64,000 nt of DNA from Prevotella communis. Its GTDB lineage: Bacteria; Bacteroidota; Bacteroidia; Bacteroidales; Bacteroidaceae. The DNA lies in contig NZ_CP091792.1 in assembly GCF_022024115.1 (NCBI RefSeq), positions 2,108,001 through 2,172,000 on the forward strand, in the 5' to 3' direction. Positions 1-64,000 of the stretch are shown piece by piece. The notes under the pieces are model-generated. The model had not been told where the DNA came from. It saw only the letters and a program-made list of their open reading frames with translations, and ran no database searches. Numbering within the stretch: the first letter of the stretch is position 1; each line of letters opens with the position of its first letter. The position numbers and the translations under genes were made by a program.

Positions 1-749
1 TGGTGATTAAGATGAATGCCATCGTTAAGGAAGAAAGACCAATTCATTTCAGCGCTGTCACCGTACCAATCCCTCAGAGAAACAATCAAGACCTTATCTC
101 TAAGGCCATTTTCATCAAGCATAGCAAAAAGAGCTTCACGGTATTCTGGATAATTATACATACCGCTATGAGTCATAGTAGATCGTAAAAAATCTACGAA
201 CGAGTCTTTAGTGTTTTTTCCTTTATATAGTCCTTTAATGTCAACATTTGGTATTTCTATGACTACAGGGCAAACACCATTGAACAAAAGAAAATTTATT
301 ATTTTGAGATAGTGGGCACAAAACTGTTCTGTACCCCAATTAGCAGCAGCATCGTTAATCCCAGCAGAGATGATGCAATAATCAGCACCAGACAAGAACA
401 ACTTTTTGGTACCATCACCTTCAGATTGGAACAACAATTGATATATCCCTTTGCTTTTTTCTCCACCTCTTCCTTTTGACTTTACTGCAACCGGCTTGGT
501 TACACGTTCTTCCAGCCTTTCCTGAAGAAAAGAATCCATCTGCATCCAAGAATGATTGGCTGCCCAACTGTCACCTATTATCAATACACGAATCGTGTCA
601 TCATCAACCTTGTCTATTTTATAGATTTCACAAGTTGAAGCAATACTCCACATATGCTTCCAATTACAATAATAATAGTAATAAGCCCCAACAAGCATGG
701 TCATTATCAGAACAACCAAAACACCTAATATCAAAAAAGAACGTTTCAT
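1..749 (-). CDS. SGNH/GDSL-type hydrolase, membrane-anchored (partial)
   Basis: The gene starts at 749 and runs off the left edge with no stop, so about 249 residues are visible. Residues 4-25 form one hydrophobic N-terminal segment, either an anchor or an uncleaved signal. The SGNH serine esterase pattern follows: block I IIGDSW with Ser60, block III AGIND with Asn131, and a late DGIHLN that fits the Asp-x-x-His pair of block V. Members of this family remove acyl groups from surface glycans or lipids in the envelope. The convergence with glf, a cell-surface sugar gene, fits a polysaccharide-related role, but the substrate cannot be read from the sequence. Confidence 0.75.
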   Translation of the reverse strand, partial: MKRSFLILGVLVVLIMTMLVGAYYYYYCNWKHMWSIASTCEIYKIDKVDDDTIRVLIIGDSWAANHSWMQMDSFLQERLEERVTKPVAVKSKGRGGEKSKGIYQLLFQSEGDGTKKLFLSGADYCIISAGINDAAANWGTEQFCAHYLKIINFLLFNGVCPVVIEIPNVDIKGLYKGKNTKDSFVDFLRSTMTHSGMYNYPEYREALFAMLDENGLRDKVLIVSLRDWYGDSAEMNWSFFLNDGIHLNH

Positions 750-861
750 ATCAGAACAACTACTATCATCATTAGACTAAACACACCATACACAGTTCGT
801 GCAAAAATACGAACTTTCAATAAATTCTCCAAAAGAAGTTGCAATTTATTTTTCAAAAGCG

Positions 862-892
862 TTGGCAACATCCGTTTTTCTTATTATCTTTG
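862..892 (+). promoter_or_regulatory. Bacteroidota-type promoter of glf
   Basis: The -7 box TATCTTTG lies at 885-892 and a TTGG -33 element at 862-865, 19 bases apart, which fits the consensus of the major Bacteroidota sigma factor. Transcription would begin near 899, so translation of glf must start at 910 and not at the in-frame start at 799. Confidence 0.7.
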
Positions 893-909
893 CACAAAAT
901 AAGCCAATT

Positions 910-2040
910 ATGAACAACAAGAAAGACTACGACCTACTCATTGTTGGTGCCGGCATCTATGGTGCTACCGCAGCTTATAAAGCCAAGCAAGAGGGCAAGC
1001 GCTGTCTTGTCATTGATATCCGTCCGCACCTTGGAGGCAACATCTATTGCGAAAACGTTGAAGGCATCAATGTACATAAATATGGTGCTCATATTTTCCA
1101 CACAAGCAACAAGCGCGTGTGGGAATTTGCGAATGGCATCGTAGAGTTCAATCGCTACACGAACTCCCCCATTGCCAACTATCAAGGTAAACAGTATAAC
1201 TTGCCGTTCAATATGAATACGTTCTACCAGATGTGGGGCGTTCTGACCCCTGAAGAAGCTCGTCAAAAGATTGACGAGCAACGTCAGGAGGCACTGACAA
1301 GGATGCGAAACGATGGAATTACGGAACCAAGGAATTTGGAGGAGCAAGCCCTATTATTAATTGGCAAGGATATTTATGAAACATTGATAAAGGGATATAC
1401 AGAAAAACAATGGGGGCGCAAATGTACAGACCTGCCTGCTTTTATCATCAAGCGTCTGCCCGTTCGTTTTGTTCATGACAACAACTACTTCAGTGATCGA
1501 TACCAGGGGATTCCCATTGGGGGATATAACAAACTCATAGATGGATTACTTGATGGTATTGAAACACATGTCAACACGAATTTCTTTGAAGATCGACAGC
1601 ATTGGGAAAATATTGCGGACCACATTCTCTACACTGGCAAGATAGATGAATTCTTTGACTATCGCTTCGGGCAATTGGAATGGCGCAGTGTTCGATTTGA
1701 GCAAGAGACACTCGACATGCCCAATTACCAAGGAAACGCCGTTATGAACTTCACTGACGCCAACGTTCCCTATACCCGCATTATTGAACATAAACATTTC
1801 GAGATGTTTGGAGATGAGGTTTACCAGTGCCCCAAGACCGTCATTTCCTGGGAATACTCTTCAGAATGGCATCCTGGCATAGAACCTTTCTATACCGTTA
1901 ACGATGAACGAAACAACCAACTTTATACGAAATACAAGGAACTTGCTGATCAAGAGCCACATGTCACCTTTGGAGGACGATTGGCGGAATACAAGTACTA
2001 CGATATGGCACCAATTATTGAGAAAATAATGCAATTCTAA
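910..2040 (+). CDS. glf: UDP-galactopyranose mutase
   Basis: A 376-residue flavoenzyme that interconverts UDP-galactopyranose and UDP-galactofuranose in the cytoplasm, supplying Galf for surface glycans. The N-terminus has the FAD-binding Rossmann motif LLIVGAGIYGA. The central tract KQWGRK and the segment TGKIDEFFDYRFGQLEWRS are typical of the GLF family, and the length is normal. The start at 910 was chosen because the promoter lies at 862-892; the in-frame start at 799 would be upstream of the transcript. The downstream neighbour is convergent and 415 bases away, so this looks like a single-gene unit. Confidence 0.95.
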   Translation: MNNKKDYDLLIVGAGIYGATAAYKAKQEGKRCLVIDIRPHLGGNIYCENVEGINVHKYGAHIFHTSNKRVWEFANGIVEFNRYTNSPIANYQGKQYNLPFNMNTFYQMWGVLTPEEARQKIDEQRQEALTRMRNDGITEPRNLEEQALLLIGKDIYETLIKGYTEKQWGRKCTDLPAFIIKRLPVRFVHDNNYFSDRYQGIPIGGYNKLIDGLLDGIETHVNTNFFEDRQHWENIADHILYTGKIDEFFDYRFGQLEWRSVRFEQETLDMPNYQGNAVMNFTDANVPYTRIIEHKHFEMFGDEVYQCPKTVISWEYSSEWHPGIEPFYTVNDERNNQLYTKYKELADQEPHVTFGGRLAEYKYYDMAPIIEKIMQF

Positions 2041-2455
2041 ACACATTTATTGTGAAGATATTGACTTATTTGATAGCATTGAATTTTATCATATACATAT
2101 TCTGATTATTTGACACGTATACACTCCAAGCATACTCATGAATGTATCGAGTGTCACGAGATTTTAACCTTTTCCTATAGAAAATACATTTGGCTCGAGG
2201 TGAATAGTTTCCTTATAGAAAGGTAGTATTTCTCGATACACTCGAATCACAAATATGATATATACTTTAGTATATATTATATTTGAAGTTTCATGCAAAG
2301 AAAGACAAAATTACCACATTTTGACATTCAACTTACTTTTGAAGAGTAATCAACTTAGAAAAATTATTTTTCAACCTGTTTTTGAGTCAAAATCAAGTTA
2401 TTTTTTGAATAACCCACGACACACGAATACATGCCACAAAAATCAGGACAAAATC
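2041..2455. other. Intergenic region between convergent genes, imperfect repeats
   Basis: No protein-coding gene is supported here. The stretch is AT-rich. It holds two related segments with the core CCTATAGAAAA and CCTTATAGAAAGG, near 2170-2190 and 2210-2225, and inverted copies of CGAGTGT and ACACTCG around 2147 and 2240. These could form transcription-ending stem-loops for the two convergent genes. No U-tract typical of an intrinsic terminator was recognised. Confidence 0.4.
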
Positions 2456-3310
2456 CTAAAATCGGAACATCTGACAGAACTTCTCTCCCTCACGGAAGCC
2501 TTCCTCGTAGAGACGTTCCAACTTTGCGACATCGCCACAAGTTCTACCCACTTCCATCTTGCGCTGCGGACGGATGACGAGTATTTCCCCCCAACGCTCC
2601 ATGCACTCCACCATCTCCAGTTGTTGGTTGTAGGCCTCAACACGGTGGCTCAAAGCTTCACGCAGATGCGGATACTCTTTATATATAAAAGAAGGTATAT
2701 TGACATCGCGCTCGGTAGAACGAAAGCCCTTGTTGCGTGTCATGACAACGACATTAAACGGATGACCTTGACTAGTAGCACGAAGTACGGGAATGGAGTC
2801 GATAATGCCACCATCGAGCATAGGGATACCATCGACCATCGTGATCTGGGCGACGTAAGGCAGCGAGCTGCTGGCTTTGGCTATTGCCGTAATACGACGT
2901 GCGTCATGCTTCTCACTGAGATACTCAGCCTGTCCTGTAAGACAGTTGGTGGTGACCATCTCAAAAGGAGCCGGATTGGCAGCATAGGCCTTATAGTCGA
3001 AAGGAACGATTTCAGCAGGAAAGCGCTCATAGAGGATGTTGGGATCAAAGATGCAACCCTGAACAAGGAGATTCTTCAGCGAGATATAGCCATATTTGCG
3101 CAACATGTCGATATTGGAATAACGCGCACGACGAGGCTGCCGGCTCATATACGAAAGACCATTGCAGGCACCTGCCGAAACAGCTACCACATAAGGGAAA
3201 TATAGTTCATATTTCATGAAGGCATCAAGCACCCCACTGGTGAATACACCACGCATGCCACCACCCTCAAGAACCAGTCCTGTATGTCTGTCAAGACGCT
3301 GAATCATCAC
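2456..3310 (-). CDS. Patatin-like phospholipase
   Basis: A 284-residue patatin-family lipid acyl hydrolase. Residues 11-21 give the oxyanion loop GLVLEGGGMRG. The nucleophile elbow is A-V-S45-A-G, a GxSxG motif whose first glycine is alanine. The dyad aspartate lies in LDGGIIDSIPV near residue 165. It resembles the YjjU-like cytoplasmic branch, with no signal peptide. The enzyme would release fatty acids from phospholipids, but the substrate is unknown. It is divergently transcribed from the neighbouring aminopeptidase gene and has its own -7 box at 3331-3338. Confidence 0.88.
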   Translation of the reverse strand: MMIQRLDRHTGLVLEGGGMRGVFTSGVLDAFMKYELYFPYVVAVSAGACNGLSYMSRQPRRARYSNIDMLRKYGYISLKNLLVQGCIFDPNILYERFPAEIVPFDYKAYAANPAPFEMVTTNCLTGQAEYLSEKHDARRITAIAKASSSLPYVAQITMVDGIPMLDGGIIDSIPVLRATSQGHPFNVVVMTRNKGFRSTERDVNIPSFIYKEYPHLREALSHRVEAYNQQLEMVECMERWGEILVIRPQRKMEVGRTCGDVAKLERLYEEGFREGEKFCQMFRF

Positions 3311-3330
3311 TATTAAAGTTTTTTATGCTG

Positions 3331-3368
3331 CAAAATTAATATTTTTCCATAAAAAATGCGTAATTTTG
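3331..3368. promoter_or_regulatory. Divergent Bacteroidota promoters (patatin gene / pepP)
   Basis: TAATTTTG occurs on the plus strand at 3361-3368, serving pepP. The same octamer reads on the minus strand at 3331-3338, serving the patatin-like gene. The plus-strand box overlaps the in-frame start at 3356, which supports the downstream start of pepP at 3407. Confidence 0.6.
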
Positions 3369-3406
3369 CAACGTTTTTAAACTTTGGACTTAATTTTCTT
3401 ATCAAA

Positions 3407-4798
3407 ATGTTTGAAAAAGAGACTTATATCAGACGCCGTGCACAGCTGAAAAAGCTGGTAGGAAACGGTGTGGTGGTGCTCTTCGGTAATAACGAGTCGC
3501 CCGCCAATTATCCTGCCAACGGCTATGCACCTTTCCGTCAGGACTCTTCGTTTCTGTACTACTTCGGTCAGCACAGAGACGGACTGGTAGGTGTTATCGA
3601 CATAGACAACGACGAGGAATGGCTCTTCGGTGATGATATCGACGTAGAGGATATCGTATGGATGGGCTACACACCCAGTGTGGCAGATTTGGGCACTGAG
3701 GTAGGTGTCAGCAAGACAGCCCCTATGGCACAGTTAAAAGTTCTTTGCGACAAGGCTAACGGACGTTCTATCCATTTTCTGCCGCCATACCGTTTCGATA
3801 CCAAGATCCAGATTATGGACTTGCTGGGCATCCACCCATCGCAACAGAAGGAAAAGGCTTCACTCGATTTGATTAAAGCTGTGGTGAAGATGCGTGCTAC
3901 GAAGGAGCCGCAGGAAATAGAGGCTATTGAGAAAGCTTGTGATGTAGGTTATGCCATGCATACCACAGCACAGCTGCTGATTAAGCCTGGTGTGACCGAG
4001 CGCTTCATCGGCGGACAGGTAGATGGCATTGCCCGCAGTCTGGCACAAGGCGTCAGTTTCGCCACCATCTTCAGTCAGCATGGCGAGATTATGCACGGCA
4101 ACCCATCTGACGCTCCCCTGGAGGACGGACGATTAGTACTGTGTGATGCCGGTTGCGAACTGAATGATTATTGCTCAGACAATACACGTACGATGCCCGT
4201 TAACGGTAAGTTCACCCAGAAACAACTGGAGATATACTCTATCGTAGAGGCTTGTCACGACTACGTACTGGAGGTGGCTAAGCCTGGCGTGAAATACGCA
4301 GACGTGCACTTCGCCGTATGCCGTCTGATGACCGACCGGTTGAAGGAATTGGGACTGATGAAAGGTGACACGGAAGAAGCCGTACGTGCTGGTGCCCACG
4401 CCATGTTCCTGCCTCACGGACTGGGACATATGATGGGTATGGACGTACACGATATGGAAGGACTGGGCCAGATATACGTAGGTTTCGACGAGGAGACACG
4501 CCCCAATCTGGAACAGTTTGGTACCAACTGCCTGCGCATGGGACGCAAACTGGAACCAGGCTTCGTCGTAACTGATGAACCAGGTATCTACTTCATCCCC
4601 CACCTCATCGACCTTTGGAAGAAAGAAGGACACTGCAAGGAGTTCCTCAACTTTGACCTGCTAGAGACCTACAAGGACTTTGGCGGTATCCGCATTGAGG
4701 ATGACCTGCTGATTACTGAGGACGGTTGCCGCTTCATGGGCAGCAAGCGTATCCCCTATCACCCACAAGAACTGGAAGACTTTATGAAAAACAATTAA
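3407..4798 (+). CDS. pepP: Xaa-Pro aminopeptidase (M24B)
   Basis: A 463-residue metallopeptidase that removes N-terminal residues preceding proline. The first about 170 residues match the creatinase/aminopeptidase P N-terminal domain, including DSSFLYYFG. The C-terminal pita-bread domain carries the five metal ligands: two aspartates in CDAGCELNDYCSDNTRT, the histidine in FLPHGLGHMMG, and glutamates in TDEPGIYF and GGIRIEDD. The protein is cytoplasmic. The start at 3407 is preferred over 3356 because the -7 promoter box occupies 3361-3368. A C1B peptidase gene follows after 17 bases, suggesting a peptide-degradation operon. Confidence 0.93.
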   Translation: MFEKETYIRRRAQLKKLVGNGVVVLFGNNESPANYPANGYAPFRQDSSFLYYFGQHRDGLVGVIDIDNDEEWLFGDDIDVEDIVWMGYTPSVADLGTEVGVSKTAPMAQLKVLCDKANGRSIHFLPPYRFDTKIQIMDLLGIHPSQQKEKASLDLIKAVVKMRATKEPQEIEAIEKACDVGYAMHTTAQLLIKPGVTERFIGGQVDGIARSLAQGVSFATIFSQHGEIMHGNPSDAPLEDGRLVLCDAGCELNDYCSDNTRTMPVNGKFTQKQLEIYSIVEACHDYVLEVAKPGVKYADVHFAVCRLMTDRLKELGLMKGDTEEAVRAGAHAMFLPHGLGHMMGMDVHDMEGLGQIYVGFDEETRPNLEQFGTNCLRMGRKLEPGFVVTDEPGIYFIPHLIDLWKKEGHCKEFLNFDLLETYKDFGGIRIEDDLLITEDGCRFMGSKRIPYHPQELEDFMKNN

Positions 4799-4815
4799 TT
4801 ATTAAACACCAAAAA

Positions 4816-6015
4816 ATGAAGAAAGTTTTATCACTCGCACTGATCAGCCTCATGGCTGCTGGTGCACAGGCTCAGGAGGCCGAGAAGAAGGCCAGCAACA
4901 AGCCTGTATTCACAACCATTAAGGAGAATCCAATTACAAGCATCAAGGACCAGAACCGCAGCGGTACCTGTTGGGACTACAGCACCATCTCATTCTTCGA
5001 GGCTGAGATTCTGAAGGCTACAGGCAAGACATACGACCTCTGCGAGTCATTCGTTGCCAACAAGACCTATATGGAACGTGCTACACAGGTGGTTCGCTTC
5101 CATGGCGACTGTCAGTTCTCTCAGGGCGGTAGCGCCGAAGACGTGCTGGCTACGATGAAGAAACACGGTATCGTACCCGAGGGCACCATGCCTTTCCCCG
5201 GTTCGCTGTATGGCGACTCACTGAACAACTTCAATGAGTTTTTCTCTCTGATGGAGCCTTACGTGGCTGCTATCGCCAAGAGCTCAGCCAAGAAGATCAG
5301 CGGTCAGTGGAAGGTTGGTCTGCAGGGGATCCTCGACGCCTACCTGGGTAAGTGTCCTGAGGAGTTTACCTACGAGGGCAAGAAATACACCCCACAGACT
5401 TTCGTGAAGAGCCTGGGCATCAATCTGGATGACTATGTCAGCATCACCAGTTATACACACCACCCCTTCTATAGCGCTTTCGCTGTAGAGGTGCAGGACA
5501 ACTGGCGCTTCCCCCTGTCATACAACCTGCCTATGGACGAGATGATGAAGGTTATCGACAATGCCATTGAGAAGGGTTACACCATAGCATGGGGCGGCGA
5601 CGTGAGTGAAGATGGTTTCACACGTCAGGGTCTGGCCTACGCCATCGACACCAAGAAGACCGAGAGTCTGCAGGGTAGCGATATGGCAAAATGGCTGAAG
5701 ATGACAGCTGCCAAGAAAAAGAACCTCATCGACTCTCTGGGCTGCAACGTGCCTGAGATTACACCTACACAGGAACTGCGTCAGGAGCGTTTCGACAACT
5801 GGGAGCTGACCGACGACCACGGCATGCTGATCTACGGCGTGGCCAAGGACCAGAACGGCAAGGAGTACTACATGGTGAAGAACTCATGGGGTGAGACTGG
5901 CGAATACAAGGGTATTTGGTATATGACCAAGACCTTCATCGCAGCCAACACAATGGACTTCCTCGTCAACAAGAACGCTATCCCCAAGGATATCCGCAAG
6001 AAACTGGGAATCTAA
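4816..6015 (+). CDS. Exported C1B-family cysteine aminopeptidase (PepC/bleomycin-hydrolase-like)
   Basis: A 399-residue papain-fold peptidase. Residues 1-20 form a signal peptide ending in AGAQAQ, so unlike classical PepC it is exported. The oxyanion glutamine and catalytic cysteine are in DQNRSGTCWDYS (Gln46, Cys52), the histidine in DDHGMLIYGVA, and the asparagine in MVKNSWG. The start at 4816 gives the signal peptide, whereas an upstream in-frame start would lie inside pepP. With pepP 17 bases upstream, the pair probably works on peptides as carbon or nitrogen source. A stem-loop terminator follows at 6042. Confidence 0.9.
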   Translation: MKKVLSLALISLMAAGAQAQEAEKKASNKPVFTTIKENPITSIKDQNRSGTCWDYSTISFFEAEILKATGKTYDLCESFVANKTYMERATQVVRFHGDCQFSQGGSAEDVLATMKKHGIVPEGTMPFPGSLYGDSLNNFNEFFSLMEPYVAAIAKSSAKKISGQWKVGLQGILDAYLGKCPEEFTYEGKKYTPQTFVKSLGINLDDYVSITSYTHHPFYSAFAVEVQDNWRFPLSYNLPMDEMMKVIDNAIEKGYTIAWGGDVSEDGFTRQGLAYAIDTKKTESLQGSDMAKWLKMTAAKKKNLIDSLGCNVPEITPTQELRQERFDNWELTDDHGMLIYGVAKDQNGKEYYMVKNSWGETGEYKGIWYMTKTFIAANTMDFLVNKNAIPKDIRKKLGI

Positions 6016-6041
6016 GGAACCCCATCATATAACTACAAATG

Positions 6042-6071
6042 AAAAGGCCCTGCTTCACAGCAGAGCCTTTT
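6042..6071. terminator. Intrinsic terminator between convergent genes
   Basis: AAAAGGC pairs with GCCTTTT around a CTGC/GCAG inner stem with one mismatch, followed by T-rich sequence on the plus strand. The A-run on the other side could make it work for the minus strand too, serving both the C1B peptidase gene and the Crp-type gene. Confidence 0.75.
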
Positions 6072-6111
6072 CTTATATTAACCTTAATTAAAATTACTAT
6101 AAACAGATTTT

Positions 6112-6711
6112 TTATGAATTCAATAATACCGCTGTACGCACACGACTCAATGTCTCTGGCGTCATCTGCAGATAGCTGGCAATATATACCAAGGGAGCAC
6201 GCAACACCAGCTGCGGACTGCTCTTCACCAGTTTCTGATAACGGTCCTGAGCACTCTCGAAGCGCAACATATCTGCATGCTGCTGACTGATAATCAGCGA
6301 CTCCTCCAGAATCTTACGATACAGAATCTGAATGTTCACGCTACGCATAGCCACAGCCTCAAGTTCTTTCTTTGGCATCGCATAAACGATGGTTGGCTCG
6401 AGCGCATGGATGATCTGCGAAGAGGGCTTTTCCTTAAACAGACTCTCGATACTCATCACGATGGTGTTCTCGGTAGCCATATACTCCGTCAGTTCCTTAC
6501 CGTTCTTGAAGTAATACTGTCGTACCAAACCCTTGACTACCCAGTAAATATATTCACATGTTTCACCTTCGCCCAGAATCTTTTCGTTCTTGGCAAACTT
6601 CATGGGCACGAGCACGCTCTCAAGGATATCAAGCTCCTCGTGTGTCATTGTACTATATCTGCGGGCCAGTTCGCGGGCCACATCGCGCGGGGTTAAACTT
6701 AGGTTTGGCAT
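6112..6711 (-). CDS. Crp/Fnr-family transcriptional regulator
   Basis: A 199-residue protein with a cyclic-nucleotide-binding-like beta-roll at about residues 25-130, including KNEKILGEGETCEYIYWVVKGLVRQYY, and a short C-terminal helix-turn-helix around VYIASYLQMTPETLSRVR. Bacteroidota have many such regulators whose ligand is unknown. No FNR-type cysteine cluster is seen, so an iron-sulfur oxygen sensor is unlikely. It lies 39 bases downstream of lepA on the same strand and may be co-transcribed. Its targets cannot be inferred. Confidence 0.85.
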   Translation of the reverse strand: MPNLSLTPRDVARELARRYSTMTHEELDILESVLVPMKFAKNEKILGEGETCEYIYWVVKGLVRQYYFKNGKELTEYMATENTIVMSIESLFKEKPSSQIIHALEPTIVYAMPKKELEAVAMRSVNIQILYRKILEESLIISQQHADMLRFESAQDRYQKLVKSSPQLVLRAPLVYIASYLQMTPETLSRVRTAVLLNS

Positions 6712-6750
6712 AATTTATACGTATTTATAACGTTAGTAGAAAATAAAATC

Positions 6751-8532
6751 TTAATCAAGTTTCAACACAGCAAGGAAGGCTTTCTGTGGCACTTCCACAT
6801 TACCAATCTGCTTCATGCGCTTCTTGCCTCGCTTCTGTTTCTCCAGCAGTTTACGCTTACGACTCACGTCACCACCATAACACTTGGCCAGCACGTCCTT
6901 ACGCACCTGCTTCACCGTTTCGCGAGCTATAATCTTTGCGCCGATAGCAGCCTGGATAGCAATATCAAACTGTTGACGCGGAATCAGTTCCTTCAACTTC
7001 TCACACATCCTGCGGCCAAAGGTCACGGCATTGTCCTGATGGGTCAGCGTAGACAAAGCATCCACAGGTTCGCCATTGAGCAGAATATCCAGTTTGACAA
7101 GCTTTGAGGGACGGAACGAATCGATATGATAGTCGAACGAAGCATAGCCCTTAGAGATACTCTTCAGCTTATCATAGAAGTCAATCACGATTTCACCCAG
7201 CGGCAACATGAAATGCAGTTCCACACGGTTTCCGCTGACATACTGCTGGTCCAAGAGTTCACCACGCTTATCCAGGCAGAGCGTCATGATAGGTCCGATA
7301 AAGTCGGCTGCCGTAATGATTGATGCACGGATATAAGGTTCCTCGATATGGTCTATCATCGTCTGATCAGGCAGACCAGAGGGGTTGTGCACCTCTTTCA
7401 CCTCGCCCTGCTTCGTATAACACATATACGATACGTTGGGCACGGTGGTAATCACATCCATGTCGAACTCACGATCCAAGCGTTCCTGGACAATCTCCAT
7501 GTGGAGCAGTCCGAGGAAACCGCAACGGAAACCGAAGCCCAGAGCCACAGAAGACTCAGGCTGGAAGGTCAGTGAGGCATCGTTAAGCTGCAGTTTCTCA
7601 AGCGATGCACGCAGGTTCTCATAATCTGCAGGATCGATGGGATAGACACCGGCGAAGACCATAGGCTTCACTTCCTGGAATCCCTCAATCGCCTTTTCGC
7701 ACGGACGGTCTATATGGGTAATGGTATCACCCACCTTCACCTCCTTTGAGTTCTTGATACCGCTGATAATATAACCTACGTCGCCAGTACGCAACTCCTT
7801 ACGGGGAATCATGTCCATCTTCAGCACACCCACCTCGTCGGCCTCGTATTCCATACCGGTATTAAAGAACTTCACCTTGTCGCCCTTACGGATGACGCCA
7901 TTATTTACCTTGAAGTAAGCAATAATACCACGGAAGGAATTGAATACAGAGTCGAAAATCAATGCCTGAAGCGGAGCCTCCTCATCGCCCACGGGATGAG
8001 GGATACGATCCACCACGGCATTCAGTATGTCGTCAACACCCTCGCCCGTCTTTCCTGATGCACGGATGATATCCTCAGGGTCGCACCCAATCAGATCTAC
8101 GATTTCATCCTCCACCTCGTCGGGCATAGCGCTGGGCATGTCAATCTTGTTGATAACAGGAATAATCTCCAGATTGTTATCAATAGCCATATATAGATTT
8201 GAGATGGTCTGAGCCTGTACACCCTGTGTAGCATCGACCACCAGCAGAGCACCCTCACAGGCAGCGATACTTCTTGATACCTCGTACGAGAAGTCCACAT
8301 GGCCCGGAGTGTCAATCAAATTCAGGATATATTTCTCGCCATCCTTCTCATACTCCATCTGGATAGCGTGACTTTTAATTGTAATACCTCTCTCGCGTTC
8401 CAAATCCATATCGTCAAGCATCTGACCCTCAGTCACTTGAATGGTTTTGGTACGTTCCAACAATCTATCGGCAAGCGTTGACTTGCCGTGATCAATATGT
8501 GCTATTATACAGAAATTTCTGATATTCTTCAT
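6751..8532 (-). CDS. lepA: Elongation factor 4 (LepA), ribosome back-translocating GTPase
   Basis: A 593-residue translational GTPase of normal family length. G1 is [13 protein letters not shown] near residues 8-20, followed by RERGITIK (G2), DTPGHVDF (G3) and NKIDMPSA (G4). The LepA-specific C-terminal domain ends in [29 protein letters not shown] sequence. It binds stalled ribosomes in the cytoplasm. The start was set at 8532 ([14 protein letters not shown]); a start at 8619 would add 29 residues lying upstream of the promoter box at 8557-8564. Confidence 0.97.
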
Positions 8533-8556
8533 TAACGTATACGTGTCTTTTCGATG

Positions 8557-8615
8557 CAAAGTTAATAAAAAGAACGGAAATAAAACATCGATTTTAGTTT
8601 TTTTTCGTATCTTTG
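8557..8615. promoter_or_regulatory. Divergent promoters (lepA / lipoprotein gene)
   Basis: TAACTTTG on the minus strand (8557-8564) serves lepA, and TATCTTTG on the plus strand (8608-8615) serves the lipoprotein gene starting at 8644. Both match the Bacteroidota -7 box. Clear -33 elements were not found. Confidence 0.6.
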
Positions 8616-8643
8616 CCACAAAAATAATAATTTGACACCTTTT

Positions 8644-9045
8644 ATGAAGAATATTTTACTCTTTGCAACAGCATTACTCCTGCTGACTTCCTGTCAGGAA
8701 TCATTGGAGGAAAAGGCTGCTCGTGAGGCACGTGAAGTGACAGAATCAAAATGCCCCATGCCGATAGGCGACAACATGTATCTTGACAGTATTGTGTTTG
8801 ACATCCCCACCCTCACCCAGACACAGTATTTCCGTTTTACAGGCAATAGCGACAACGACAGTACGGTAGAGAATATCGTCAGCAACAACGACTTAAAAGG
8901 CACTCTGGTTAAGGAACTTAAGAACACGCCGTCCTACAAAGCCCTGATGAACAAAGGCATCAGCTTCCGCTATATTTACGGCTCTACAGCCGAACCGGAG
9001 AAGACCTACATAGACATCACAGTCACAAAAGAGGACTATCAATAA
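8644..9045 (+). CDS. Small lipoprotein of unknown function
   Basis: A 133-residue protein with a type II signal peptide: residues 1-17 are hydrophobic and end in LLTSC with the lipidated cysteine. The mature part is hydrophilic, beta-rich looking, and has no motif I recognise. It should sit in the envelope. ATG at 8644 is chosen over the in-frame TTG at 8632 because it gives a clean signal peptide and sits about 20 bases after the expected transcription start. It is a single-gene unit closed by the palindromic terminator at 9056. This is the last host gene before the prophage. Confidence 0.75.
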
Positions 9046-9055
9046 CGACACGAAA

Positions 9056-9080
9056 AAAGGGAACCGATTCGGTTCCCTTT
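9056..9080. terminator. Perfect 25-base palindromic terminator
   Basis: AAAGGGAACCGA, a single T, then TCGGTTCCCTTT form a perfect 12-bp stem 11 bases after the lipoprotein stop codon. It is A/T-flanked on both sides and so likely bidirectional. Confidence 0.8.
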
Positions 9081-9084
9081 CATT

Positions 9085-9217
9085 TTGCGGAGAGTGAGGC
9101 TCCTTTTTGCGGAAGGTGAGGGATAATCTCACGAGTGCTCTTCTACGCTGATAATCAGTCGCTTATCTCCGACTAAGGGTTCAACCTATTATTGGGGTGT
9201 AAAACATTTGTAAAACA
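9085..9217. other. Host-phage junction, candidate attachment-site scar
   Basis: No gene is seen. Two direct repeats, TGCGGAGAGTGAGG at about 9086 and TGCGGAAGGTGAGG at about 9108, resemble the reverse complement of a tRNA-Ser acceptor end. The second is followed on the minus strand by a 5-bp stem, 7-base loop like a T-arm (GTGAG/CTCAC). Host genes end just to the left and phage genes begin just to the right. This is the expected place for attL, but the matching right end is outside the window. Confidence 0.3.
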
Positions 9218-9619
9218 CTATTTCACGCGTTCATAGTTATATTGGAACGGATGACCATCGACTCTCTCGAAAGTAAAATGGTCTGCATCCTCTTCATGTA
9301 CGCTATACGAGCCTTCTCCGTCTATATATAGAGAGCAATACTCGTACTCGTAGTAGTTACCGTGACCGCCCATCATTTCGCCAACGCTCTTTCTGACTGA
9401 AAGCGAATACGGAACAGAATCGTTCATCATGCCGTCAGAGGAAAACTTGATAGTCTTTCCCCAGACACCATAATGCTCTTCACTCGTCTGCCATGTGCCG
9501 ACGAGTATCTGCTTGAAGTGAGCAAGGTCTATCTTGTTCACCACATCGTCGTTGCCGTCATCGTCACCACATCCGACGAAGGCAAAAGCCATCAAAGCAA
9601 AGATTAGCCATTTCCTCAT
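9218..9619 (-). CDS. Phage lipoprotein co-transcribed with the CI repressor
   Basis: A 133-residue protein with a lipoprotein signal peptide: hydrophobic residues 4-16 ending in FVGC, then an acidic Asp-rich linker. The mature domain (GTWQTSEEHYGVWGKTIKFSSDG) looks like a small lipocalin-type beta barrel, though this is a visual impression. It starts 1 base after the repressor stop codon, so it should be expressed in the lysogen. That position is typical of lysogenic-conversion or superinfection-exclusion genes. No family was recognised and the function is inferred only from context. Confidence 0.7.
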   Translation of the reverse strand: MRKWLIFALMAFAFVGCGDDDGNDDVVNKIDLAHFKQILVGTWQTSEEHYGVWGKTIKFSSDGMMNDSVPYSLSVRKSVGEMMGGHGNYYEYEYCSLYIDGEGSYSVHEEDADHFTFERVDGHPFQYNYERVK

Positions 9620-9620
9620 A

Positions 9621-10208
9621 TCAAAACACTCTAACTAAACCTACAACCAAACTGACAGAGTAAACATCTTCCCCAGGAACGAAGAACTCAGGGTACTGCT
9701 TATTGTCAGACACACACCGAAATCCATTCTCCCCTTCATACAGTCTCTTGACGACAATTCCCTGCGAGGTGAACAAAACGTGAGGCTTTCCCCATTGAAC
9801 GAAAGCCTTCTCGTTCACTTTCAGGCAAGCTATCTCGTCGCCACTACGAAACTCTGGCTCCATGGAGTCGCCACGAACCATGATCGTGAAGTCATAGCGA
9901 GGCATCTGTGCTATCACAGGCATTGGCTCGCTATATTCTTCTATGGCTTCTGATAATGTACCCGCGCAAGCGTATGTGAGAATACGCGGGCGCGTGTCCT
10001 TTTCAGACACATTCCCGCAGAGCCAGTCGAGACTCACATCAAAAACATCTGCAACCTTCTCGGCGAGAGGCATGACGTTCTTCTTGCCGCTCAGCATCTC
10101 AGAAATCATGGAGTCGCTAAAGCCTACCATCTTGGCAAGCCCCTTCTGATTCAGATTCCTGCTGGTGAGCAAGGCTTTTATGTTCTTTGAAACCTCGTCT
10201 TTGTTCAT
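9621..10208 (-). CDS. LexA/CI-like prophage repressor (HTH plus S24 autoprotease)
   Basis: A 195-residue repressor. Residues 5-65 form an XRE helix-turn-helix (QKGLAKMVGFSDSMISEMLSG). Residues about 78-195 form an S24 peptidase domain: cleavage site Ala82-Gly83 in YACAGTL, catalytic Ser115 in RGDSMEPEF and Lys154 in IVVKRL. Spacing agrees with LexA, so RecA-stimulated self-cleavage after DNA damage, and hence inducibility, is expected. It is transcribed away from the early operon. A TATCTTTG promoter box lies at 10354-10361 on the minus strand, among GCGAAT-type half-sites that suggest autoregulation. Confidence 0.92.
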   Translation of the reverse strand: MNKDEVSKNIKALLTSRNLNQKGLAKMVGFSDSMISEMLSGKKNVMPLAEKVADVFDVSLDWLCGNVSEKDTRPRILTYACAGTLSEAIEEYSEPMPVIAQMPRYDFTIMVRGDSMEPEFRSGDEIACLKVNEKAFVQWGKPHVLFTSQGIVVKRLYEGENGFRCVSDNKQYPEFFVPGEDVYSVSLVVGLVRVF

Positions 10209-10462
10209 AGGAATATGTTTAATTGTGTCACTTTTTTCAAAAGTTTGTTATTATTTCGCAGATATTTCTCGATTAGCGAATTATAATTCTTATTTTTGCA
10301 AATGGTTTCGCAAACGAACTCGTAACGGATGCGTCCGCAATCAATCTTGGGTGCAAAGATACGCATTTATCACCATTCGTATGCATATTCCTGCGAATAA
10401 TACGCGAATAATAACAAAATTTGGCAATAAAACGTGAATAATTAACAAATAAATACAAAACG
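10209..10462. promoter_or_regulatory. Lysogeny switch: operators and divergent promoters
   Basis: The region separates the repressor (minus) from the early operon (plus). On the minus strand TATCTTTG lies at 10354-10361. On the plus strand TATTTTTG lies at 10291-10298 and a weaker AAAATTTG near 10417. Copies of the half-site GCGAAT or its complement occur at about 10254 (TTTCGC), 10275 (GCGAATTAT), 10376 (ATTCGT), 10393 (GCGAATAAT) and 10404 (GCGAATAAT). They flank and overlap the promoter boxes, as expected for repressor operators. No long gene is supported in this interval. Confidence 0.6.
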
Positions 10463-10660
10463 ATGAAAGCAAAAAGAAAACCCATCATCCAAGTGCCGCA
10501 CGGCAATGTAGATAAAATCTGCAAGGCCGTCCGATGCAGACGTACCGCCGTTTACGATGCGCTGGCCTTCAAGACCAACTCAGAACTGGCCAACCTCATT
10601 CGCCAGACTGCCATCAGTACATACGGTGGCGTGAAGACTACGAAGCTCATCATGTCATAA
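10463..10660 (+). CDS. Small helix-turn-helix regulator, Cro-like candidate
   Basis: A 65-residue basic protein, the first gene of the early operon and divergent from the CI gene. The segment DKICKAVRCRRTAVYDALAF reads as a helix-turn-helix, followed by SELANLIRQTAISTYGG. Position, size and charge suit a Cro-type anti-repressor or early regulator. The same layout, a short HTH gene opposite CI, is common in Bacteroidales prophages, but no named family was recognised. Confidence 0.6.
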   Translation: MKAKRKPIIQVPHGNVDKICKAVRCRRTAVYDALAFKTNSELANLIRQTAISTYGGVKTTKLIMS

Positions 10661-10661
10661 C

Positions 10662-10754
10662 ATGGCTCTCGTCACTCTCCTGACTGTCTGCATAGCAGGA
10701 ACAGTCTATCTCAGAAAAGAAATCAGTTACCTGTCTCAAAATTTATGGAAATAG
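10662..10754 (+). CDS. 30-residue membrane peptide
   Basis: The frame starts 1 base after the previous stop codon and overlaps the next gene by 10 bases. The peptide has a hydrophobic N-terminal half (LVTLLTVCIAGTVYL) and a short charged tail. Tight packing in the operon supports translation, but the length makes it uncertain. Confidence 0.4.
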   Translation: MALVTLLTVCIAGTVYLRKEISYLSQNLWK

Positions 10755-11011
10755 AACTCTCACCAAAGTCAATCAGCCTGCTTGCCGACGCTCTCGCTCC
10801 ACGTGTCGCCGTCATCATCATGCAGAAGATGAACGAAGACCCGATGAAGGAAGAGTGGGTTGACACAAGAACAGCAGCAAGGATTCTCGGTATCAAGCCC
10901 AATACATTGCGTAAGAATATCGACAAGTACACTCACGTCAAGTCCGGCGACAAAAGGCAGGGACATTTGCTCTTCCTACGCTCCGAACTCATAAACGCTT
11001 TCGCAAAATGA
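10745..11011 (+). CDS. Helix-turn-helix domain protein (excisionase/HTH_17-like)
   Basis: An 88-residue protein. The N-terminal half is a hydrophobic helix. The C-terminal half (WVDTRTAARILGIKPNTLRKNI, then GHLLFLRSELINAF) matches the MerR/excisionase-like HTH_17 pattern, in which a winged helix reads DNA. In phages such proteins act as excisionases or early regulators. No integrase is nearby to favour the excisionase reading. It overlaps the next small gene by the ATGA arrangement. Confidence 0.65.
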   Translation: MEIELSPKSISLLADALAPRVAVIIMQKMNEDPMKEEWVDTRTAARILGIKPNTLRKNIDKYTHVKSGDKRQGHLLFLRSELINAFAK

Positions 11012-11133
11012 TACTACCAGACCCATTCGCAGGATGGACGAAACGAGAGAAGAGAGACTTCTGGTTCTCACTCTTCTTCACCGTCATCGGCTGCATAGCA
11101 TTATTCACAATTCTAATTATCACCGCCCCATGA
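11008..11133 (+). CDS. 41-residue single-pass membrane protein
   Basis: The start overlaps the stop of the upstream HTH gene (ATGA) and the stop overlaps the next start. The first 18 residues are charged (KREKRD) and residues 19-40 are strongly hydrophobic, so it should be an N-in membrane protein. Chained overlaps on both sides make real translation likely. Function unknown. Confidence 0.5.
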   Translation: MILPDPFAGWTKREKRDFWFSLFFTVIGCIALFTILIITAP

Positions 11134-11351
11134 GCAAAGCAAAAGCACTTGAACGGATGAAGAAAAGCAGTCCGTCAACCTACAACAAAGTAAAGGCACT
11201 GATCGAACAGCATGAGTGCCTGTGGAACCTACCCTTCGACAAGTTCCAAGAGCTGTGCGGAAAGACACTCCGACAGCTGGTTAAGGAAGGACACTGCAAG
11301 AAGCCGTTGTCCGAAGATGTTCTCAGGGCCAAACACGTACTGGCCATCTAA
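11130..11351 (+). CDS. Hypothetical early protein
   Basis: A 73-residue basic, mostly helical protein starting at the ATGA overlap at 11130. An upstream in-frame start at 11034 would lie inside the membrane-peptide gene. No motif was recognised. After its TAA stop the same frame stays open to 11564, including the candidate gene at 11430, so a past single gene split by a stop is possible. Confidence 0.5.
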   Translation: MSKAKALERMKKSSPSTYNKVKALIEQHECLWNLPFDKFQELCGKTLRQLVKEGHCKKPLSEDVLRAKHVLAI

Positions 11352-11429
11352 CGGCTCTTCGCCGTCGCTGCTCCTGCAGCACATTCGCTCTTTGACTTAT
11401 TGATACAACAAAGGAAGGATGAAACGCTT

Positions 11430-11564
11430 ATGCGGTTCGGTATGTCCGAAGTGGATTCACGTTCTGATTACTTACTCTTTGTGGCTACGACTCTTAGGCC
11501 AGCACATGACAAAACAGAACGCCACGACTTGGGTTGCGCCAAGCGCCGCAACACGGATGGTTAG
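11430..11564 (+). CDS. Possible small gene overlapping tRNA-Trp
   Basis: A 44-residue frame whose sequence (SEVDSRSDYLLFVATTLRPAHD) looks protein-like. It is in the same frame as the gene ending at 11351. Its end overlaps the first 11 bases of the tRNA. It could be a remnant of a longer gene. A competing frame at 11419 runs through the whole tRNA and was rejected. Confidence 0.3.
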   Translation: MRFGMSEVDSRSDYLLFVATTLRPAHDKTERHDLGCAKRRNTDG

Positions 11565-11628
11565 TTCAGCAGGTAGAACGTCGGTCTCCAAAACCGAATG
11601 TCGGGGGTTCGAGTCCTCCACCATCTGC
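11554..11628 (+). tRNA. tRNA-Trp (anticodon CCA)
   Basis: A cloverleaf can be drawn by hand. Acceptor CGGATGG pairs with CCATCTG (one G-T pair), D-stem GTTC/GAAC, anticodon stem TCGGT/ACCGA with loop CTCCAAA, and T-stem GGGGG/CCTCC with loop TTCGAGT. The anticodon is CCA. The 3' CCA is not encoded. It lies inside the early operon and probably supplements the host tRNA pool. Confidence 0.88.
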
Positions 11629-11693
11629 AAGATTCGCAAAGAACTCATAAATGATACCTATGGCTCTGGCGAGAGCCGAAAAACCTAAACCCA

Positions 11694-11726
11694 CCCTTTC
11701 CTCTCGTGAGAGCCGGAAGGGTTTTT
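11694..11726 (+). terminator. Stem-loop terminator after tRNA-Trp
   Basis: CCCTTTCC pairs with GGAAGGG with one bulged T, the loop contains the self-pairing CTCTCGTGAGAG, and TTTTT follows. The loop motif CTCGTGAGAGCCG recurs in the terminator at 63104. It should end or weaken transcription before the FISUMP gene. No promoter was recognised for that gene. Confidence 0.6.
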
Positions 11727-11771
11727 AATAAACGACAATTCACCCTATTTATTCACATAAAATCATTCAGC

Positions 11772-12536
11772 ATGAAAGATTCAACAAACATCAAGATGCA
11801 GCTCCTTGATAAATATGGGGATGCAAGTTGCATGGAGTCTGTGGACTTCTGCCGTGCGGCCTATCGGTTCATTACCGAAGAAGATGATGCCGCAACACCT
11901 TCTACAGAACAGCATGACATCGTTTCTGCTCCAGCCCACGTGCAGGCTATTGATCTTGGCCTGCCGTCAGGAACTCTCTGGGCCGATCGTAACGTAGGTG
12001 CCAAGTCACCCGAAGATTACGGAGCATTCTTCTCTTGGGGAAACACAGAACCTCTCTATCCTGTAAACAGCGGAAATGACTGGGGTGACGATGATGATGT
12101 TTTCGCCGAGGAATGTGCTTTCACCGAAGACAACTACAAGAAGACTGAGGGTTACAAACTGAAAGGCGATATCGACATCTCTCACGACGCTGCACGTATA
12201 AACATGGGAGAACCTTGGTTGATGCCTACATCAGAGCAGTTCCAGGAACTCTACGATAACTGCACTTGGATTCGCAAGACGATCAACGGAATGAACGGCT
12301 ACTTGGTAACGTCGAAAATCAACGGCAACTCCATCTTCTTCGCGTGTGCGGGATATTGTTATGGTGCGTCGCTCTACCTTCGCGGATCGTACGGCTACTA
12401 CTGGTCGTCCACGTACTACTCTGCCACGAATGCGCGCTACTTGAGCTTCAGTAGTTCGAGTGTCAGTCCTCAGAGCTACAGCAGTCGGCGCTACGGCTTC
12501 TCTGTGCGGGCTGTTCAGAAGTTGCCTAAGAAGTAA
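11772..12536 (+). CDS. FISUMP-domain protein, remote DGR target 1
   Basis: A 254-residue protein. Residues 1-55 are charged and helical with no signal peptide. A FISUMP domain (Fibrobacter succinogenes major paralogous domain) fills the rest: AIDLGLPSGTLWADRNVG, then FSWGNTEPL, PWLMPTSEQFQELYDNC, and the ending GFSVRAVQ. The last about 65 residues are DGR variable repeat 1 (12361-12518), so the binding face is expected to be hypervariable. It is 24 kb from the reverse transcriptase and on the other strand, among early genes, with no tail-type N-terminus. What the diversified protein binds is unknown. Confidence 0.85.
   Translation: MKDSTNIKMQLLDKYGDASCMESVDFCRAAYRFITEEDDAATPSTEQHDIVSAPAHVQAIDLGLPSGTLWADRNVGAKSPEDYGAFFSWGNTEPLYPVNSGNDWGDDDDVFAEECAFTEDNYKKTEGYKLKGDIDISHDAARINMGEPWLMPTSEQFQELYDNCTWIRKTINGMNGYLVTSKINGNSIFFACAGYCYGASLYLRGSYGYYWSSTYYSATNARYLSFSSSSVSPQSYSSRRYGFSVRAVQKLPKK
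12361..12518 (+). repeat. DGR variable repeat VR1
   Basis: These 158 bases align without gaps to the template repeat at 36627-36784 (opposite strand). Seventeen substitutions are seen and all fall where the template coding strand has A: mostly AAC to TAC or AGC, AAT to AGT, one AAT to CTT and one ACG to GCG. The last 24 bases (GGCTTC to GTTCAG) are identical to the template and act as the IMH-like anchor. Confidence 0.93.
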
Positions 12537-12554
12537 TCACACATTCTTTCACGC

Positions 12555-12594
12555 CCATGCCGATTACCGCCATCCACAAGAGGGCGCGGCATGG
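12555..12594 (+). repeat. Hairpin downstream of VR1
   Basis: CCATGCCG at 12555-12562 pairs perfectly with CGGCATGG at 12587-12594; inside, CGCC can pair with GGCG around CACAAG. It begins 36 bases past VR1. A 42-base relative with the identical outer stem follows VR2 at 37635-37676. Hairpins after the variable repeat aid target recognition in the Bordetella phage BPP-1 DGR, so a similar role is inferred. Confidence 0.75.
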
Positions 12595-12615
12595 TCGGAA
12601 AGAATGTCATCCAAC

Positions 12616-12692
12616 CGTGGCAGAAAGTCCGTAAAATGGTGCGACGGATAAGTAAGTTTGGCCTGAGCGAGGTTCGAGTCCTCCTGCCACGA
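12616..12692 (+). other. tRNA-like element, degenerate
   Basis: A perfect 7-bp acceptor stem (CGTGGCA/TGCCACG), a T-loop TTCGAGT and an encoded CCA (12693-12695) are present. The D-arm is weak and no 5-bp anticodon stem forms: the best attempt has a mismatch and an 8-base loop. No anticodon can be assigned. It may be a decayed tRNA gene or a structural mimic. Confidence 0.45.
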
Positions 12693-12712
12693 CCAACAAA
12701 TCTTTTAAGAAT

Positions 12713-12832
12713 ATGAACTACAAGGAACAAAAAGCAGAATGGTTGCGCAAGCATCCGAAAGCAACAGCAGAAGAAGCCTACGAGGCAGGTTATCAACAGT
12801 CAACGGACAACTGGTGCCGACGTGAACGATGA
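12713..12832 (+). CDS. 39-residue hypothetical protein
   Basis: The frame starts at 12713 and ends in an ATGA overlap with the next gene. The peptide is charged and helical (YKEQKAEWLRKHPKATAEEA). The tight junction to the following gene supports translation. No family was recognised. Confidence 0.45.
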   Translation: MNYKEQKAEWLRKHPKATAEEAYEAGYQQSTDNWCRRER

Positions 12833-13038
12833 CGGCTCTCGACATTCTCTTCAACCTGCGTCAGCAACGACGCGACGCGCACATCCAACCTGACTTCGTT
12901 CCAGAAAATACACTGTTCAGAGCGCTTGATGGTTCTGCCGTCGAGAACCCAAAGCAGCAACTCAACGAGGCGTTCCGGCAAGGAAAGATTCGTCTTCACA
13001 GAACCGTCAACGGACGCTCCGTAGAACTCATTGACTGA
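12829..13038 (+). CDS. Hypothetical protein
   Basis: A 69-residue basic protein that overlaps the preceding small gene by 4 bases. The middle (GSAVENPKQQLNEAFRQGKIRL) suggests a small helical regulatory or DNA-associated protein, but no motif supports that firmly. It is the last small gene before the clamp gene. Confidence 0.5.
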   Translation: MTALDILFNLRQQRRDAHIQPDFVPENTLFRALDGSAVENPKQQLNEAFRQGKIRLHRTVNGRSVELID

Positions 13039-13230
13039 ATTTCCCAATCAATCTTTATACGATTAATAAGGAGTAAAGCCTCTCGCGACGAGCCGTATTA
13101 CTCAGATATATTTATTTGTGAAATTCATAAACCAGTGGATGCCACCTGTGAAGGCCGCATCCATTTCTCCAAGCAGTCTCTCGCTCAGCGGCTCTTCCGC
13201 TGAGTACACATAACCCCAAAACACAAGATT
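13039..13230. other. Leader of the clamp gene with stacked hairpins
   Basis: No gene is seen in these 192 bases. Hairpins occur at about 13071-13098 (GAGTAA/TTACTC around CTCTCGCGACGAG), 13136-13162 (TGGATGC/GCATCCA) and 13184-13204 (CTCAGCGG/CCGCTGAG). The last ends 26 bases before the clamp start codon. They could pause transcription or set translation of the replication block. Confidence 0.4.
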
Positions 13231-14634
13231 ATGAAGCAAAAGAAAAAGAAATTCTCGTCAGCCGAGAAGATGCTGCCGCTACTTCAGCAGCTACAACAGA
13301 CCTACGCCAACAGGTGTGACTCCTTTTGGATTCACACAAGAGCAGAAAGCGGACGTTTCTGGATAGACGTTTCCGTAAACACTGATGGACTCGCCTTTGC
13401 CGACTTTAGCTTCTACCAGTTCGACAAGGCAGAGACACTTGAACGTAAGTACAACCGACTCTGTGATTATCTCAAACAAGTTTATTTTCTAATTCATTCG
13501 CTTATGAAATTCGTAGTTTCAAAGAAAGCACTCGAAGAGGACATCAAAGCCCTCTCGAAAGTCATCAACAAGAAGAACGCGCTGCCCATCCTCTCGGACT
13601 TCGTGCTCGAAGTAAAGAACACCACGCTTATCATCATGGCTTCCGATGGTGAAATCTGTGTGCAGACACAGGTGCAGCTCTCTGAGAATGAAGGTGGCGA
13701 CGGTATCTTCTGCCTGCCACAAGAGGACATCACCAACGCCCTCAAACAACTCTCTGAACAGCCCATCACCATCGAGGCATCGCTGGAACTGGGCAACTGT
13801 ACGGTCACTCATTCCTCTGGCTCCTTCTCGTTCATCTGCGAGTCTTCCGACGAGTACCCGAAGCCTCACTTCCCATCGCCTGAGTCCACGGCCATCAACA
13901 TCGACACCGAACAGGTGAAGAAAGCCATCGCCCGCTCTCTCTTCGCAGTAGCTCACGACGAGTTGCGACCAGTAATGAACGGCATCCACTTCAACTTCAC
14001 CAAGGACTATACCGACGTGGTGGCATCCGACGGTCACCGACTCATTCGCAACCGCGAGTATGGAGTCATCGTTGACCATCCCGCCTCGTTCATCATGCCT
14101 GCCAAGGCTGCAAAGTTCATCAACACCGCTCTTGGCAAAGATGGTGGTCAGGTGACGTTCCAGTTCGATGACAACAACTGTGTGGCCACCTTCGACTCTA
14201 CAACGGTCAACTTCCGACTCATTGAGGGCCGCTATCCTAACTACGATAGCGTTATTCCAAAGAAGACCAACCACGACGCAGTGGTTGACCGCCTCTCATT
14301 GATCAACGGCCTGCAGCGCGTCAGCCCCTTCGCCAACGAGTCAAGCAATCTCATTAAGTTCACCTTCAATGACAATGTGCTCACACTCGACGCTGAGGAC
14401 TTCGACTTCTCACGCACGGCAACAAACCGTGTCGCCTGCGACTTCTCTGACAAGCAGCTCGCCATCGGATTCAAGGGTGCCAGTGCCATCGAGATTCTTA
14501 AGAACCTCACGGCTCCCGAGGTCATCTTTAAGATTGTTGACCCCTCTCACGGCTGCATCATCATCCCCAACGACGATGACATCACCGAAGAGGAAATCAC
14601 CGCTCTGCTCATGCCAATGCTTATCAACGACTAA
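13231..14634 (+). CDS. dnaN: DNA polymerase III beta-type sliding clamp with N-terminal extension
   Basis: A 467-residue frame. Residues 92-467 match the bacterial beta clamp, beginning MKFVVSKKALEED like a canonical DnaN, with three repeated clamp domains (for example ASDGHRLIRNREY and LIEGRYPNYDSVIP). Residues 1-91 are an extra basic, tryptophan-containing part (CDSFWIHTRAESGRFWIDVSV) joined without a stop. Translation could begin at 13231 or at 13504; the latter would give a 376-residue clamp of normal size. The clamp tethers polymerase to DNA. A phage-borne copy suggests control of replisome loading. The first 91 residues may be a separate domain fused by stop loss. Confidence 0.88.
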   Translation: MKQKKKKFSSAEKMLPLLQQLQQTYANRCDSFWIHTRAESGRFWIDVSVNTDGLAFADFSFYQFDKAETLERKYNRLCDYLKQVYFLIHSLMKFVVSKKALEEDIKALSKVINKKNALPILSDFVLEVKNTTLIIMASDGEICVQTQVQLSENEGGDGIFCLPQEDITNALKQLSEQPITIEASLELGNCTVTHSSGSFSFICESSDEYPKPHFPSPESTAINIDTEQVKKAIARSLFAVAHDELRPVMNGIHFNFTKDYTDVVASDGHRLIRNREYGVIVDHPASFIMPAKAAKFINTALGKDGGQVTFQFDDNNCVATFDSTTVNFRLIEGRYPNYDSVIPKKTNHDAVVDRLSLINGLQRVSPFANESSNLIKFTFNDNVLTLDAEDFDFSRTATNRVACDFSDKQLAIGFKGASAIEILKNLTAPEVIFKIVDPSHGCIIIPNDDDITEEEITALLMPMLIND

Positions 14635-14638
14635 GCCC

Positions 14639-14911
14639 ATGAACGAGCAGAAGACAACAGTACCCTGTGCATCAGCGCAGGGTTTCCATCACCCTCCTGG
14701 CTCTTTCAAAGAGCATCGCCAGTATTACTACCGTCGTCATGGCCGTTACTTCGAGATTATGAAGTCCGACCCGCCATCACCTAATGGTGTAATGACAGCA
14801 TCACCGCTCTATCCCAATGAGCGCTATCTCTCTCAGCAGGAAGCCAGTCGCCGAGTGTATGAACTCAACGGCTGGCCTCAGAAACAAGAAAGCAAACCAA
14901 TCCATCTTTAG
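14639..14911 (+). CDS. Hypothetical protein with a hairpin repeat in its 5' coding end
   Basis: A 90-residue basic protein starting 4 bases after the clamp stop. Codons 8-15 coincide with a family-A hairpin (stem CCCTGTGC/GCGCAGGG at 14663-14682), so the early residues TVPCASAQGF come from the repeat. The body (YYYRRHGRYFEIM, then QEASRRVYELNGW) looks genuine. No function is recognised. The hairpin could limit ribosome entry. Confidence 0.55.
   Translation: MNEQKTTVPCASAQGFHHPPGSFKEHRQYYYRRHGRYFEIMKSDPPSPNGVMTASPLYPNERYLSQQEASRRVYELNGWPQKQESKPIHL
14663..14682. repeat. Family-A hairpin inside the 14639 gene
   Basis: CCCTGTGC/GCGCAGGG (one G-T pair) with loop ATCA and left flank CAGTA. It begins 22 bases after the start codon of the host gene and is read through in frame. 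Confidence 0.65.
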
Positions 14912-14916
14912 TTTTT

Positions 14917-15798
14917 ATGACAAACATCTTAGAACAGCTCAAAACCATCGAGCACAACAAGATTCCTGACCTCGCTCGTGACAAGTTCATCGAGGTTTAC
15001 ACTCAGAAGTATGGCGCTCAGAACGCCGAGGCCTTCTTCGAGGAACAGCGTGGGTTCTTCCTCGCAGAAATGACATCAGGCTCTTACAAGAACCTGCTGG
15101 CCGCTGCCACTGGAACAAGTATTTACTTCGCATTCCTCTTCCTCGCCATCAACAACCTCTCGCTCGAAAAGGGTCTCTCTACGACCTGCTACCTCGAATG
15201 TCGCTCACAGAAGATTGGTGAGAAGCCTGATCCAAACGGTGGCCGTCCGCAAGCAGTCTATGAGCGCTCTGCCGTCATCACCGTCACAGGCTATGGCGAA
15301 ATCCTGCTCCGTCAGCGAGCCAAGCAGATTCGTTCTGTTGACAATCCGAAAGTGGTCTATGACTGCGACACCTTCCGCTATGGGGAGGACAACGGACAGT
15401 CTTACGTCAAGTACGAGAAGGCCATCCCTCGCCCACAGGGAGCGCGTATCATCGCCTGCTATGTCCGCATCGTCAAGGCCGACGGTACCGTTGACTACTT
15501 CGTGCTCGACACCGACGAAATGCTGCGCTTGAAGCAGTATTCTGGCAAGTCGAACTTCGGAAAGCCTAACGCGCTCTACGGCCAGTCTGCCGACTGCTCC
15601 GATATCGACACTGGATTCTTGAAGTCAAAGACGGTAAAACATGCCTTCAAGGGCTACCCCAAACTCTCTATCGGAACAGGTGGCGCTATGGAGTCCGACA
15701 AGGACGAAGAACCTACACCGGCTCCCGCTGCCACTACCGCCGCTCCTGCCGCACAGGGCGTTCAGGTAGATGCTCCAGAAGACACTCCATTCAATTAA
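14917..15798 (+). CDS. RecT-family single-strand annealing protein
   Basis: A 293-residue protein. Residues about 20-230 fit the RecT/Redbeta-like fold used in phages: KGLSTTCYLECRSQ, VTGYGEILLRQRAKQIRSV and VYDCDTFRYGEDNG. It should anneal complementary single strands during recombination-dependent replication, paired with the nuclease at 17509. The C-terminus is an Ala/Pro linker ending in EDTPFN, which resembles the acidic tip by which SSB recruits partners. It lies in a block recT, coiled-coil protein, small protein, nuclease. Confidence 0.8.
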   Translation: MTNILEQLKTIEHNKIPDLARDKFIEVYTQKYGAQNAEAFFEEQRGFFLAEMTSGSYKNLLAAATGTSIYFAFLFLAINNLSLEKGLSTTCYLECRSQKIGEKPDPNGGRPQAVYERSAVITVTGYGEILLRQRAKQIRSVDNPKVVYDCDTFRYGEDNGQSYVKYEKAIPRPQGARIIACYVRIVKADGTVDYFVLDTDEMLRLKQYSGKSNFGKPNALYGQSADCSDIDTGFLKSKTVKHAFKGYPKLSIGTGGAMESDKDEEPTPAPAATTAAPAAQGVQVDAPEDTPFN

Positions 15799-15811
15799 AC
15801 CAGTAATCATC

Positions 15812-17104
15812 ATGGACGATAACAGACAACTCGCAGTCATCACACAGCAGACTGCCGAAATCACAAAGAGTGTCGCTTCTATCAAGACCGACATCACCAA
15901 TGCTGCAACCGACAACAACAAGTCGCTGCAGGCCTGCCTCTCAGCAGGCGACCTCCTGCTCTCGCGCTCGTCGGAAATGAACGACGAACTGGACGCAGAG
16001 ATTGCTTCCTTCATCAAGAAGGCCAAGGCTACGGCCAAGGCAATGAAAGACCGCCGTTCTACCGTCACACAGGTCTTTGACCTCGTGAAGAAAGGCTTCA
16101 CCACCATGGAGAACTTCCTCGATGCCAAGTCTGAGGAATCCATTATCTACAAGCTACAGAAGAAACGCGACGAGTACGCCGCTTTCAAACTGGAACAGCA
16201 GCGTAAGGCCGAAGAGGAACGTCAGCGGCTCGCCCGCATCGAAGCAGCCAAGACTCAGCTACGCGAGGATGTCATCACGGTCTGCAACCAGATTGTCAAC
16301 GAGAAGACTTCCGAAGCACTCGACCGTCTCTCTGAGAAGTTCCGTCTGATGACGCTCGACAATGCGGAACAAATAAAGAAGGAAATATCTGAATATCCTA
16401 CAGAAATCAAGATTGCATCCTTCCTTGCCGACCGCAAGCCGTCGTTCTCGCCTGAGATTCCTGCAGAAGAGGCGCGAAACATCATGAACGCGGCCTATAA
16501 GGAGGTGAACGAATCGCTCACCAAATCCTACGCCGACTCGGTGGCTTCTACCAAACAGGACCTGCTCGACACCTTCGACTCAAAGGTTTCTGAACTACAG
16601 GAACAGAAGCGTCTCGAAGACGAGCGACGCAAGGCCGAAGAGGAAGCGAAGAAAGCTGCCGACGAGAAAGCCAAGGCCGAGGCTGAGGCTCGCGCCAAGG
16701 CTGCTGAGGAAGAGCGTAAGAAGCGCGAAGAGGAACTGAAAGCGGCTGAGGCACAGGCTGAGAAAGAACGTCTGGAGAAAGCCGAGGCCGAGCGTAAGCA
16801 GCGCGAGGAAGAAGATCGCATCCGTAAGGCGCAGTCGCAGACGCAGACGCTCTTCGACCAGGCTCCCGCCATCGCCGCTCCTGTCAAGGCGAAGGTCTCT
16901 CACCATATTGAGATAGATGATCCTACTGGCTTCCTCGCCATCATTCAGATGTGGTGGACGCACGAAGGCTCGAAGATGTCACTCGAAGACCTCAACAAGA
17001 AACTGGGCTTCATGGTCAAGACTTGCGAGAAGGTGAAGAACAAAGAGGACATCACCGTCATCGACCCTGCCGTCCGCTATGTCGAGGACATCGTGGCAAA
17101 ATAG
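15812..17104 (+). CDS. Long coiled-coil protein of the recombination block
   Basis: A 430-residue protein. Residues about 110-160 and 255-350 are charged heptad-rich helices (AEEEAKKAADEKAKAEAEAR-type), with a globular C-terminus (ITVIDPAVRYVEDI). No ATPase motif is seen, so it is not an SMC or SbcC protein. Placed between recT and the RecE-like nuclease, it may act as a scaffold or DNA-associated partner; that is inference from position. A family-A hairpin follows its stop at 17123. Confidence 0.6.
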   Translation: MDDNRQLAVITQQTAEITKSVASIKTDITNAATDNNKSLQACLSAGDLLLSRSSEMNDELDAEIASFIKKAKATAKAMKDRRSTVTQVFDLVKKGFTTMENFLDAKSEESIIYKLQKKRDEYAAFKLEQQRKAEEERQRLARIEAAKTQLREDVITVCNQIVNEKTSEALDRLSEKFRLMTLDNAEQIKKEISEYPTEIKIASFLADRKPSFSPEIPAEEARNIMNAAYKEVNESLTKSYADSVASTKQDLLDTFDSKVSELQEQKRLEDERRKAEEEAKKAADEKAKAEAEARAKAAEEERKKREEELKAAEAQAEKERLEKAEAERKQREEEDRIRKAQSQTQTLFDQAPAIAAPVKAKVSHHIEIDDPTGFLAIIQMWWTHEGSKMSLEDLNKKLGFMVKTCEKVKNKEDITVIDPAVRYVEDIVAK

Positions 17105-17122
17105 TCTCTCTTGGGAAGTGTG

Positions 17123-17144
17123 CAGCGTGGTTTTTGCCACGCTG
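17123..17144. repeat. Family-A hairpin after the coiled-coil gene
   Basis: CAGCGTGG/CCACGCTG with loop TTTTTG; left flank GTGTG, 18 bases past the stop codon. Confidence 0.6.
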
Positions 17145-17184
17145 TCCTCCCCACTATTTGTCTAACCCCTTAAAAGAATAGTGT

Positions 17185-17460
17185 ATGAACAAGTACAAGA
17201 CTGTCATCGTCGTTCAGCCTGTATCATGGACTGGCGACAAAGTGAACAAGTATCAGGCTACTGCCACCGTCTCTAATCATGCTAACGAGGTTGTCAAGCG
17301 CATCCAAGGCGACCCCAAGCCCAACGAGGCGCTGGCCAAGCAGTCGCTTCTCGAAGAGTTGCGCATCTGGCGTGACGTTGCCATCGAAGCCTATGCCGAT
17401 GTGAGCGACATCCTCACCGAAGAGGCAAAGGCCGAAGCAGCCATCAAGGAAAGTAAGTAG
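17185..17460 (+). CDS. Hypothetical protein between recombination genes
   Basis: A 91-residue protein with a beta-strand-like start (KYKTVIVVQPVSW) and a helical acidic second half. No family was recognised. It is followed within 9 bases of its stop by a family-A hairpin (17469-17488). Confidence 0.5.
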   Translation: MNKYKTVIVVQPVSWTGDKVNKYQATATVSNHANEVVKRIQGDPKPNEALAKQSLLEELRIWRDVAIEAYADVSDILTEEAKAEAAIKESK

Positions 17461-17468
17461 TCACAGTG

Positions 17469-17488
17469 CCCTGCGGTTCTCCGCAGGG
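17469..17488. repeat. Family-A hairpin, clearest plus-strand copy
   Basis: CCCTGCGG/CCGCAGGG with loop TTCT and left flank CACAGTG. It lies 8 bases past one stop codon and 20 before the next start codon. Members of this family also occur at 14663, 17123, 26438, 29142, 34731, 36028, 38723, 45674, 46244, 53075, 54151, 57478, 58123, 59117, 60788, 63033 and 63846. Confidence 0.7.
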
Positions 17489-17508
17489 TTCCCATAACTC
17501 CCATCAGC

Positions 17509-18180
17509 ATGAATCACGACCCTTACTACTCTCGCTCAGAGGTCTCTAACTCCGACCTCACAGCCCTGCGCAACAAGCTACACCCTGCCCTCGACTTCGT
17601 GAAGCCTGCGGCACGTGCCAAGGCGTTCCACCTCGGTACGCTCGTCGATGGTCTCGTCACAGAGCCTAAGAACTGCAATCACTACAGGCTCACCGTTGGC
17701 GACGAGAAATATACGTCCGACGAATGGAAGTGGGGCAAGCAGCAGCTCGAAAAACTGAGAAAGGCGGCAACGAAAGATGCTTTTCTCGACTACGTGCTGA
17801 AAAATGCCGTCGGCCAGCAGGTCTTCGTCAACCCCTCTCAGCACTTCGACCTCGGTTGCTACTCCTTCGACCTGCCTACGCGCTGTAAGTTCGACTGGCA
17901 TCTGGGCCTCTTCGGTGGCGACCTGAAAACATGCAGCGCAACGACACAGGATGCTTTTGAACAGAGCATCGACTTCTTCGATTGGGACAGAAGCCGTGCG
18001 TTCTATATGGACCTCACGCACTCTCTCAATCCTTCTCTGGGCAATCAGGACTTCATCTACGCTGTCTCAAAGACGGCAAACAAAGTCTTCTTCAAGAAGA
18101 TTGTACGTGGCGACGAACTCTACGAGCGTGGCCGACAGAAGTACCTCGAACTGGCCTTCCAATATTGGCTCTTCACTTAG
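17509..18180 (+). CDS. RecE-like PD-(D/E)xK exonuclease
   Basis: A 223-residue protein. The N-terminal motif AFHLGTLVDGLVTEP is typical of RecE/exodeoxyribonuclease VIII relatives, and the catalytic D-x-K appears in FGGDLKTCSA near residue 145, with an aromatic C-terminal part. It should resect double-stranded DNA ends to give single strands for the RecT protein, acting in the cytoplasm during replication or repair. It is shorter than E. coli RecE and contains only the nuclease domain. Confidence 0.72.
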   Translation: MNHDPYYSRSEVSNSDLTALRNKLHPALDFVKPAARAKAFHLGTLVDGLVTEPKNCNHYRLTVGDEKYTSDEWKWGKQQLEKLRKAATKDAFLDYVLKNAVGQQVFVNPSQHFDLGCYSFDLPTRCKFDWHLGLFGGDLKTCSATTQDAFEQSIDFFDWDRSRAFYMDLTHSLNPSLGNQDFIYAVSKTANKVFFKKIVRGDELYERGRQKYLELAFQYWLFT

Positions 18181-18265
18181 AGCCATCGTTTCCATAGTCT
18201 TCGGGCAGGGCGCCACCCTGCCTACTAACAACCGTTTTTATTCACCCATTTTAATAACAAGCATT

Positions 18266-18661
18266 ATGAAAAAGACTCATTCAAACAAGAAGAGAAGTTC
18301 TTTCATTTCGGCCATCCGTGCCAGTAAGTATCGCAATGTCCGTCTCAACGGAGCAAAGCCTGTCTTCACCAAGAGCTACACAGACAAGCGAGTGGCGCAC
18401 TCCGCTCATGGCTTCAGCGGCATCCGCGACGAAGAGGCCGTTCAGACGCTCACGGTCAATCTCGTAAAGTACCTGCAGAAGAAGGTCGAGAACTTCAACC
18501 CGAAGAAGCAGCGCATCGCCATCGAGAACCCGACACTCACAGGCTTCGTGCTCTCCTTCTTCACTGGCGGCAAGCGTCACGAGAAGTACATCTGCTTCAA
18601 GACCATGCCCAACCGTGCGGTCTATCGTCGTTGTAACCAATTCGTGCAGGCTTATGCCTAA
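18266..18661 (+). CDS. Hypothetical basic protein
   Basis: A 131-residue lysine- and arginine-rich protein (MKKTHSNKKRSS, then RIAIENPTLTGFVLSFFTGGKRHEKYI). The ATG at 18266 was chosen; an upstream frame overlaps the nuclease gene. The stop overlaps the helicase start by 8 bases, so expression is probably coupled. It may bind nucleic acid, judging only by charge. Confidence 0.5.
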   Translation: MKKTHSNKKRSSFISAIRASKYRNVRLNGAKPVFTKSYTDKRVAHSAHGFSGIRDEEAVQTLTVNLVKYLQKKVENFNPKKQRIAIENPTLTGFVLSFFTGGKRHEKYICFKTMPNRAVYRRCNQFVQAYA

Positions 18662-20042
18662 GTATCAGCCTTACCCATATCAGGAAGTCGGCATTGCCAA
18701 GACCCTCGAAATGAAGCGCTGTATCAACGGCGACGAAATGGGTCTTGGCAAGACCGGCCAGGCCATCGTCAGCGTGGCTCGCGCTCACGCTACGCCATGT
18801 CTGGTCATCTGCCCTGCATCATTGAAGATAAACTGGCAACGAGAGGTCGAGAACTTCACCGACCTCCGACCGCTTATCCTCAAAGATAGCGTGAAGTCCA
18901 CCTTCCCTTATCTCATAGGAAAGATGAACCTCTATGATGTGGTCATCGTCAACTATGAGTCATTGAAGAAGTTCTTCGTCGTTCACGAAGAGCGTGGGGC
19001 CAAACTGAAAGACATCGTCTTCCAAGAGGTCATCAAGCAGTTCCGCTCTGTCATCATCGACGAGTCACACCGCTGCAAGAACCCAACCACGGCAACGGCA
19101 AAGCACGTCATGGGCATCTGCCACGGCAAGGAGTATATCAACATGCTCACTGGCACACCTGTTGTCAACGACCCGAAAGACCTTGCCACTCAGCTATGCA
19201 TCCTCGGACGTATCGCTGACTTCGGAGGCTACTCTGAGTTTGTCAATCAGTATGGCGACGGTAAGCACCTCGCAGAACTCAACGCCATCCTGCATAACTC
19301 ATGCTACTTCCGTAGGGCCAAGAAAGAGGTGCTGAAAGACCTGCCTGACCTCACGCGCTCTCGTGTCATCACAGAACTCGCCAACCGCGACGAGTATGAT
19401 CTCTGTGCCAACGACCTGCGGGCATGGCTCAAAGATTATAAGGGACTCACCGATGCTGAGGCTCGTCGTAAGATGCGTATGCAGGCACTCGTCAAGTTCA
19501 TGAACCTGCGTAAGCTGGCAGGACAGGGAAAGGTTGATGCTGCCGTCCAGTTCATTAGCGACACCGACGAACAGGTGGTGGTCTTCGCTGAGCACCACGA
19601 CATCGTGGACGCGCTCAAAGAGGCCTTCCCTGATGCTGTCTGTGTCACAGGCCGTCAGAACGCTGTCGAGAAGCAAGCTGCCATCGACTCGTTCCAGGCA
19701 GGCAAGCGTCGTGTCATCATCTGCTCCATCAAGTCTGCAGGTGTAGGACTCACGCTCACCGCCTCTTCCAACGTCATCTTCATTAACCTGCCTTGGACAA
19801 TGGCCGACCTCTCTCAGTGTGAGGCGCGCTGCCACCGCAACGGACAGAAGAACGCTGTGAACTCATGGATTCTCATAGGTGAGAACTCCATCGACGAATA
19901 TCTCTACTACCTCATTATGAAGAAGGGTTCAGTCGCTTCGAAAATCACTGGAGCATCCGACGATGCTATCAAGGATGAACATTACTTCGACGAACTCGCC
20001 GACCTCTTCATCAATGGTATCAAGAAAGAAGAAAATGTTTAG
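18654..20042 (+). CDS. SNF2-family DNA helicase/translocase
   Basis: A 462-residue superfamily 2 ATPase with all Swi2/Snf2 landmarks: motif I GDEMGLGKT (residues 26-34), motif Ia CPASLKINW, motif II IIDESH, motif III TGTPVVND, motif V SAGVGLTLTASSNVIFIN and motif VI QCEARCHRNGQ. It would move along double-stranded DNA and remodel bound proteins or forks. Its place between the recombination and replication genes suggests fork restart or recombination support. Length is typical of phage SNF2 proteins without accessory domains. Confidence 0.9.
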   Translation: MPKYQPYPYQEVGIAKTLEMKRCINGDEMGLGKTGQAIVSVARAHATPCLVICPASLKINWQREVENFTDLRPLILKDSVKSTFPYLIGKMNLYDVVIVNYESLKKFFVVHEERGAKLKDIVFQEVIKQFRSVIIDESHRCKNPTTATAKHVMGICHGKEYINMLTGTPVVNDPKDLATQLCILGRIADFGGYSEFVNQYGDGKHLAELNAILHNSCYFRRAKKEVLKDLPDLTRSRVITELANRDEYDLCANDLRAWLKDYKGLTDAEARRKMRMQALVKFMNLRKLAGQGKVDAAVQFISDTDEQVVVFAEHHDIVDALKEAFPDAVCVTGRQNAVEKQAAIDSFQAGKRRVIICSIKSAGVGLTLTASSNVIFINLPWTMADLSQCEARCHRNGQKNAVNSWILIGENSIDEYLYYLIMKKGSVASKITGASDDAIKDEHYFDELADLFINGIKKEENV

Positions 20043-20057
20043 TCACTTTTATTTATT

Positions 20058-20504
20058 ATGGAATTAACAGGTAAAGTAATTGCAATCATGGAGGCCAAAG
20101 GTGGCGTGTCAGCACGTACCGGCAATTCATGGATGACTCAGGAATACGTCATAGAGGTTCCAGGTCAGTACCCACGAAGAATGCTGTTCAACATCTTCGG
20201 TGAGGATCGAATCAAGCAGTTCAACATTCAAGCGGGCGAAGACATCACCGTACAGTTCGATATCGACGCTCACGAGTACAACGGTCGTTGGTTCAACGAG
20301 GTTCGAGCCTACAATGTCCTGCGCTCTAATCAGCAAGGCGCGGTTCCTGCGGCTACCACAGCAGCACCACAAGCTGCCGCTCCTACCGCCGCCCCTGCTC
20401 CTGCAGCAGCTCCAGCACAGGGTCAGCAGCCTGCTCAGAATCCTTTCCCGCCTGCCGCTCCTGAAGCCGAAGGTGGCGAAGGCTCCGATGACCTGCCATT
20501 CTAA
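20058..20504 (+). CDS. OB-fold ssDNA-binding-like protein (DUF3127)
   Basis: A 148-residue protein. Residues 1-92 match the Bacteroidota DUF3127 domain (MELTGKVI, then SWMTQEYVIEVP, then FDIDAHEYNGRWFNEVRAYNV), a predicted OB fold. Residues 93-140 are an Ala/Pro/Gln-rich linker and the end is SDDLPF, almost the canonical SSB tail DDIPF. It probably works as the phage SSB, coating single strands and recruiting host enzymes through the tail. The adjacent SNF2 gene (15 bases upstream) and DUF1367 gene form one block. Confidence 0.8.
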   Translation: MELTGKVIAIMEAKGGVSARTGNSWMTQEYVIEVPGQYPRRMLFNIFGEDRIKQFNIQAGEDITVQFDIDAHEYNGRWFNEVRAYNVLRSNQQGAVPAATTAAPQAAAPTAAPAPAAAPAQGQQPAQNPFPPAAPEAEGGEGSDDLPF

Positions 20505-20515
20505 AACGATAGGCC

Positions 20516-20950
20516 ATGAAACTGCTCCTTCTTAACACACGTCAGGGCCTAAAGCCCATGTACGACGAGGACTACGACGAGAAGAAGAAGTTGAAAATCG
20601 ACGAGGTGTACGAGGCAGAGATTCGTCTGCCTCGTAACCTTAAGTTCCACCGCAAATACTTCGCGCTCCTGCGTTGCGCGTGGGAATATCTCAACGAGAA
20701 ACAACAGACATTCTTCAAGAACGACATCGAAGTCTTCCGTAAGTCGCTCGAAGTGACTGGAGGATGGTGTGAACCTATCTTCGACATCGAGACTGGTGAA
20801 TGGCATCACGCACCAAAGTCTATCTCCTTCGAGAAAATGAAGGAAGAAGAGTTTGAACGACTATACAATGCCGTCAGAGACATCATCTTCCGAGCACTCA
20901 TTCCTCAAATCTCTAAAGAAGAGTTTGATCGTGCCCTCGCTCATTTCTAA
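20516..20950 (+). CDS. DUF1367-type phage recombination-associated protein
   Basis: A 144-residue protein with the DUF1367 signature RNLKFHRKYFALLRCAWEY. This family occurs in lambdoid and other phages near ninB/recombination genes; its biochemical role is not established. Here it lies 12 bases after the ssDNA-binding gene and before the initiator, consistent with a replication/recombination function. Confidence 0.7.
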   Translation: MKLLLLNTRQGLKPMYDEDYDEKKKLKIDEVYEAEIRLPRNLKFHRKYFALLRCAWEYLNEKQQTFFKNDIEVFRKSLEVTGGWCEPIFDIETGEWHHAPKSISFEKMKEEEFERLYNAVRDIIFRALIPQISKEEFDRALAHF

Positions 20951-20962
20951 ATCCTTAAACGT

Positions 20963-21958
20963 ATGGACTCAAAAACATTCCTCTCTCTTACCGACACTTT
21001 CTGGCGCATAGACCACGAGGTGCCTTTCACGCCAACAGCAGCGAAACTCTATCTTCATCTTCTCTATCAGGCGGCACAGATTGGCTTCACCAACCAGTTA
21101 TCCCGCTCTGATGAAATGCTGGCCGCTGAGCTGGGAATGTCGCGCAACACCATGCTTCGTGCCAGAGAAGAACTGATAGGTAAGCAGTTGCTCTCTGTCT
21201 TCTCATTCGGAAGAGGGCGTGGACGCAATCTTTATCAAGTTAATGTTCAGGATAATGTGCAAGGTATTGTTCAGGTTATTGTTCAAAATTTGAACAATAA
21301 AACAGCAAATACACCCCAACTTATTGTTCAAAATTTGAACAATAACGCATCATCCGAGACTGATTGTAAACCTATTGTTCAAAAATTGAACAATAAATCG
21401 CAATCTAATGTTCAAAAATTGAACAATAACTTGACAGATGAAAATTCGGACAATATATATATAATAAATAAAGAAGAAAATAATATAAATAATATATCGT
21501 CCGAAAGTGAAAATGAGCCGTTCTTTGCACCCTTATCTGACTCATTACCCACCTCTCAGCCACAAAACGCTCCTACACCCCCTAAAAAGCCTCACAAGGC
21601 CAATCCTCAGTCTGAGGGTGAAGCCGTTCTGCCACTTCAAATAGATGACCCTTACGACTTCGCTCATTTTTGGGAACTATACGACAAGAAGGTAGGTAAG
21701 CCGAAAGCGGAAAAACTATACGCCAAACTATCTCTTCGTGACCGAAAGGCTATCTTCGAGTATATACCTCGCTATATCGCCTCTCAGCCAGACAAGCAAT
21801 ACAGAAAGAATCCTGAAACATTTCTGCGTAATCGCTCGTGGGAAGACGAGGTAATCTCTGCTTCCGCTCCTGCGGCTTCTCCTGCGGGCACTATCCTAAC
21901 AGATAACTCACCCTCTAAATTTGATAATGACTTATGGCAAAGAAACAAGAAAGCCTGA
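20963..21958 (+). CDS. Replication initiator, winged-helix N-terminus
   Basis: A 331-residue protein. Residues 1-95 resemble a winged-helix initiator (RSDEMLAAELGMSRNTMLRAREELIGKQL). Residues 100-165 contain the repeated peptide IVQNLNN four times, encoded by the iterons at 21276-21429. A flexible Pro/Ser-rich linker follows, and a C-terminal domain near 225-300 (DPYDFAHFWELYDKKVGKPKAEK) like that of DnaD/phage initiator proteins. It probably binds the iterons in its own gene and brings the DnaC-like loader encoded next (25-base overlap) to the origin, as lambda O does. Confidence 0.75.
   Translation: MDSKTFLSLTDTFWRIDHEVPFTPTAAKLYLHLLYQAAQIGFTNQLSRSDEMLAAELGMSRNTMLRAREELIGKQLLSVFSFGRGRGRNLYQVNVQDNVQGIVQVIVQNLNNKTANTPQLIVQNLNNNASSETDCKPIVQKLNNKSQSNVQKLNNNLTDENSDNIYIINKEENNINNISSESENEPFFAPLSDSLPTSQPQNAPTPPKKPHKANPQSEGEAVLPLQIDDPYDFAHFWELYDKKVGKPKAEKLYAKLSLRDRKAIFEYIPRYIASQPDKQYRKNPETFLRNRSWEDEVISASAPAASPAGTILTDNSPSKFDNDLWQRNKKA
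21276..21500. other. Predicted replication origin (iterons plus AT-rich zone)
   Basis: Four near-identical palindromes built from TTATTGTTCAAA and TTTGAACAATAA halves lie at 21276-21300, 21321-21345, 21373-21396 and 21406-21429, with weaker TTGTTCAG half-copies just upstream (about 21240-21275). Immediately after them, 21433-21500 is very AT-rich (ATATATATAATAAATAAAG). Iterons followed by an unwinding zone within an initiator gene is the lambda-type origin layout. Confidence 0.72.
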
Positions 21959-22533
21959 CCGACTCCATCAATCAGCAGATGCAGCGACTCGCCGCTGGCC
22001 GACCTGTCGCCGACAACCGCATCCATATCGCTCTGCCTCATGCAGAACATATATTGCAGCGTGGACTCGTTCATTTCCTCGGAAAAGATGCTCAGTGGCT
22101 TCCAGAATATCACGAGATAGCGGAATGGCTCACAGACAATAAGAAGAAGGGCCTGCTCTGCTACGGAAACTGCGGACGTGGGAAGACGCTCATTACTCAG
22201 CATATTCTACCCATCGTATTCATCTATTACTACCGTCTCGTTGTCAGCACACACACGGCGCTCGAACTCAACGAGAACTACAAAGACATCGTTTGGAAGA
22301 AAATCATTTCCATCGACGACGTGGGAACAGAACCAGAGGCGAATGACTACGGTGTCCGTCATCGTTACTTCGCCGAACTCGTTGACGAGTGTGAGCGGAA
22401 AGAAAAACTCCTTATCGTCAGCACAAACCTCACGGGCGACGAACTCCTTGCGCGCTACGGCGAAAGAACGATTGACCGTCTCTTCGCGCTCACCAACCAA
22501 GTGCTCTTCAAAGGAAACTCGCTACGAAAATGA
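21934..22533 (+). CDS. DnaC-like helicase loader ATPase
   Basis: A 199-residue AAA+ protein: Walker A GNCGRGKT at residues 78-85, Walker B ISIDDVG, and sensor-type VSTNLTGDE. It would load the host replicative helicase (no phage helicase of DnaB type is seen in the window) at the phage origin. It overlaps the initiator gene by 25 bases and the next gene by 4. Confidence 0.88.
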   Translation: MAKKQESLTDSINQQMQRLAAGRPVADNRIHIALPHAEHILQRGLVHFLGKDAQWLPEYHEIAEWLTDNKKKGLLCYGNCGRGKTLITQHILPIVFIYYYRLVVSTHTALELNENYKDIVWKKIISIDDVGTEPEANDYGVRHRYFAELVDECERKEKLLIVSTNLTGDELLARYGERTIDRLFALTNQVLFKGNSLRK

Positions 22534-22739
22534 GCATCTTCGCTGAAATCTCTCCGTCTGATACTTACGTCATCTACGACCAGTTCCACTTTGGCTGTCC
22601 TGACCATATTGAGGTGCCAGTCAAAGGACGCGACGAGGCGTTGAAGACGTACTCATTCTACAAACAGTCCTACCCAAAAGAATCTCTCGGACTCGTTACC
22701 ATCGAATATTACAGACATCTTAAACTGAAAATCTCATGA
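22530..22739 (+). CDS. Hypothetical protein
   Basis: A 69-residue protein joined to the loader gene by an ATGA overlap, and to the following gene in the same way. It has mixed aromatic and charged residues (TYVIYDQFHFGCP) and no known motif. Translational coupling on both sides supports that it is real. Confidence 0.5.
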   Translation: MSIFAEISPSDTYVIYDQFHFGCPDHIEVPVKGRDEALKTYSFYKQSYPKESLGLVTIEYYRHLKLKIS

Positions 22740-22945
22740 ATACTACTCCTACCACCGTGCCCGAAACATCCGCTTCGGACTTCTGCTGTGGCAATTGTGC
22801 CAACATGAATCATGAGGACATCTTCGGCTGTGGCTTCTGTGCCGCAAAGAAACGTCCTGTCTATTGTGGCGACAAAGCCTGCTCTGACGACTTCATCGAA
22901 GAAGACAAAATGGAATGGGAACCTAAAGACTACAACGGCCTATGA
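22736..22945 (+). CDS. Small cysteine-rich, probably zinc-binding protein
   Basis: A 69-residue protein with eight cysteines, including CCGNC, CGFC and CGDKAC, that could hold one or two zinc ions. It overlaps both neighbours by 4 bases. Similar short zinc-ribbon proteins occur in phage early operons. No specific role can be assigned. Confidence 0.55.
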   Translation: MNTTPTTVPETSASDFCCGNCANMNHEDIFGCGFCAAKKRPVYCGDKACSDDFIEEDKMEWEPKDYNGL

Positions 22946-23145
22946 TTTTCATTTCCATCCTCTCTATCTGCTGCACCATCATTGCAGCAGTCATCCTCTA
23001 CCGCGAACTATACGCCCTCAACCGCAAAATAATACACTTTCAGGAAGAGGTGCGCAAACTGCAACAGTCACAGTGCGCTGAGGTTCAGCCTCAGAGAAAG
23101 AAAAAGAAGCGTGTTCGCATCATCACCCCAAACAGGGTTTTCTAA
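22942..23145 (+). CDS. Small membrane protein with basic tail
   Basis: A 67-residue protein. Residues 1-20 form one transmembrane helix (ISILSICCTIIAAVILY), then a short coiled-coil-like stretch and a basic tail (RKKKKRVR). Possibly a small membrane-bound early protein; function unknown. Confidence 0.5.
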   Translation: MIFISILSICCTIIAAVILYRELYALNRKIIHFQEEVRKLQQSQCAEVQPQRKKKKRVRIITPNRVF

Positions 23146-23163
23146 GTATTAAACAATCAAAGT

Positions 23164-23547
23164 ATGAACAGACAGAAAATAGTGTATATCAGCGGCAAGA
23201 TTGGCGAGAAGAAACTCTCGCCCATTACTGTCAAAAAGTTCCAAGACGCGCAAGACCTCCTGCTCAGTCAGGGCCATGCTGCCGTCAATCCTGCCGACAA
23301 GCAGTATCAGAAAGAAATGAAGCATCATGTGGCCATCGAAAAGAAAAGATACGAGAAGCAGCATTTCAAAAAGGACTTCGACGAATATGGCCAAATGTTG
23401 CTCTACGACATGCATTTCATCTGGGGATGCGACGCTATCTATATGCTTCCCGACTGGCGCAACTTGCCTGGAGCAACAGCAGAACATTCCTACGCGAAAT
23501 CCTGTAACAGAGAAATTATCTACGCCGACCCATCAACAGCAGAATGA
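23164..23547 (+). CDS. DUF4406 nucleotide-deoxyribosyltransferase-like protein
   Basis: A 127-residue protein starting with VYISGKI, a typical beginning of DUF4406, which has the nucleoside 2-deoxyribosyltransferase fold. MLYDMHFIWGCDAIYMLPDW and a later glutamate in GATAEHSYA fit the fold. The family might act on nucleotide sugars or modified nucleotides. It overlaps the cytosine methylase gene by 4 bases, which hints at a link to DNA or nucleotide modification. Confidence 0.65.
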   Translation: MNRQKIVYISGKIGEKKLSPITVKKFQDAQDLLLSQGHAAVNPADKQYQKEMKHHVAIEKKRYEKQHFKKDFDEYGQMLLYDMHFIWGCDAIYMLPDWRNLPGATAEHSYAKSCNREIIYADPSTAE

Positions 23548-25289
23548 CTATGAACTCAATAAAACTTCTATACATTGACCTCTTCTGTGGCGCAGGTGGC
23601 ACATCTACAGGCGTGGAGTTTGCACGCCTCAATGGTGAGAAATGTGCGCGAGTTATAGCCTGCGTCAATCATGATCCAAACGCTATCCTCTCACATCAGG
23701 CCAACCATCCTGACACCATGCACTTCACAGAGGACATCCGTACACTCGAACTCTCTGGACTCGTAGAACATCTGCAGAAGAAGAAGCTGCAATATCCTGA
23801 CGCTCACGTCGTACTCTGGGCAAGTCTTGAATGTACCAACTTCTCCAAGGCCAAAGGTGGCCAGCCTCGCGACGCTGACTCTCGCACTCTGGCCGAACAC
23901 CTCTTCCGCTACATCGAAGCCATCGACCCCGACTATATTCAGATAGAGAATGTTGAAGAGTTTATGTGTTGGGGAGAACTCGACGAGAACGGCCATCCTA
24001 TCTCGAAAGACCAAGGCAGCAGTTATATGCGCTGGGTGCGCAACGTGCGCGCCTATGGCTATGACTTCGACTGGCGCATCCTCAACGCTGCAGACTATGG
24101 CGCTTACACTTCTCGCCGTCGTTTCTTCGGTCAGTTCGCGCGCAAGGGTTTTCCTATCGCTTTCCCTGAACAGACCTACGCTAAGAATGGCGACGGCTCA
24201 GTATGTAGCGATGGTATCGCTACGAAATCGCTCTTCCCCAATCAGTACAAGAAATGGAAGCCTGTTCGCGAAGTTCTCGACTTCTCCGACGAAGGTGAGT
24301 CTATCTTCATGCGCAAGAAGCCGCTCGTGGAAAAGACGCTGGAGCGTATCTATGCAGGACTCATAAAATTCGTGGCTGGTGGCAAGGATGCTTTCATCGT
24401 CAAATACAACTCCATGAACAGGGGTGGCCATTATGTCGCTCCCTCTGTTGACGAGCCGTGTCCTACCGTCGCCTGTCAGAACCGTCTCGGAATGGCACAG
24501 GTGCATTTCCTCTCAAAGTATTACGGTGGCAAAGACCACAACGAATCTCTGGAGGAACCTGCTGGAACAGTCACCACCAAAGACCATCATGCTTTCGTCA
24601 CTGCCTACTATGGCAACGGCTTCAACTCTTCCATCGAAGAGCCGTGTCCTACCATCACGACGAAAGACCGTATCTCAAAGGTCACGACGTGCTTCCTCGA
24701 TAATCAGTATGGCAACGGCACTCCGTCATCTGCCGACTCGCCCTGTCCGACCATACCAACGAATCCCAAGCAGGCACTCGTAGAGGTAAAGCCGTGGGTA
24801 ATGAACACCAACTTCCATAACGTAGGCAGCTCTGTAGAGGAACCGGCACAGGTAATCACGGCCAATCGCAAGTGGCATTACCTAATGAATCCTCAGTTTA
24901 TGTCGAAGGGTGGCTCCGTCGATGACCCTTGCTTCACGCTCATTGCACGCATGGATAAGATGCCGCCGTATCTCGTACAAGCCACCGTTCCTGATGGTTC
25001 TCCATCGGGAAAGCCTGCTCTCGCTATCGCCGTCTATGAGTCCGACTCAGAAATGACCAAGCGCATAAAGGAGTTTATGGCCCTCTATGGCATCATCGAC
25101 ATCAAAATGAGGATGCTCAAAATCCCTGAACTCAAAAAGATCATGGGCTTCCCCGAAGATTATGTCCTCGTCGGCACTCAGGCAGAACAGAAGAAATTCA
25201 TCGGCAATGCCGTCGAAGTAAACATGTCTCGCGTCCTCTGCGAAGCACTCTGTCAGAAACTCTCTAAACAAAATCTCATAGCATCATGA
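23544..25289 (+). CDS. C5 cytosine DNA methyltransferase, atypical
   Basis: A 581-residue protein. Motif I is DLFCGAGGTSTG (residues 12-23), motif IV has catalytic Cys97 in ASLECTNFSKAKGG in place of the usual PCQ, motif VI is ENV (135-137), motif VIII SRRRFFGQF, and motif X near FIGNAVEVN. Between VIII and X there are about five diverged copies of a roughly 45-residue unit with the core SxEEPCPTITTKD, filling the target-recognition region. It would methylate cytosines in phage DNA, protecting it from host restriction. No partner endonuclease is seen. Confidence 0.88.
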   Translation: MTMNSIKLLYIDLFCGAGGTSTGVEFARLNGEKCARVIACVNHDPNAILSHQANHPDTMHFTEDIRTLELSGLVEHLQKKKLQYPDAHVVLWASLECTNFSKAKGGQPRDADSRTLAEHLFRYIEAIDPDYIQIENVEEFMCWGELDENGHPISKDQGSSYMRWVRNVRAYGYDFDWRILNAADYGAYTSRRRFFGQFARKGFPIAFPEQTYAKNGDGSVCSDGIATKSLFPNQYKKWKPVREVLDFSDEGESIFMRKKPLVEKTLERIYAGLIKFVAGGKDAFIVKYNSMNRGGHYVAPSVDEPCPTVACQNRLGMAQVHFLSKYYGGKDHNESLEEPAGTVTTKDHHAFVTAYYGNGFNSSIEEPCPTITTKDRISKVTTCFLDNQYGNGTPSSADSPCPTIPTNPKQALVEVKPWVMNTNFHNVGSSVEEPAQVITANRKWHYLMNPQFMSKGGSVDDPCFTLIARMDKMPPYLVQATVPDGSPSGKPALAIAVYESDSEMTKRIKEFMALYGIIDIKMRMLKIPELKKIMGFPEDYVLVGTQAEQKKFIGNAVEVNMSRVLCEALCQKLSKQNLIAS

Positions 25290-25603
25290 AAAAGAAATTC
25301 CAAATGTGTGTCCTCATTTCACTCTATGGGGACAACAAGCTACAGCGACTTCGTGAGCACGTCTTCTCAGACCCTCACTTTGTAGGATTCAACTACTATC
25401 AGTGTTATCGTGTGTTCTTCGTTTTTGACGAAGATGAAGATTATGTCGGCTTCTTTGAGACGCTGAAATTCAAACTCTCTATGGGAAGCAAATCGGCAAC
25501 CGTCACCCTTCTCGCATTGGTGAAGGAAGAGAATCAGAACTTCTGCTTCAATCTCGCCTACTCTGAGTATTTGCAAGACAAATCATTGTTCCCTGGAACT
25601 TAG
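25286..25603 (+). CDS. Hypothetical protein
   Basis: A 105-residue protein joined to the methylase by an ATGA overlap. It has alternating hydrophobic and acidic stretches (CYRVFFVFDEDEDYVGFFE) that read as a small alpha/beta domain. No family was recognised. Confidence 0.5.
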   Translation: MKKKFQMCVLISLYGDNKLQRLREHVFSDPHFVGFNYYQCYRVFFVFDEDEDYVGFFETLKFKLSMGSKSATVTLLALVKEENQNFCFNLAYSEYLQDKSLFPGT

Positions 25604-25626
25604 GACTATAAAACTTCTGTGTAATC

Positions 25627-26049
25627 ATGAAAAATCAAGTAGAACAATTCAAAGCCGAGATTGAAAAGGTAAAACTTATCATTCAAAGCAACAGAGCGCA
25701 AGGCGCTTTCGCAGAAGGCTATCTTATCGGACAGGAAAGTGTTTTAGAGCACTTCGATAGATTTGTGAAATCCATCCAAGAAGAACCTGTAAGCGAGGAC
25801 TTGGATGTTATAGCAAGAGAGTACGCAGGTATTCCGTGCGATGCTCCGAAGGATTTGACATACTGCGTTCATGACAAAAAGGCAAAGTATGACGCTGTGC
25901 TATTTGGTGCTCAATGGCAGAAGCAGCAGATGATAAAAAATGCTTTTCCAGCCGAGATTGGTAAGCAGCGTTCAGATTATAAGTGTGTACTTCATGGGAA
26001 TTTCTTTAAACATAATGCAGGCGACAAAGTAAAACTGATAATCATTTAA
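25627..26049 (+). CDS. Hypothetical protein
   Basis: A 140-residue protein. The first half is helical, and FGAQWQKQQMIKNAFPAEIG resembles a short segment common in Bacteroidales phage proteins. No activity can be proposed. Its A/T content is higher than that of its neighbours, which may point to separate acquisition. Confidence 0.5.
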   Translation: MKNQVEQFKAEIEKVKLIIQSNRAQGAFAEGYLIGQESVLEHFDRFVKSIQEEPVSEDLDVIAREYAGIPCDAPKDLTYCVHDKKAKYDAVLFGAQWQKQQMIKNAFPAEIGKQRSDYKCVLHGNFFKHNAGDKVKLIII

Positions 26050-26060
26050 TAGTACTAACT

Positions 26061-26207
26061 ATGGCAAAAACATTGGAACAAATTAAGGCTTCTGGCCTTG
26101 CTTTGGATATTCAAGAGTTTATATCCGAGCGCCCTGATTGTAACGACATGACCGTAGAGGACTTTGTGTACTACCTGTGTGATTTTGCACAAGGAAAGGA
26201 GGTCTGA
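26061..26207 (+). CDS. 48-residue acidic hypothetical protein
   Basis: The frame starts 11 bases after the preceding stop and ends 2 bases before the next start. It is acidic (FISERPDCNDMTVEDFVYYL) and probably helical. Tight operon spacing supports it. Confidence 0.5.
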   Translation: MAKTLEQIKASGLALDIQEFISERPDCNDMTVEDFVYYLCDFAQGKEV

Positions 26208-26209
26208 TT

Positions 26210-26491
26210 ATGAATGTAGTTATCTCTAAAAACGTCTGGCTGTCATCACAATTGTCAATCGCTCGCTACTATGGCGGTTGCACAGTCGATGGCCACCAGT
26301 ACACCGTCGTCGCAGGCTCAGAAGACCTCGTGCGAAACGACTGGCTACCCATCTATCGCCGCGTCGGTCCAAAGAAGACTGCTGAACTGGCCGCTCGTGG
26401 CCTCACTCCCAAAGAGGCTAAATCCGAATGTACTGTGCGACGTGGTTCTGCCACGTCGTCTTCCGAACTCTCAATGTTTGACGAATCATGA
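26210..26491 (+). CDS. Hypothetical protein with hairpin repeat near its C-terminus
   Basis: A 93-residue protein with no recognised motif. Codons for TVRRGSATSSS coincide with a family-A hairpin (CGACGTGG/CCACGTCG at 26438-26458), so the repeat seems to have entered the end of the gene in frame. It overlaps the adenine methylase by 4 bases. Confidence 0.5.
   Translation: MNVVISKNVWLSSQLSIARYYGGCTVDGHQYTVVAGSEDLVRNDWLPIYRRVGPKKTAELAARGLTPKEAKSECTVRRGSATSSSELSMFDES
26438..26458. repeat. Family-A hairpin inside the 26210 gene
   Basis: CGACGTGG/CCACGTCG with loop TTCTG, left flank CTGTG, inside the last third of the coding sequence. Confidence 0.6.
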
Positions 26492-27294
26492 AGACTCCTA
26501 TCACTTACTATGGTGGCAAACAGCAGATGGCAAAGACCATCATCGCTATGATGCCAAAGCACAAAATCTATTGTGAGCCGTTCTTTGGTGGTGGAGCTGT
26601 CTTCTTCGCCAAAGGGCCGTCATTCCTGGAGGCTATCAACGACAAGAACGAGCTGCTTGTTACATTCTATCAGCAATGCGTCGATAACTTCGATTCGCTG
26701 CAGCACAAAATTCAGAATACGCTTCATGCTGAGTCTGAGTATATCAAGGCGAAGAGGATTTACAACAGCCCGAAGTCTCATAAGAAAATCGATATCGCTT
26801 GGGCGGTATGGATGGTGACGAATATGTCAGTGATGGCTACGCCTCGTGGTGGATGGAAACGTGACAATGGTACCGGTGGCTCTCATATTGGTGTGTCAAT
26901 GGAACGGCACCGTGCAAACTTCACAAGCCGTATCTACGACCGACTGAAATACGTCCAAATATCATGCCACGACGCACTCACTGTTATTCGCGAACGTGAC
27001 ACGCCTGAGACGTTCTTCTATCTCGACCCACCGTATATCAACTGCGACCAGAAGCATTACAATGGCTACGGAAAGGATGAATTTTTCGAACTGCTGTCTC
27101 TGCTGACAACTATTCAAGGCAAATTCATCCTTTCTAATTTCTGGTCCAACGAACTCTCTGCTTTCGTTGATCGTGAAGGATGGAACTTTCAGGTCTTCGA
27201 CAAGAAATGCATGATACCAGCACTCTGCAAGAAGCCTCGGCGTAAGCAGGAAGTGCTCGTGTATAACTTCGACATTAATCCAACATTATTCTGA
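26488..27294 (+). CDS. DNA adenine methyltransferase, D12 class (Dam-like)
   Basis: A 268-residue N6-adenine methylase. Motif X is YYGGKQQM (residues 7-14), motif I EPFFGGGAVFF, and motif IV DPPY, in the alpha-type order of Dam/DpnM. It uses S-adenosylmethionine to methylate adenine in phage DNA; the target site is not visible. With the C5 methylase it makes a two-enzyme modification set without a restriction partner. Confidence 0.92.
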   Translation: MKTPITYYGGKQQMAKTIIAMMPKHKIYCEPFFGGGAVFFAKGPSFLEAINDKNELLVTFYQQCVDNFDSLQHKIQNTLHAESEYIKAKRIYNSPKSHKKIDIAWAVWMVTNMSVMATPRGGWKRDNGTGGSHIGVSMERHRANFTSRIYDRLKYVQISCHDALTVIRERDTPETFFYLDPPYINCDQKHYNGYGKDEFFELLSLLTTIQGKFILSNFWSNELSAFVDREGWNFQVFDKKCMIPALCKKPRRKQEVLVYNFDINPTLF

Positions 27295-27295
27295 T

Positions 27296-27862
27296 ATGAA
27301 CGTACAACAACTCACTCAACAGGCTTACCAGATAGCCTGCGCTCACGGCTTCCACGACAAGCCGCTACCCAACGAGCATTTATTCATGCTCATTATCACC
27401 GAGGTCTCAGAACTGGTAGAGGCTGACCGTAAGAACCGCCATGCCGACATCACCGACTTCAAAAAGGCTATGCGTGACATCAATCCTGAAACGCATCCAT
27501 CTTACTTTATGACCTGCTTCGAGGACTGCATCAAAAACTCTGTAGAGGACGAACTGGGCGACATCGCCATCCGTATCTTCGACCTCGCTGGCTATCGTAA
27601 GTGGACGCTCGACGAACACTATGAACCTGAGTGGGGTCACGACATCACTCAGTTTGGCAAGTCTTTCACTGAGAAAGCCTACTACCTCTGCACTATCCTA
27701 TGTGGTGACATCATCGGCGACGATGGAGAACAAAAGGCAAACTGCGCGCTTGCCTACGTCATCGACTTCGCCACGCTTCTTAACGTCAATCTCTCATGGC
27801 ATATCGAACAGAAGATGCGCTATAACGCTCTTCGTCCAAAACTTCACGGCAAAAAGTATTAA
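27296..27862 (+). CDS. MazG-like nucleotide pyrophosphohydrolase
   Basis: A 188-residue all-alpha NTP-PPase-type protein. LIITEVSELVEADRKN and EDELGDIAIRIFDLAG give the EExxE...ExxD metal pattern. Such enzymes hydrolyse non-standard or alarmone nucleotides and are common in phages, where they may clean the dNTP pool. It begins 1 base after the adenine methylase stop and lies 4 bases before the radical SAM gene. Confidence 0.8.
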   Translation: MNVQQLTQQAYQIACAHGFHDKPLPNEHLFMLIITEVSELVEADRKNRHADITDFKKAMRDINPETHPSYFMTCFEDCIKNSVEDELGDIAIRIFDLAGYRKWTLDEHYEPEWGHDITQFGKSFTEKAYYLCTILCGDIIGDDGEQKANCALAYVIDFATLLNVNLSWHIEQKMRYNALRPKLHGKKY

Positions 27863-27866
27863 GATT

Positions 27867-28694
27867 ATGAACGAACCTGTCATCAACGGAAAGGCGCTCT
27901 ACACACCAAAGGGAGCCGCCAGAGAGTATGCTGCCGTTGGCTGCAATTTCTACACTGGCTGTCCGCACGACTGCCAATACTGCTACCTCAAACGTGGCGC
28001 ACCGTCAAAACAGCTCGGCGGTACCGAAGTGAAACTAAAGAAGTGCTTCAAGGATGAAGACGATGCTGTCACGCGCCTCGGCATGGAAATGGATGCTCAC
28101 CAAGTCTATCTGCAAAAGGTGGGTATCTTTCTTTCCTTCACCTCTGACCCGCTCATTCCAGAAGAGCGTCACCTCACGCTGGTCACGATTCTAATGGCTC
28201 AGCGTCGCTCCATTCCCGTAGTCTTACTAACCAAGAACGCTGACTTCATCGAAGACGATAAATTCATGTCGTGGCTCCCGACAGAAAGTGATAAGAGAAG
28301 CATGATTGCTTTCGGCTTCACGCTCACTGGACGCGACGATATGGAACCTAACGCATCGCCAAACGTAGAGCGGCAACTGGCCATGAAACACCTGCATAAT
28401 CATGGTTTCCGAACGTGGGCTTCCATAGAGCCTATCATCGACCTTGAAAGCAGCCTCGATGTCATCATGCACACGCTCGACTATTGCGACCTATACAAAG
28501 TGGGCCTCATGTCTGGCGTGAAGCGCGACTACTACAGCGACAATCTCTTACTCTGGTTCTTGGGAAAGCTGGCAACGCTTCACGACAATCATCATGTGAA
28601 GTTCTACATCAAAGACTCGTTCTGTAAGCGCATTCAGCATCCCATCGTCAATGCTATCTCAGTACCGAAGGACTATAATCTCTTTGCGCCATGA
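27867..28694 (+). CDS. Radical SAM protein of unknown substrate
   Basis: A 275-residue protein. GCPHDCQYCYLK holds the CxxxCxxC cluster (Cys32, Cys36, Cys39) that binds the 4Fe-4S cofactor, followed by a TIM-barrel-like body (GIFLSFTSDPLIPEE, VVLLTKNADF). It resembles the spore-photoproduct-lyase/Rv2578c-type branch. In this gene neighbourhood a role in repair or modification of nucleic acid is conceivable but unproven. The start at 27867 is preferred; earlier in-frame starts lie inside the MazG gene. Confidence 0.78.
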   Translation: MNEPVINGKALYTPKGAAREYAAVGCNFYTGCPHDCQYCYLKRGAPSKQLGGTEVKLKKCFKDEDDAVTRLGMEMDAHQVYLQKVGIFLSFTSDPLIPEERHLTLVTILMAQRRSIPVVLLTKNADFIEDDKFMSWLPTESDKRSMIAFGFTLTGRDDMEPNASPNVERQLAMKHLHNHGFRTWASIEPIIDLESSLDVIMHTLDYCDLYKVGLMSGVKRDYYSDNLLLWFLGKLATLHDNHHVKFYIKDSFCKRIQHPIVNAISVPKDYNLFAP

Positions 28695-29083
28695 TACAGG
28701 GATTTGAAGAACAGACCGAACCGCTCACCGAATATGAAGAGAATAAACTGCTCCCTCCTATCGTGCGTGGTCTGATGACAAAGGTAGGCAAGGAGAAAGC
28801 GGTCACGAATAGCGACATCGTGAATGGTCTCAGAAACAACCTTCACCTGTCGCTCACGGGTGCCAGGGTGCGTAAGATTATCAATCACATCCGCACACAC
28901 GACATCGTGCCGTGCCTAATTGCTACATCCAACGGCTACTATATAGCATCTACCGAACAGGAACTTCGTGAATACGAAGACTCCCTGCTCGGGCGCGAAG
29001 AGGCCATCCGTCAGGTGCGTCAGTCCATACAGCGCCAACGCATAGCGCGTTACGCGCCACAACAACCTGTGTTGTTTCCATAA
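28691..29083 (+). CDS. Hypothetical protein, possible winged helix
   Basis: A 130-residue protein. GLMTKVGKEKAVTNSDIVNGLR and LSLTGARVRKIINHIRTHDIV resemble a winged-helix DNA-binding fold, followed by NGYYIAS and a basic C-terminus. It is the last gene of the early operon, before the terminator at 29090. It might regulate the switch to late genes; that is a guess from position. Confidence 0.55.
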   Translation: MIQGFEEQTEPLTEYEENKLLPPIVRGLMTKVGKEKAVTNSDIVNGLRNNLHLSLTGARVRKIINHIRTHDIVPCLIATSNGYYIASTEQELREYEDSLLGREEAIRQVRQSIQRQRIARYAPQQPVLFP

Positions 29084-29089
29084 TAAAGC

Positions 29090-29130
29090 GAGGGTCAAGG
29101 TTCATTACGCCTTGGCCCTCTTTTTTTTTT
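29090..29130 (+). terminator. Strong intrinsic terminator of the early operon
   Basis: GAGGGTCAAGG pairs with CCTTGGCCCTC (one T-G pair) around a 9-base loop, followed by ten T residues at 29121-29130, 7 bases after the last early gene. It separates the early operon from the convergent late operon. Confidence 0.93.
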
Positions 29131-29141
29131 CAGCCACCGTG

Positions 29142-29161
29142 CCCTTCGGTTTTCCGAAGGG
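29142..29161. repeat. Family-A hairpin abutting the spanin stop codon
   Basis: CCCTTCGG/CCGAAGGG with loop TTTT, left flank CACCGTG. It fills the space between the early terminator and the spanin stop codon. Confidence 0.65.
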
Positions 29162-29632
29162 TCAGAACGGCCACTTCCAGCCCTTTATCTTCGCCACTAC
29201 AAGCAAGATAACGAGCAAAATCCCTATAACCGTTCCTCCAAGCATCATCTTCCCGTAGTCACAGCAGAAACTTTGCCATTTGGTCAGCTCTTTCTCTACA
29301 GGAACAATCACCTGAACGCTGTCAACCTTTACCACGGTATCTGTCTTCTGCTCCTGCAGCTCTTTCAGCCGTCGTTCCAGTTCTTTCGTCTGAACGAGCC
29401 AAGCCTTCTGCATACCTTCCAGCCTGATACCATACTCAGCCATAGCAGCAGAGTCCAGTTCTCGGATGATAGTCTCTTTCTCGTGAAAGATGGAGTCTAT
29501 CTGCTTCACCGAATCGGTGTGGTTGTGATACTCCTTATGCACCGTCTCTACCGGCACATACTGGGTCTTGCAACCCACCAAGCCCATAAGACCTATCAGC
29601 CCTATAAGCCACACAAAAATCATTCTCTTCAT
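29162..29632 (-). CDS. Unimolecular spanin candidate (lysis)
   Basis: A 156-residue protein. Residues 1-18 form a lipoprotein signal ending in LVGC, followed by a periplasmic coiled-coil-rich segment (residues about 50-110), and near the C-terminus a transmembrane helix (MMLGGTVIGILLVILLVVAKI). A lipid anchor at one end and a membrane helix at the other is the u-spanin layout that joins inner and outer membranes for the last lysis step. It follows holin and amidase genes. The start at 29632 was chosen because longer versions lose the signal peptide and read through the hairpin at 29646. Confidence 0.75.
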   Translation of the reverse strand: MKRMIFVWLIGLIGLMGLVGCKTQYVPVETVHKEYHNHTDSVKQIDSIFHEKETIIRELDSAAMAEYGIRLEGMQKAWLVQTKELERRLKELQEQKTDTVVKVDSVQVIVPVEKELTKWQSFCCDYGKMMLGGTVIGILLVILLVVAKIKGWKWPF

Positions 29633-29645
29633 AACTATTCTGTAT

Positions 29646-29664
29646 GTTGCGATATTATCGCAAC
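29646..29664. repeat. Family-B hairpin (GTTGCGAT/ATCGCAAC), one of about eight
   Basis: An 8-bp perfect stem with a 3-base loop lies 2 bases past the stop of the amidase gene. Relatives lie at 30158-30176, 36904-36922, 45569-45587, 45953-45971, 55359-55375, 55628-55646 and 63145-63163. Most carry TATG or TGTTG on the left and share plus-strand polarity; several overlap the 3' ends of genes. Confidence 0.65.
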
Positions 29665-29666
29665 CT

Positions 29667-30356
29667 CTAAATATGTGAATACTCAGACTTCGCATCAAAA
29701 CTCGGACACGCCTTAATCCATTCGTTAGGCTCAATCATTCCGTCACCGTTCAGGTCGGGCGACGTGTCTCTGTGCCCAATGATCTTAGCATTCGGATAGA
29801 GAACACGCAGGTTCTTCAACAGAGCCTTCAACGATGCTTTCTGGTCGCCAGTCCTCGTGTCCTTGGCTTTCAACTTCTCGTAGGCAACGCCTGGCTTGTT
29901 CTCCAAGCCACCTACATAACTCACACCGATGGAGTGCGCATTATGGTTCTTGCAATGGGCACCTACAATGTTCACGTCCCTGCCCTCATGGATGCTGCCG
30001 TCTCGGAACACCACATAGTGATAACCGATATCGGAAAAGCCACGCTTCTTGTGCGAGGCACGTATCTGAGGAATCGTGCAGTCCTGTCCTTCGGGCGTAG
30101 CCGTGCAATGGACGATAATCTCGTCTATACGGCGCTTGCTCTTCTTCGGTACTGCATGTTGCTGTGTCACAGTAACCATGAGCTTCGCCATGGTGGCAGG
30201 ACCAACCTTTCCGTCTATTGTCAGGTGATTCTCTCTCTGGAAGTCCTTGACGGCTTCTTCTGTCAACTTACCAAAGATACCGTCAGGAAGCAGGTGCAAC
30301 GCTTTCTGCACCTGCTTCACGGTCTCACCTCTTGAACCAATCTTCAATATCGTCAT
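29667..30356 (-). CDS. Endolysin: N-acetylmuramoyl-L-alanine amidase with peptidoglycan-binding domain
   Basis: A 229-residue protein. Residues 1-60 are a PG_binding_1 domain (GSRGETVKQVQKAL, then DGIFGKLTEEAVKDFQ, then DGKVGPATMAKL). Residues about 75-220 are an Amidase_2/PGRP domain with zinc ligands in IIVHCTATPEG, VGAHCKNHN and the late ACPSFD. It cuts the bond between MurNAc and L-Ala. No signal peptide is present, so release needs the holin encoded upstream at 30369. Confidence 0.93.
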   Translation of the reverse strand: MTILKIGSRGETVKQVQKALHLLPDGIFGKLTEEAVKDFQRENHLTIDGKVGPATMAKLMVTVTQQHAVPKKSKRRIDEIIVHCTATPEGQDCTIPQIRASHKKRGFSDIGYHYVVFRDGSIHEGRDVNIVGAHCKNHNAHSIGVSYVGGLENKPGVAYEKLKAKDTRTGDQKASLKALLKNLRVLYPNAKIIGHRDTSPDLNGDGMIEPNEWIKACPSFDAKSEYSHI

Positions 30357-30368
30357 AGTTCTGTCTGG

Positions 30369-30890
30369 TTAATTGTCATCTTTGTCGAGGATAGTGCGAG
30401 TAGCGGCCTTGCCGCCCTTGCCCTTACGCTCTTTCTTTTCTTCAAGCACGGAGTCTCTGTCTTTCATCTGTGCTCGTAGTAGCTCCAGCACTGTTTCCTT
30501 GTCAAGAACCTTAGCTAAGGCGGCAGATGCTTCGTCCATGCGCTTACGTGCTTTCTTGTCGGCTTTCTCCTTAACACTCCACGCCTCGACAACACACAGA
30601 ATAATACCCCAGCCAATAGTCATCAAAGGAACATAGTACGAACCTTCCATAAACATGTCCCATGCGAAGTGAATCATCGTGTCTATGCAGACACCGATAA
30701 TCAGGATTCCTTCGTAAATCAGGAACTTCGTCAGCGTTCGGCTGGCAGCATAGCTGGTATGCTCGTCACCGCGCATCTTTGCCTTGCGCCAGCCACTTAC
30801 AAAATCTACCGCCATAGCAAAGATGACAGCAATCATCGCAACGACACTCAGTATATACATCACACCGAGGCCTTCAAAAATCTCTCTCAT
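30369..30890 (-). CDS. Phage holin
   Basis: A 173-residue protein with hydrophobic helices at about residues 10-32, 52-70 and 84-102, a motif SGWRKAKMRGDEHTS typical of the Bacteroidales phage holin (phage_holin_4-like) family, and a charged cytoplasmic tail. It should form the inner-membrane lesion that frees the endolysin. It lies 12 bases upstream of the amidase gene. Confidence 0.82.
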   Translation of the reverse strand: MREIFEGLGVMYILSVVAMIAVIFAMAVDFVSGWRKAKMRGDEHTSYAASRTLTKFLIYEGILIIGVCIDTMIHFAWDMFMEGSYYVPLMTIGWGIILCVVEAWSVKEKADKKARKRMDEASAALAKVLDKETVLELLRAQMKDRDSVLEEKKERKGKGGKAATRTILDKDDN

Positions 30891-30893
30891 AGT

Positions 30894-31343
30894 CTATAAA
30901 AAACAAAAGAACAAAGTTGTCAGAATACATATCACTTCGGCCACAAACATATTCTTGTCGGCCTTTCGCTCCAAGAGGGTGTAAACCACGTAGAGCGCCC
31001 ACAGAGAAAGCCACCACGGCCTGTTGAGGGCAACGAGCAGCTGAGAACAAACACCGCACAAGGCGGCGCACACATAATGTAGGGCATCACCGTGTATGGC
31101 GGTTTTGCCCTCATCTTTCGACAGCAGGGGATTGACACCTACGCCAATCACACCTGCCATCGACAGAAAGGCAAAGAACTCAGTATTTTCACTTGCGCGC
31201 TCCAACAGAAACGGCATCAGCAACAGCCCAATGCCGACCATCACGGCTGCAAAAATCCACTTGTTCCTGTCTTTCAGCAGAAACACCATCTGTGAAATGC
31301 TGTTAGGCATGTTCACGTCAAGCCAGTTCAAAAAATCCTTCAT
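30894..31343 (-). CDS. Small multi-pass membrane protein of the lysis cassette
   Basis: A 149-residue protein with four predicted membrane helices (for example WIFAAVMVGIGLLLMPFLL and YVCAALCGVCSQLLVAL). It lies 3 bases before the holin gene. It may be a second holin or an antiholin. No family was recognised. Confidence 0.6.
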   Translation of the reverse strand: MKDFLNWLDVNMPNSISQMVFLLKDRNKWIFAAVMVGIGLLLMPFLLERASENTEFFAFLSMAGVIGVGVNPLLSKDEGKTAIHGDALHYVCAALCGVCSQLLVALNRPWWLSLWALYVVYTLLERKADKNMFVAEVICILTTLFFCFL

Positions 31344-31361
31344 AGTCGTATCGTTTTATTA

Positions 31362-34300
31362 TTATTCTTCTCTCTTCTTCCACTTGGTAAGCATCCAGTA
31401 AGCATTATACTTGATGGTGTCTTCCCAATACTGCGTATCTTTGTACTTCCAGAACGGACCTTCTACGGCTGTCAGCTCTATCCACTCATAGTCGCTGATG
31501 TCTAACTCGTTCTCCAAGTTGGAAGTGAACACGGAGGCGCCTGATGATTGAATGGTCTCACCAGTCCAGATACCTGCGGCATGGATAGGACCTGCGCCGC
31601 CACGCTCCGGCACGTTACAGATATAGGGCATACCGTTCTCGCCGTCATCGTCATGCTCGCCCTCGCCATCATCCTCGAAGTAGGCTTCCTGACCAGTAAG
31701 GCAGATACCTTCTGAATAGTCGGTGCGCGAGTAGTCCATATAGTCCAATGTGACAAACACACCACTCCAAGAATGGTCGGAAGGTATATTGCTGGCCATA
31801 TTTGTAATCTCGATGCGCTGACCGACAAACAGATGGGGCGGCGGCAAGAAGACCCATACTTTCTTGGTGCCACCAAGCGCACAACCGATATACACTTGGT
31901 CGAACAGCAGCCTGCAGTTACGCAAGCCATAATAGACGGCAGGAGATTCACCTTCATAGATACGAACGGGATAGCCGTTGCTCTTGGCCTCGTACATCTT
32001 GACCATACCTTCCGTACTCCAGTAGTTGCTTTCGTAGGCAGCATGTTCCGGGTAGGTTACATAATGGCTCGGTGTAGTCACGAGTTTCACATTATGACTC
32101 ATCAGCGCGCCATCAACTTTGATGTCACCATCACCGTCAAGAATGAACTTATCCTTCGCGCCATGCATCTTACCTTCTTTCAGGTTCACCCACCAGTTCG
32201 GATAGAAATGGCCTGTCAACTCCCAGTTGGCCATGAACGAGGCTTTGGTAGAGGCATCCTGACCATAATACACAATGGTATATTCTCCTGACTGAGCGGC
32301 AGTAAACGTCAGCGTGACCGTCCTTCTTAATCTGTAAATCCAAACTGAACTGCACATAGCAGTACTGCCCTTATAGATATTGAAGTAGCCATACTTGTTG
32401 TTGGTACCGTCGTAATAGGTAGTACCTGTAATGCGAACATTCAGAGTCACACCTCTCAGAACATAGATAGTAGCCAACTGCGCTTTGTCGTTAGAAATTG
32501 GCCCTTGGATATTCGTCCTATTGAAGTAGCCGTTCTGAATGGTGGGGTCACCCATGAACCGCGTGTAGGCAGGCGGGTTGCTGGCGCTAACGGCATTGCC
32601 GTCGGCACCTTCGCCATCGACTCGCTCAACGCCATTGATACGTCCATTGGCTGAATAGTAGTAGTCACCGGCCATCACGCCAGCGCCATTCTTGGCGAAA
32701 CGAGCGAACTGTGCGCCTACCATTACAACGCCATAGTTCTCGGCGCGCGCCCAATAGTCGTTCTCGTCGCTCGGCGCATAGTGAACATTGTTCACAACGT
32801 TGGTGTCCTTCACCAGATACCAGTACTCACCATAAGCCTGAGCGTACTCGTTCCATGTGGCCATATTTGGATCATCGACAAACACAAGTGGAGTACGCGT
32901 ACCGCTCTTCGTATAGGTCTGCTCGTTGTCATAGATACCGCAGGGGTAATAGGTAGGACCAGTGTCACCGTGCTTGTAAACAGGTATCTCCAGTTCGGCA
33001 AGATAGTCGCTGTGTGCTGTCGTGGCACTGTCATAAATACAGATGACCAGAGCGTCGTAGGTTCCAGCATTGATGCTCCTGCTGAGACTGCTCCAGCCAG
33101 TAGCCTTGCTGCTGAGTCTTGTAAGATAGATATAGCTGCTGCCCTTCTTTCTGAACAGACTGCAATGACAACTATAGGCTGTCTTGGCGGCACTGCCTAC
33201 CTTCTTCCAGAACGTCAAACTGCCGCTGAATGTAGCAGTATTGGTGTTGCTGTCAACGGTAATACTTCCCATCGTTGACATAATGGAATAGACCTCACCG
33301 CCAGGGCCAGTACCGCCAGTGTTGCCGTTCTTCTTAATCAGTATCTCCTTCTTGGCAAGATAGGTCGTAGGAGCGGCACTTGCAAAACTGCTACTGCCGA
33401 GCGAATTACTATTGATAAATACCACAAAGGCATCATACAACGTGCCGTTCACCGTCGTACTGATGTCGGCAAACTGCTTCGTTGCAACCTTCGAACCGCT
33501 AAAGCTGATTCGCGTATAACTGTTACCCAAGCGTCTGTAAAGCGCCCAATGACACTCAAAGGCTACTGGATTGCTGCCTACTTCTTTCTTATAGAAGTCA
33601 ACGGTGGCGTTCAGGGTGGCAGCAGTATTGTCTGCAGCAACGGTGATACTGTCCGACGTAGAGCGTATCTCATACTGAGGGTCTGCATCATTACCCTTCG
33701 TGTTACCGCTGATGGTGATACTCGTTGTCCTCGTAACGTCGGTACCATCAATGGTAGATTTCACGTCAATGAATATCTTTTGAGGCGAAGAGAGATTGGT
33801 ACCGTTCTTGCAGTAGATTTTCACCTTGGCCGACGTGGTGCCTAAGCCTGTAATGGTGACCTTCCACATCTGGGCAGGTGTTGGCGAGCTTTCGCTGGCA
33901 TAGTCAGGGCCAAGTTGATAGGATAGACTGTCAATGTAACATACAATACCGCCACTACTCTTGATGGTCTGAGCAGTGCCGCCCTTCTCTAACTTGATGT
34001 TGGCCTCGACATACTGCTCACTGGTGGTATTGCCGCTGGAGTTGCAAGTTAAACTGCCAGCAACGGTATCAATGTTGATGTTGATACTATCCTTGCCGTC
34101 ATCACCTTTCGGACCTTGAATCTTTCCCATGTTCTGCCACCTCACCTGTGAGGCGGTGGCTTCGTCTGCAACCTTCATCCAAAGATAGCCGTCTACCAGA
34201 TAGCCGTCACCAATGGCTTTCGTGTAACCTTCCCACGTACCGCTCTCATAGACATCAATATCATCGGCCGAATTGTTATTATGCAAGTAGGTGTCACCCT

Positions 34301-34646
34301 CGCTTGGCGATGATGGCAACGAACCGCCCCAGGCGATAACGCCCTTGGCTTCGCCTTTAATGCTGATGCTCCTACCGTCTTCCGACAGATAACTGTCAAT
34401 GACAGGTGGCGACCATGATCCCCACACGCCGTTCTGGAAGCGGCGCTCAGTCATGTAACGGTAACGCTTCGAGCTGTCAATGGCCGTCGGTGTCGATGAC
34501 CATCCGTAAAGGCTGGTGTTAGGGTCACTACCGGTATAGGTACTGGTACTGAGCGATTTGTACATACGCTCGTAACCGTCACCACTGACACCGTCCTTAC
34601 GCTGTCGTCTGATGGGTATATGACCCTGCGCTCTCATTGTTGTCAT
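31362..34646 (-). CDS. Tail fibre / tip protein
   Basis: A 1094-residue protein. The N-terminal region is tail-like (KDGVSGDGYERMY, then GWSSTPTAIDSSKRYRYMTERRFQNG). A short collagen-like GPKGDDGK occurs near residue 180, followed by repeated immunoglobulin-like beta modules with Ser/Thr-rich strands, and a C-terminal globular part. Such proteins bind the host surface. It is the last structural gene before the lysis genes. Confidence 0.72.
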   Translation of the reverse strand: MTTMRAQGHIPIRRQRKDGVSGDGYERMYKSLSTSTYTGSDPNTSLYGWSSTPTAIDSSKRYRYMTERRFQNGVWGSWSPPVIDSYLSEDGRSISIKGEAKGVIAWGGSLPSSPSEGDTYLHNNNSADDIDVYESGTWEGYTKAIGDGYLVDGYLWMKVADEATASQVRWQNMGKIQGPKGDDGKDSININIDTVAGSLTCNSSGNTTSEQYVEANIKLEKGGTAQTIKSSGGIVCYIDSLSYQLGPDYASESSPTPAQMWKVTITGLGTTSAKVKIYCKNGTNLSSPQKIFIDVKSTIDGTDVTRTTSITISGNTKGNDADPQYEIRSTSDSITVAADNTAATLNATVDFYKKEVGSNPVAFECHWALYRRLGNSYTRISFSGSKVATKQFADISTTVNGTLYDAFVVFINSNSLGSSSFASAAPTTYLAKKEILIKKNGNTGGTGPGGEVYSIMSTMGSITVDSNTNTATFSGSLTFWKKVGSAAKTAYSCHCSLFRKKGSSYIYLTRLSSKATGWSSLSRSINAGTYDALVICIYDSATTAHSDYLAELEIPVYKHGDTGPTYYPCGIYDNEQTYTKSGTRTPLVFVDDPNMATWNEYAQAYGEYWYLVKDTNVVNNVHYAPSDENDYWARAENYGVVMVGAQFARFAKNGAGVMAGDYYYSANGRINGVERVDGEGADGNAVSASNPPAYTRFMGDPTIQNGYFNRTNIQGPISNDKAQLATIYVLRGVTLNVRITGTTYYDGTNNKYGYFNIYKGSTAMCSSVWIYRLRRTVTLTFTAAQSGEYTIVYYGQDASTKASFMANWELTGHFYPNWWVNLKEGKMHGAKDKFILDGDGDIKVDGALMSHNVKLVTTPSHYVTYPEHAAYESNYWSTEGMVKMYEAKSNGYPVRIYEGESPAVYYGLRNCRLLFDQVYIGCALGGTKKVWVFLPPPHLFVGQRIEITNMASNIPSDHSWSGVFVTLDYMDYSRTDYSEGICLTGQEAYFEDDGEGEHDDDGENGMPYICNVPERGGAGPIHAAGIWTGETIQSSGASVFTSNLENELDISDYEWIELTAVEGPFWKYKDTQYWEDTIKYNAYWMLTKWKKREE

Positions 34647-34786
34647 ATCTCAATATTCCTTTTTCGTTCATTTCCGTTTGCAGCGGTCTGCCGCTGTCTC
34701 GTGCATTTTGGTGGTGTTTTCGCCACCATGTCCTTCGGTTCTCCGAAGGAAGTAAGCGGCGGGGACAGAACCCCGCCGTCACGTCC
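34647..34786. repeat. Hairpin cluster between tail-fibre and 169-residue genes
   Basis: No gene is seen. Hairpins are GGTGG/CCACC near 34710-34726, TCCTTCGG/CCGAAGGA at 34731-34750 and CGGCGGGG/CCCCGCCG at 34757-34778. The last is the only clear family-A copy in reversed polarity. Confidence 0.55.
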
Positions 34787-35296
34787 TTACTCATAGATAC
34801 TCCAGTCAATGGCATCTTTCTCTGCCCAGCCGTCATCAAGACACTGCTGAACGTATGCCACTGCGGCCAGATAGAAGCCGTTCAACTCGGCTACGCTCGT
34901 GAAGGTGTGATACACAGGGTTGCCCTCGGCATCCTCACCCATCTTGAACTTCACAGGAAGGCTTGCGCCCTCGGTCATCACAGCCACCCTCTGGGCCTCA
35001 GAGAAGTTATGCTGTTTCTCTTCACTCAGCCAGACATTGATACCTGCCTCGGCACCCTCTGGAGTCCATACAAAACCGCTCACAATCTTCTCGTCGGTTC
35101 TCGCGTTGATGTCACCGAGAACGGTCTTCTTCACTGTGTCGAAGCCAAGGTTTGGAACCTGCTTCTTGTACAGATAAACCTCAAACCACTCATAGTGATT
35201 CTTGTCAACTTTCGTCAGACCGTAGCTGACGATGTGGCGACTCTCATCCTGTCTAACAGGAGCGAAGTCTGTCAAAAGTCCATAAACTCTGTTCAT
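34787..35296 (-). CDS. Tail-associated hypothetical protein
   Basis: A 169-residue protein between the reverse transcriptase and the fibre gene, reminiscent of small tail-fibre-associated proteins with a late helical domain (AVAYVQQCLDDGWAEKDAID). The first half is beta-rich. Possibly an assembly factor for the fibre or the diversified tail protein. No motif gives a firm role. Confidence 0.5.
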   Translation of the reverse strand: MNRVYGLLTDFAPVRQDESRHIVSYGLTKVDKNHYEWFEVYLYKKQVPNLGFDTVKKTVLGDINARTDEKIVSGFVWTPEGAEAGINVWLSEEKQHNFSEAQRVAVMTEGASLPVKFKMGEDAEGNPVYHTFTSVAELNGFYLAAVAYVQQCLDDGWAEKDAIDWSIYE

Positions 35297-35337
35297 AATC
35301 GTTATCCTAAAAAGTAAAACAATCTGTTTCTGTCTCT

Positions 35338-36546
35338 CTATGCTGCATCAGCGATACAGCCTCTTTCTATCTTGTAGAATTTCGTCATCGTCGTATCAAA
35401 GCCACCAGCCCGAAGAACATCTTCTCTCAGGAAGGTGGCACAGCGTATCTTGTAACTGTCATAATGAACCATCATGCCAAGGAAGGAGTTAATGCTTCTC
35501 CACACCTTCTCGGTATCGCTCATATCGAGATTGTTCAGACTGGTAAGCGTCCTGTGAAGGGTGTCGTTACTGATGTACGTTCTCCAAGGCTTCACAAAGG
35601 CACCAAGGAACTCCACACCGTATTTTACATCGGCAAGAATCAGCTTGCCTCTGTGCAAGTCAAGTCCAAGTTCTTCTTTCAGGAACTTCTCTATCTCAGG
35701 AACAATACTCAGCAGCCATGCCTTATCACGACTCACAACGTAGGCATCATCGACATAGCGGCCATAGTGTCTGCACTTCAACACGCGCTTCATGAACTGG
35801 TCAAAGGCATTCATATACACATTTGAGAACAGCTGACTCGTCAGATTGCCGATAGGCAGTCCACAACCTTCTGCAGTCCAGAACAGGCTCTTGTTCTTGT
35901 CAAGACCATCCCAATCGCTCTTGTCGCCCACGATCCTGCAATGGGTCTTTGGGTCAAGCATGATAATCTGACTGGTAAGCCACTTGATGAAGTCCATATC
36001 AATGACATCCTGCCACCGTTCAGTGTGCCCTGCGATTTTGTCGCAGGGTCTTAACGCCATCTTATCCAATGTCTCAATGGCAATAGCCAGCAGCTTCTTT
36101 CTGTTGATATGCATAAAGTAGCCCCTGATGTCGAGTTTCATCACATAGCACTTCTCTTGCCAGTTCCGGCTCTCTTGTCTGATATGCTGCTTCATGCGCT
36201 CAATGCCGTAGTGTGTGCCACGGCCAGGAATACAACTGTAGGTGTCCTGAATGAAGGTGCGCTCAAACAGTCTGTTGGTATAGTTATAGTAAAGATGATG
36301 CACAATTCTGTCACGGAACTGAGCAGCGAAGACCTCACGCTTCTTGGGGCGTTCTATGATAAAACACGAAGAGGGTTCTGGCACATACTGATGACTCAGC
36401 AATGCGTCGGCAAGCGCTTCGAGATTCTTGTCAAGGTCTCTCTCGAAAGTGCGCACGTATGCCTTACTCGTCTTACCCTTCTTCGCACATGCAAAGGCGA
36501 CGTGTAAGTCAAGTATCAAAGCCTTTCTTGTCAGTCTATATGCCAT
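35338..36546 (-). CDS. DGR reverse transcriptase
   Basis: A 402-residue group-II-intron-related reverse transcriptase. KLDIRGYF (residues 137-144) is the first catalytic Asp motif, GLPIGNLTSQ (229-238) is the DGR-specific IGxxxSQ form of motif 4, and YVDD (264-267) is the active site. It would copy the template RNA with errors at adenines to replace variable repeats. The codons for residues 166-174 contain a family-A hairpin (36028-36048), an in-frame insertion in a surface part. The template repeat lies 80 bases upstream on the same strand. Confidence 0.96.
   Translation of the reverse strand: MAYRLTRKALILDLHVAFACAKKGKTSKAYVRTFERDLDKNLEALADALLSHQYVPEPSSCFIIERPKKREVFAAQFRDRIVHHLYYNYTNRLFERTFIQDTYSCIPGRGTHYGIERMKQHIRQESRNWQEKCYVMKLDIRGYFMHINRKKLLAIAIETLDKMALRPCDKIAGHTERWQDVIDMDFIKWLTSQIIMLDPKTHCRIVGDKSDWDGLDKNKSLFWTAEGCGLPIGNLTSQLFSNVYMNAFDQFMKRVLKCRHYGRYVDDAYVVSRDKAWLLSIVPEIEKFLKEELGLDLHRGKLILADVKYGVEFLGAFVKPWRTYISNDTLHRTLTSLNNLDMSDTEKVWRSINSFLGMMVHYDSYKIRCATFLREDVLRAGGFDTTMTKFYKIERGCIADAA
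36028..36048. repeat. Family-A hairpin inside the RT gene
   Basis: CCCTGCGA/TCGCAGGG with loop TTTTG, left flank GTGTG, within codons for RT residues about 166-174. It keeps the reading frame open. Confidence 0.65.
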
Positions 36547-36584
36547 AATATCCTTTCGTTTTCTATTTCAATATTTTCAGTTTG

Positions 36585-36605
36585 CGACGTGGTTTCCCAG
36601 CGTCG
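36585..36605. repeat. Hairpin between template repeat and RT gene
   Basis: CGACG at 36585-36589 can pair with CGTCG at 36601-36605 around a TGG/CCA inner pairing. It is a weak family-A copy located 21 bases past the end of the template repeat, where the VRs instead carry the CCATGCCG hairpin. Confidence 0.4.
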
Positions 36606-36626
36606 TTATTCAGATGTCGGTAAATG

Positions 36627-36809
36627 CTGAACAGCCCGCACAGAGAAGCCGTTGCGCCGATTGTTGTTGTTCTGAGGATTGACATTCGAACTATTGAAGT
36701 TCAAGTTGCGCGCATTCGTGGCAGAGTTGTACGTGGACGACCAGTAGTTGCCGTTCGATCCGCGATTGTTGAGCGACGTACCATCGTAGTTGCCAGCCGC
36801 AGGAAAGAA
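36627..36809 (-). repeat. DGR template repeat (TR)
   Basis: The 183-base template is read on the minus strand from 36809 to 36627. It holds 17 AAC/AAT codons when read in the frame of the targets, an adenine-rich composition typical of templates. It matches VR2 over the whole length and VR1 over 158 bases. It is flanked by 36547-36626 and 36810-37017, in which no gene is recognised. An open frame through it is a copy of the target C-terminus and is not taken as a gene. Confidence 0.93.
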
Positions 36810-37017
36810 TCCCCAATGGCCAGTTGTCACCTATTATGACAGAAGGAAAGAATTGCAGTTGCAAAGCCATCCTCCGTACCTTATTTTTCCCACCGTTTAG
36901 TATGTTGCCATGTTATGGCAACCAGCAGGACGGACAACCTATGAATTTGCCTAAATCTGAACAGCCTTGTAAAAGAACGCACCTCGTTTCATAGCGTGAG
37001 GCCCCGCTTTCTCAGGG

Positions 37018-37581
37018 TTATAGCAATGCCGCTATCTGTTGTTTCATCCTACTGATAAACTCGATATTCTGAGCAGGGGTGCTCGCCTCAACAGGGTACG
37101 ACAGAATCTGTGACGCAATGTGAAACAGTCCTGAACGTCCAAGGTTCGCACTCTGGCTATTGCCATTCGTAATATCTTTCTGACCTTTGGCCTTCTTAGG
37201 CTATGCAACAGGCAACGACTCGCGCCAAGCAGCGTAAGCAGCTTCCATGTCAGCCACATCACTCGAAGCATCGGCTTCGGGAAGTTCAACCTCCACAATC
37301 AGGTCATCACCTTCAATCGTCTGAACGCTCTTGTACGAAGGTATGTACTTACTCAACGACTGCAAAGGAAAGCCGTACATCACATACTCCTTATCCTTGC
37401 CAGTGTATCGCTGTACCTTCGGTGTGGGAGCGCCCTCACCAACGCAACAGACGGTGCAGACAAGCCACGCACTCCAGTCATAGACATGATAGAAGCTACC
37501 GTCTTTGTTAAGCAGAATCTTGTTCTTGCTCTCTTCGTCGCTGCGCATCTTTTCATATTCAATCGCTGCAACCAGTTTCAT
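37018..37581 (-). pseudogene. DGR-associated accessory ORF interrupted by TAG
   Basis: The reading frame begins at 37581 and runs 126 codons to a TAG at 37201-37203. It then continues in the same frame for 60 codons to a TAA at 37018. Both parts look like coding sequence: the first has YHVYDWSAWLVCTVCCV and acidic VEVELPEA; the second has SGLFHIASQILSYPVEA and NIEFISRMKQQIAALL. The full 187-residue product would lie between the target gene and the template, where DGRs often have an accessory gene. Either the gene was recently inactivated, or the stop is read through. The 126-residue part alone could also be functional. Confidence 0.6.
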
Positions 37582-37634
37582 AAATCATCTTCGTTTAATG
37601 AGTGAATAATTATTTTTGTAGTCGTTTCCTCTGA

Positions 37635-37676
37635 CCATGCCGCGCCGCCCTTGTGGGTCGGCGGTAATCGGCATGG
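37635..37676 (-). repeat. Hairpin downstream of VR2
   Basis: On the minus strand CCATGCCG and CGGCATGG close a 42-base hairpin, with an inner CCC/GGG stem on loop ACAA. It starts 29 bases past VR2 and has the same outer stem and ATTACCGCC arm as the hairpin after VR1. It is absent after the template, which fits a target-marking role. Confidence 0.78.
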
Positions 37677-37702
37677 CCAAAGAAAACGAGTGTAGGCAAA
37701 TT

Positions 37703-38674
37703 CTACTGAACAGCCCGCACAGAGAAGCCGAGGCGCCGATAGCTGTAGTTCTGAGGAAGGACATTCGAACTATAGAAGAGCAAGAGGCGCGCATTCGTGG
37801 CAGAGTAGTACGTGGACGACCAGTAGAGGCCGTACGATCCGCGATCGTAGAGCGACGCACCATCGTAGAGGCCAGCCGCAGGAAAGAACAGCGTGTTACC
37901 ATTCACATTCGAGGTAAAAAGCCGACCAGCGACACCATTCATCGTAGTCCATACGCAGGTACAGTTGTCATACAACTCCTGGAACTCAGAAGCAGTAGGC
38001 AAACGCCAAGGCTGACCAAGGTTAGCACGAGCCATGTCCTGACTCAGCGACAGGTTGGCGCTAATAGAGGCGGCAGGTGTGGTGTCATACACGGCCTGAG
38101 AGAAGTCGTAGCCGCTTCCTTCTGCATGACCTTCTGGATTGCCCCAAGAGAAATACAGGCCGTAGCCTTCTGGAGTGGCTGCACCGATGTTACAACGCGC
38201 CCACTTCAAACCGCTGGGCAGGCCCATATCAACCATATCCTCGAAATCGTTGGCCAACTTCTCTCGACTGATGATATTCCAGTTCGTACCGTCATACTGC
38301 ATCATGGCAACGGTTCCACTGGTGATGACACCTGCTTCCAGGGCGGCACCATGCAGGAAGATAGGCTTTGCGCCTGTGCTGCTGACATTCAGCGTAGCAC
38401 CGTCAACGCTAACGTCTAAGTTGAAGAACACGCTTACGATAGCATTTTTCAGCAACACGAAATTGCTGATGCTAACGGTCTTAGCTGCTGTGGCAGCAGC
38501 GGTAGAGCAAACGCCATAGCCCATGCCAAGGCGCGCACCGTCGGCAATAGCGGCAGTGATAGCCTGAACGCTCATACGCCGGATGCTTCCACCAACTTCA
38601 ACCAAAATCTTGTCATTACTGGTAAGGGAGCCGCTGGCGGCAGGAGCCTCACCCAAATTCTTCATTTCTGGCAT
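37703..38674 (-). CDS. Tail protein with FISUMP domain, DGR target 2
   Basis: A 323-residue protein. Residues 1-140 are a phage tail-type N-terminus (KNLGEAPAASGSLTSNDKILVEVGGS). Residues about 150-323 are a FISUMP domain (DMGLPSGLKWARCNIG, FSWGNPEG, PWRLPTASEFQELYDNC), ending GFSVRAVQ. The last 61 codons are VR2. The variable face should determine which host ligand the tail tip binds. It is followed by the accessory ORF, template and reverse transcriptase in the classical order. Confidence 0.92.
   Translation of the reverse strand: MPEMKNLGEAPAASGSLTSNDKILVEVGGSIRRMSVQAITAAIADGARLGMGYGVCSTAAATAAKTVSISNFVLLKNAIVSVFFNLDVSVDGATLNVSSTGAKPIFLHGAALEAGVITSGTVAMMQYDGTNWNIISREKLANDFEDMVDMGLPSGLKWARCNIGAATPEGYGLYFSWGNPEGHAEGSGYDFSQAVYDTTPAASISANLSLSQDMARANLGQPWRLPTASEFQELYDNCTCVWTTMNGVAGRLFTSNVNGNTLFFPAAGLYDGASLYDRGSYGLYWSSTYYSATNARLLLFYSSNVLPQNYSYRRLGFSVRAVQ
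37706..37888 (-). repeat. DGR variable repeat VR2
   Basis: This 183-base repeat aligns without gaps to the template. There are 21 substitutions, every one where the template coding strand has A (AAC to CTC, TAC or AGC; AAT to GAT, TAT or CTT; one ACG to GCG). Non-A positions are all identical. The final 24 bases are unchanged. Confidence 0.95.
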
Positions 38675-38722
38675 AATTCTAATGTGTTAAATAAATAATG
38701 ATTATTCAAAGAGGCAACTGTG

Positions 38723-38741
38723 CCCTGCGTTCTACGCAGGG
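38723..38741. repeat. Family-A hairpin after the 38750 gene
   Basis: CCCTGCG/CGCAGGG with loop TTCTA, 8 bases past the stop of the tail gene at 38750 and with GTG on its left, like other members. Confidence 0.6.
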
Positions 38742-38749
38742 ACTCACAG

Positions 38750-39835
38750 CTACTCAGTCCAAGCAACATCGGCAGTCACCTCGACATCATACATCTCACC
38801 GTTACGGTCGGTATGTGTCGTGCTTACAGTGATTGTGTCGGTACTGCTGCTGGCAAGGGCAGTCCAGTTCTGCACGTTCATCACTTTCAGACTCCACGTA
38901 GGATTCTTGCCGGTCAGCGAATACTCGCTGTTGTCACTCATCTTCACCACGTAGGCCTGAACGGTAACAGGATTGCCGTCGCTGACCTCGGTGTTGGCAC
39001 TGGTGATACGCAACTGAACGTCAAACTGGTCGCCTGCGTCGGTCAGCTTCACAGAGGCTTTGGCCACTGGCTGGGCATTGGTATTAACGCCGGGGTCTTC
39101 AAGATAGAAGTAGGCGGTCAGCATGGCCATGCCGCTGATGTCGGCACGAGTGATACTCTTCGTGGCCTGATAGAACGGCGAGTGACTGGTGGCCTTCACG
39201 GCATTACCAATGAAGCCGCTCTCGTTGTTCAGCACCTTGATCCAGAAATTCTGAACGTCGGCGGCACCCAAATGCAACTCACCGCGAACGGTGGTGCTCG
39301 GCGAATCAAGAGTCAACAGCTGACTGTCGGCAACCAGCGTAGCGTAGTAGCTCGAAGAGCCACCCTTCACAATCTCAATCGTCAGCACTTGGCTCATGTC
39401 ATAGCCTACATTGTCTACGACGGCCTTACACTCAAAGCGCAACTCGTCATTCCAAGTGTTCGTGGCCGAAGCAAGGTTCTTGATGATACGGATTTCACCA
39501 GTAGTTGGAATCCAGGCAAAAGCACCATTATGATTGCTGCTCACATAATAGGTCTTGCTGTCGGCCTCGTAGGTCGTACTGCCCCAAGCGATAAGCGAGT
39601 CATTGTAGTACCACTTCGCATCATCCATCACAACGGTCTTACCCTTGGCACTACGCATCACAGGGGTACGGGTGGGCTGGTTGGCGGCGGTGTTCCAGTT
39701 GGGACTCACGCTGCCAAGACCTGTTGGGTCGTAGCCCTGCCACAAGGCAATGCCGTTGGTGTTCATCGACAGGTTGATAACATCACCTGTTCGCAGGCGT
39801 CGCACGGTTATGCTTCCCTGCGCAGAAAAATTCAT
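38750..39835 (-). CDS. Tail/baseplate protein with beta-rich modules
   Basis: A 361-residue protein upstream of the DGR target in the late operon. It has Ser/Thr-rich beta modules and short conserved-looking stretches (GSITVRRLRTGDVINL, then TWNDELRFECKAVVDN). It may form part of the tail tip on which the variable protein sits. The start at 39835 is chosen because it makes an ATGA overlap with the upstream gene. Confidence 0.6.
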   Translation of the reverse strand: MNFSAQGSITVRRLRTGDVINLSMNTNGIALWQGYDPTGLGSVSPNWNTAANQPTRTPVMRSAKGKTVVMDDAKWYYNDSLIAWGSTTYEADSKTYYVSSNHNGAFAWIPTTGEIRIIKNLASATNTWNDELRFECKAVVDNVGYDMSQVLTIEIVKGGSSSYYATLVADSQLLTLDSPSTTVRGELHLGAADVQNFWIKVLNNESGFIGNAVKATSHSPFYQATKSITRADISGMAMLTAYFYLEDPGVNTNAQPVAKASVKLTDAGDQFDVQLRITSANTEVSDGNPVTVQAYVVKMSDNSEYSLTGKNPTWSLKVMNVQNWTALASSSTDTITVSTTHTDRNGEMYDVEVTADVAWTE

Positions 39836-40062
39836 TGCTCCCATATAATCTCATTATTAGAGGTTTTCAACCTGATGCTTTCCAGCGACTCAGGATAACC
39901 GCCAAGATACGTGCAGCGGTCTTCCATACTGCCATTCAAAAGCTGGTTCTGCATCACTTCTTTCTCATTCAGCAGCACCTTATTGTCTGCTGTCACCTTA
40001 TGGCCGTCAAGTTTGAACTCAGCGGCCACGGCGCGCGTCTTGTCTATCAACGTATATCTCAT
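39832..40062 (-). CDS. Small tail-module protein
   Basis: A 76-residue protein (MRYTLIDKTRAVAAEFKL, then YLGGYPESLESIRL). The start at 40062 avoids overlap with the gene upstream. It overlaps the next gene by 4 bases. It may be a tail-tip accessory protein; no family was recognised. Confidence 0.55.
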   Translation of the reverse strand: MRYTLIDKTRAVAAEFKLDGHKVTADNKVLLNEKEVMQNQLLNGSMEDRCTYLGGYPESLESIRLKTSNNEIIWEQ

Positions 40063-40075
40063 AGCCCTATTCTCC

Positions 40076-41323
40076 TTAGTTAAAGATGAATGGCACATTG
40101 TTCTCGTCACAATAGACCTTACCACCATCAGAAGCACTCTCCTTGGCGATAAGATGCTTACCCTTTACCTCACTCTCTACCCACTGGTCAATCTCAGCGG
40201 TAGTGTAGTCCAGACCAAGGCCTGCCTGACCAAGATTGTACTCGGTGGTCTCGCCCTCGTTCTGCGTGTTGACGGTGTTACTGCCTACGGCCTGCGTCTT
40301 CCATAGAATCTTGATGGCACAAGCGGGATGGTCGAGGACATTACCTTCATAACGGCCTTGCAGAACGTCAATACGGTTCACGTCGGAAGGAGCGACACCT
40401 GCAGCATTGACAGGGGTGAGCTGATAGTCACCGTTGTGACGCTTCATGCCAAACGACTGTCTTGCCACCTCGGTAGTGCCGTGCTTGGCGATAAGCACAT
40501 ACTCTTCCTTCTCTATCAGGCGAAGGTCGATATTTAGCTGTGTCAGCGACATAGAGATAACCTCGTTCAGGTCCGACGTACTGATCTGCGTCAGAGCGCC
40601 AGTGCTGGCGTTCACGCGATACAACTCCAAGGTGTAGCCGCTATTCTGCAACGTAGTGCCTCGACGAACCTCAATGGGAATAGCCTGTCTGTAGCTGGTA
40701 TCATCGTCGGCAGCTTCTTCGGCAGCATCGGTATGGACTATCTGACCGTGGGCTACCATGTAGTGATACAGGTGCAGTTGGTCTCTAATGGGGTCGTACT
40801 CCAAGGCTGGGTCAACACAGATACTAAGGCTCCACTGGTCTTTGCTCTTGTCAGTAGTTCTAAGAACGATAGGACCTGCGGTAACAGGAATGTTTAGGTT
40901 GGTACGTGGGTCGTTGATGACACCCTCGAAGGTCAGCTCACAACGCTCACCGACAGGGATATTCTTATACACCGTCAACGTACCTTTCAGCGAGTCATTG
41001 GTGTTCCTGATAGCGTAGCAGTCAGTCCATGCCTGAATGGTGGTGATGTCAACGCCGTTCACATACCACTTCATGTTGGCAAGGAACTGGTTGCCTCTGG
41101 CATTGACCATACTGCCATCATCGGCATTCAGCTCAATTATGGGGCGAACCATACAGGGGCTACCAACACCGCTCGACGTGCCGCCACGGTCTGGCTCGTA
41201 GCTCTGCGTCTCTGCGTCATAGACCTGCGTGAACGGGCTGCTGCTGCCAGTATGGCAAATCATGGAAGTCGCCACAGTCAGCGGCGAAAAGGTTCTTCTC
41301 AGTCTTCTTTTTTCTGTCTTCAT
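40076..41323 (-). CDS. Tail tip protein
   Basis: A 415-residue mostly beta-rich protein between the large baseplate gene and the DGR target region. Motif-like segments are ELNADDGSMVNARGNQFLAN and RCELTFEGVINDPRTNLNIP. No enzyme signature is seen. By position it belongs to the tip or baseplate. Confidence 0.55.
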   Translation of the reverse strand: MKTEKRRLRRTFSPLTVATSMICHTGSSSPFTQVYDAETQSYEPDRGGTSSGVGSPCMVRPIIELNADDGSMVNARGNQFLANMKWYVNGVDITTIQAWTDCYAIRNTNDSLKGTLTVYKNIPVGERCELTFEGVINDPRTNLNIPVTAGPIVLRTTDKSKDQWSLSICVDPALEYDPIRDQLHLYHYMVAHGQIVHTDAAEEAADDDTSYRQAIPIEVRRGTTLQNSGYTLELYRVNASTGALTQISTSDLNEVISMSLTQLNIDLRLIEKEEYVLIAKHGTTEVARQSFGMKRHNGDYQLTPVNAAGVAPSDVNRIDVLQGRYEGNVLDHPACAIKILWKTQAVGSNTVNTQNEGETTEYNLGQAGLGLDYTTAEIDQWVESEVKGKHLIAKESASDGGKVYCDENNVPFIFN

Positions 41324-41368
41324 ATCTCGTAACTATTAATAGTTTTTCGTTCTCTCTCAGCTACGGGT

Positions 41369-44300
41369 CTATACCTCCACCTGCGCCTGCGCAATGACGG
41401 TGTTGTTCTTCTTCGCCTTGATGATGAAGATGGTAGGCACCTCGTCGCCAAGGTCATTAGTAGAGGCATTGTTGGTGTAGCGAATGGTAAAGGTGCCGTC
41501 GAAAGCCTGGGCGCGCTGGGTGGCGTTCCAAACAGCATCTTCTGCAGCATCACCGCTGTCACGCTCTATAGTCCAGTCATCAACCTTGTCGGTCACGTCT
41601 TCCTCACCGTAGTACACGGTGCAAGTCAGCTCGTTCTCTTCGCCAATATCCATGAAGTCGCCAAGGCTCAACTGCAAGTCTATCTTCACGACATTGCCGC
41701 TGATGGGAGTCCAATCGTCGCAGTCGAAGGCTGGCTCTTCATCGGTCTCGTCTTCAAGACACTCCCACAGGATGCCGTAGTTATACACCCTACTGGTTTC
41801 GAGGTCGTCCTTCCACTCCTTCAACATCTTCTTCCACAAGTCCAAGTCGCTCAACGACGCATTGGCAGGAGAAAGGCGCTCAGTCAGCCACATGGCCTTG
41901 CTGAAACTCTCGAAGTGATAGGGGTCGCTGATGGTGTCACCCTGAACATACGTTCCTTCCCAAGTGCGCACATGCTTCAACTCATTGGCCTGCTTCTCGG
42001 TCATCCTGCCTGCTGTCACCTCAATGGTGAGGTTGGCATCACTCAGCGTTCCGTCATGCTCGTACTCACCGCCTACACCGTTGTAGGTGGCAGTAGGAGA
42101 ATCGTTCCAGATTCCTCGATCAACCTTCACCACGGCACAGGGGTAGTAGATGTGGTGCTGATGCTCGTAGAAGATGGTGTTCACATACAGACTCGGCATC
42201 TTCTTGTCGCGAGTGCTGGGAAGAATACCGGCATCGTCAAGAATCGTCGGCAAGATACCAAGACACAGAGCATAGTTGTCGGCTCTTAACTTTGGCTGGT
42301 CAACATTCCAGTAGTAGGTGATGCGCTTGTCGGTGGTGCTCAGCTCCCACAGGCCCTGTCTGTCGGGGTCGGTAGTATTACCGCGCTTGGCAACGGTCAT
42401 CATCGGCTGTGGAGCGAAGTTCTGATTTCCAGGAACCATATTGTCCTCCCACAGCTGCACCGTCACCTCGTCTGGCTCCATGCCGTCATTCAGCGTCACA
42501 CCGCCTTCAACGACACGCATCCATGAGGTGTAGTACATATAACTGCCACCGCTCTCCTGTAGGTCATCAACCTTGCCGTAGAGGATGTCATACTCACCAA
42601 AGCTGGTGTGTCTGCCCTCTTTCTCCTTGTGAATCTTCAACGTGTAGGTACCGTCGCCATTATCCACAACATCCTCGATATCGCCACCACCACTGAAGAG
42701 GTAGTCTTGCTCCATCACTTGGATCATGTTGTAGATAAGTTTGGCAACACGCATCCAACCGCGCACGTCCAAGCCGTCGGTGGCGATAACGCCTGTCTCG
42801 GCATCCATGTAGATGCCTGTGCCGTTCATGTCTGGAGAACCGCCAAGACTCTTCAAGATGCTGGTGAAGATGATGTCGGTGGCGGTCATGCGCTGTTCAA
42901 TAGTCAAGTTACCAAGAACCTTCTGAATGACCTTCAAGTTCATGAAGTCACCGAGGCCGTTAGTAAGGATGGCAGCACCGTTATCATCGACACCTGCCAC
43001 GTTTCGAGCGTAGGTACCGAACTCAGCAATGGCCTGTGACAACAGACCTTGCGCGAAGGTAATCTTACCCTGCGCCACATCATCGACAACCTTACTCAGC
43101 TTGTCTTTCAACTGGCGGGCGATACTCTCGAAACTGGCTGTGAAGTCGGCATTGGCTTCGTGAATCTTCACTTCGACCTTCTCCATTAGCGTAGCCTCGA
43201 CATCATCATTGAGCTGTATCTCATACTGAGGGATGCAATAGTCATTGTCGCCTCCTTCTCCTTCCTTGATGACCAACTGACTGATAGTGACTGCGGCTTC
43301 CTGTATGCCAAGTTCAGTATCAGAGAACATCAGCTTCATGCCCTCAGTCAGACTGTCGCTCAAATCGGGATGCTCAGCCATGAAGATATTGTCTATCTCT
43401 GGTTGGTAGGTGTACTTCTCGTGGTCGTTCTCACTCAACCATTGCTGGGCAGCGGCCAGAAGACGTTGCTCGGCGGCTTCTACATACACGTCGGGCATCG
43501 AGATACCACTCAGAATGAAGTAGTCGCCAGCCAGCACTTGGAAGGTGCGGTTCGGGTAGTACATATTGATAGCGTTGTCATAGACACGCTGTAACGTCAG
43601 CTCATAGCCTGCGCTGACCCACTGAGGGTCTTTCTGCTTCACACTCAGTATCTCGAACTTGCCGTGGTCGCTCATACACATGCCACTGGTCATTTCGATA
43701 TACGGTGTCTCGCCATTGATGCGCTGGTCCCAGATATTGAAGCCTACATTGGGAATAGTGATTTTGAACGAGGTGGTCATGGCCACGCCGTCGGTATCAT
43801 GAGAGCCGTCTTCGTAAGTGCCGTCCTCGCTGACACCATTATCCTGAATGGTGGAACCTTCCACGACTCTATCCAAGGCACCGCTGTTGCCATAGCTCAC
43901 CGTGCCATAGAAGCCGTCGAGACCCTGCAACTGTGAGGCGTTCATGCCTACCAGCGAAGGATAAATCTCTTCCCACTCTTCATCGCTGCCGTCAAAGAAC
44001 TTCTCACCGTCCTTCTCGCCGTAGATGTCGCTGCTTTCACTGGTGATATAAGCATCCCAAGGATGTGTGCTCCAGGCAGAGTAAGGAAGCATCAGCTTAG
44101 GCATATACTTGCTCTCCAGTATGCTCCTGCCCTGCTTGAACATTTCAGGATGCAGTTCTGGGTCAAACAGTTCAGGATGCTTGCGCTTATAGTACTCATT
44201 ATAGAAGCGATAGGGGATATTACGCTCAGAACCGTAGGCGCGCAACTTCGTCACAATCTTCTGCTCAGTGTTCACCGTCTGCGTCAGCATCTTCAAGCCG

Positions 44301-44926
44301 TGACCCTTGCCATAGATGAAGGTATGGTCGGCGGTCGTCTGACGAGCGCCAAGGGTGATAATCCTGTTACGGATGGTGAAGTTGACCTTGAAGATATTGT
44401 TGAACTGAGCCATCGCGTTCCACACGCTCGTTCCGGCACTGACAGAGAAGTTCTGGTCTTTCTTGATGCTGGCATCCTGACCATACTGAACCTTCCATAC
44501 GTTCTTGCCGTACTTGTTATCCAAGCAGGCCTGAACACGATTACCGAAGTCCTGAACCTTCGACACGTAGAAGTCGAAGACGCTCAGACCTGTGTAGTGA
44601 ATGAGGTTGTCATCCTGCACGTAGTCGGTAAACTGACAGTCTTCCAACTCGCCGTTGGTGCTCTTGAACTTGATGCTGTCATAGACAATGGCTGTGCCAG
44701 TGGCTCCACTCCTTGCCTGACGCTTCACGGCAGGGATATAGTTCAAGACAAAGGTGTCACCGCGATAGACGATAATATCACCTATCTCGAAGTTCACAGG
44801 GTATGGCGACTGAACAGTGACAGAGAGGTAACGGTCTGCCATATACTGACCGTTATACTCCAACTTACGAACAACGGCCTTGACCGTCGTACCAGTCTTA
44901 TCGTATATATTCCACTCTCTTGCCAT
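41369..44926 (-). CDS. Baseplate hub / tail-associated protein (Tal-like)
   Basis: An 1185-residue protein directly after the distal tail protein gene. The N-terminal about 400 residues resemble the hub domain of prophage tail proteins (SVQSPYPVNFEIGDIIVYRG, then FTIRNRIITLG). Helical and beta-rich regions follow to the C-terminus. Order and size fit the Tal/central hub that closes the tail tube. No lytic domain was recognised. Confidence 0.72.
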   Translation of the reverse strand: MAREWNIYDKTGTTVKAVVRKLEYNGQYMADRYLSVTVQSPYPVNFEIGDIIVYRGDTFVLNYIPAVKRQARSGATGTAIVYDSIKFKSTNGELEDCQFTDYVQDDNLIHYTGLSVFDFYVSKVQDFGNRVQACLDNKYGKNVWKVQYGQDASIKKDQNFSVSAGTSVWNAMAQFNNIFKVNFTIRNRIITLGARQTTADHTFIYGKGHGLKMLTQTVNTEQKIVTKLRAYGSERNIPYRFYNEYYKRKHPELFDPELHPEMFKQGRSILESKYMPKLMLPYSAWSTHPWDAYITSESSDIYGEKDGEKFFDGSDEEWEEIYPSLVGMNASQLQGLDGFYGTVSYGNSGALDRVVEGSTIQDNGVSEDGTYEDGSHDTDGVAMTTSFKITIPNVGFNIWDQRINGETPYIEMTSGMCMSDHGKFEILSVKQKDPQWVSAGYELTLQRVYDNAINMYYPNRTFQVLAGDYFILSGISMPDVYVEAAEQRLLAAAQQWLSENDHEKYTYQPEIDNIFMAEHPDLSDSLTEGMKLMFSDTELGIQEAAVTISQLVIKEGEGGDNDYCIPQYEIQLNDDVEATLMEKVEVKIHEANADFTASFESIARQLKDKLSKVVDDVAQGKITFAQGLLSQAIAEFGTYARNVAGVDDNGAAILTNGLGDFMNLKVIQKVLGNLTIEQRMTATDIIFTSILKSLGGSPDMNGTGIYMDAETGVIATDGLDVRGWMRVAKLIYNMIQVMEQDYLFSGGGDIEDVVDNGDGTYTLKIHKEKEGRHTSFGEYDILYGKVDDLQESGGSYMYYTSWMRVVEGGVTLNDGMEPDEVTVQLWEDNMVPGNQNFAPQPMMTVAKRGNTTDPDRQGLWELSTTDKRITYYWNVDQPKLRADNYALCLGILPTILDDAGILPSTRDKKMPSLYVNTIFYEHQHHIYYPCAVVKVDRGIWNDSPTATYNGVGGEYEHDGTLSDANLTIEVTAGRMTEKQANELKHVRTWEGTYVQGDTISDPYHFESFSKAMWLTERLSPANASLSDLDLWKKMLKEWKDDLETSRVYNYGILWECLEDETDEEPAFDCDDWTPISGNVVKIDLQLSLGDFMDIGEENELTCTVYYGEEDVTDKVDDWTIERDSGDAAEDAVWNATQRAQAFDGTFTIRYTNNASTNDLGDEVPTIFIIKAKKNNTVIAQAQVEV

Positions 44927-44929
44927 CGT

Positions 44930-45541
44930 TTACTGTTGCTCTATTTCTGAACCGTTCTCACTCTCTCCTGCTACCTGTATGGGGGCGCGCGACTCAGCAG
45001 AGAGTTTATTATGAACCCAATCTGGGAATACGCGCGTTCGTGGGTCGGTAACCTTCAACTTCACCTTGCACACCAACACCTCGCCTTGCTGGGTCTTGAT
45101 ATACTCTGGCTCATTCGAGATACTTACCAGTCTCACCTTCTGACGGCCTATGCCATTCCATTCGGAATAGAACATCAGCCATACGCCTGTGCCGTCACGA
45201 CCTGTCAGATACTCACGGAAGGTATCTAAGGCGGCTTGCGCCTCGCCCATACGGTTATTGATACCATAAGGGCCATTGGAACCGCGCCAACGGAAGCCAA
45301 ACTGCAACTCAATGTCGTAGGCACTCAATGGCAGACCGTCGCTCGGGCAATACTCTTCCACACCGTCATCGCCTGGCCATTCGTTGGTAGGCAGCTTCTT
45401 CACCTCACCACCTGCGGCGAAAGGAAGACTCATGCACCACCACCTGAAAGCGCTGACAGTCTCTTTCAAGTCGTATTCCACACTCTGACCGCCTGCGGTC
45501 GTCGTCGGCATCTTCTGTATGTAAAACTTCTCGTATCTCAT
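44930..45541 (-). CDS. Distal tail protein-like (Dit)
   Basis: A 203-residue protein between the tape-measure side and the hub gene, in the Dit position. It contains RRQ/RLVSISNEPEYIKTQ-type beta hairpins and a mid domain (FRWRGSNGPYGINNRMGEA). The identification rests mainly on gene order and size. A promoter box at 45597-45604 lies just upstream. Confidence 0.6.
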   Translation of the reverse strand: MRYEKFYIQKMPTTTAGGQSVEYDLKETVSAFRWWCMSLPFAAGGEVKKLPTNEWPGDDGVEEYCPSDGLPLSAYDIELQFGFRWRGSNGPYGINNRMGEAQAALDTFREYLTGRDGTGVWLMFYSEWNGIGRQKVRLVSISNEPEYIKTQQGEVLVCKVKLKVTDPRTRVFPDWVHNKLSAESRAPIQVAGESENGSEIEQQ

Positions 45542-45596
45542 CCTGAAAACACTCTTTTTGTTCCGTATGTTGCGATATTATCGCAACAATCCCTTG

Positions 45597-45613
45597 CAAA
45601 TTTAGCGAATAAT
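45597..45613 (-). promoter_or_regulatory. Internal late promoter with a repressor-type half-site
   Basis: TAAATTTG on the minus strand at 45597-45604 matches the Bacteroidota -7 box, 56 bases before the Dit-like start. GCGAATAAT (45605-45613) directly upstream equals half-sites in the lysogeny control region (10393 and 10404). This suggests an internal promoter that CI could silence. No -33 element was recognised. Confidence 0.45.
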
Positions 45614-45673
45614 GATTGCATAAATATGCAGTCCACCGAAAAATTAAGCTTTTTAACTTTTTGCCACCGTTCC

Positions 45674-45689
45674 CAAGGCATCAGCCTTG
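45674..45689. repeat. Family-A hairpin at the end of the 45681 gene
   Basis: CAAGGC/GCCTTG with loop ATCA; the stop codon of the gene at 45681 lies in the loop. The left flank CCACCGTTCC is shared with the copy at 58123. Confidence 0.55.
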
Positions 45690-46223
45690 TGCCTGCTCTC
45701 GCTCACGATAGGCCACTCTTCCCGACATTCTCACCTTACCGCCATGATGATAAATGAATATTCTTGCATCATCAATGGCCTCGGCATCTATCTCTACATC
45801 GTCGTAAGTGGTCACACGGACAATGGATTTTCCAGCAGCTACAATGCGCAACTTTCCTTGGTGCCTCACATAGATGTCCTTCGAGTCAAAACCGCCAAAT
45901 TCAAGTGTCCCTTCGTTCTTGCCAAGGAACACCAAAACGCTCGGTTCTGTTTGTTGCGATGTTATCGCAACCTCTTCATCAATATACACGCCCCACCGTC
46001 TGCGAAACTCTGGCTCAAAATTCTTCTTGATAAACTCAGGACTCGGCCAGTTATGCTTCGTCGCAAAGTCAATACCGCGAATGAACTTCTCAGCCAGTTC
46101 GTCACGAGTGGAGTTGTCTCGCCACTCTCCTTGCCACTGCTGACAAAGCCCAAGGGAGATTGCCTCTCCCTTAAGCCTGTCACTCAGCGTCTTCTTCTTG
46201 AATAATTCCTTAAACATAATCAT
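45681..46223 (-). CDS. Tail-associated protein of unknown function
   Basis: A 180-residue protein. Residues 1-95 are charged and helical (DELAEKFIRGIDFATKHNWPSPEFI). Residues 110-175 look like a short parallel beta-helix (GTLEFGGFDSKDIYVRHQGKLRIVA). A family-B hairpin (45953-45971) is embedded in its codons. It lies just after the tape measure gene and may take part in tail tip assembly. Confidence 0.55.
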   Translation of the reverse strand: MIMFKELFKKKTLSDRLKGEAISLGLCQQWQGEWRDNSTRDELAEKFIRGIDFATKHNWPSPEFIKKNFEPEFRRRWGVYIDEEVAITSQQTEPSVLVFLGKNEGTLEFGGFDSKDIYVRHQGKLRIVAAGKSIVRVTTYDDVEIDAEAIDDARIFIYHHGGKVRMSGRVAYREREQAQG

Positions 46224-46243
46224 CCTTTCTTTTAGCTACCGTG

Positions 46244-46263
46244 CCCTGCGGTTCTTCGCAGGG
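46244..46263. repeat. Family-A hairpin abutting the tape-measure stop codon
   Basis: CCCTGCG/CGCAGGG with loop GTTCTT ends one base before the stop codon of the tape-measure gene. Its plus-strand polarity (GTGCCC on the left) equals that of plus-strand copies although the transcribed strand here is minus. Confidence 0.65.
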
Positions 46264-49200
46264 TTATGCGTAAACCTTAACACTCAGTTTCTTCACACCT
46301 GTCATCAGCTGGTCTAACTTCTGATTCATCTTGTCAACACCGTCGGCACCACGAGCAACCTCCTTGCGAATCTCTTCCAACTTAGCCAACTGGGCGCCAA
46401 AACTCCTCGACATATCGGGAAGAACTTGATCCATCAGCCTGCGAAGGTCCTGAACATGGATGCTCAAATCGGCGCGCATGGCATTGATGTAACTCAGCAG
46501 GAGGTTAGTCTGGTCTTCGGTGATGCTCTTGATGGCGCTCTGACCACTGCTCTCTTCGGTGTTTTTAAGAGTCTCGCCGTGCTGGTTGGCAATCTTCTCC
46601 AAACCGTCCAGATAGGCATTGGTCATTTCAGCGGCCTTGTCGGCATCGTCGTACATACGTGCCAGTATCTCCATACCCCTCTCGTCGAGAACACCGTTGT
46701 TATCCTCGAAGTACTTCATGAACTCTTCCATGTTCTTCTCCAACAGGGGTTCGAGATACTTCTGCATGATGACCTTCGTACCAACCTCCTTCAAGATAGA
46801 GGTAATCTTCTTCTTGTAGGCATCGGCAGCATTGCCACCTGCCTCCCAGGCACTCACCAGAGCCTCAGCCAAACCGCCAGCCCAACTCTTATAGTCAATA
46901 CTATACAGGTCTTTGGCCATTTCCTCGGCAAGATACCTAATCTGGTCGTTCAGCTCCTTAATCTGCTGCTCGTAGTCGGCAATCTTACCATCATCAGAGT
47001 CTTTCTTATCCTTCTCAGACTCCATCTGATGGGCGGCTTCGTCACGCTGGGCCATCAGATTAGCCTTGTATGCATCATAATAGCTACGGCTCTGCTGTGC
47101 CTCCTGAATCTGGTCGGCTGTCTCTTTGCTGACATAGTTCCTGCGAGAAAGCAACGAGTCATATAGTTTATTCTCGCTGGTGCCATTATCCAAACGGCCC
47201 TGTGCAGCAGTACCTCGATCGTACTTGTCTTTGTACTCAGCAAGTTTGTTCATGGTGGCATCGTCAGCCTTGGCTGTATAGAGACCGCCCATCGTATGCT
47301 CCAGCATCGTTTCCATGTTCTTGACAAGATTCTCCAAGAGTTTCTGACGCTCCTTACTGGCTTGAATCTCCTTCTCAATGGCGGCATCGTGCATGGCGAA
47401 CAGACTGCCCATGATACTCAGACCGGCAGCGGCAGCGGCTCCGTAAGGACCAAGGCTGCTCAATCCCAAGGCGTTCAGTCCGTTGGCGGCTCCTGCAGCA
47501 GCACCAAGGGCATTGTTACCCATCTGGAACAGATTCGACAGGTCTTCATTACCCAAGGCAGCGAAGAGGTCAACCACGGGCTGCATCACATCTTGCAGAG
47601 CCTTGAACTTATCACCAATCTTCGATATCGAATCAGCGAAACCGCTTCGGTTACTGCGGATGTCATCCTGTAGGTCATCGGCGCTGATGGTCTGACCTTT
47701 CTTATAGCCGTAGCGCTTGGCACTGGCTTCGGTCTGGAATGTATAGTTACCCTGCCACTGGCCGTTGGCATCCTTACTGAACACGCCTGAATGGAGCAAC
47801 TGGTTACGATGAGTACCAAGGCGCACGTTCTCGGCCATGGCGGTAAATGGGTCGCGGTTGGCCTGCTCGTTTCTCAGTTTCTCCAAGGCATCACGAAGTG
47901 CTTTCACCTCTTCGACGCTCAGACCGACAGTAAGGGAGAAATTCTCCACCTTCTCTATCATCGACTCAATGGTGCGCATACTCACACGGTCGAGGTCATC
48001 GAAAATCTTCACCCAGTTAGAGCCTTCCTTAAACTGCTCAAACTGCAACTTCGACGACTTCTTCTCATGCTCCTTCGTCAAGCCTTTCTCGGCTTCGGCG
48101 CGCATCTGTGGGTCACGAATCTCCTTCAACAGGGAGAGCTGATACTGGTAGTTCCTGTTCTCGTCTTCTATCTGCTGTTCGATGGTTCTGTTCTTCTCGA
48201 TCGTAGAGAGAAGAAGGTCAAGACTCTCCTTCTGCAACTTCACAAGATGCTCCTGGTAGGCAGTATAGATGATGCTCATCTTCTCGCTGTTCTGGCCGTA
48301 GGTGTCATTGAAGGTCTTCTTATCCATAGAGAGGGCAGACTTGGCCTTGCCTGCATCACCGCCCATGGCACTGGTCATCTGCTGAACGAGATAGTCCTTA
48401 TAGGTCGCACTCTGCATCATCCTGCCACCAAAGGCAACGCTGGCGGCTCCGCGCTGGTCACCTGTCAGCTTATACAGCTTCTTATAGGTCTCGTACTGCT
48501 CGTTCAAAATACCGAGTTGGGTCTTCAAAGCGTCGTTGACGGAAGTGATGGCAGCAGCCTCTTCCTTTCTGCGCTGGGCCTGAACGTCGGCATTCATGGA
48601 GTCGAAGAAACTCCTGCGGTCGCCACTCTTGCCGACACCACCCTTCAAGCGTCTCTGAATCTCTTCCACGCTCTTGGCATAGTCACTCAGGTCACTGAGG
48701 TTCCAGCCGAACACAGTCTTGAACTCTGCGTCGTTCTGCAACTTACGCATGGCACCTTCCTTGCCGTACATCTGAGAATACTTCTCGTACTCGCCCCAGA
48801 ACTTCTTATATAGCTCATACTCCTTCTCCAATGCCTGCAGAGCCTTGTCGGTCTTGTCACCGTCTTTATGGCTTCCGTCCTTCTTCATGTCAGAGAAGTC
48901 CAAGCCGTTAGCCTTGGCAAAGGCATCCGTCTGCCCCTGACTGGCAAGAGCATCCTGCAAGGCTTTCAGCGTGTTATACAACTGCGGGTTGGTGAACTGA
49001 TACTTGCTTATATCCATGTTCTGAATACCGTCCAACTTGATACCTGCATGGATGGCGATAGGCCCAAGTTTATTGATGGTGGTTTCAGCAGTACCGTAAG
49101 CCTTGCGAATCTCTTCCACAATCTGTTCCATGTTCATGCCCATCTTAATCTGAACAGGAGTTTTATCCAACTTAGCCTGCAAAGTCTTGCGCCAACCTGT

Positions 49201-52200
49201 CAGAACATCAGGAGCATCGCCAAGAGAAGCAACGACCTTGAAAGGTATTTCAACGCCTTGACCGAAGGTCTTTTCCATTAGTGGAATGAAATCAAAACCG
49301 TACTTGGCAATCAGTTCATCCTTGGCGGCAGTATAGAGGTCTTGCGCCTTCTTCTGCATGGCTTCATCCATTTCAGTACCACTGGCAATAGCCTTGGCAA
49401 GTTCGGGATTCAGATTCTTCATTTGGTCGGCAAGTATCTTCGGCAGCGTGTTACTACCTGAGTCATAGTCACCCATCATCAAGTTATCCCAAAACATGTT
49501 GGCGTAGGTTCTCATTTCAGCAGAGAACTCATTGTCACCCATCCACTGTGTAGCAAGGATGTGAAAGAGACTACGACCTTGGTCATTAGCAAGACTCTCG
49601 TTCTGCTGCTCAATGGCCTTTTTAATCTCGTCGTACATCTCCTTGATCTGAGTATCGAATGTTCCCTTCTTGTTGTCAATGCCGATAATATTGAACTTGT
49701 TACCAGCACCAAGAATAGAGGTGCTATTAGCAAAGCTGACAGGCTCGCGGCTATTCACATAGCCAGAGATTCTGGAACTCTGCCAACCGATACGACGTGC
49801 AACGGCTTCGAGTGAATTTCCTTGGTTAAGCATTTTGTTTATCTCCACGCCAAGGTCTCTCAGCATTGTAAGATAATCTTTATTGGCATCGCTGAGTTCT
49901 CCAAACTTATCGGCTGGGATTGAATCGTAGGCTTCTTGAAGTTTCTTGGCAAAATCTCTAAAGTCATTCTCTGACCACTCCTTCGTTCTGTTCTTGAAGT
50001 CATTGATGGCATCCTGGAAGTCCTGCATATTGTCCTTAACTCCCTCGGTATTCCACTTGTTAGCTTCGTCGGCAGCTGTTGCAAAAGCACTGGCAAGAGC
50101 CTTGGCCTTCTCCTGAATATTATTCATAATCTGCAACTCGTCACGCAGATTCTTAAGCATACGCTCGGCAGCTTTCGCATCGGTCATATAAGCACCGCCA
50201 TCTGTTCCTGCAGCACGACCGATAATAGCATCTGCAACGTCTGGGAAATTGCTGCGCAACTGGTCTTTGTACATCTGAATCATGTTCTTCATTTCGTCCA
50301 AATCGCCAGTCTTGATAGCTACCTCAATAGGTGTGTTCTTGATGAACTGAGACACGTCCTCATAGCGCTGCTTGATGCTGTCAAAGGCAGTCTTTATACT
50401 TTCGTTCAACTCATTGCTGCTCGACCACGCACTCATAAGTCCGGCCACAATAATATCAATAGCTATCATGGCCCAACCAAGTGGACCAAATGCGGTTTTC
50501 ATAGCGTTGCCAAGACTACGAATGCCTACCTCCAAAACTCTACCCTTCATAATGAGTTTGGCCATGGCACGGTCTATCTGACCCATCTGAACCAACGTGA
50601 CAAGCATCCTGCGGTTACTGATGGACTGATAGTTCATTCTCAACAACTGCATGGTGTTCATCCTGCCAGCAAGGGCAAGCTGTGTTCTCCACATATTGGT
50701 GTCGCGGTTGCGTATCATCAACGACTGCATTTCAGAAGCGTTAATCTCGCCCTGAATATAACGCTCTCGAATCTTGATGGCGTTCAATTTCTGGGCCTGT
50801 GCGATACGCTTTGCCATAGTGGCCTCACCAAGCGTAATGCCGTTAGTAGCAAGCCCAACAACCTTGCCAACACCCCAGCCGATAGCCAAACCACCAAGCA
50901 GCGGAGCAATCTTATTCAGATTCTCAATAAGAGTCGTAGTCCACGTAACCATGGTCTTTAACACCTTTCCGCTCAGGCTCTCGCCTCGTGCAAACTCGCT
51001 CAGCATAATCTCCCAAGCATCCTGCAAGTTACTCCACTTACCTGCCAGCGTGTCGGCCAGCTCGTATTGCATGTTATAGAACCTACCGCCCTCGTCGGTC
51101 ATTTCCCAGAGAATCTTCTTCACCATCTCAAAAGGAACGGCGCGCTTCGAGATCAACTCAAAGACCTCGCCAGTGGTCACGACACGGCCATTGAGTTTCG
51201 TGAACTCGTCGGCCAACGCCTTTACCATAGGAATACCTGCCTCAGTAAACTGGCGCAACTCCTGACCTCGCAACACGGCGGCACTTCTCACCTGACCAAA
51301 GGCCAAGATAAGACGGTTCATATCCACGCCAAGACCTGCGCTGATGTCGGCAAGCCTCTTCGTGGTGTCATACATTTCTTCGTAGGGAATACCAAAGGCG
51401 GCTACCTGCTTGGAGTAGGTGGCCAGCTGCTTGAAATTGAATGGAGAAACAACGGCCAACTGCTTCATTTCGTTGAACATGGTGTTGGCCTGTTCGATAT
51501 CGCCCAAGATGCTCTTCAAGGCGATATGCTGAACCTCAAACTCACCACCAATCTGTATCACGTCGTTAAGCAGACTCTTCAAACCGTAGAAGCTGACAAA
51601 GGTACCTGCATAGCTCTTCATCTGCTCCCACATCACATTGGTACGCTTACCGGCCTCTGTCACCTTGTCGTAGGCAGCAACCAAGTCCATATTGGCCTGT
51701 GCTGTGGCCTTGGCGGCAGCAGCCTGCTCACGCAAGGCGGCGGCAGCGCGCTTGGCACTGTCACGCTCCTGCTGACGGTTCAATCGTTCTTGCTCTCTGG
51801 TCAGACGCTCCACTCCTGCAGCAGCATCGACGGCATCCTGCTTCAACTTCTTATAGTCGGAGTCAGTAGTGGTGTAGCCACGGCCACCGTTCTTCGTGGC
51901 TCTCGCAAGCGACATCTGCTCACGCCATATCTGAGCGGCAACAGAAGAGGCCTTGCTGGTGTCAACGCCTGGAGCAGCACCGATAATAGCATTACTCAGA
52001 CGCTCACGAATCCTTGCAAGGTCGTTGTAGCGGGTACGCAACTGGTCAACACGCTTTTCCTCCGCTGACTGTGCTGAGCGGTTGGCCCGCTCAGAAGCCT
52101 GAACAGACTGCGTATAGCGGTTCACACTTCGAGTCATCAGGGCGAAGTTGTTCTGACGCATGTGAGCGGCAACAGCTCCGCTCTCCATCATCTTCTTGTC

Positions 52201-52506
52201 ATCACCCTCAATGGCCTTTAAGCCATTACGCAACTTCTCCAACTCCTGTAGGGTCTGCTGCATCTTGGCTTTCATGGCTGGGTCTTTGGCTTCGCCAAGG
52301 CTCTTGTTGATTTTCTCAATGGCCTCGTCGATCTTGTAATAGCCGTCCTTCAACTTAGCCACGTTCTCAGCGTAGGTGGCCGCTTTCTTGGTGGCATTGT
52401 CAAGACCTTGACCCATCTTGTCAGCCAGTTCAACACCCTTCTGTAATGTCTGAGTGAGATAGTCACGAACACCCATCTCAAACCAAAGCTTATTCTCGTC
52501 TGCCAT
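46264..52506 (-). CDS. Tail tape measure protein
   Basis: A 2080-residue protein, the largest in the window. It has long coiled-coil and Ala/Gln-rich regions (for example VDQLRTRYNDLARIRERLSN), membrane-like hydrophobic helices near residues 560-690 (WAMIAIDIIVAGLMSAW) and a hydrophobic segment near 1735. It sets tail length and may help DNA entry. Using the usual 0.15 nm per residue, a tail of about 300 nm is inferred. It follows the frameshifted chaperones, the standard order in siphoviruses. Confidence 0.93.
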   Translation of the reverse strand: MADENKLWFEMGVRDYLTQTLQKGVELADKMGQGLDNATKKAATYAENVAKLKDGYYKIDEAIEKINKSLGEAKDPAMKAKMQQTLQELEKLRNGLKAIEGDDKKMMESGAVAAHMRQNNFALMTRSVNRYTQSVQASERANRSAQSAEEKRVDQLRTRYNDLARIRERLSNAIIGAAPGVDTSKASSVAAQIWREQMSLARATKNGGRGYTTTDSDYKKLKQDAVDAAAGVERLTREQERLNRQQERDSAKRAAAALREQAAAAKATAQANMDLVAAYDKVTEAGKRTNVMWEQMKSYAGTFVSFYGLKSLLNDVIQIGGEFEVQHIALKSILGDIEQANTMFNEMKQLAVVSPFNFKQLATYSKQVAAFGIPYEEMYDTTKRLADISAGLGVDMNRLILAFGQVRSAAVLRGQELRQFTEAGIPMVKALADEFTKLNGRVVTTGEVFELISKRAVPFEMVKKILWEMTDEGGRFYNMQYELADTLAGKWSNLQDAWEIMLSEFARGESLSGKVLKTMVTWTTTLIENLNKIAPLLGGLAIGWGVGKVVGLATNGITLGEATMAKRIAQAQKLNAIKIRERYIQGEINASEMQSLMIRNRDTNMWRTQLALAGRMNTMQLLRMNYQSISNRRMLVTLVQMGQIDRAMAKLIMKGRVLEVGIRSLGNAMKTAFGPLGWAMIAIDIIVAGLMSAWSSSNELNESIKTAFDSIKQRYEDVSQFIKNTPIEVAIKTGDLDEMKNMIQMYKDQLRSNFPDVADAIIGRAAGTDGGAYMTDAKAAERMLKNLRDELQIMNNIQEKAKALASAFATAADEANKWNTEGVKDNMQDFQDAINDFKNRTKEWSENDFRDFAKKLQEAYDSIPADKFGELSDANKDYLTMLRDLGVEINKMLNQGNSLEAVARRIGWQSSRISGYVNSREPVSFANSTSILGAGNKFNIIGIDNKKGTFDTQIKEMYDEIKKAIEQQNESLANDQGRSLFHILATQWMGDNEFSAEMRTYANMFWDNLMMGDYDSGSNTLPKILADQMKNLNPELAKAIASGTEMDEAMQKKAQDLYTAAKDELIAKYGFDFIPLMEKTFGQGVEIPFKVVASLGDAPDVLTGWRKTLQAKLDKTPVQIKMGMNMEQIVEEIRKAYGTAETTINKLGPIAIHAGIKLDGIQNMDISKYQFTNPQLYNTLKALQDALASQGQTDAFAKANGLDFSDMKKDGSHKDGDKTDKALQALEKEYELYKKFWGEYEKYSQMYGKEGAMRKLQNDAEFKTVFGWNLSDLSDYAKSVEEIQRRLKGGVGKSGDRRSFFDSMNADVQAQRRKEEAAAITSVNDALKTQLGILNEQYETYKKLYKLTGDQRGAASVAFGGRMMQSATYKDYLVQQMTSAMGGDAGKAKSALSMDKKTFNDTYGQNSEKMSIIYTAYQEHLVKLQKESLDLLLSTIEKNRTIEQQIEDENRNYQYQLSLLKEIRDPQMRAEAEKGLTKEHEKKSSKLQFEQFKEGSNWVKIFDDLDRVSMRTIESMIEKVENFSLTVGLSVEEVKALRDALEKLRNEQANRDPFTAMAENVRLGTHRNQLLHSGVFSKDANGQWQGNYTFQTEASAKRYGYKKGQTISADDLQDDIRSNRSGFADSISKIGDKFKALQDVMQPVVDLFAALGNEDLSNLFQMGNNALGAAAGAANGLNALGLSSLGPYGAAAAAGLSIMGSLFAMHDAAIEKEIQASKERQKLLENLVKNMETMLEHTMGGLYTAKADDATMNKLAEYKDKYDRGTAAQGRLDNGTSENKLYDSLLSRRNYVSKETADQIQEAQQSRSYYDAYKANLMAQRDEAAHQMESEKDKKDSDDGKIADYEQQIKELNDQIRYLAEEMAKDLYSIDYKSWAGGLAEALVSAWEAGGNAADAYKKKITSILKEVGTKVIMQKYLEPLLEKNMEEFMKYFEDNNGVLDERGMEILARMYDDADKAAEMTNAYLDGLEKIANQHGETLKNTEESSGQSAIKSITEDQTNLLLSYINAMRADLSIHVQDLRRLMDQVLPDMSRSFGAQLAKLEEIRKEVARGADGVDKMNQKLDQLMTGVKKLSVKVYA

Positions 52507-52526
52507 AGTGCAAAATTGTTATCCTG

Positions 52527-52910
52527 TTATGAGTTAAAAATGTCCTCTATCGAGAAGTTTCCACCTACAAAGGTCTTACCCTGTCGGTTCTCTTCCCATG
52601 CCAAGGCTAAGGCATCCATTTCTTTCTTTCCTGGCTCTTCGTTCTTCTTGTCATCGGCATGGTAGTCGGTAACTGGCTGGTCGAAGATGCCTAACTCTAT
52701 CTGGGAGCAGGTGTAGCCATCCCAATACCCCCATGCCTTGGTGAACCAATGCGTCTCGAAGAGGAAGGGGTATTTCTCGCTTAGGCTCCAGAACGCTCCC
52801 CAACTGGTCCGGCTTGGGTACGTTCGGCTTCCTCCCTTGTCTGACTCATGAGAGTGTCCATCATACTTATCGCTAATCCCGTACACATCATAGAGGGTTC
52901 TAAGGGAATT
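52527..52910 (-). CDS. Tail assembly chaperone, frameshift extension (GT-like T part)
   Basis: This frame has no good start of its own and opens inside the preceding chaperone gene. A -1 slip at the ten-adenine run (52909-52918) joins it to the first 118 codons of the upstream gene, giving a 245-residue product analogous to lambda gpGT. The segment (KYDGHSHESDKGGSRTYPS, then FDQPVTDYHADDKKNEEPG) is 127 residues. A GTG near 52884 could start a short product but is less likely. Confidence 0.8.
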   Translation of the reverse strand, partial: NSLRTLYDVYGISDKYDGHSHESDKGGSRTYPSRTSWGAFWSLSEKYPFLFETHWFTKAWGYWDGYTCSQIELGIFDQPVTDYHADDKKNEEPGKKEMDALALAWEENRQGKTFVGGNFSIEDIFNS

Positions 52911-53263
52911 TTTTTTTTACTCGCCTCCATGATACGCAACACCTCTACTTGGTCGAGGTCGGCAACATAGTACAACCACCTCCAGTAAGCCCACCAGAGA
53001 AACACAATCTTCCATTTACGCGCCAAAAGAAGCAAGGCCACAAGCTGAACATTCAGCTTCCATTGGTCAGTGTGCGAAGCGGTTTTGCCGCTTCGCTTCT
53101 TCTTGGTGCCTTTCAGCATCAGGTGCGTAAACCTGCGCTTCATGTAGTTCCTCCACCAGTGTATCTTCCACGTCTTGCCTCGGAACTCTATCTCGTCGGG
53201 AGTAGCCTCTAATACTTCATCCAAAAGTTCCTGCATACTCCTGTTCGGTTGCTCTCTCTCCAT
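52781..53263 (-). CDS. Tail assembly chaperone (gpG-like)
   Basis: A 160-residue protein made by zero-frame translation. It starts acidic and helical and has a Trp/Leu-rich middle (VFLWWAYWRWLYYVA). Codons around residue 57-62 include a family-A hairpin (53075-53095). The sequence GTAAAAAAAAAATTC ahead of the second frame supplies a slip site, so two proteins G and GT are expected. These bind the tape measure during tail assembly and are absent from the virion. Confidence 0.78.
   Translation of the reverse strand: MEREQPNRSMQELLDEVLEATPDEIEFRGKTWKIHWWRNYMKRRFTHLMLKGTKKKRSGKTASHTDQWKLNVQLVALLLLARKWKIVFLWWAYWRWLYYVADLDQVEVLRIMEASKKKIPLEPSMMCTGLAISMMDTLMSQTREEAERTQAGPVGERSGA
52909..52918 (-). 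promoter_or_regulatory. -1 ribosomal frameshift slippery run
   Basis: Ten adenines on the minus strand cover AAA AAA AAA and the first base of ATT in the zero frame (codons 116-119). They include the A-AAA-AAA heptamer that allows -1 slipping. A +1 slip would soon meet a stop (TAG), whereas the -1 frame stays open for 127 codons. Confidence 0.8.
53075..53095. repeat. Family-A hairpin inside the chaperone gene
   Basis: CGAAGCGG/CCGCTTCG with loop TTTTG, left flank GTGTG. It lies inside coding sequence, which keeps its frame. Confidence 0.6.
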
Positions 53264-53315
53264 ATCATTCTGTTTTTATATACCGCGTCAGCGTCGCGGC
53301 TCGTTTGTCAAACTG

Positions 53316-53347
53316 AAAAGGGGCGGTGGCACAATCACCACCACCCC
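53316..53347 (-). terminator. Hairpin terminator or attenuator after the tail tube gene
   Basis: GGGGCGGTGG pairs with CCACCACCCC (one mismatch), followed on the minus strand by TTTT. It lies between the highly expressed tail tube gene and the chaperones and would lower expression of the latter. Confidence 0.6.
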
Positions 53348-53380
53348 TCGTATCGCGCTTCGCGGTCGAACCGCAAAGAT

Positions 53381-54103
53381 TTAGGCCGTCTTCTTCAAGA
53401 AGAGGATGTCAGGGCCATCCGTGGCCTCCATAGTACCGTTGAACTGAACGGCATACGGATCGGTCTCGGCGTTCTCGAACTTCATAGCTGCCCACACAAC
53501 AGCGTTGGCGATGATGAGCATACGGTTCTTGGCCTCGTTCAGCAGAACGATGGTACCGCGAACCTCGTGCTTGGCAACATTGATACCAATACCTGCCCAA
53601 GTGGTCTGAGCGGAGCCAGCACCACTGTTAGCAGCCAAAGTGGCACCAACAGCCTGCACGTTCTCAGCACCGTAGGCCATCTGCATGACTGCGGTATGCA
53701 GCGTGGGAACGAGGAACGAAATGTCGAAGTCACCCTTAGTGGCGGTTGCCACCCAGTCAGAGTCATCACCGAGAACCTTGTAGTGGTTCACAGTGGTATC
53801 ACCCTCGTTCAGCGAAAGGTCGCCGACGTGGACGGGAAGGTCATACTCAGGGGTGAGAGCGATAGCGCTCACATCGTTCTGGGTAATCTCATCCCACTTG
53901 GCAGCAGTCCAAGCACCTGCCTCGGAAATGGCGGTCTTGCACTTGTAGTACTTGCCATCCTTCTGCACCTTGTCGCCGACAGCATAGGTAGATGTCGCAC
54001 TGAACTCAGGCAGGTCGGCCAGGGCAGGGAAAATGGGAGTCGTCTGGAACAGCAAGGATGCTACACCCTTGAACACGTCCTTCAGTTGTCTCTTGTTAGT
54101 CAT
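53381..54103 (-). CDS. Major tail tube protein with carbohydrate-binding-like insert
   Basis: A 240-residue protein in the tail-tube position. Residues about 35-75 (STYAVGDKVQKDGKYYKCKT, then GAWTAAKWDEI) match the CBM5/12 (ChiC) pattern of aromatic residues with a GDxV start and a late W; the rest is the beta-sandwich tube domain (DYDLPVHVGDLSL-like). Tube proteins of some phages carry extra surface domains of unknown benefit; sugar binding by this insert is plausible. The terminator at 53316 follows. Confidence 0.78.
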   Translation of the reverse strand: MTNKRQLKDVFKGVASLLFQTTPIFPALADLPEFSATSTYAVGDKVQKDGKYYKCKTAISEAGAWTAAKWDEITQNDVSAIALTPEYDLPVHVGDLSLNEGDTTVNHYKVLGDDSDWVATATKGDFDISFLVPTLHTAVMQMAYGAENVQAVGATLAANSGAGSAQTTWAGIGINVAKHEVRGTIVLLNEAKNRMLIIANAVVWAAMKFENAETDPYAVQFNGTMEATDGPDILFLKKTA

Positions 54104-54150
54104 AATCGTTATCTGTAAAAAAGTTATTAAAACTGTTTCTTGTCACCGTG

Positions 54151-54170
54151 CCCGTCGCATCAGCGTCGGG
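54151..54170. repeat. Family-A hairpin beside the tail-terminator stop codon
   Basis: CCCGTCGC/GCGTCGGG with loop ATCA and one T-T mismatch abuts the stop of the gene at 54171. Left flank CACCGTG. Confidence 0.6.
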
Positions 54171-54596
54171 TTAAGTAGAGAGGCCCGCATGAATGCGCGT
54201 ATAGTGAAAACCGTTACCGTCGCTGTGGGCTGGAACAATGACGCGAGGCTTGACAGCGGTTACGCCAGTAGTCGAGTCAGAGAAGGGGAATAGTCCTTTC
54301 AACTGCTCAGCGTAGGTCTCTACCTCGTTAATGGCTACTTCATTCGGATTGGCGGCTTTCACATTGTCCTTCACAAACAACTCAATAATGAGCGTCGTGT
54401 CGCTCCAGTCGAAAGAGGCGCTATCCAAGGCACCGTCCTCACCAATAATCTGGTTGCGGATGCTGGTCAGAGAAAGAACGATGAAAGAGGTCTGCGCCTT
54501 GTCAACAGCCGAAGGCCGCTCAAAAAGGTACATCTTCATCTTCATCGGCTTCAAGGCCGTGCATACTGCCTGTAACAGTGTCTTAATCGTTGCCAT
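54171..54596 (-). CDS. Tail terminator-like protein
   Basis: A 141-residue protein between the gp10-like and tail-tube genes, the usual place for the tail terminator. It is an alpha/beta protein (SFIVLSLTSIRNQI, then DTTLIIELFVKDN, then VKPRVIVPAHSDG). Identification rests on order and size. Confidence 0.6.
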   Translation of the reverse strand: MATIKTLLQAVCTALKPMKMKMYLFERPSAVDKAQTSFIVLSLTSIRNQIIGEDGALDSASFDWSDTTLIIELFVKDNVKAANPNEVAINEVETYAEQLKGLFPFSDSTTGVTAVKPRVIVPAHSDGNGFHYTRIHAGLST

Positions 54597-54598
54597 AG

Positions 54599-55153
54599 TT
54601 ATTCATTCATCCTTGTTACTTCTGCACCCATACCGGCAAGCTCGTCTCTCACCTGTGTCAACACATTCGCTTTCTGCTTGGTCTCAAGATACTTGGCGTA
54701 ATCAGTAGCAGCTACAACCTTGTAGCGCCAGCCCTTGCCTTTCGGCGCTTGGGACTGCAGAAACTCCAAGGCTTCTTCCTGCGCCCAAAAATTCTCTTCC
54801 TGGGGGGAATCGTCTGGAGCCTTATAAGGGGAACCAAGATGCTCTACTGGTGTGCCATCCCAATAGTGGGAAAGGTCATAGGTCTCACCATGAACGAGGG
54901 TCATCCGAGTAGGTGCCTTGTGCAAGGCATCAAACGAGGTGGCCACGCCAACCAGTTTCCTGTCGTTGTAGAGGGCTACGGCAATAGAGTTGCGGGTGTT
55001 ACCAGTAACATTCGCAAAGCCACTCATCTCGTCGAGGATGACATTCACTAAGAACTTCAAACCTCCAAGGAGAAAGGGTTCTGCTTTCTTATCGCGCTCT
55101 TTCTTCAAGTTCACGATAATCTCTTCAAACCGTTTCCGTACATGACTGTTCAT
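54599..55153 (-). CDS. HK97 gp10-like neck / tail completion protein
   Basis: A 184-residue protein. FANVTGNTRNSIAVALY and the C-terminal KYLETKQKANVLTQVRDEL resemble the HK97 gp10 family, in which the protein completes the head-to-tail joint. The start at 55153 is used; the in-frame upstream ATG at 55171 lies in a family-A hairpin. Confidence 0.65.
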   Translation of the reverse strand: MNSHVRKRFEEIIVNLKKERDKKAEPFLLGGLKFLVNVILDEMSGFANVTGNTRNSIAVALYNDRKLVGVATSFDALHKAPTRMTLVHGETYDLSHYWDGTPVEHLGSPYKAPDDSPQEENFWAQEEALEFLQSQAPKGKGWRYKVVAATDYAKYLETKQKANVLTQVRDELAGMGAEVTRMNE

Positions 55154-55164
55154 AATCACCTTAC

Positions 55165-55180
55165 CCTGCATTTCCGCAGG
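55165..55180. repeat. Family-A hairpin between neck genes
   Basis: CCTGC/GCAGG with loop ATTTCC, just before the stop of the gene at 55185 (minus strand) and just upstream of the 55153 start. Confidence 0.5.
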
Positions 55181-55184
55181 CTTC

Positions 55185-55613
55185 TTACTGTCTCGTCAGT
55201 TCCCAATATATCACAGAGCGATTGTTGTCTGGCTCAAAGTCTCTTACCTTGCCAGCTTCGGTAACATTTCCCTTCACAACCTCAATGATGTCACCATCCA
55301 TCGGCCATAAGGGGGTCTCACTCTCGCTTTCTTCCTCGCTTCCCTCCTGTTCTGTCTGTTGCTGTGACACAGCAAGACCATCCCATTCATCGAAACGTAC
55401 TGGAATACTCGCCTTACGCTTATTAACATCAACGGAGCCTGTGTCGTTTGTCGTAGTGTCGGTATAACTGCGACCATTCCCTTCATAGATGATAATGGTC
55501 TCTTCACCACCAGTGGCGCGCTCAAAGGGGTCGTCGCTCTCAACAGCTTCCTTCCTGCGAGTGATTTTCACATGGTGAGGGTATCTGTCGTTCACTATTA
55601 CTTCCTTCTTCAT
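55185..55613 (-). CDS. Head-tail stopper-like protein
   Basis: A 142-residue protein, beta-rich with an acidic Glu-rich loop (EEESESETPLWP) and conserved-looking VKGNVTEAGKVRDFEPD. Position between the adaptor and gp10-like genes suggests the stopper (Hc). A family-B hairpin lies in its codons at 55359. Confidence 0.55.
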   Translation of the reverse strand: MKKEVIVNDRYPHHVKITRRKEAVESDDPFERATGGEETIIIYEGNGRSYTDTTTNDTGSVDVNKRKASIPVRFDEWDGLAVSQQQTEQEGSEEESESETPLWPMDGDIIEVVKGNVTEAGKVRDFEPDNNRSVIYWELTRQ

Positions 55614-55618
55614 AGCCG

Positions 55619-56143
55619 TTAGTGTGTGTCGCGATTGTGTCGCGGCAATGGGGTTCCATCAACATCACGCAACGCTGGCATAATGCCCATGGAGCGCATA
55701 CGGATGGTACGCTTGCCAAAGACGCTCGCAGGCTCTAACTCTTCATAGATGGCATTGGCCTCGTTCATCAGCAACTTCTTGTCGTCTTTCGACAACGTGT
55801 AGCCACCCTCAGAATGACTCCAGCCATTATCAGAGTCGGAAACTCTGTTAGTGCGACCAGCACCCAAACATATCCACTTCAACAGGTCGGCATAGAGAAG
55901 ACGCACCTTCGGAGCCTGTTCGGTATCTTCGGGATTGTACTCGTCGCTGCCTTCAACACCACGCTTCTTAAGAACGCCTCTTACAGCGCTCTCAGGAATA
56001 GAGAAGTTGATACTGTCATAGAGGTGCTGCTCGATGGTGTAAACCGTCTCTGCCTCTGGTTCTACAGAGGGTTCGGGCTGAGTCTCTACTACAGTTTTCT
56101 GCTCTTGCTCCTGCTCTTCGATGATGTTCTGTTCGTCTGCCAT
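55619..56143 (-). CDS. Head-tail adaptor-like protein
   Basis: A 174-residue protein directly after the capsid gene. The first 40 residues are Glu/Gln-rich and probably disordered; the rest is helical (LLYADLLKWICLG, then DDKKLLMNEANAIYEEL), as in portal adaptor proteins. No sequence motif confirms it. Confidence 0.55.
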   Translation of the reverse strand: MADEQNIIEEQEQEQKTVVETQPEPSVEPEAETVYTIEQHLYDSINFSIPESAVRGVLKKRGVEGSDEYNPEDTEQAPKVRLLYADLLKWICLGAGRTNRVSDSDNGWSHSEGGYTLSKDDKKLLMNEANAIYEELEPASVFGKRTIRMRSMGIMPALRDVDGTPLPRHNRDTH

Positions 56144-56234
56144 TGTCGTTACATTATTTATATATATAGGCTCCCATGTTCCTCACCATGATTCCCATGG
56201 GAGCCTGAATGAAAGGAGGATGTCGCGGTTACGC

Positions 56235-57431
56235 TTACGCCGTAACGGTAGAGTAGAACATCCACTGCGGTACGCTCGGTACGCACAACTGAGCAAACTC
56301 GCCCTCGATATACACCGAGTGAGTCTTCTGGTTGGCGCGCTGGGTCAGCAGCAGACGACCTTCGTCGTAGTAAGCCACATGCTCAGGCTCGTAGCCTACG
56401 CTCAGAGGCTTCACACCCTGAATGTCACCTACGCAGCCTGTAGGCAGGAAGACAACATTCTTCGGGTCGAAGTTGTCAATCTGAGTGGTGATGATGTCGG
56501 GGTCGCCGTTGCTGTCGGTGCCGGGAGCCTCTACGAAAGCGTAGGTGTCACGGACGACAATCTCGTCAGCCTTAATCATCTTACGGATGGCTTCCTTCTT
56601 GGCGTCATCGTCAACGTCCTTGATGAGGTCGGCGCGAACATTGCCGTCCACGACGCTCGCAAAGAACTTATTGGCGAGGCGGGCGATAACCTTGGAGTGA
56701 CCGAGCATATCATCCCACAGGTCCTGAGAAATCTCCATCTTCAAACCACCCTGATAGTGCTTCACGCGACGAATCCACTTCACGCGGTTCTGCAGATAGG
56801 TGATGGGGTCAGAAGAAGTACCCTCATGAGCGGTGTCATGGTTACTTGCGTCGGTCCACCAACGAGACTGACCAGTCAGCGTTTCCTTGTTGCCGTCGGG
56901 AACACCGAACAGAATGTCAATTCCCTGTAAACCACGAGGGTTGTTCACACTCGTCAGGGAGAACTGGCCCTTAGACACAACCTGATTACGGATGTGAGTC
57001 AGAGCGTTATAATACATCTTCACGAGGCCGTCGGTGCCTTCATCGACAAGACCCATGAACACGTCTTCCATCTCAGGAGTCAGAGCGGCATTGCCGTAGC
57101 GCTGGATAAGCTGCAACTGCTCGTTGATGATCGTGCGGTTGAACTTATAGAAACGCTTACCCGTGGGAATGTTGCCAGTCTTACCAGACAGCTCACGAAG
57201 AGCAGCCTCGTAGCCGGGACTCTCAGGGTCTACCCAAGTAGGAAGGGCCGTTGCGCCTGTGCTCGCAATGAGCTGCGCAAAGGTGTAACTGATGCTGGTC
57301 GGACTGAACTCGAAACCGTCAATCTGGATGCCGTCATACTTTTCCAAGTACTTGTCTACCCAGCCTTGCCAGTCAAGACCGCCAAGACCATTATCAAACA
57401 CCGTAAAAAGTCCTATTGGATTGGTATTCAT
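56235..57431 (-). CDS. Major capsid protein (HK97 fold)
   Basis: A 398-residue protein. KRFYKFNRTIINEQLQLIQRYG, GLQGIDILFGVPD, VRADLIKDVDDDAKKEAIRK and the late HSVYIEGEFAQLCVPSVP are reminiscent of the major capsid proteins of Bacteroidales siphoviruses, which build the HK97-type shell. Its place between the scaffold-side genes and neck genes and its typical length support this. No protease gene is seen, so cleavage of the scaffold is not predicted from the window. Confidence 0.82.
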   Translation of the reverse strand: MNTNPIGLFTVFDNGLGGLDWQGWVDKYLEKYDGIQIDGFEFSPTSISYTFAQLIASTGATALPTWVDPESPGYEAALRELSGKTGNIPTGKRFYKFNRTIINEQLQLIQRYGNAALTPEMEDVFMGLVDEGTDGLVKMYYNALTHIRNQVVSKGQFSLTSVNNPRGLQGIDILFGVPDGNKETLTGQSRWWTDASNHDTAHEGTSSDPITYLQNRVKWIRRVKHYQGGLKMEISQDLWDDMLGHSKVIARLANKFFASVVDGNVRADLIKDVDDDAKKEAIRKMIKADEIVVRDTYAFVEAPGTDSNGDPDIITTQIDNFDPKNVVFLPTGCVGDIQGVKPLSVGYEPEHVAYYDEGRLLLTQRANQKTHSVYIEGEFAQLCVPSVPQWMFYSTVTA

Positions 57432-57477
57432 AATGAAATCCTGTAAAAATCGTTAATAACTTGTGCCTGTCACCGTG

Positions 57478-57497
57478 CCCTGTGCGTAAGCGCAGGG
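57478..57497. repeat. Family-A hairpin beside the 57504 gene
   Basis: CCCTGTGC/GCGCAGGG with the GNRA-type loop GTAA, 6 bases past the stop codon of the gene at 57504. Left flank CACCGTG. Confidence 0.65.
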
Positions 57498-57503
57498 GTT
57501 GGT

Positions 57504-58070
57504 TTAGGACACGAACTTAATCTCACTCAATGCGGCCAAATCCTTGACGGCGGCCAGCACGTCTGGATCAACCATGTACGAATACATCTCACCTGCATAG
57601 ACAACAGTAGCGGTTGCTACAGTGTCGCCAGATTCAATGTCAATGTCGTACAGCAAAGCACCGTTGATACCAAGAGAGGCCACGCCAGCGGCATCATGCT
57701 TCTCGTAGTACGTCTTGCTCTCCGTAACACTGGTGTCAGTGGTGGCAACATAGTCGTTACCGCTCTTCTCGTAGTAACCCTTGGTCTTAGGGTTGCCAGA
57801 AGGCTCGGCAACAGCAGTGTAGGTAGGACTCAGAGTAGCAAGAATCTGCTCCTTGGTGTAGCAGGTTACCTTCTTACCACCATTACTGCCAGCATCGAAC
57901 CACTTGGCGAAAACACCACAGCGAATCTTGCCGACACCATTACTGAGCCAATCACTGATGTTGGTCACAACACCACCTGCGGGGAACTGGTCCTTCACCT
58001 CGCGCCACACCTTGCGAGCGTGGCCCATGCTCACAGACTTACTTCCGAAGGTATTACCCATCTGTCCCAT
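57504..58070 (-). CDS. Possible head decoration protein
   Basis: A 188-residue protein between the scaffold and capsid genes. It contains two similar short units with YYEK (KGYYEKSGNDYVATTD and KTYYEKHDAAGV), a beta-hairpin pattern seen in some phage surface proteins. Position suggests capsid decoration or assembly, but no family is certain. Confidence 0.5.
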   Translation of the reverse strand: MGQMGNTFGSKSVSMGHARKVWREVKDQFPAGGVVTNISDWLSNGVGKIRCGVFAKWFDAGSNGGKKVTCYTKEQILATLSPTYTAVAEPSGNPKTKGYYEKSGNDYVATTDTSVTESKTYYEKHDAAGVASLGINGALLYDIDIESGDTVATATVVYAGEMYSYMVDPDVLAAVKDLAALSEIKFVS

Positions 58071-58122
58071 AGTCGTAATGTGCTAATGTTAAACAATAAA
58101 ATTCGGTTCTCTTGCCACCGTT

Positions 58123-58142
58123 CCCTGTGCGTAAGCGCAGGG
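58123..58142. repeat. Family-A hairpin beside the scaffold gene
   Basis: CCCTGTGC/GCGCAGGG with loop GTAA, 7 bases past the scaffold stop codon; nearly identical to the copy at 57478. Confidence 0.65.
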
Positions 58143-58149
58143 TTCAGCG

Positions 58150-58863
58150 TTACTTTTTCCAACCTTCCTTCTTGCCCTTACGTGCAAAGAATCTGTCAGC
58201 GGCAGTTTCACCGGTTCCACCTCCGCGTTGGCCTGCTCGGGGCTGAACAGTCTTCTTTTCATCAAGACCTGCTTCTTTCAGGTGCTTGTAGTACAACTTC
58301 TCAGCCTTGCTCACAAGGTCGTCAACATCGTAACTCTCACCCTCTTCCAACTGTGGCAACTTCAAGTCGCGCATGGCCTGATTCAGAAAGTAGTCCTTGA
58401 CTTCCACGTTACCCTTCTTAAAGGTGGCTTTCAAGCCCTGTTTCACCTCCTTCAACGTGGCGTTCTTCGCCTCCGTCTCTTTGGCGGTCTTCTGAGACTG
58501 TTCATACGCATCAAAACGGGCGTTCAGCTTCTTTGCCCATGCAGGCATGTCATCATCATCGTCACCGTTGCCATCACCTTCGCCGTCCTTCGGCTTGGTA
58601 CTGGTCTGCGTAGTCTTCGGTGCAGGGTGGGCTTGCTTGTAGGCCCTTACCTGTGTGCTCACGTCCTTGTGGAGATTACCGTCCATGCGCTTCAAACGCT
58701 TTACGATACGACCGACAAAGGTTTCATCTACTTGGGCGTCATCTGTCACTCCTTCGAGAGCGTCATCAAGTTCACCGTTAATAGTCTCTTCGCTCAAAGT
58801 AAGGGTTCTTCCCTCACTCTCCAGAGCATCATTCACTTGTTCTAAGAGTGCTTCTCTTTCCAT
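58150..58863 (-). CDS. Capsid scaffold protein
   Basis: A 237-residue highly charged, mostly helical protein with an Asp/Gly-rich linker near residue 95 (GEGDGNGDDDDD) and a basic Gly-rich C-terminus (RKGKKEGWKK). Coiled-coil predicted stretches and the location just before the capsid gene are typical of scaffolds that template capsid assembly and then leave. It is the first protein gene of the late operon. Confidence 0.7.
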   Translation of the reverse strand: MEREALLEQVNDALESEGRTLTLSEETINGELDDALEGVTDDAQVDETFVGRIVKRLKRMDGNLHKDVSTQVRAYKQAHPAPKTTQTSTKPKDGEGDGNGDDDDDMPAWAKKLNARFDAYEQSQKTAKETEAKNATLKEVKQGLKATFKKGNVEVKDYFLNQAMRDLKLPQLEEGESYDVDDLVSKAEKLYYKHLKEAGLDEKKTVQPRAGQRGGGTGETAADRFFARKGKKEGWKK

Positions 58864-58916
58864 AATGTAAACTGTAAAAATGTTATCCTGAGCGCAATCC
58901 TTTTACGCTTCTTTAG

Positions 58917-58989
58917 TTGCGGGAGCCGGAATCGAACCAACGCACTCCAGGCTATGACCCTGGCGGGCTACCAACTGCCCCATCCCGCG
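58917..58989 (-). tRNA. tRNA-Met-CAT, initiator-like
   Basis: Read on the minus strand, acceptor CGCGGGA pairs with TCCCGC, leaving C1 opposite A72, the mismatch that marks bacterial initiator tRNAs. Anticodon stem CCAGG/CCTGG holds loop GTCATAG with anticodon CAT, and T-stem GTTGG/CCGGC holds loop TTCGATT. The three G-C pairs of classical initiators are not complete. No CCA is encoded. It lies in the late-operon leader, so transcription of late genes would also produce the tRNA. Confidence 0.85.
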
Positions 58990-59029
58990 ATATTTACATC
59001 CAAAAACGTATAAAAATACAAATTTTCTG

Positions 59030-59098
59030 CAAAAATATGAATATTTTTTGCATAAACCAAATATTTTTGCGTATTTTTGCACAAAAATATGAATATTT
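59030..59098. promoter_or_regulatory. Divergent late promoters with repeated operator-like sites
   Basis: On the plus strand TATTTTTG occurs at 59062-59069 and 59072-59079; on the minus strand it occurs at 59030-59037 and 59082-59089. A 17-base direct repeat with the near-palindromic core AAATATGAATATTT lies at 59030-59046 and 59082-59098. It drives the late operon (with tRNA) leftwards and the terminase/portal genes rightwards. The repeats are candidate sites for a late regulator. Confidence 0.65.
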
Positions 59099-59116
59099 AT
59101 ACAATTTGACTCTCTG

Positions 59117-59137
59117 CAAGACGGTTTTGCCGCCTTG
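59117..59137. repeat. Family-A hairpin in the terminase leader
   Basis: CAAGACGG/CCGCCTTG (one A-C mismatch) with loop TTTTG, 10 bases before the terminase start codon. Confidence 0.5.
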
Positions 59138-59147
59138 AAATGAACGA

Positions 59148-60779
59148 ATGAAGCAGTTTTCAGGATATAAAACGAAAAAGGGTGAGCCTATCCTCACGCA
59201 AGAGTATGCTCAATCCATCCGCGATGCCAATGACCCGCATCAAATCATTGCGCAACTCGGAGGACAGGAGAATGCGCTCGCCTGTCCTGCGCAAATCGTC
59301 ATCTTCGGCGGTAAGCGTGGAGGCTCAAAGTCGTTCTCGGAACTGCTCGAAGCGCTCTATGACATTCAAGACCGTCATTTCCGTGCGCTTATCCTACGTG
59401 CTGAGAAACCTGACCTCGACTCGCTCATTGAGGACTCCTACAATGTCTATGCTCAGTTCGGCGACTACAACCGCTCGGATAATGATAAGACATGGAACTT
59501 CTACTCTGGTGCCAAACTAAAGTTCTCATACTACGAGGGAGAATACGAGAAGTTCAAGAAGCGTTTCCAAGGTAAGCAGTATGCATACGTCGCCATCGAC
59601 GAGATAACGCATTGCGAATACAAGAAGTTCAAGTATCTGCTCACCATCCTGCGTAACGCTTTCCATATCAGACCACGCTTCTGGGGAACATGTAACCCTG
59701 ATCCTGATTCATGGGTGGCTAAGTTCATTGAGTGGTGGCTCGACGAAGAGGGCTATCCTGACCCAGAGAAGGATGGTGTCATTCGCTACTGTTACATGCC
59801 GGGCAACGACGTGAACGAGATAGTATGGGGTGACTCGCGTGAAGAGGTCTATGAAATGTGCAAGGATGATATTCTTAAGCACTGGAAGCCTGCTTACGCG
59901 AAGTATGGAACACCGCAAGACCTTTTCATCTTCTCGGTGGCTTTCGTAGAGGGAAAACTGGAAGACAACATCAAACTGATGGAGTCGAACCCAACATACC
60001 TCGCCAACCTCGCCAACCAAGACGAGGAACAGCAGTCGCGTGACCTTGACGGTAACTGGAAGTTCCGTGCCGCTGGCGATGACCTCATAAAGATGGAGGA
60101 TATGCTTCGCTTCTACGCGAACTCCTACCGTAACAAGATGCTTGGTGGCGATGATGCAGAACTATACGCTACGGCTGACGTGGCCCTGCAAGGTGGTGAT
60201 AACTTCGTCATGTGGCTATGGCAGGGATGGCATATCAAAGATGTGTTCGTCTGCAGGTTCGACTCCAAGACACTTGTAGAGACCATCAAGGCGAAGCTGC
60301 TGGAATGGGGAGTGCAGGAAGACCACTTCACCTACGACTACCAAGGCATCGGCCAGCTCGTTCAGGGATTCTTCCCAGACGCTATACCGTTCGTCAACCA
60401 AGGTACGCCTATCGCACTCACCAAAGACGAGGAAGAGGGCATCAAGAAACTCTATAAGGACTTGAAGAGCCAGTGTGCCGTGCTGCTCTATAAGAAGTTC
60501 CGCGATGGTGAGTTGTCTATCGACAACCACCTGCTGGATATGACCTTCGACGGACACGGCTACGGAAAGACAAAGCTACGCGACATCCTCATGAAGGAAC
60601 GTAAGTGCATCAGACGCACTCAGGATTCTATCGGAAAGGCGTTCAAGTTGATACCGAAGGAGGATATGAAGAAAATCATCGGACACTCGCCCGACTTCTT
60701 CGAGTCGCTGCTCTTCCGTATGGTCTTCACGCTGGTCAAGAAGAAGCACCGCAAGGCAAAGAACACATGGTGCATCTAA
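59148..60779 (+). CDS. terL: Terminase large subunit
   Basis: A 543-residue DNA-packaging motor. Walker A is GGKRGGSKS (residues 54-62), Walker B YVAIDEITH near 143-151, followed by a RNase H-like nuclease domain with acidic residues in ATADVALQG and YDYQGIG. It moves phage DNA into the capsid and cuts it. It opens the plus-strand terminase/portal unit, opposite to the capsid genes. Start at 59148 follows a family-A hairpin. Confidence 0.93.
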   Translation: MKQFSGYKTKKGEPILTQEYAQSIRDANDPHQIIAQLGGQENALACPAQIVIFGGKRGGSKSFSELLEALYDIQDRHFRALILRAEKPDLDSLIEDSYNVYAQFGDYNRSDNDKTWNFYSGAKLKFSYYEGEYEKFKKRFQGKQYAYVAIDEITHCEYKKFKYLLTILRNAFHIRPRFWGTCNPDPDSWVAKFIEWWLDEEGYPDPEKDGVIRYCYMPGNDVNEIVWGDSREEVYEMCKDDILKHWKPAYAKYGTPQDLFIFSVAFVEGKLEDNIKLMESNPTYLANLANQDEEQQSRDLDGNWKFRAAGDDLIKMEDMLRFYANSYRNKMLGGDDAELYATADVALQGGDNFVMWLWQGWHIKDVFVCRFDSKTLVETIKAKLLEWGVQEDHFTYDYQGIGQLVQGFFPDAIPFVNQGTPIALTKDEEEGIKKLYKDLKSQCAVLLYKKFRDGELSIDNHLLDMTFDGHGYGKTKLRDILMKERKCIRRTQDSIGKAFKLIPKEDMKKIIGHSPDFFESLLFRMVFTLVKKKHRKAKNTWCI

Positions 60780-60787
60780 CCACAGTG

Positions 60788-60807
60788 CCCTGTGCATCAG
60801 CGCAGGG
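60788..60807. repeat. Family-A hairpin between terL and portal genes
   Basis: CCCTGTGC/GCGCAGGG with loop ATCA, 8 bases after the terL stop codon. Near-identical to the copy at 14663. Confidence 0.65.
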
Positions 60808-60835
60808 ATAATCAGAAACCAATTGGTAATTAGAT

Positions 60836-62494
60836 ATGGATAACATTCTCAACTACAAGGAAATCCTCGTTCGGGAACCGTTCTACGAAGTGCTCCCGAC
60901 TGGTTACAAGGCGAACCGCACAGTTCGTCGTGGGCAGAAGGTGTCTGAACCTAACGACCGTCTGCACATGCGCATACTGACGCAGGCTGACTTCCTGCGA
61001 ATGTACTACCCGTCGGGACATAAGATTATGGACCCGCAACTATATCCTGATATATACAAGCAAGACCCAGAGACGAAGAAATGGTATATGCAGCCGGTCT
61101 TCCGAACGGCATTCGCATTCCAGAAAATTATCGCAACCAAGCAGATTGTTCACCTCGTCGGCAACGACATACAGTTTGAACTCTCTGGCAAGGTGGAGGA
61201 AGACATGAAGGAACTGCGAAAGCAACAGGCATTGCTCACGCTACGGCAGGGATGGCTCGACATGAACATGGAGTACCACTTCTATCAGGCTGTGGAGTCT
61301 ATCAAGGTGACAGGCGACACGGCTGTTGTGGCTTACTTCGATAAGGATGGTAACGCGCGCTGTAAGACGCTATCTTACCTCAACGGCGATACGCTCTATC
61401 CGCATCGTGACTCGCTGACTGGCGACATGCTGCTCTTCGCACGTAAATACTCCGATATCGACGAAGACGGTACATACTCGTCTGAGTGGGTAGAGGTGTG
61501 GGATGACAAATACTACTACCGCGCTCGCCGTGGCCTCAACAAGAACAAGACGCTCCAGAAGATTAAGGACTTCTTCGGACTCGGTGGCTACGAGATTATA
61601 GAACAGAAGGAGCATGGATTCGACTTCTGTCCTGTGGCTTACCATCGTGAGCGCGATGGTGCCTGCTGGCTTCCTTCTCAGAACACCATCGAGACCTACG
61701 AAGAGGCGGTATCGTACTTCTGCGAGAACAACCGCGCTTTCGCATTCCCCATCATGTACACGAAGGGCGACGGCGTGGTGTTCAACCCAGACCAGATGAC
61801 TGGTGCCGTCAAGTACGTGGAGATAGAGGACGAAGACGGCGATGCTGGATTCCTCAACAAGCCAGATGTCTCAGCGGCTTTCAACACGCAACTGAAGATT
61901 CTCTACGACATGATCTACGAGCAGTCGTTTGGAGTGAAGCCGCCTGAACTCAAATCGGGCGACCTACCAGGAGTGGCTATCAAACTGCTCTTCTCGCCTG
62001 CAATCGAGCTGGCAATACATGACTGTCTCAAACTGCAGCCGTTCCTCAACGACCTCGTGAAGTTCGTCAAGTATGCCTATGGCTACCAAGAGAACTGTCA
62101 GGCTACGCTCATGGGCCTCAAAGTGAACACATGGATTGAGCCGTACATCCATCAGAACGACTCGGAGCTGATGCAGAACCTCCAAATCGGTGTGCAGAAT
62201 AACTTCATATCGAAGCAGACGGCATCGGAGCGCGCTACGAAGTATGCGAAGAACGACGAAATAAAGCGCATCATTGCGGAAGACCTCGAGAAGCGACGCC
62301 TCGACATGCAAGATGAGATTCAGAAGCAGAAGGCTCAGACTGACAACGAAATTCGCAAGATTCGCGCTCAGAACGCACTCAAAGGTCAGGATGTCAATAC
62401 TGGCAACGGCTCTACGGCACGTACACGCAACACCGACCAATGGGGCAACCGTCCTAACGAGAATAACTGGAAGTCGTGGAATGCCACCCACTAA
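60836..62494 (+). CDS. Portal protein
   Basis: A 552-residue protein following terL. It has a helical N-terminal clip region, central alpha/beta wing region (SDIDEDGTYSSEWVEVWDD), helices late (VQNNFISKQTASERATKYAKN) and a Lys/Gln-rich C-terminal tail (EDLEKRRLDMQDEIQKQKAQ). This fits SPP1/HK97-type portals, the vertex ring through which DNA enters. Identification is by order, size and general pattern. Confidence 0.82.
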   Translation: MDNILNYKEILVREPFYEVLPTGYKANRTVRRGQKVSEPNDRLHMRILTQADFLRMYYPSGHKIMDPQLYPDIYKQDPETKKWYMQPVFRTAFAFQKIIATKQIVHLVGNDIQFELSGKVEEDMKELRKQQALLTLRQGWLDMNMEYHFYQAVESIKVTGDTAVVAYFDKDGNARCKTLSYLNGDTLYPHRDSLTGDMLLFARKYSDIDEDGTYSSEWVEVWDDKYYYRARRGLNKNKTLQKIKDFFGLGGYEIIEQKEHGFDFCPVAYHRERDGACWLPSQNTIETYEEAVSYFCENNRAFAFPIMYTKGDGVVFNPDQMTGAVKYVEIEDEDGDAGFLNKPDVSAAFNTQLKILYDMIYEQSFGVKPPELKSGDLPGVAIKLLFSPAIELAIHDCLKLQPFLNDLVKFVKYAYGYQENCQATLMGLKVNTWIEPYIHQNDSELMQNLQIGVQNNFISKQTASERATKYAKNDEIKRIIAEDLEKRRLDMQDEIQKQKAQTDNEIRKIRAQNALKGQDVNTGNGSTARTRNTDQWGNRPNENNWKSWNATH

Positions 62495-62506
62495 AACAAA
62501 ACAGCT

Positions 62507-63028
62507 ATGGAAGTAGAAGTAACATCATCAACAGCAAAGACGGCACGCTCTTACAAACTCGAACCGGAAGAGCTGGCTTTCGCCGACCTCGTGGCCACTG
62601 GATGGGAACCAGAGGACGCTTGGGCTGTGGCCATCCGTAAAGGTGCCACATGGAACCGCACGGCGCGTAAGGAGGCCATCACTCAGCTGCTGGAAAAAGA
62701 AACGACTCAGCAGCGCATCGAGGACACCAAGGGCATACTCTCCAAGGCCCAGACGGAGCGTATTCGCTCTGAGATAAACGCTGACTCCAAGGCGCTCTTC
62801 GCACGTGCCACCGACAAGACTTCAAAGATTGTAGAACTGCAAGCGAAACTGGAGGCTTGTAAAGACACTGGCGAATGGCTGAAAATCAATCAGCAAATCA
62901 TCGACGTGACACGCATGAAGCAGGAAGAGACGAAGAAGGATGACAACACCACGCACTTCTTCCTTCCAACACTCTACCCTGAGTCCTGCGAATACTGCCT
63001 ACGCAATCCAAAAAACAAGAACAAGTAG
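62507..63028 (+). CDS. Terminase-small-subunit-like hypothetical protein
   Basis: A 173-residue protein. The N-terminal half (EELAFADLVATGWEPEDAWAVAI, then NRTARKEAITQLLEKE) looks like the helix-turn-helix of terminase small subunits (Terminase_2), followed by a coiled-coil stretch and a CEYC end. Gene order terL-portal-small is unusual for this role, so the call is tentative. It could instead be a scaffold or assembly factor. Confidence 0.45.
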   Translation: MEVEVTSSTAKTARSYKLEPEELAFADLVATGWEPEDAWAVAIRKGATWNRTARKEAITQLLEKETTQQRIEDTKGILSKAQTERIRSEINADSKALFARATDKTSKIVELQAKLEACKDTGEWLKINQQIIDVTRMKQEETKKDDNTTHFFLPTLYPESCEYCLRNPKNKNK

Positions 63029-63032
63029 TGTG

Positions 63033-63052
63033 CGGCATGGTTCTGCCATGTC
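63033..63052. repeat. Family-A hairpin after the 62507 gene
   Basis: CGGCATGG/CCATGTCG with loop TTCTG and left flank GTGTG, 4 bases after the stop codon. Similar to the copy at 26438. Confidence 0.6.
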
Positions 63053-63103
63053 GTCCTCAAAGATATACTGCATTTCAGTTTTGTAATTCATATTGCAAAA
63101 AAG

Positions 63104-63134
63104 AAGGGGCCACTCGTGAGAGCCGCCCCTTTTC
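63104..63134. terminator. Terminator between convergent genes
   Basis: AAGGGGC pairs with GCCCCTT, with loop CACTCGTGAGAGCC and TTTTCC on the right. The loop motif repeats that of the terminator at 11694. It should stop the terminase unit and the resolvase unit. Confidence 0.7.
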
Positions 63135-63153
63135 CGTTATGTATGTCGCCATG

Positions 63154-63609
63154 CTATAGCGACCCATTCTCCTTCATGCGCCCATACTCAGCAATCAACA
63201 GAGCATCGGCATTTTTCAGCGTCACCTTGGTCTTAGGGAAGAGCTGCTGGGCCTTACCCTTCAAGCGGGTCTTGTGCTGAGTATAGCTCTCGTCTTTCTT
63301 GGACTTTACACTGAGGGCTGTCTGCCACTTGCTCGGCAACACGTCAATGCAGCGTATCTTGTGACAGGCAACAGCCATCTGAACATAGCCATAGAACTGG
63401 CCAAAGGTGAAGGTGCTGGAAACACCTTGCTTGGGCATCGAATGGACTATCTCAATATAGGCGCACTGAGCATCTTTGTGACGCTCTACAAAGTCGCTGA
63501 TGTCGGCCAGCGTCTCAGGCATGGCAGTAACATCAATGACTTCATGGCTCTCGCTGTCAATAACAGCAAGGCCACCGCCTTTCCCTGGGTCTATACCTAA
63601 CACTTTCAT
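63154..63609 (-). CDS. RuvC-like Holliday junction resolvase
   Basis: A 151-residue nuclease with RNase H fold: GIDPGKGGGLAVID near residue 4 gives the first Asp, YIEIVHSMP the Glu, and NADALLIAEYG the last Asp. It should resolve branched phage DNA before packaging. It overlaps the 63606 gene by 4 bases. A family-B hairpin overlaps its stop codon. Confidence 0.85.
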   Translation of the reverse strand: MKVLGIDPGKGGGLAVIDSESHEVIDVTAMPETLADISDFVERHKDAQCAYIEIVHSMPKQGVSSTFTFGQFYGYVQMAVACHKIRCIDVLPSKWQTALSVKSKKDESYTQHKTRLKGKAQQLFPKTKVTLKNADALLIAEYGRMKENGSL

Positions 63610-63800
63610 AGCAGCTTCTTACGCAGTTTGGTGATACACTCGCAGATGTTACCAAGGGCATCCATCATCAGCGCATTATGCAGACTCGGAATATGCTCGG
63701 GCATCGGCTTGCCTTCTTGGATATTGCTCGACACATGAACGATAAAGTCTTCTATAAGAGCATGATCCTCGACAATATGGCGCAACTCGTTATTTTCCAT
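63606..63800 (-). CDS. Small hypothetical protein
   Basis: A 64-residue acidic helical protein (HIVEDHALIEDFIVHVSS, then HNALMMDALGNICECITKL). It overlaps both neighbours, by 4 bases with the resolvase and by 11 with the upstream gene. It may be a small partner of the resolvase; no family was recognised. Confidence 0.5.
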   Translation of the reverse strand: MENNELRHIVEDHALIEDFIVHVSSNIQEGKPMPEHIPSLHNALMMDALGNICECITKLRKKLL

Positions 63801-64000
63801 GCTTGCCTCCTTTCTTCTTAGTGGTCTTCTTCTCTGCCACAGTGCCCGAAGCCTTAGCGTCGGTTTCCACAGCGGCCTTGCCCATAGCCACGATGTTCGC
63901 TCTGGCCTCTTCCATCTTCTTCACGTCTTCAAGAATGGCATCATCCTCGGCCTTGCTCTCAGGAGTCTCTTTAGGCGCTTTCGTGCGCTCCAGATACTCC
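63790..64000 (-). CDS. C-terminal end of a charged phage protein (partial)
   Basis: About 69 residues of a longer gene are seen, reading from the right edge to a TAA at 63790. The part is Lys/Glu-rich and mostly helical, with AEDDAILEDVKKMEEARANI and a basic end KTTKKKGGKHGK. Its codons include a family-A hairpin (63846-63863). Its function cannot be told from the fragment. Confidence 0.5.
   Translation of the reverse strand, partial: EYLERTKAPKETPESKAEDDAILEDVKKMEEARANIVAMGKAAVETDAKASGTVAEKKTTKKKGGKHGK

Follow-up and report, generated by a model that had tools for sequence, protein, structure and literature searches.

The window, i.e. the whole stretch of 64,000 nucleotides analysed here, is part of a 3.57 Mb single-contig genome and carries a DGR together with two target genes, one in the early block and one on the tail side of a prophage (Table 1). 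The initial annotation had placed the early target between tRNA-Trp and the replication genes and had described it as a remote target, 24 kb away and on the opposite strand. The positions of the tRNA-Trp and of the beta clamp gene bear out this placement, and both the strand and the distance of about 24 kb are correct. The beta clamp carries about 90 extra N-terminal residues in comparison to host-type clamps (the alignments begin at residue 61-92). Just 3' of the target gene, at 12612-12692, a tRNA-like remnant with paired ends and a T-arm-like stretch can be recognised by eye; it was reported by neither ARAGORN nor Rfam.

Table 1. Features of the early region and of the DGR cassette; positions are those of the window.
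Feature	Position	Strand	Remarks
attL core, 13 bases	9087..9099		tRNA-Ser on the far side of the prophage terminates in the identical bases
CI-like repressor	9624..10208	-	phrog_4, E 5e-29
tRNA-Trp	11555..11628	+	upstream of the early target gene
Early DGR target gene	11772..12536	+	254 aa; made up of a helical module, a linker and a C-type-lectin (FISUMP-like) body with VR1 at its end
Constant 33-residue N-terminal module (4-36)	11781..11879	+	two predicted helices; profile match
VR1, variable repeat	12361..12518	+	all 17 differences to TR fall on template adenines
Invariant 3' end of VR1	12506..12518	+	common to TR and VR2; IMH-like, named by analogy to BPP-1
Hairpin downstream of VR1	12541..12607	+	10 bp outer stem; DNA fold with z -5.22
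Phage DNA polymerase III beta clamp	13231..14634	+	first recognised replication gene downstream of the target gene
DGR reverse transcriptase (RT)	35338..36546	-	402 aa; RVT_1 E 2e-13; phrog_1423 E 3e-86
TR, template repeat	36627..36809	-	VR1-matching part 36627-36784
Small ORF between TR and VR2	37201..37581	-	126 aa; also present in L045 and L050; may be an accessory protein
Hairpin downstream of VR2	37635..37676	-	core as at VR1; z -6.17
Second (late, tail-side) DGR target	37703..38674	-	323 aa; carries VR2 at 37706-37888

The prophage

The CI-like repressor and an integrase-like ORF, which shares 35% identity with the integrase annotated in PV4-TP1, mark the phage as temperate. A 97%-identical phage of the same lineage is represented by the IMG/VR contig L022 (15.2 kb), of which 10,598 bases are 97.1% identical to window positions 9087-19677; the rest of the contig corresponds, at 97.6% and 98.2%, to genome sequence outside the window. 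The junction in L022 is a 13-base core at position 4591, which is found at 9087 in the window and also forms the 3' end of the host tRNA-Ser on the far side. L022 therefore carries attP, and the prophage extends over approximately 2117087-2190290 of the genome (73 kb). Matches to PV4-TP1, which was induced from Phocaeicola vulgatus, were found for 21 prophage ORFs, including terminase (55.5%), major head (54.3%) and portal (44.8%). Judged by sequence, the prophage is related to LoVEphage/Quimbyvirus. In the accessible text of the respective papers LoVEphage (PMC8525569) and Quimbyvirus (PMC8008677) are each matched by their authors to the B. dorei prophage CP011531.1, and the two presumably form one group.

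The DGR cassette and its targets

VR1, VR2 and TR are the only repeats of at least 40 bases that the repeat finder gave within the window. As claimed initially, VR1 matches the template over 158 bases with changes exclusively at adenines: the alignment contains 42 template adenines, and all 17 differences fall on them (hypergeometric P 9e-12). The same is true for VR2, where 21 of 21 differences across 183 bases are found at the 45 template adenines. RT and TR belong to the late tail module, where the TR is situated between the RT gene and the small ORF, for which neither a Pfam nor a PHROG match could be identified. The locus combines a DGR-type RT, an RT-proximal TR with target VRs that differ from it at template adenines, and a diversified protein whose variable part is a C-type-lectin-like domain at its end.

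In residues 5-46 the tail-side target shares 45% identity with a LoVEphage protein annotated as a tail protein. The early protein has no tail-type N-terminus, and it contains neither a membrane stretch nor a signal-peptide-like stretch (the highest 15-residue hydropathy near the N-terminus is 0.45), so that the initial annotation was right on the tail N-terminus and on the signal peptide. Its designation as a FISUMP protein stands by way of the homologues, for which, as for the VR2 protein, the assignment is clearer; the protein's own match to Pfam Fib_succ_major is weak (E 0.0017) and under the curated cut-off. The protein database assigns PF26707.1 to the window protein and many homologues, and this family was not returned for the window protein in the Pfam scan, even at E 10.

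Variation of VR1

The contig L022 supplies one second VR1 allele. In comparison to the window, it differs at 23 of the 42 template-A sites and at none of the 116 other sites of the repeat (Fisher P 2e-16). Outside VR1 the two genes differ at 23 of 589 sites upstream and at 0 of 18 behind the repeat. Counted by codons, VR1 contains 13 non-synonymous changes and one synonymous change, and the upstream part 6 and 16, respectively. According to the initial annotation, VR1 would be a fossil if it were unchanged in many isolates in which VR2 varies; on the evidence of this one second allele it is none. The contig L023 of this second phage begins inside the RT, so that the comparison covers VR1.

A comparable pattern is seen in a subfamily of 249 residues (30 homologues out of 136 proteins), in which the columns of residues 1-185 have a mean entropy of 0.07 bits and those of residues 186-249 one of 0.89, the sequences being representatives of 90% clusters, a choice that favours variable ones. 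By our reading, the 19 columns above 1 bit correspond to 16 Asn codons, two Thr codons and one Asp codon in the TR of the phage of L047. From these sequence comparisons VR1 is almost certainly a recently active DGR target.

Far targets in other phages

A locus scan with 17 family members led to 14 loci. An RT 58-61% identical to that of the window was found in five of the nine records searched (L045, L046, L047, L049 and L050). That the early target recurs in these five phage records, each of which has an RT and a template of its own, is apparently new. The early VR differs from the TR at adenines in 22 of 22 positions in L045, 16/17 in L046, 18/20 in L047, 17/19 in L049 and 15/15 in L050; the frame of the early gene of L049 is broken inside its VR. 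The tail-side VR is complete in L046, L047 and L050, is interrupted by an N run in L045 and lies outside the sequence of L049. The family is kept at full length across phages whose proteins are 53-63% identical.

Further far targets could be identified in G449 (22/24 differences at A), G468 (21/21), L122 (13/13), G286 (18/19) and PV4-TP1 (17/17). Including the window, 196 of 204 differences are located at adenines in 11 phages, and in eight of these the far gene and the RT are encoded on opposite strands, the exceptions being L047, G468 and L122. The second DGR target of L122 (1405-2199) has a cysteine-rich, zinc-ribbon-like N-terminus, and its gene sits behind a gene which we read as a SAM synthetase. 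Two more virus records contain far targets with other N-termini (L176, 4529-5062, 21/21 at A; L175, 3241-4032, 22/24 at A). The proteins P0121 and P0125 resemble P0010 in the N-terminal part and linker and differ from it in the lectin body, a pattern that suggests an exchange of body cassettes.

In four of the eight FISUMP-type relatives with the N-terminal module described below (L045, L046, L048, L050), a DNA methyltransferase gene ends 20-32 bases before the far gene. The window has no such counter-defence neighbour; its methyltransferases are located 11-14 kb from the early target gene. A beta clamp is found near the early target in the window, in L051 and L052 and in L054-L056, and no TR was seen in L051, L052 and L054-L056. 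The neighbours in L194 and L195 are, named by eye, DNA polymerase and cytosine methyltransferase genes.

For an estimate of the base rate, an RT alignment gave 110 relatives, of which 80 loci were retained and 79 scanned (L023, whose RT is cut, was omitted). The VR scan extended over 10 kb RT flanks, and many of the records without a VR are short or cut. Sixty of the 79 loci contain one or several A-biased VRs with a length of at least 100 bases, and 19 contain none. In those loci 58 VRs are RT-adjacent and four are far (L050, the L045 and L049 records, and L122). A profile search in 30 of the 80 records, picked by length, revealed extra far lectin copies in two of them (G449 and G468). The low number of far copies among the RT relatives indicates that far second targets occur in a minority, at least in records that are mostly fragments and by searches which other scaffolds would escape.

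The constant N-terminal module

The module profile was derived from 51 distinct N-termini, belonging to proteins of which 50 contain the FISUMP-type GLPSG stretch. AlphaFold2 (47 sequences, mean pLDDT 68) predicts helices at residues 4-15 and 21-36, with a pLDDT of about 80 in residues 11-30, followed by a disordered part (38-52) and the body, in which the variable part 194-235 is unresolved in the model. The profile also matches L054-L056 (E 1.5e-21 to 4.9e-21) and L193-L195 (E 9e-23 to 2e-18), the bodies of which belong to another, Lcl_C-like class. Between the classes the modules are 29-74% and the bodies 19-35% identical, as obtained from forced alignments; for the window protein the corresponding values are 29-49% and 23-35%, i.e. 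its module is hardly better kept than its body. Short stretches near a WSS motif match between the classes (E 2e-5 to 4e-3), and the FISUMP-type and Lcl_C-like scaffolds may therefore be distant relatives.

The module motif is absent from all 58 RT-adjacent targets, of which 53 have an ORF of at least 150 aa, and occurs on three of the four far VRs of the base-rate scan, that of L049 having been missed by the script through the frame break and seen otherwise. Altogether, the module is present on seven of the 11 far targets and absent from those of G449, G468, L122 and LoVEphage; the N-terminus of G449 resembles it by eye only (profile E 0.38). L193 (G286) belongs to another DGR, which has its own TR and an RT 33% identical to that of the window. 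In G286 a VR with 12 of 12 differences at A is part of a 2233-residue ORF, and the early VR is found at a distance of about 13 kb on the opposite strand. L054-L056 are contigs of about 98% identity; in pairwise comparisons the gene, which is 714 bases long, shows 7-8 differences before base 570 and 14-20 from there on.

The module is clear in five of 398 congeneric genomes; two further hits near E 0.01, which span 12-14 positions, appear to be chance matches. At the level of the order, 393 genomes were covered, and the module was found in the window's own alone. Apart from the latter, four congeneric genomes carry the module; in two of them, L192 (G146) and L194 (G406), no RT similar to that of the window (E 1e-20) was detected; their early targets are possibly orphans, are served by another RT, or the genomes are incomplete. 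The literature searched does not mention the N-terminal module, and such proteins may sit unnamed in catalogues such as that of PMC8144416.

Hairpins behind the variable repeats

For each repeat the following 84-105 bases were folded as single-strand DNA, the VRs of L022 and L044 being left out. In the RT clade all 12 VRs have z values of -3.96 to -8.54, and the six TRs lie between -2.13 and +1.87. Outside or at the edge of the clade, G449, G468, L122 and both VRs of G286 reach -3.51 to -5.05, the TR of G286 having -2.33. In PV4-TP1 (LoVEphage) no such hairpin was found at the two VRs (z -0.83 and +0.04) or at the TR (-0.56). When all sets are pooled, a z of -3.5 is reached by 17 of 19 VRs versus 0 of 8 TRs. 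The stems differ in sequence among the phages and their pairing is kept. For BPP-1, the accessible part of PMC3240598 describes a hairpin which is needed for efficient retrohoming and whose stem sequence can vary. The contrast between VRs and TRs could help to locate remote targets. Within the literature searched, the hairpin contrast is apparently new, as are the module and its use by two DGR lineages.

Possible role of the early protein

For the early protein the initial annotation had named three possible roles, i.e. in the lysogen, against the host or as a protein loaded into virions. Tail tropism is the usual explanation of phage DGRs, and an early protein with a conserved body and a mutating head asks for another use, the simplest of which is a mutable intracellular binder. 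We propose, with a probability of roughly 0.6, that one DGR serves two genes and that the early protein is a cytoplasmic adaptor with a varied lectin head. The RT would copy the TR RNA into A-mutagenised cDNA, which would replace VR1 as well as VR2, and the choice of the retrohoming targets may depend on the shared 3' end and the hairpin. The constant N-terminal module would dock to one constant partner, of either phage or host, and the lectin head would be varied in order to bind a likewise variable host factor. Taken by itself, a non-virion, intracellular location of the early protein is probable; it is favoured by the early position and by a module that was not found on RT-adjacent targets. 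A probable co-expression with a methyltransferase gene in four relatives would point to takeover or counter-defence. The most likely purpose would be to counter host defence during takeover; we would give somewhat less than an even chance to a function as counter-defence adaptor.

It is unlikely that the early-made protein ends up in the virion, as a decoration or as an ejected protein, and that VR1 widens the binding to cell surface or mucus as is thought for VR2. Such a role would fit the common template and the same kind of lectin head in both targets (57% identical over residues 59-250) as well as the prevalence of tail proteins among phage DGR targets, which the accessible text of PMC8144416 reports. 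However, the position in the early block in the window and in the relatives, the N-terminus, which is not of a tail type, and the occurrence of the module on 0 of 58 RT-adjacent targets speak against it. Still less probable is a role in the lysogen, where a prophage-expressed protein would block superinfection or mask a receptor before its export. The phage is temperate, the gene is 1.5 kb away from the CI-like repressor, and a stem-loop with a T run before the gene, which looks like a terminator by eye though a scan did not list it, may make it its own unit. But neither a signal peptide nor a membrane stretch is present, and the distance of 20-32 bases to the methyltransferase gene in L045, L046, L048 and L050 suggests a shared transcript of the lytic phase. 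A selfish spread, by which lectin cassette, VR and hairpin were copied into an early gene and mutate there as bystanders without benefit for the phage, is very improbable; the apparent exchange of lectin bodies between P0121/P0125 and P0010 would fit it, but the family is retained at full length at 53-63% identity and few changes are seen outside VR1 (6 non-synonymous and 16 synonymous codons).

Coming back to the cytoplasmic adaptor, it is tempting to extend this reading to a dedicated family of antibody-like early proteins in Bacteroidales phages, with a constant helical handle for a fixed partner and interchangeable hypervariable lectin heads under continued mutation by the retroelement of the phage, which would track and neutralise changing intracellular host factors; the handle would have been acquired by at least two distant DGRs with different scaffolds. 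This extension is tentative, and we consider it somewhat less likely than not. The constant module could serve as bait for finding the partner, which makes the job of the early proteins testable, and the inducible LoVEphage isolates PV4-TP1 and BI-TP1 with their analogous far target offer a laboratory system.

Comparison with known systems

The initial annotation had called such a target unusual, which has to be toned down, because distal second DGR targets near DNA methyltransferases are already published. In the text available, Benler 2021 (PMC8008677) describes a second, distal DGR target near a methyltransferase, and a 2025 Nature paper (PMC12629997) reports on four species of inducible gut prophages which, like the window, carry a second VR at a distance from the RT; this VR is situated near counter-defence genes, e.g. 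a DNA methyltransferase. Together with our check of the LoVEphage records, these reports show that DGRs with a distal second target are an already known kind. The largest DGR survey sought repeats up to 20 kb from the RT according to the accessible text of PMC8144416, and the target at 24 kb in the window would therefore be missed.

Quimbyvirus/LoVEphage (isolate PV4-TP1, PQ571302) has, like the window, one TR, one tail-side VR and a far VR in the early block on the opposite strand. The window shares this layout, i.e. a second VR from the same TR outside the structural module, and works like that kind, to which it belongs by layout only. In six LoVEphage records 22 of 25 template-A columns of the far VR vary, in contrast to 0 of 87 other columns and 20 of 689 outside the VR, two records sharing one VR. 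The far target of PV4-TP1 recurs, 95-99% alike, in each of the five further LoVEphage-type records that were found. The RT of Quimbyvirus is described as frame-split in the available part of PMC8008677, and in PV4-TP1 (L064, 23164-24707) the annotated RT is short and followed by small ORFs, which agrees with that description. Unlike in the window, the far VR of Quimbyvirus/LoVEphage is located inside the gene, no hairpin was found after its VRs, and the far target lacks the module and is not homologous to the window protein (no BLASTP match better than E 0.59).

The DGR of BPP-1 is characterised by A-specific retrohoming, a 3' homology end and a single tail target. The window resembles it in the A-specificity of the changes, in the 3' homology end and in the hairpin downstream of the VR with a variable stem sequence, as far as described in the accessible text of PMC3240598, but its hairpins are longer, mostly two-tiered and also present behind an early gene. 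More than one target per DGR, as in the window, is also reported for Faecalibacterium and tentaclin phages in the available text of PMC11792537 and PMC10743442; there the targets belong to other protein families, and the tentaclins are described as receptor-binding proteins.
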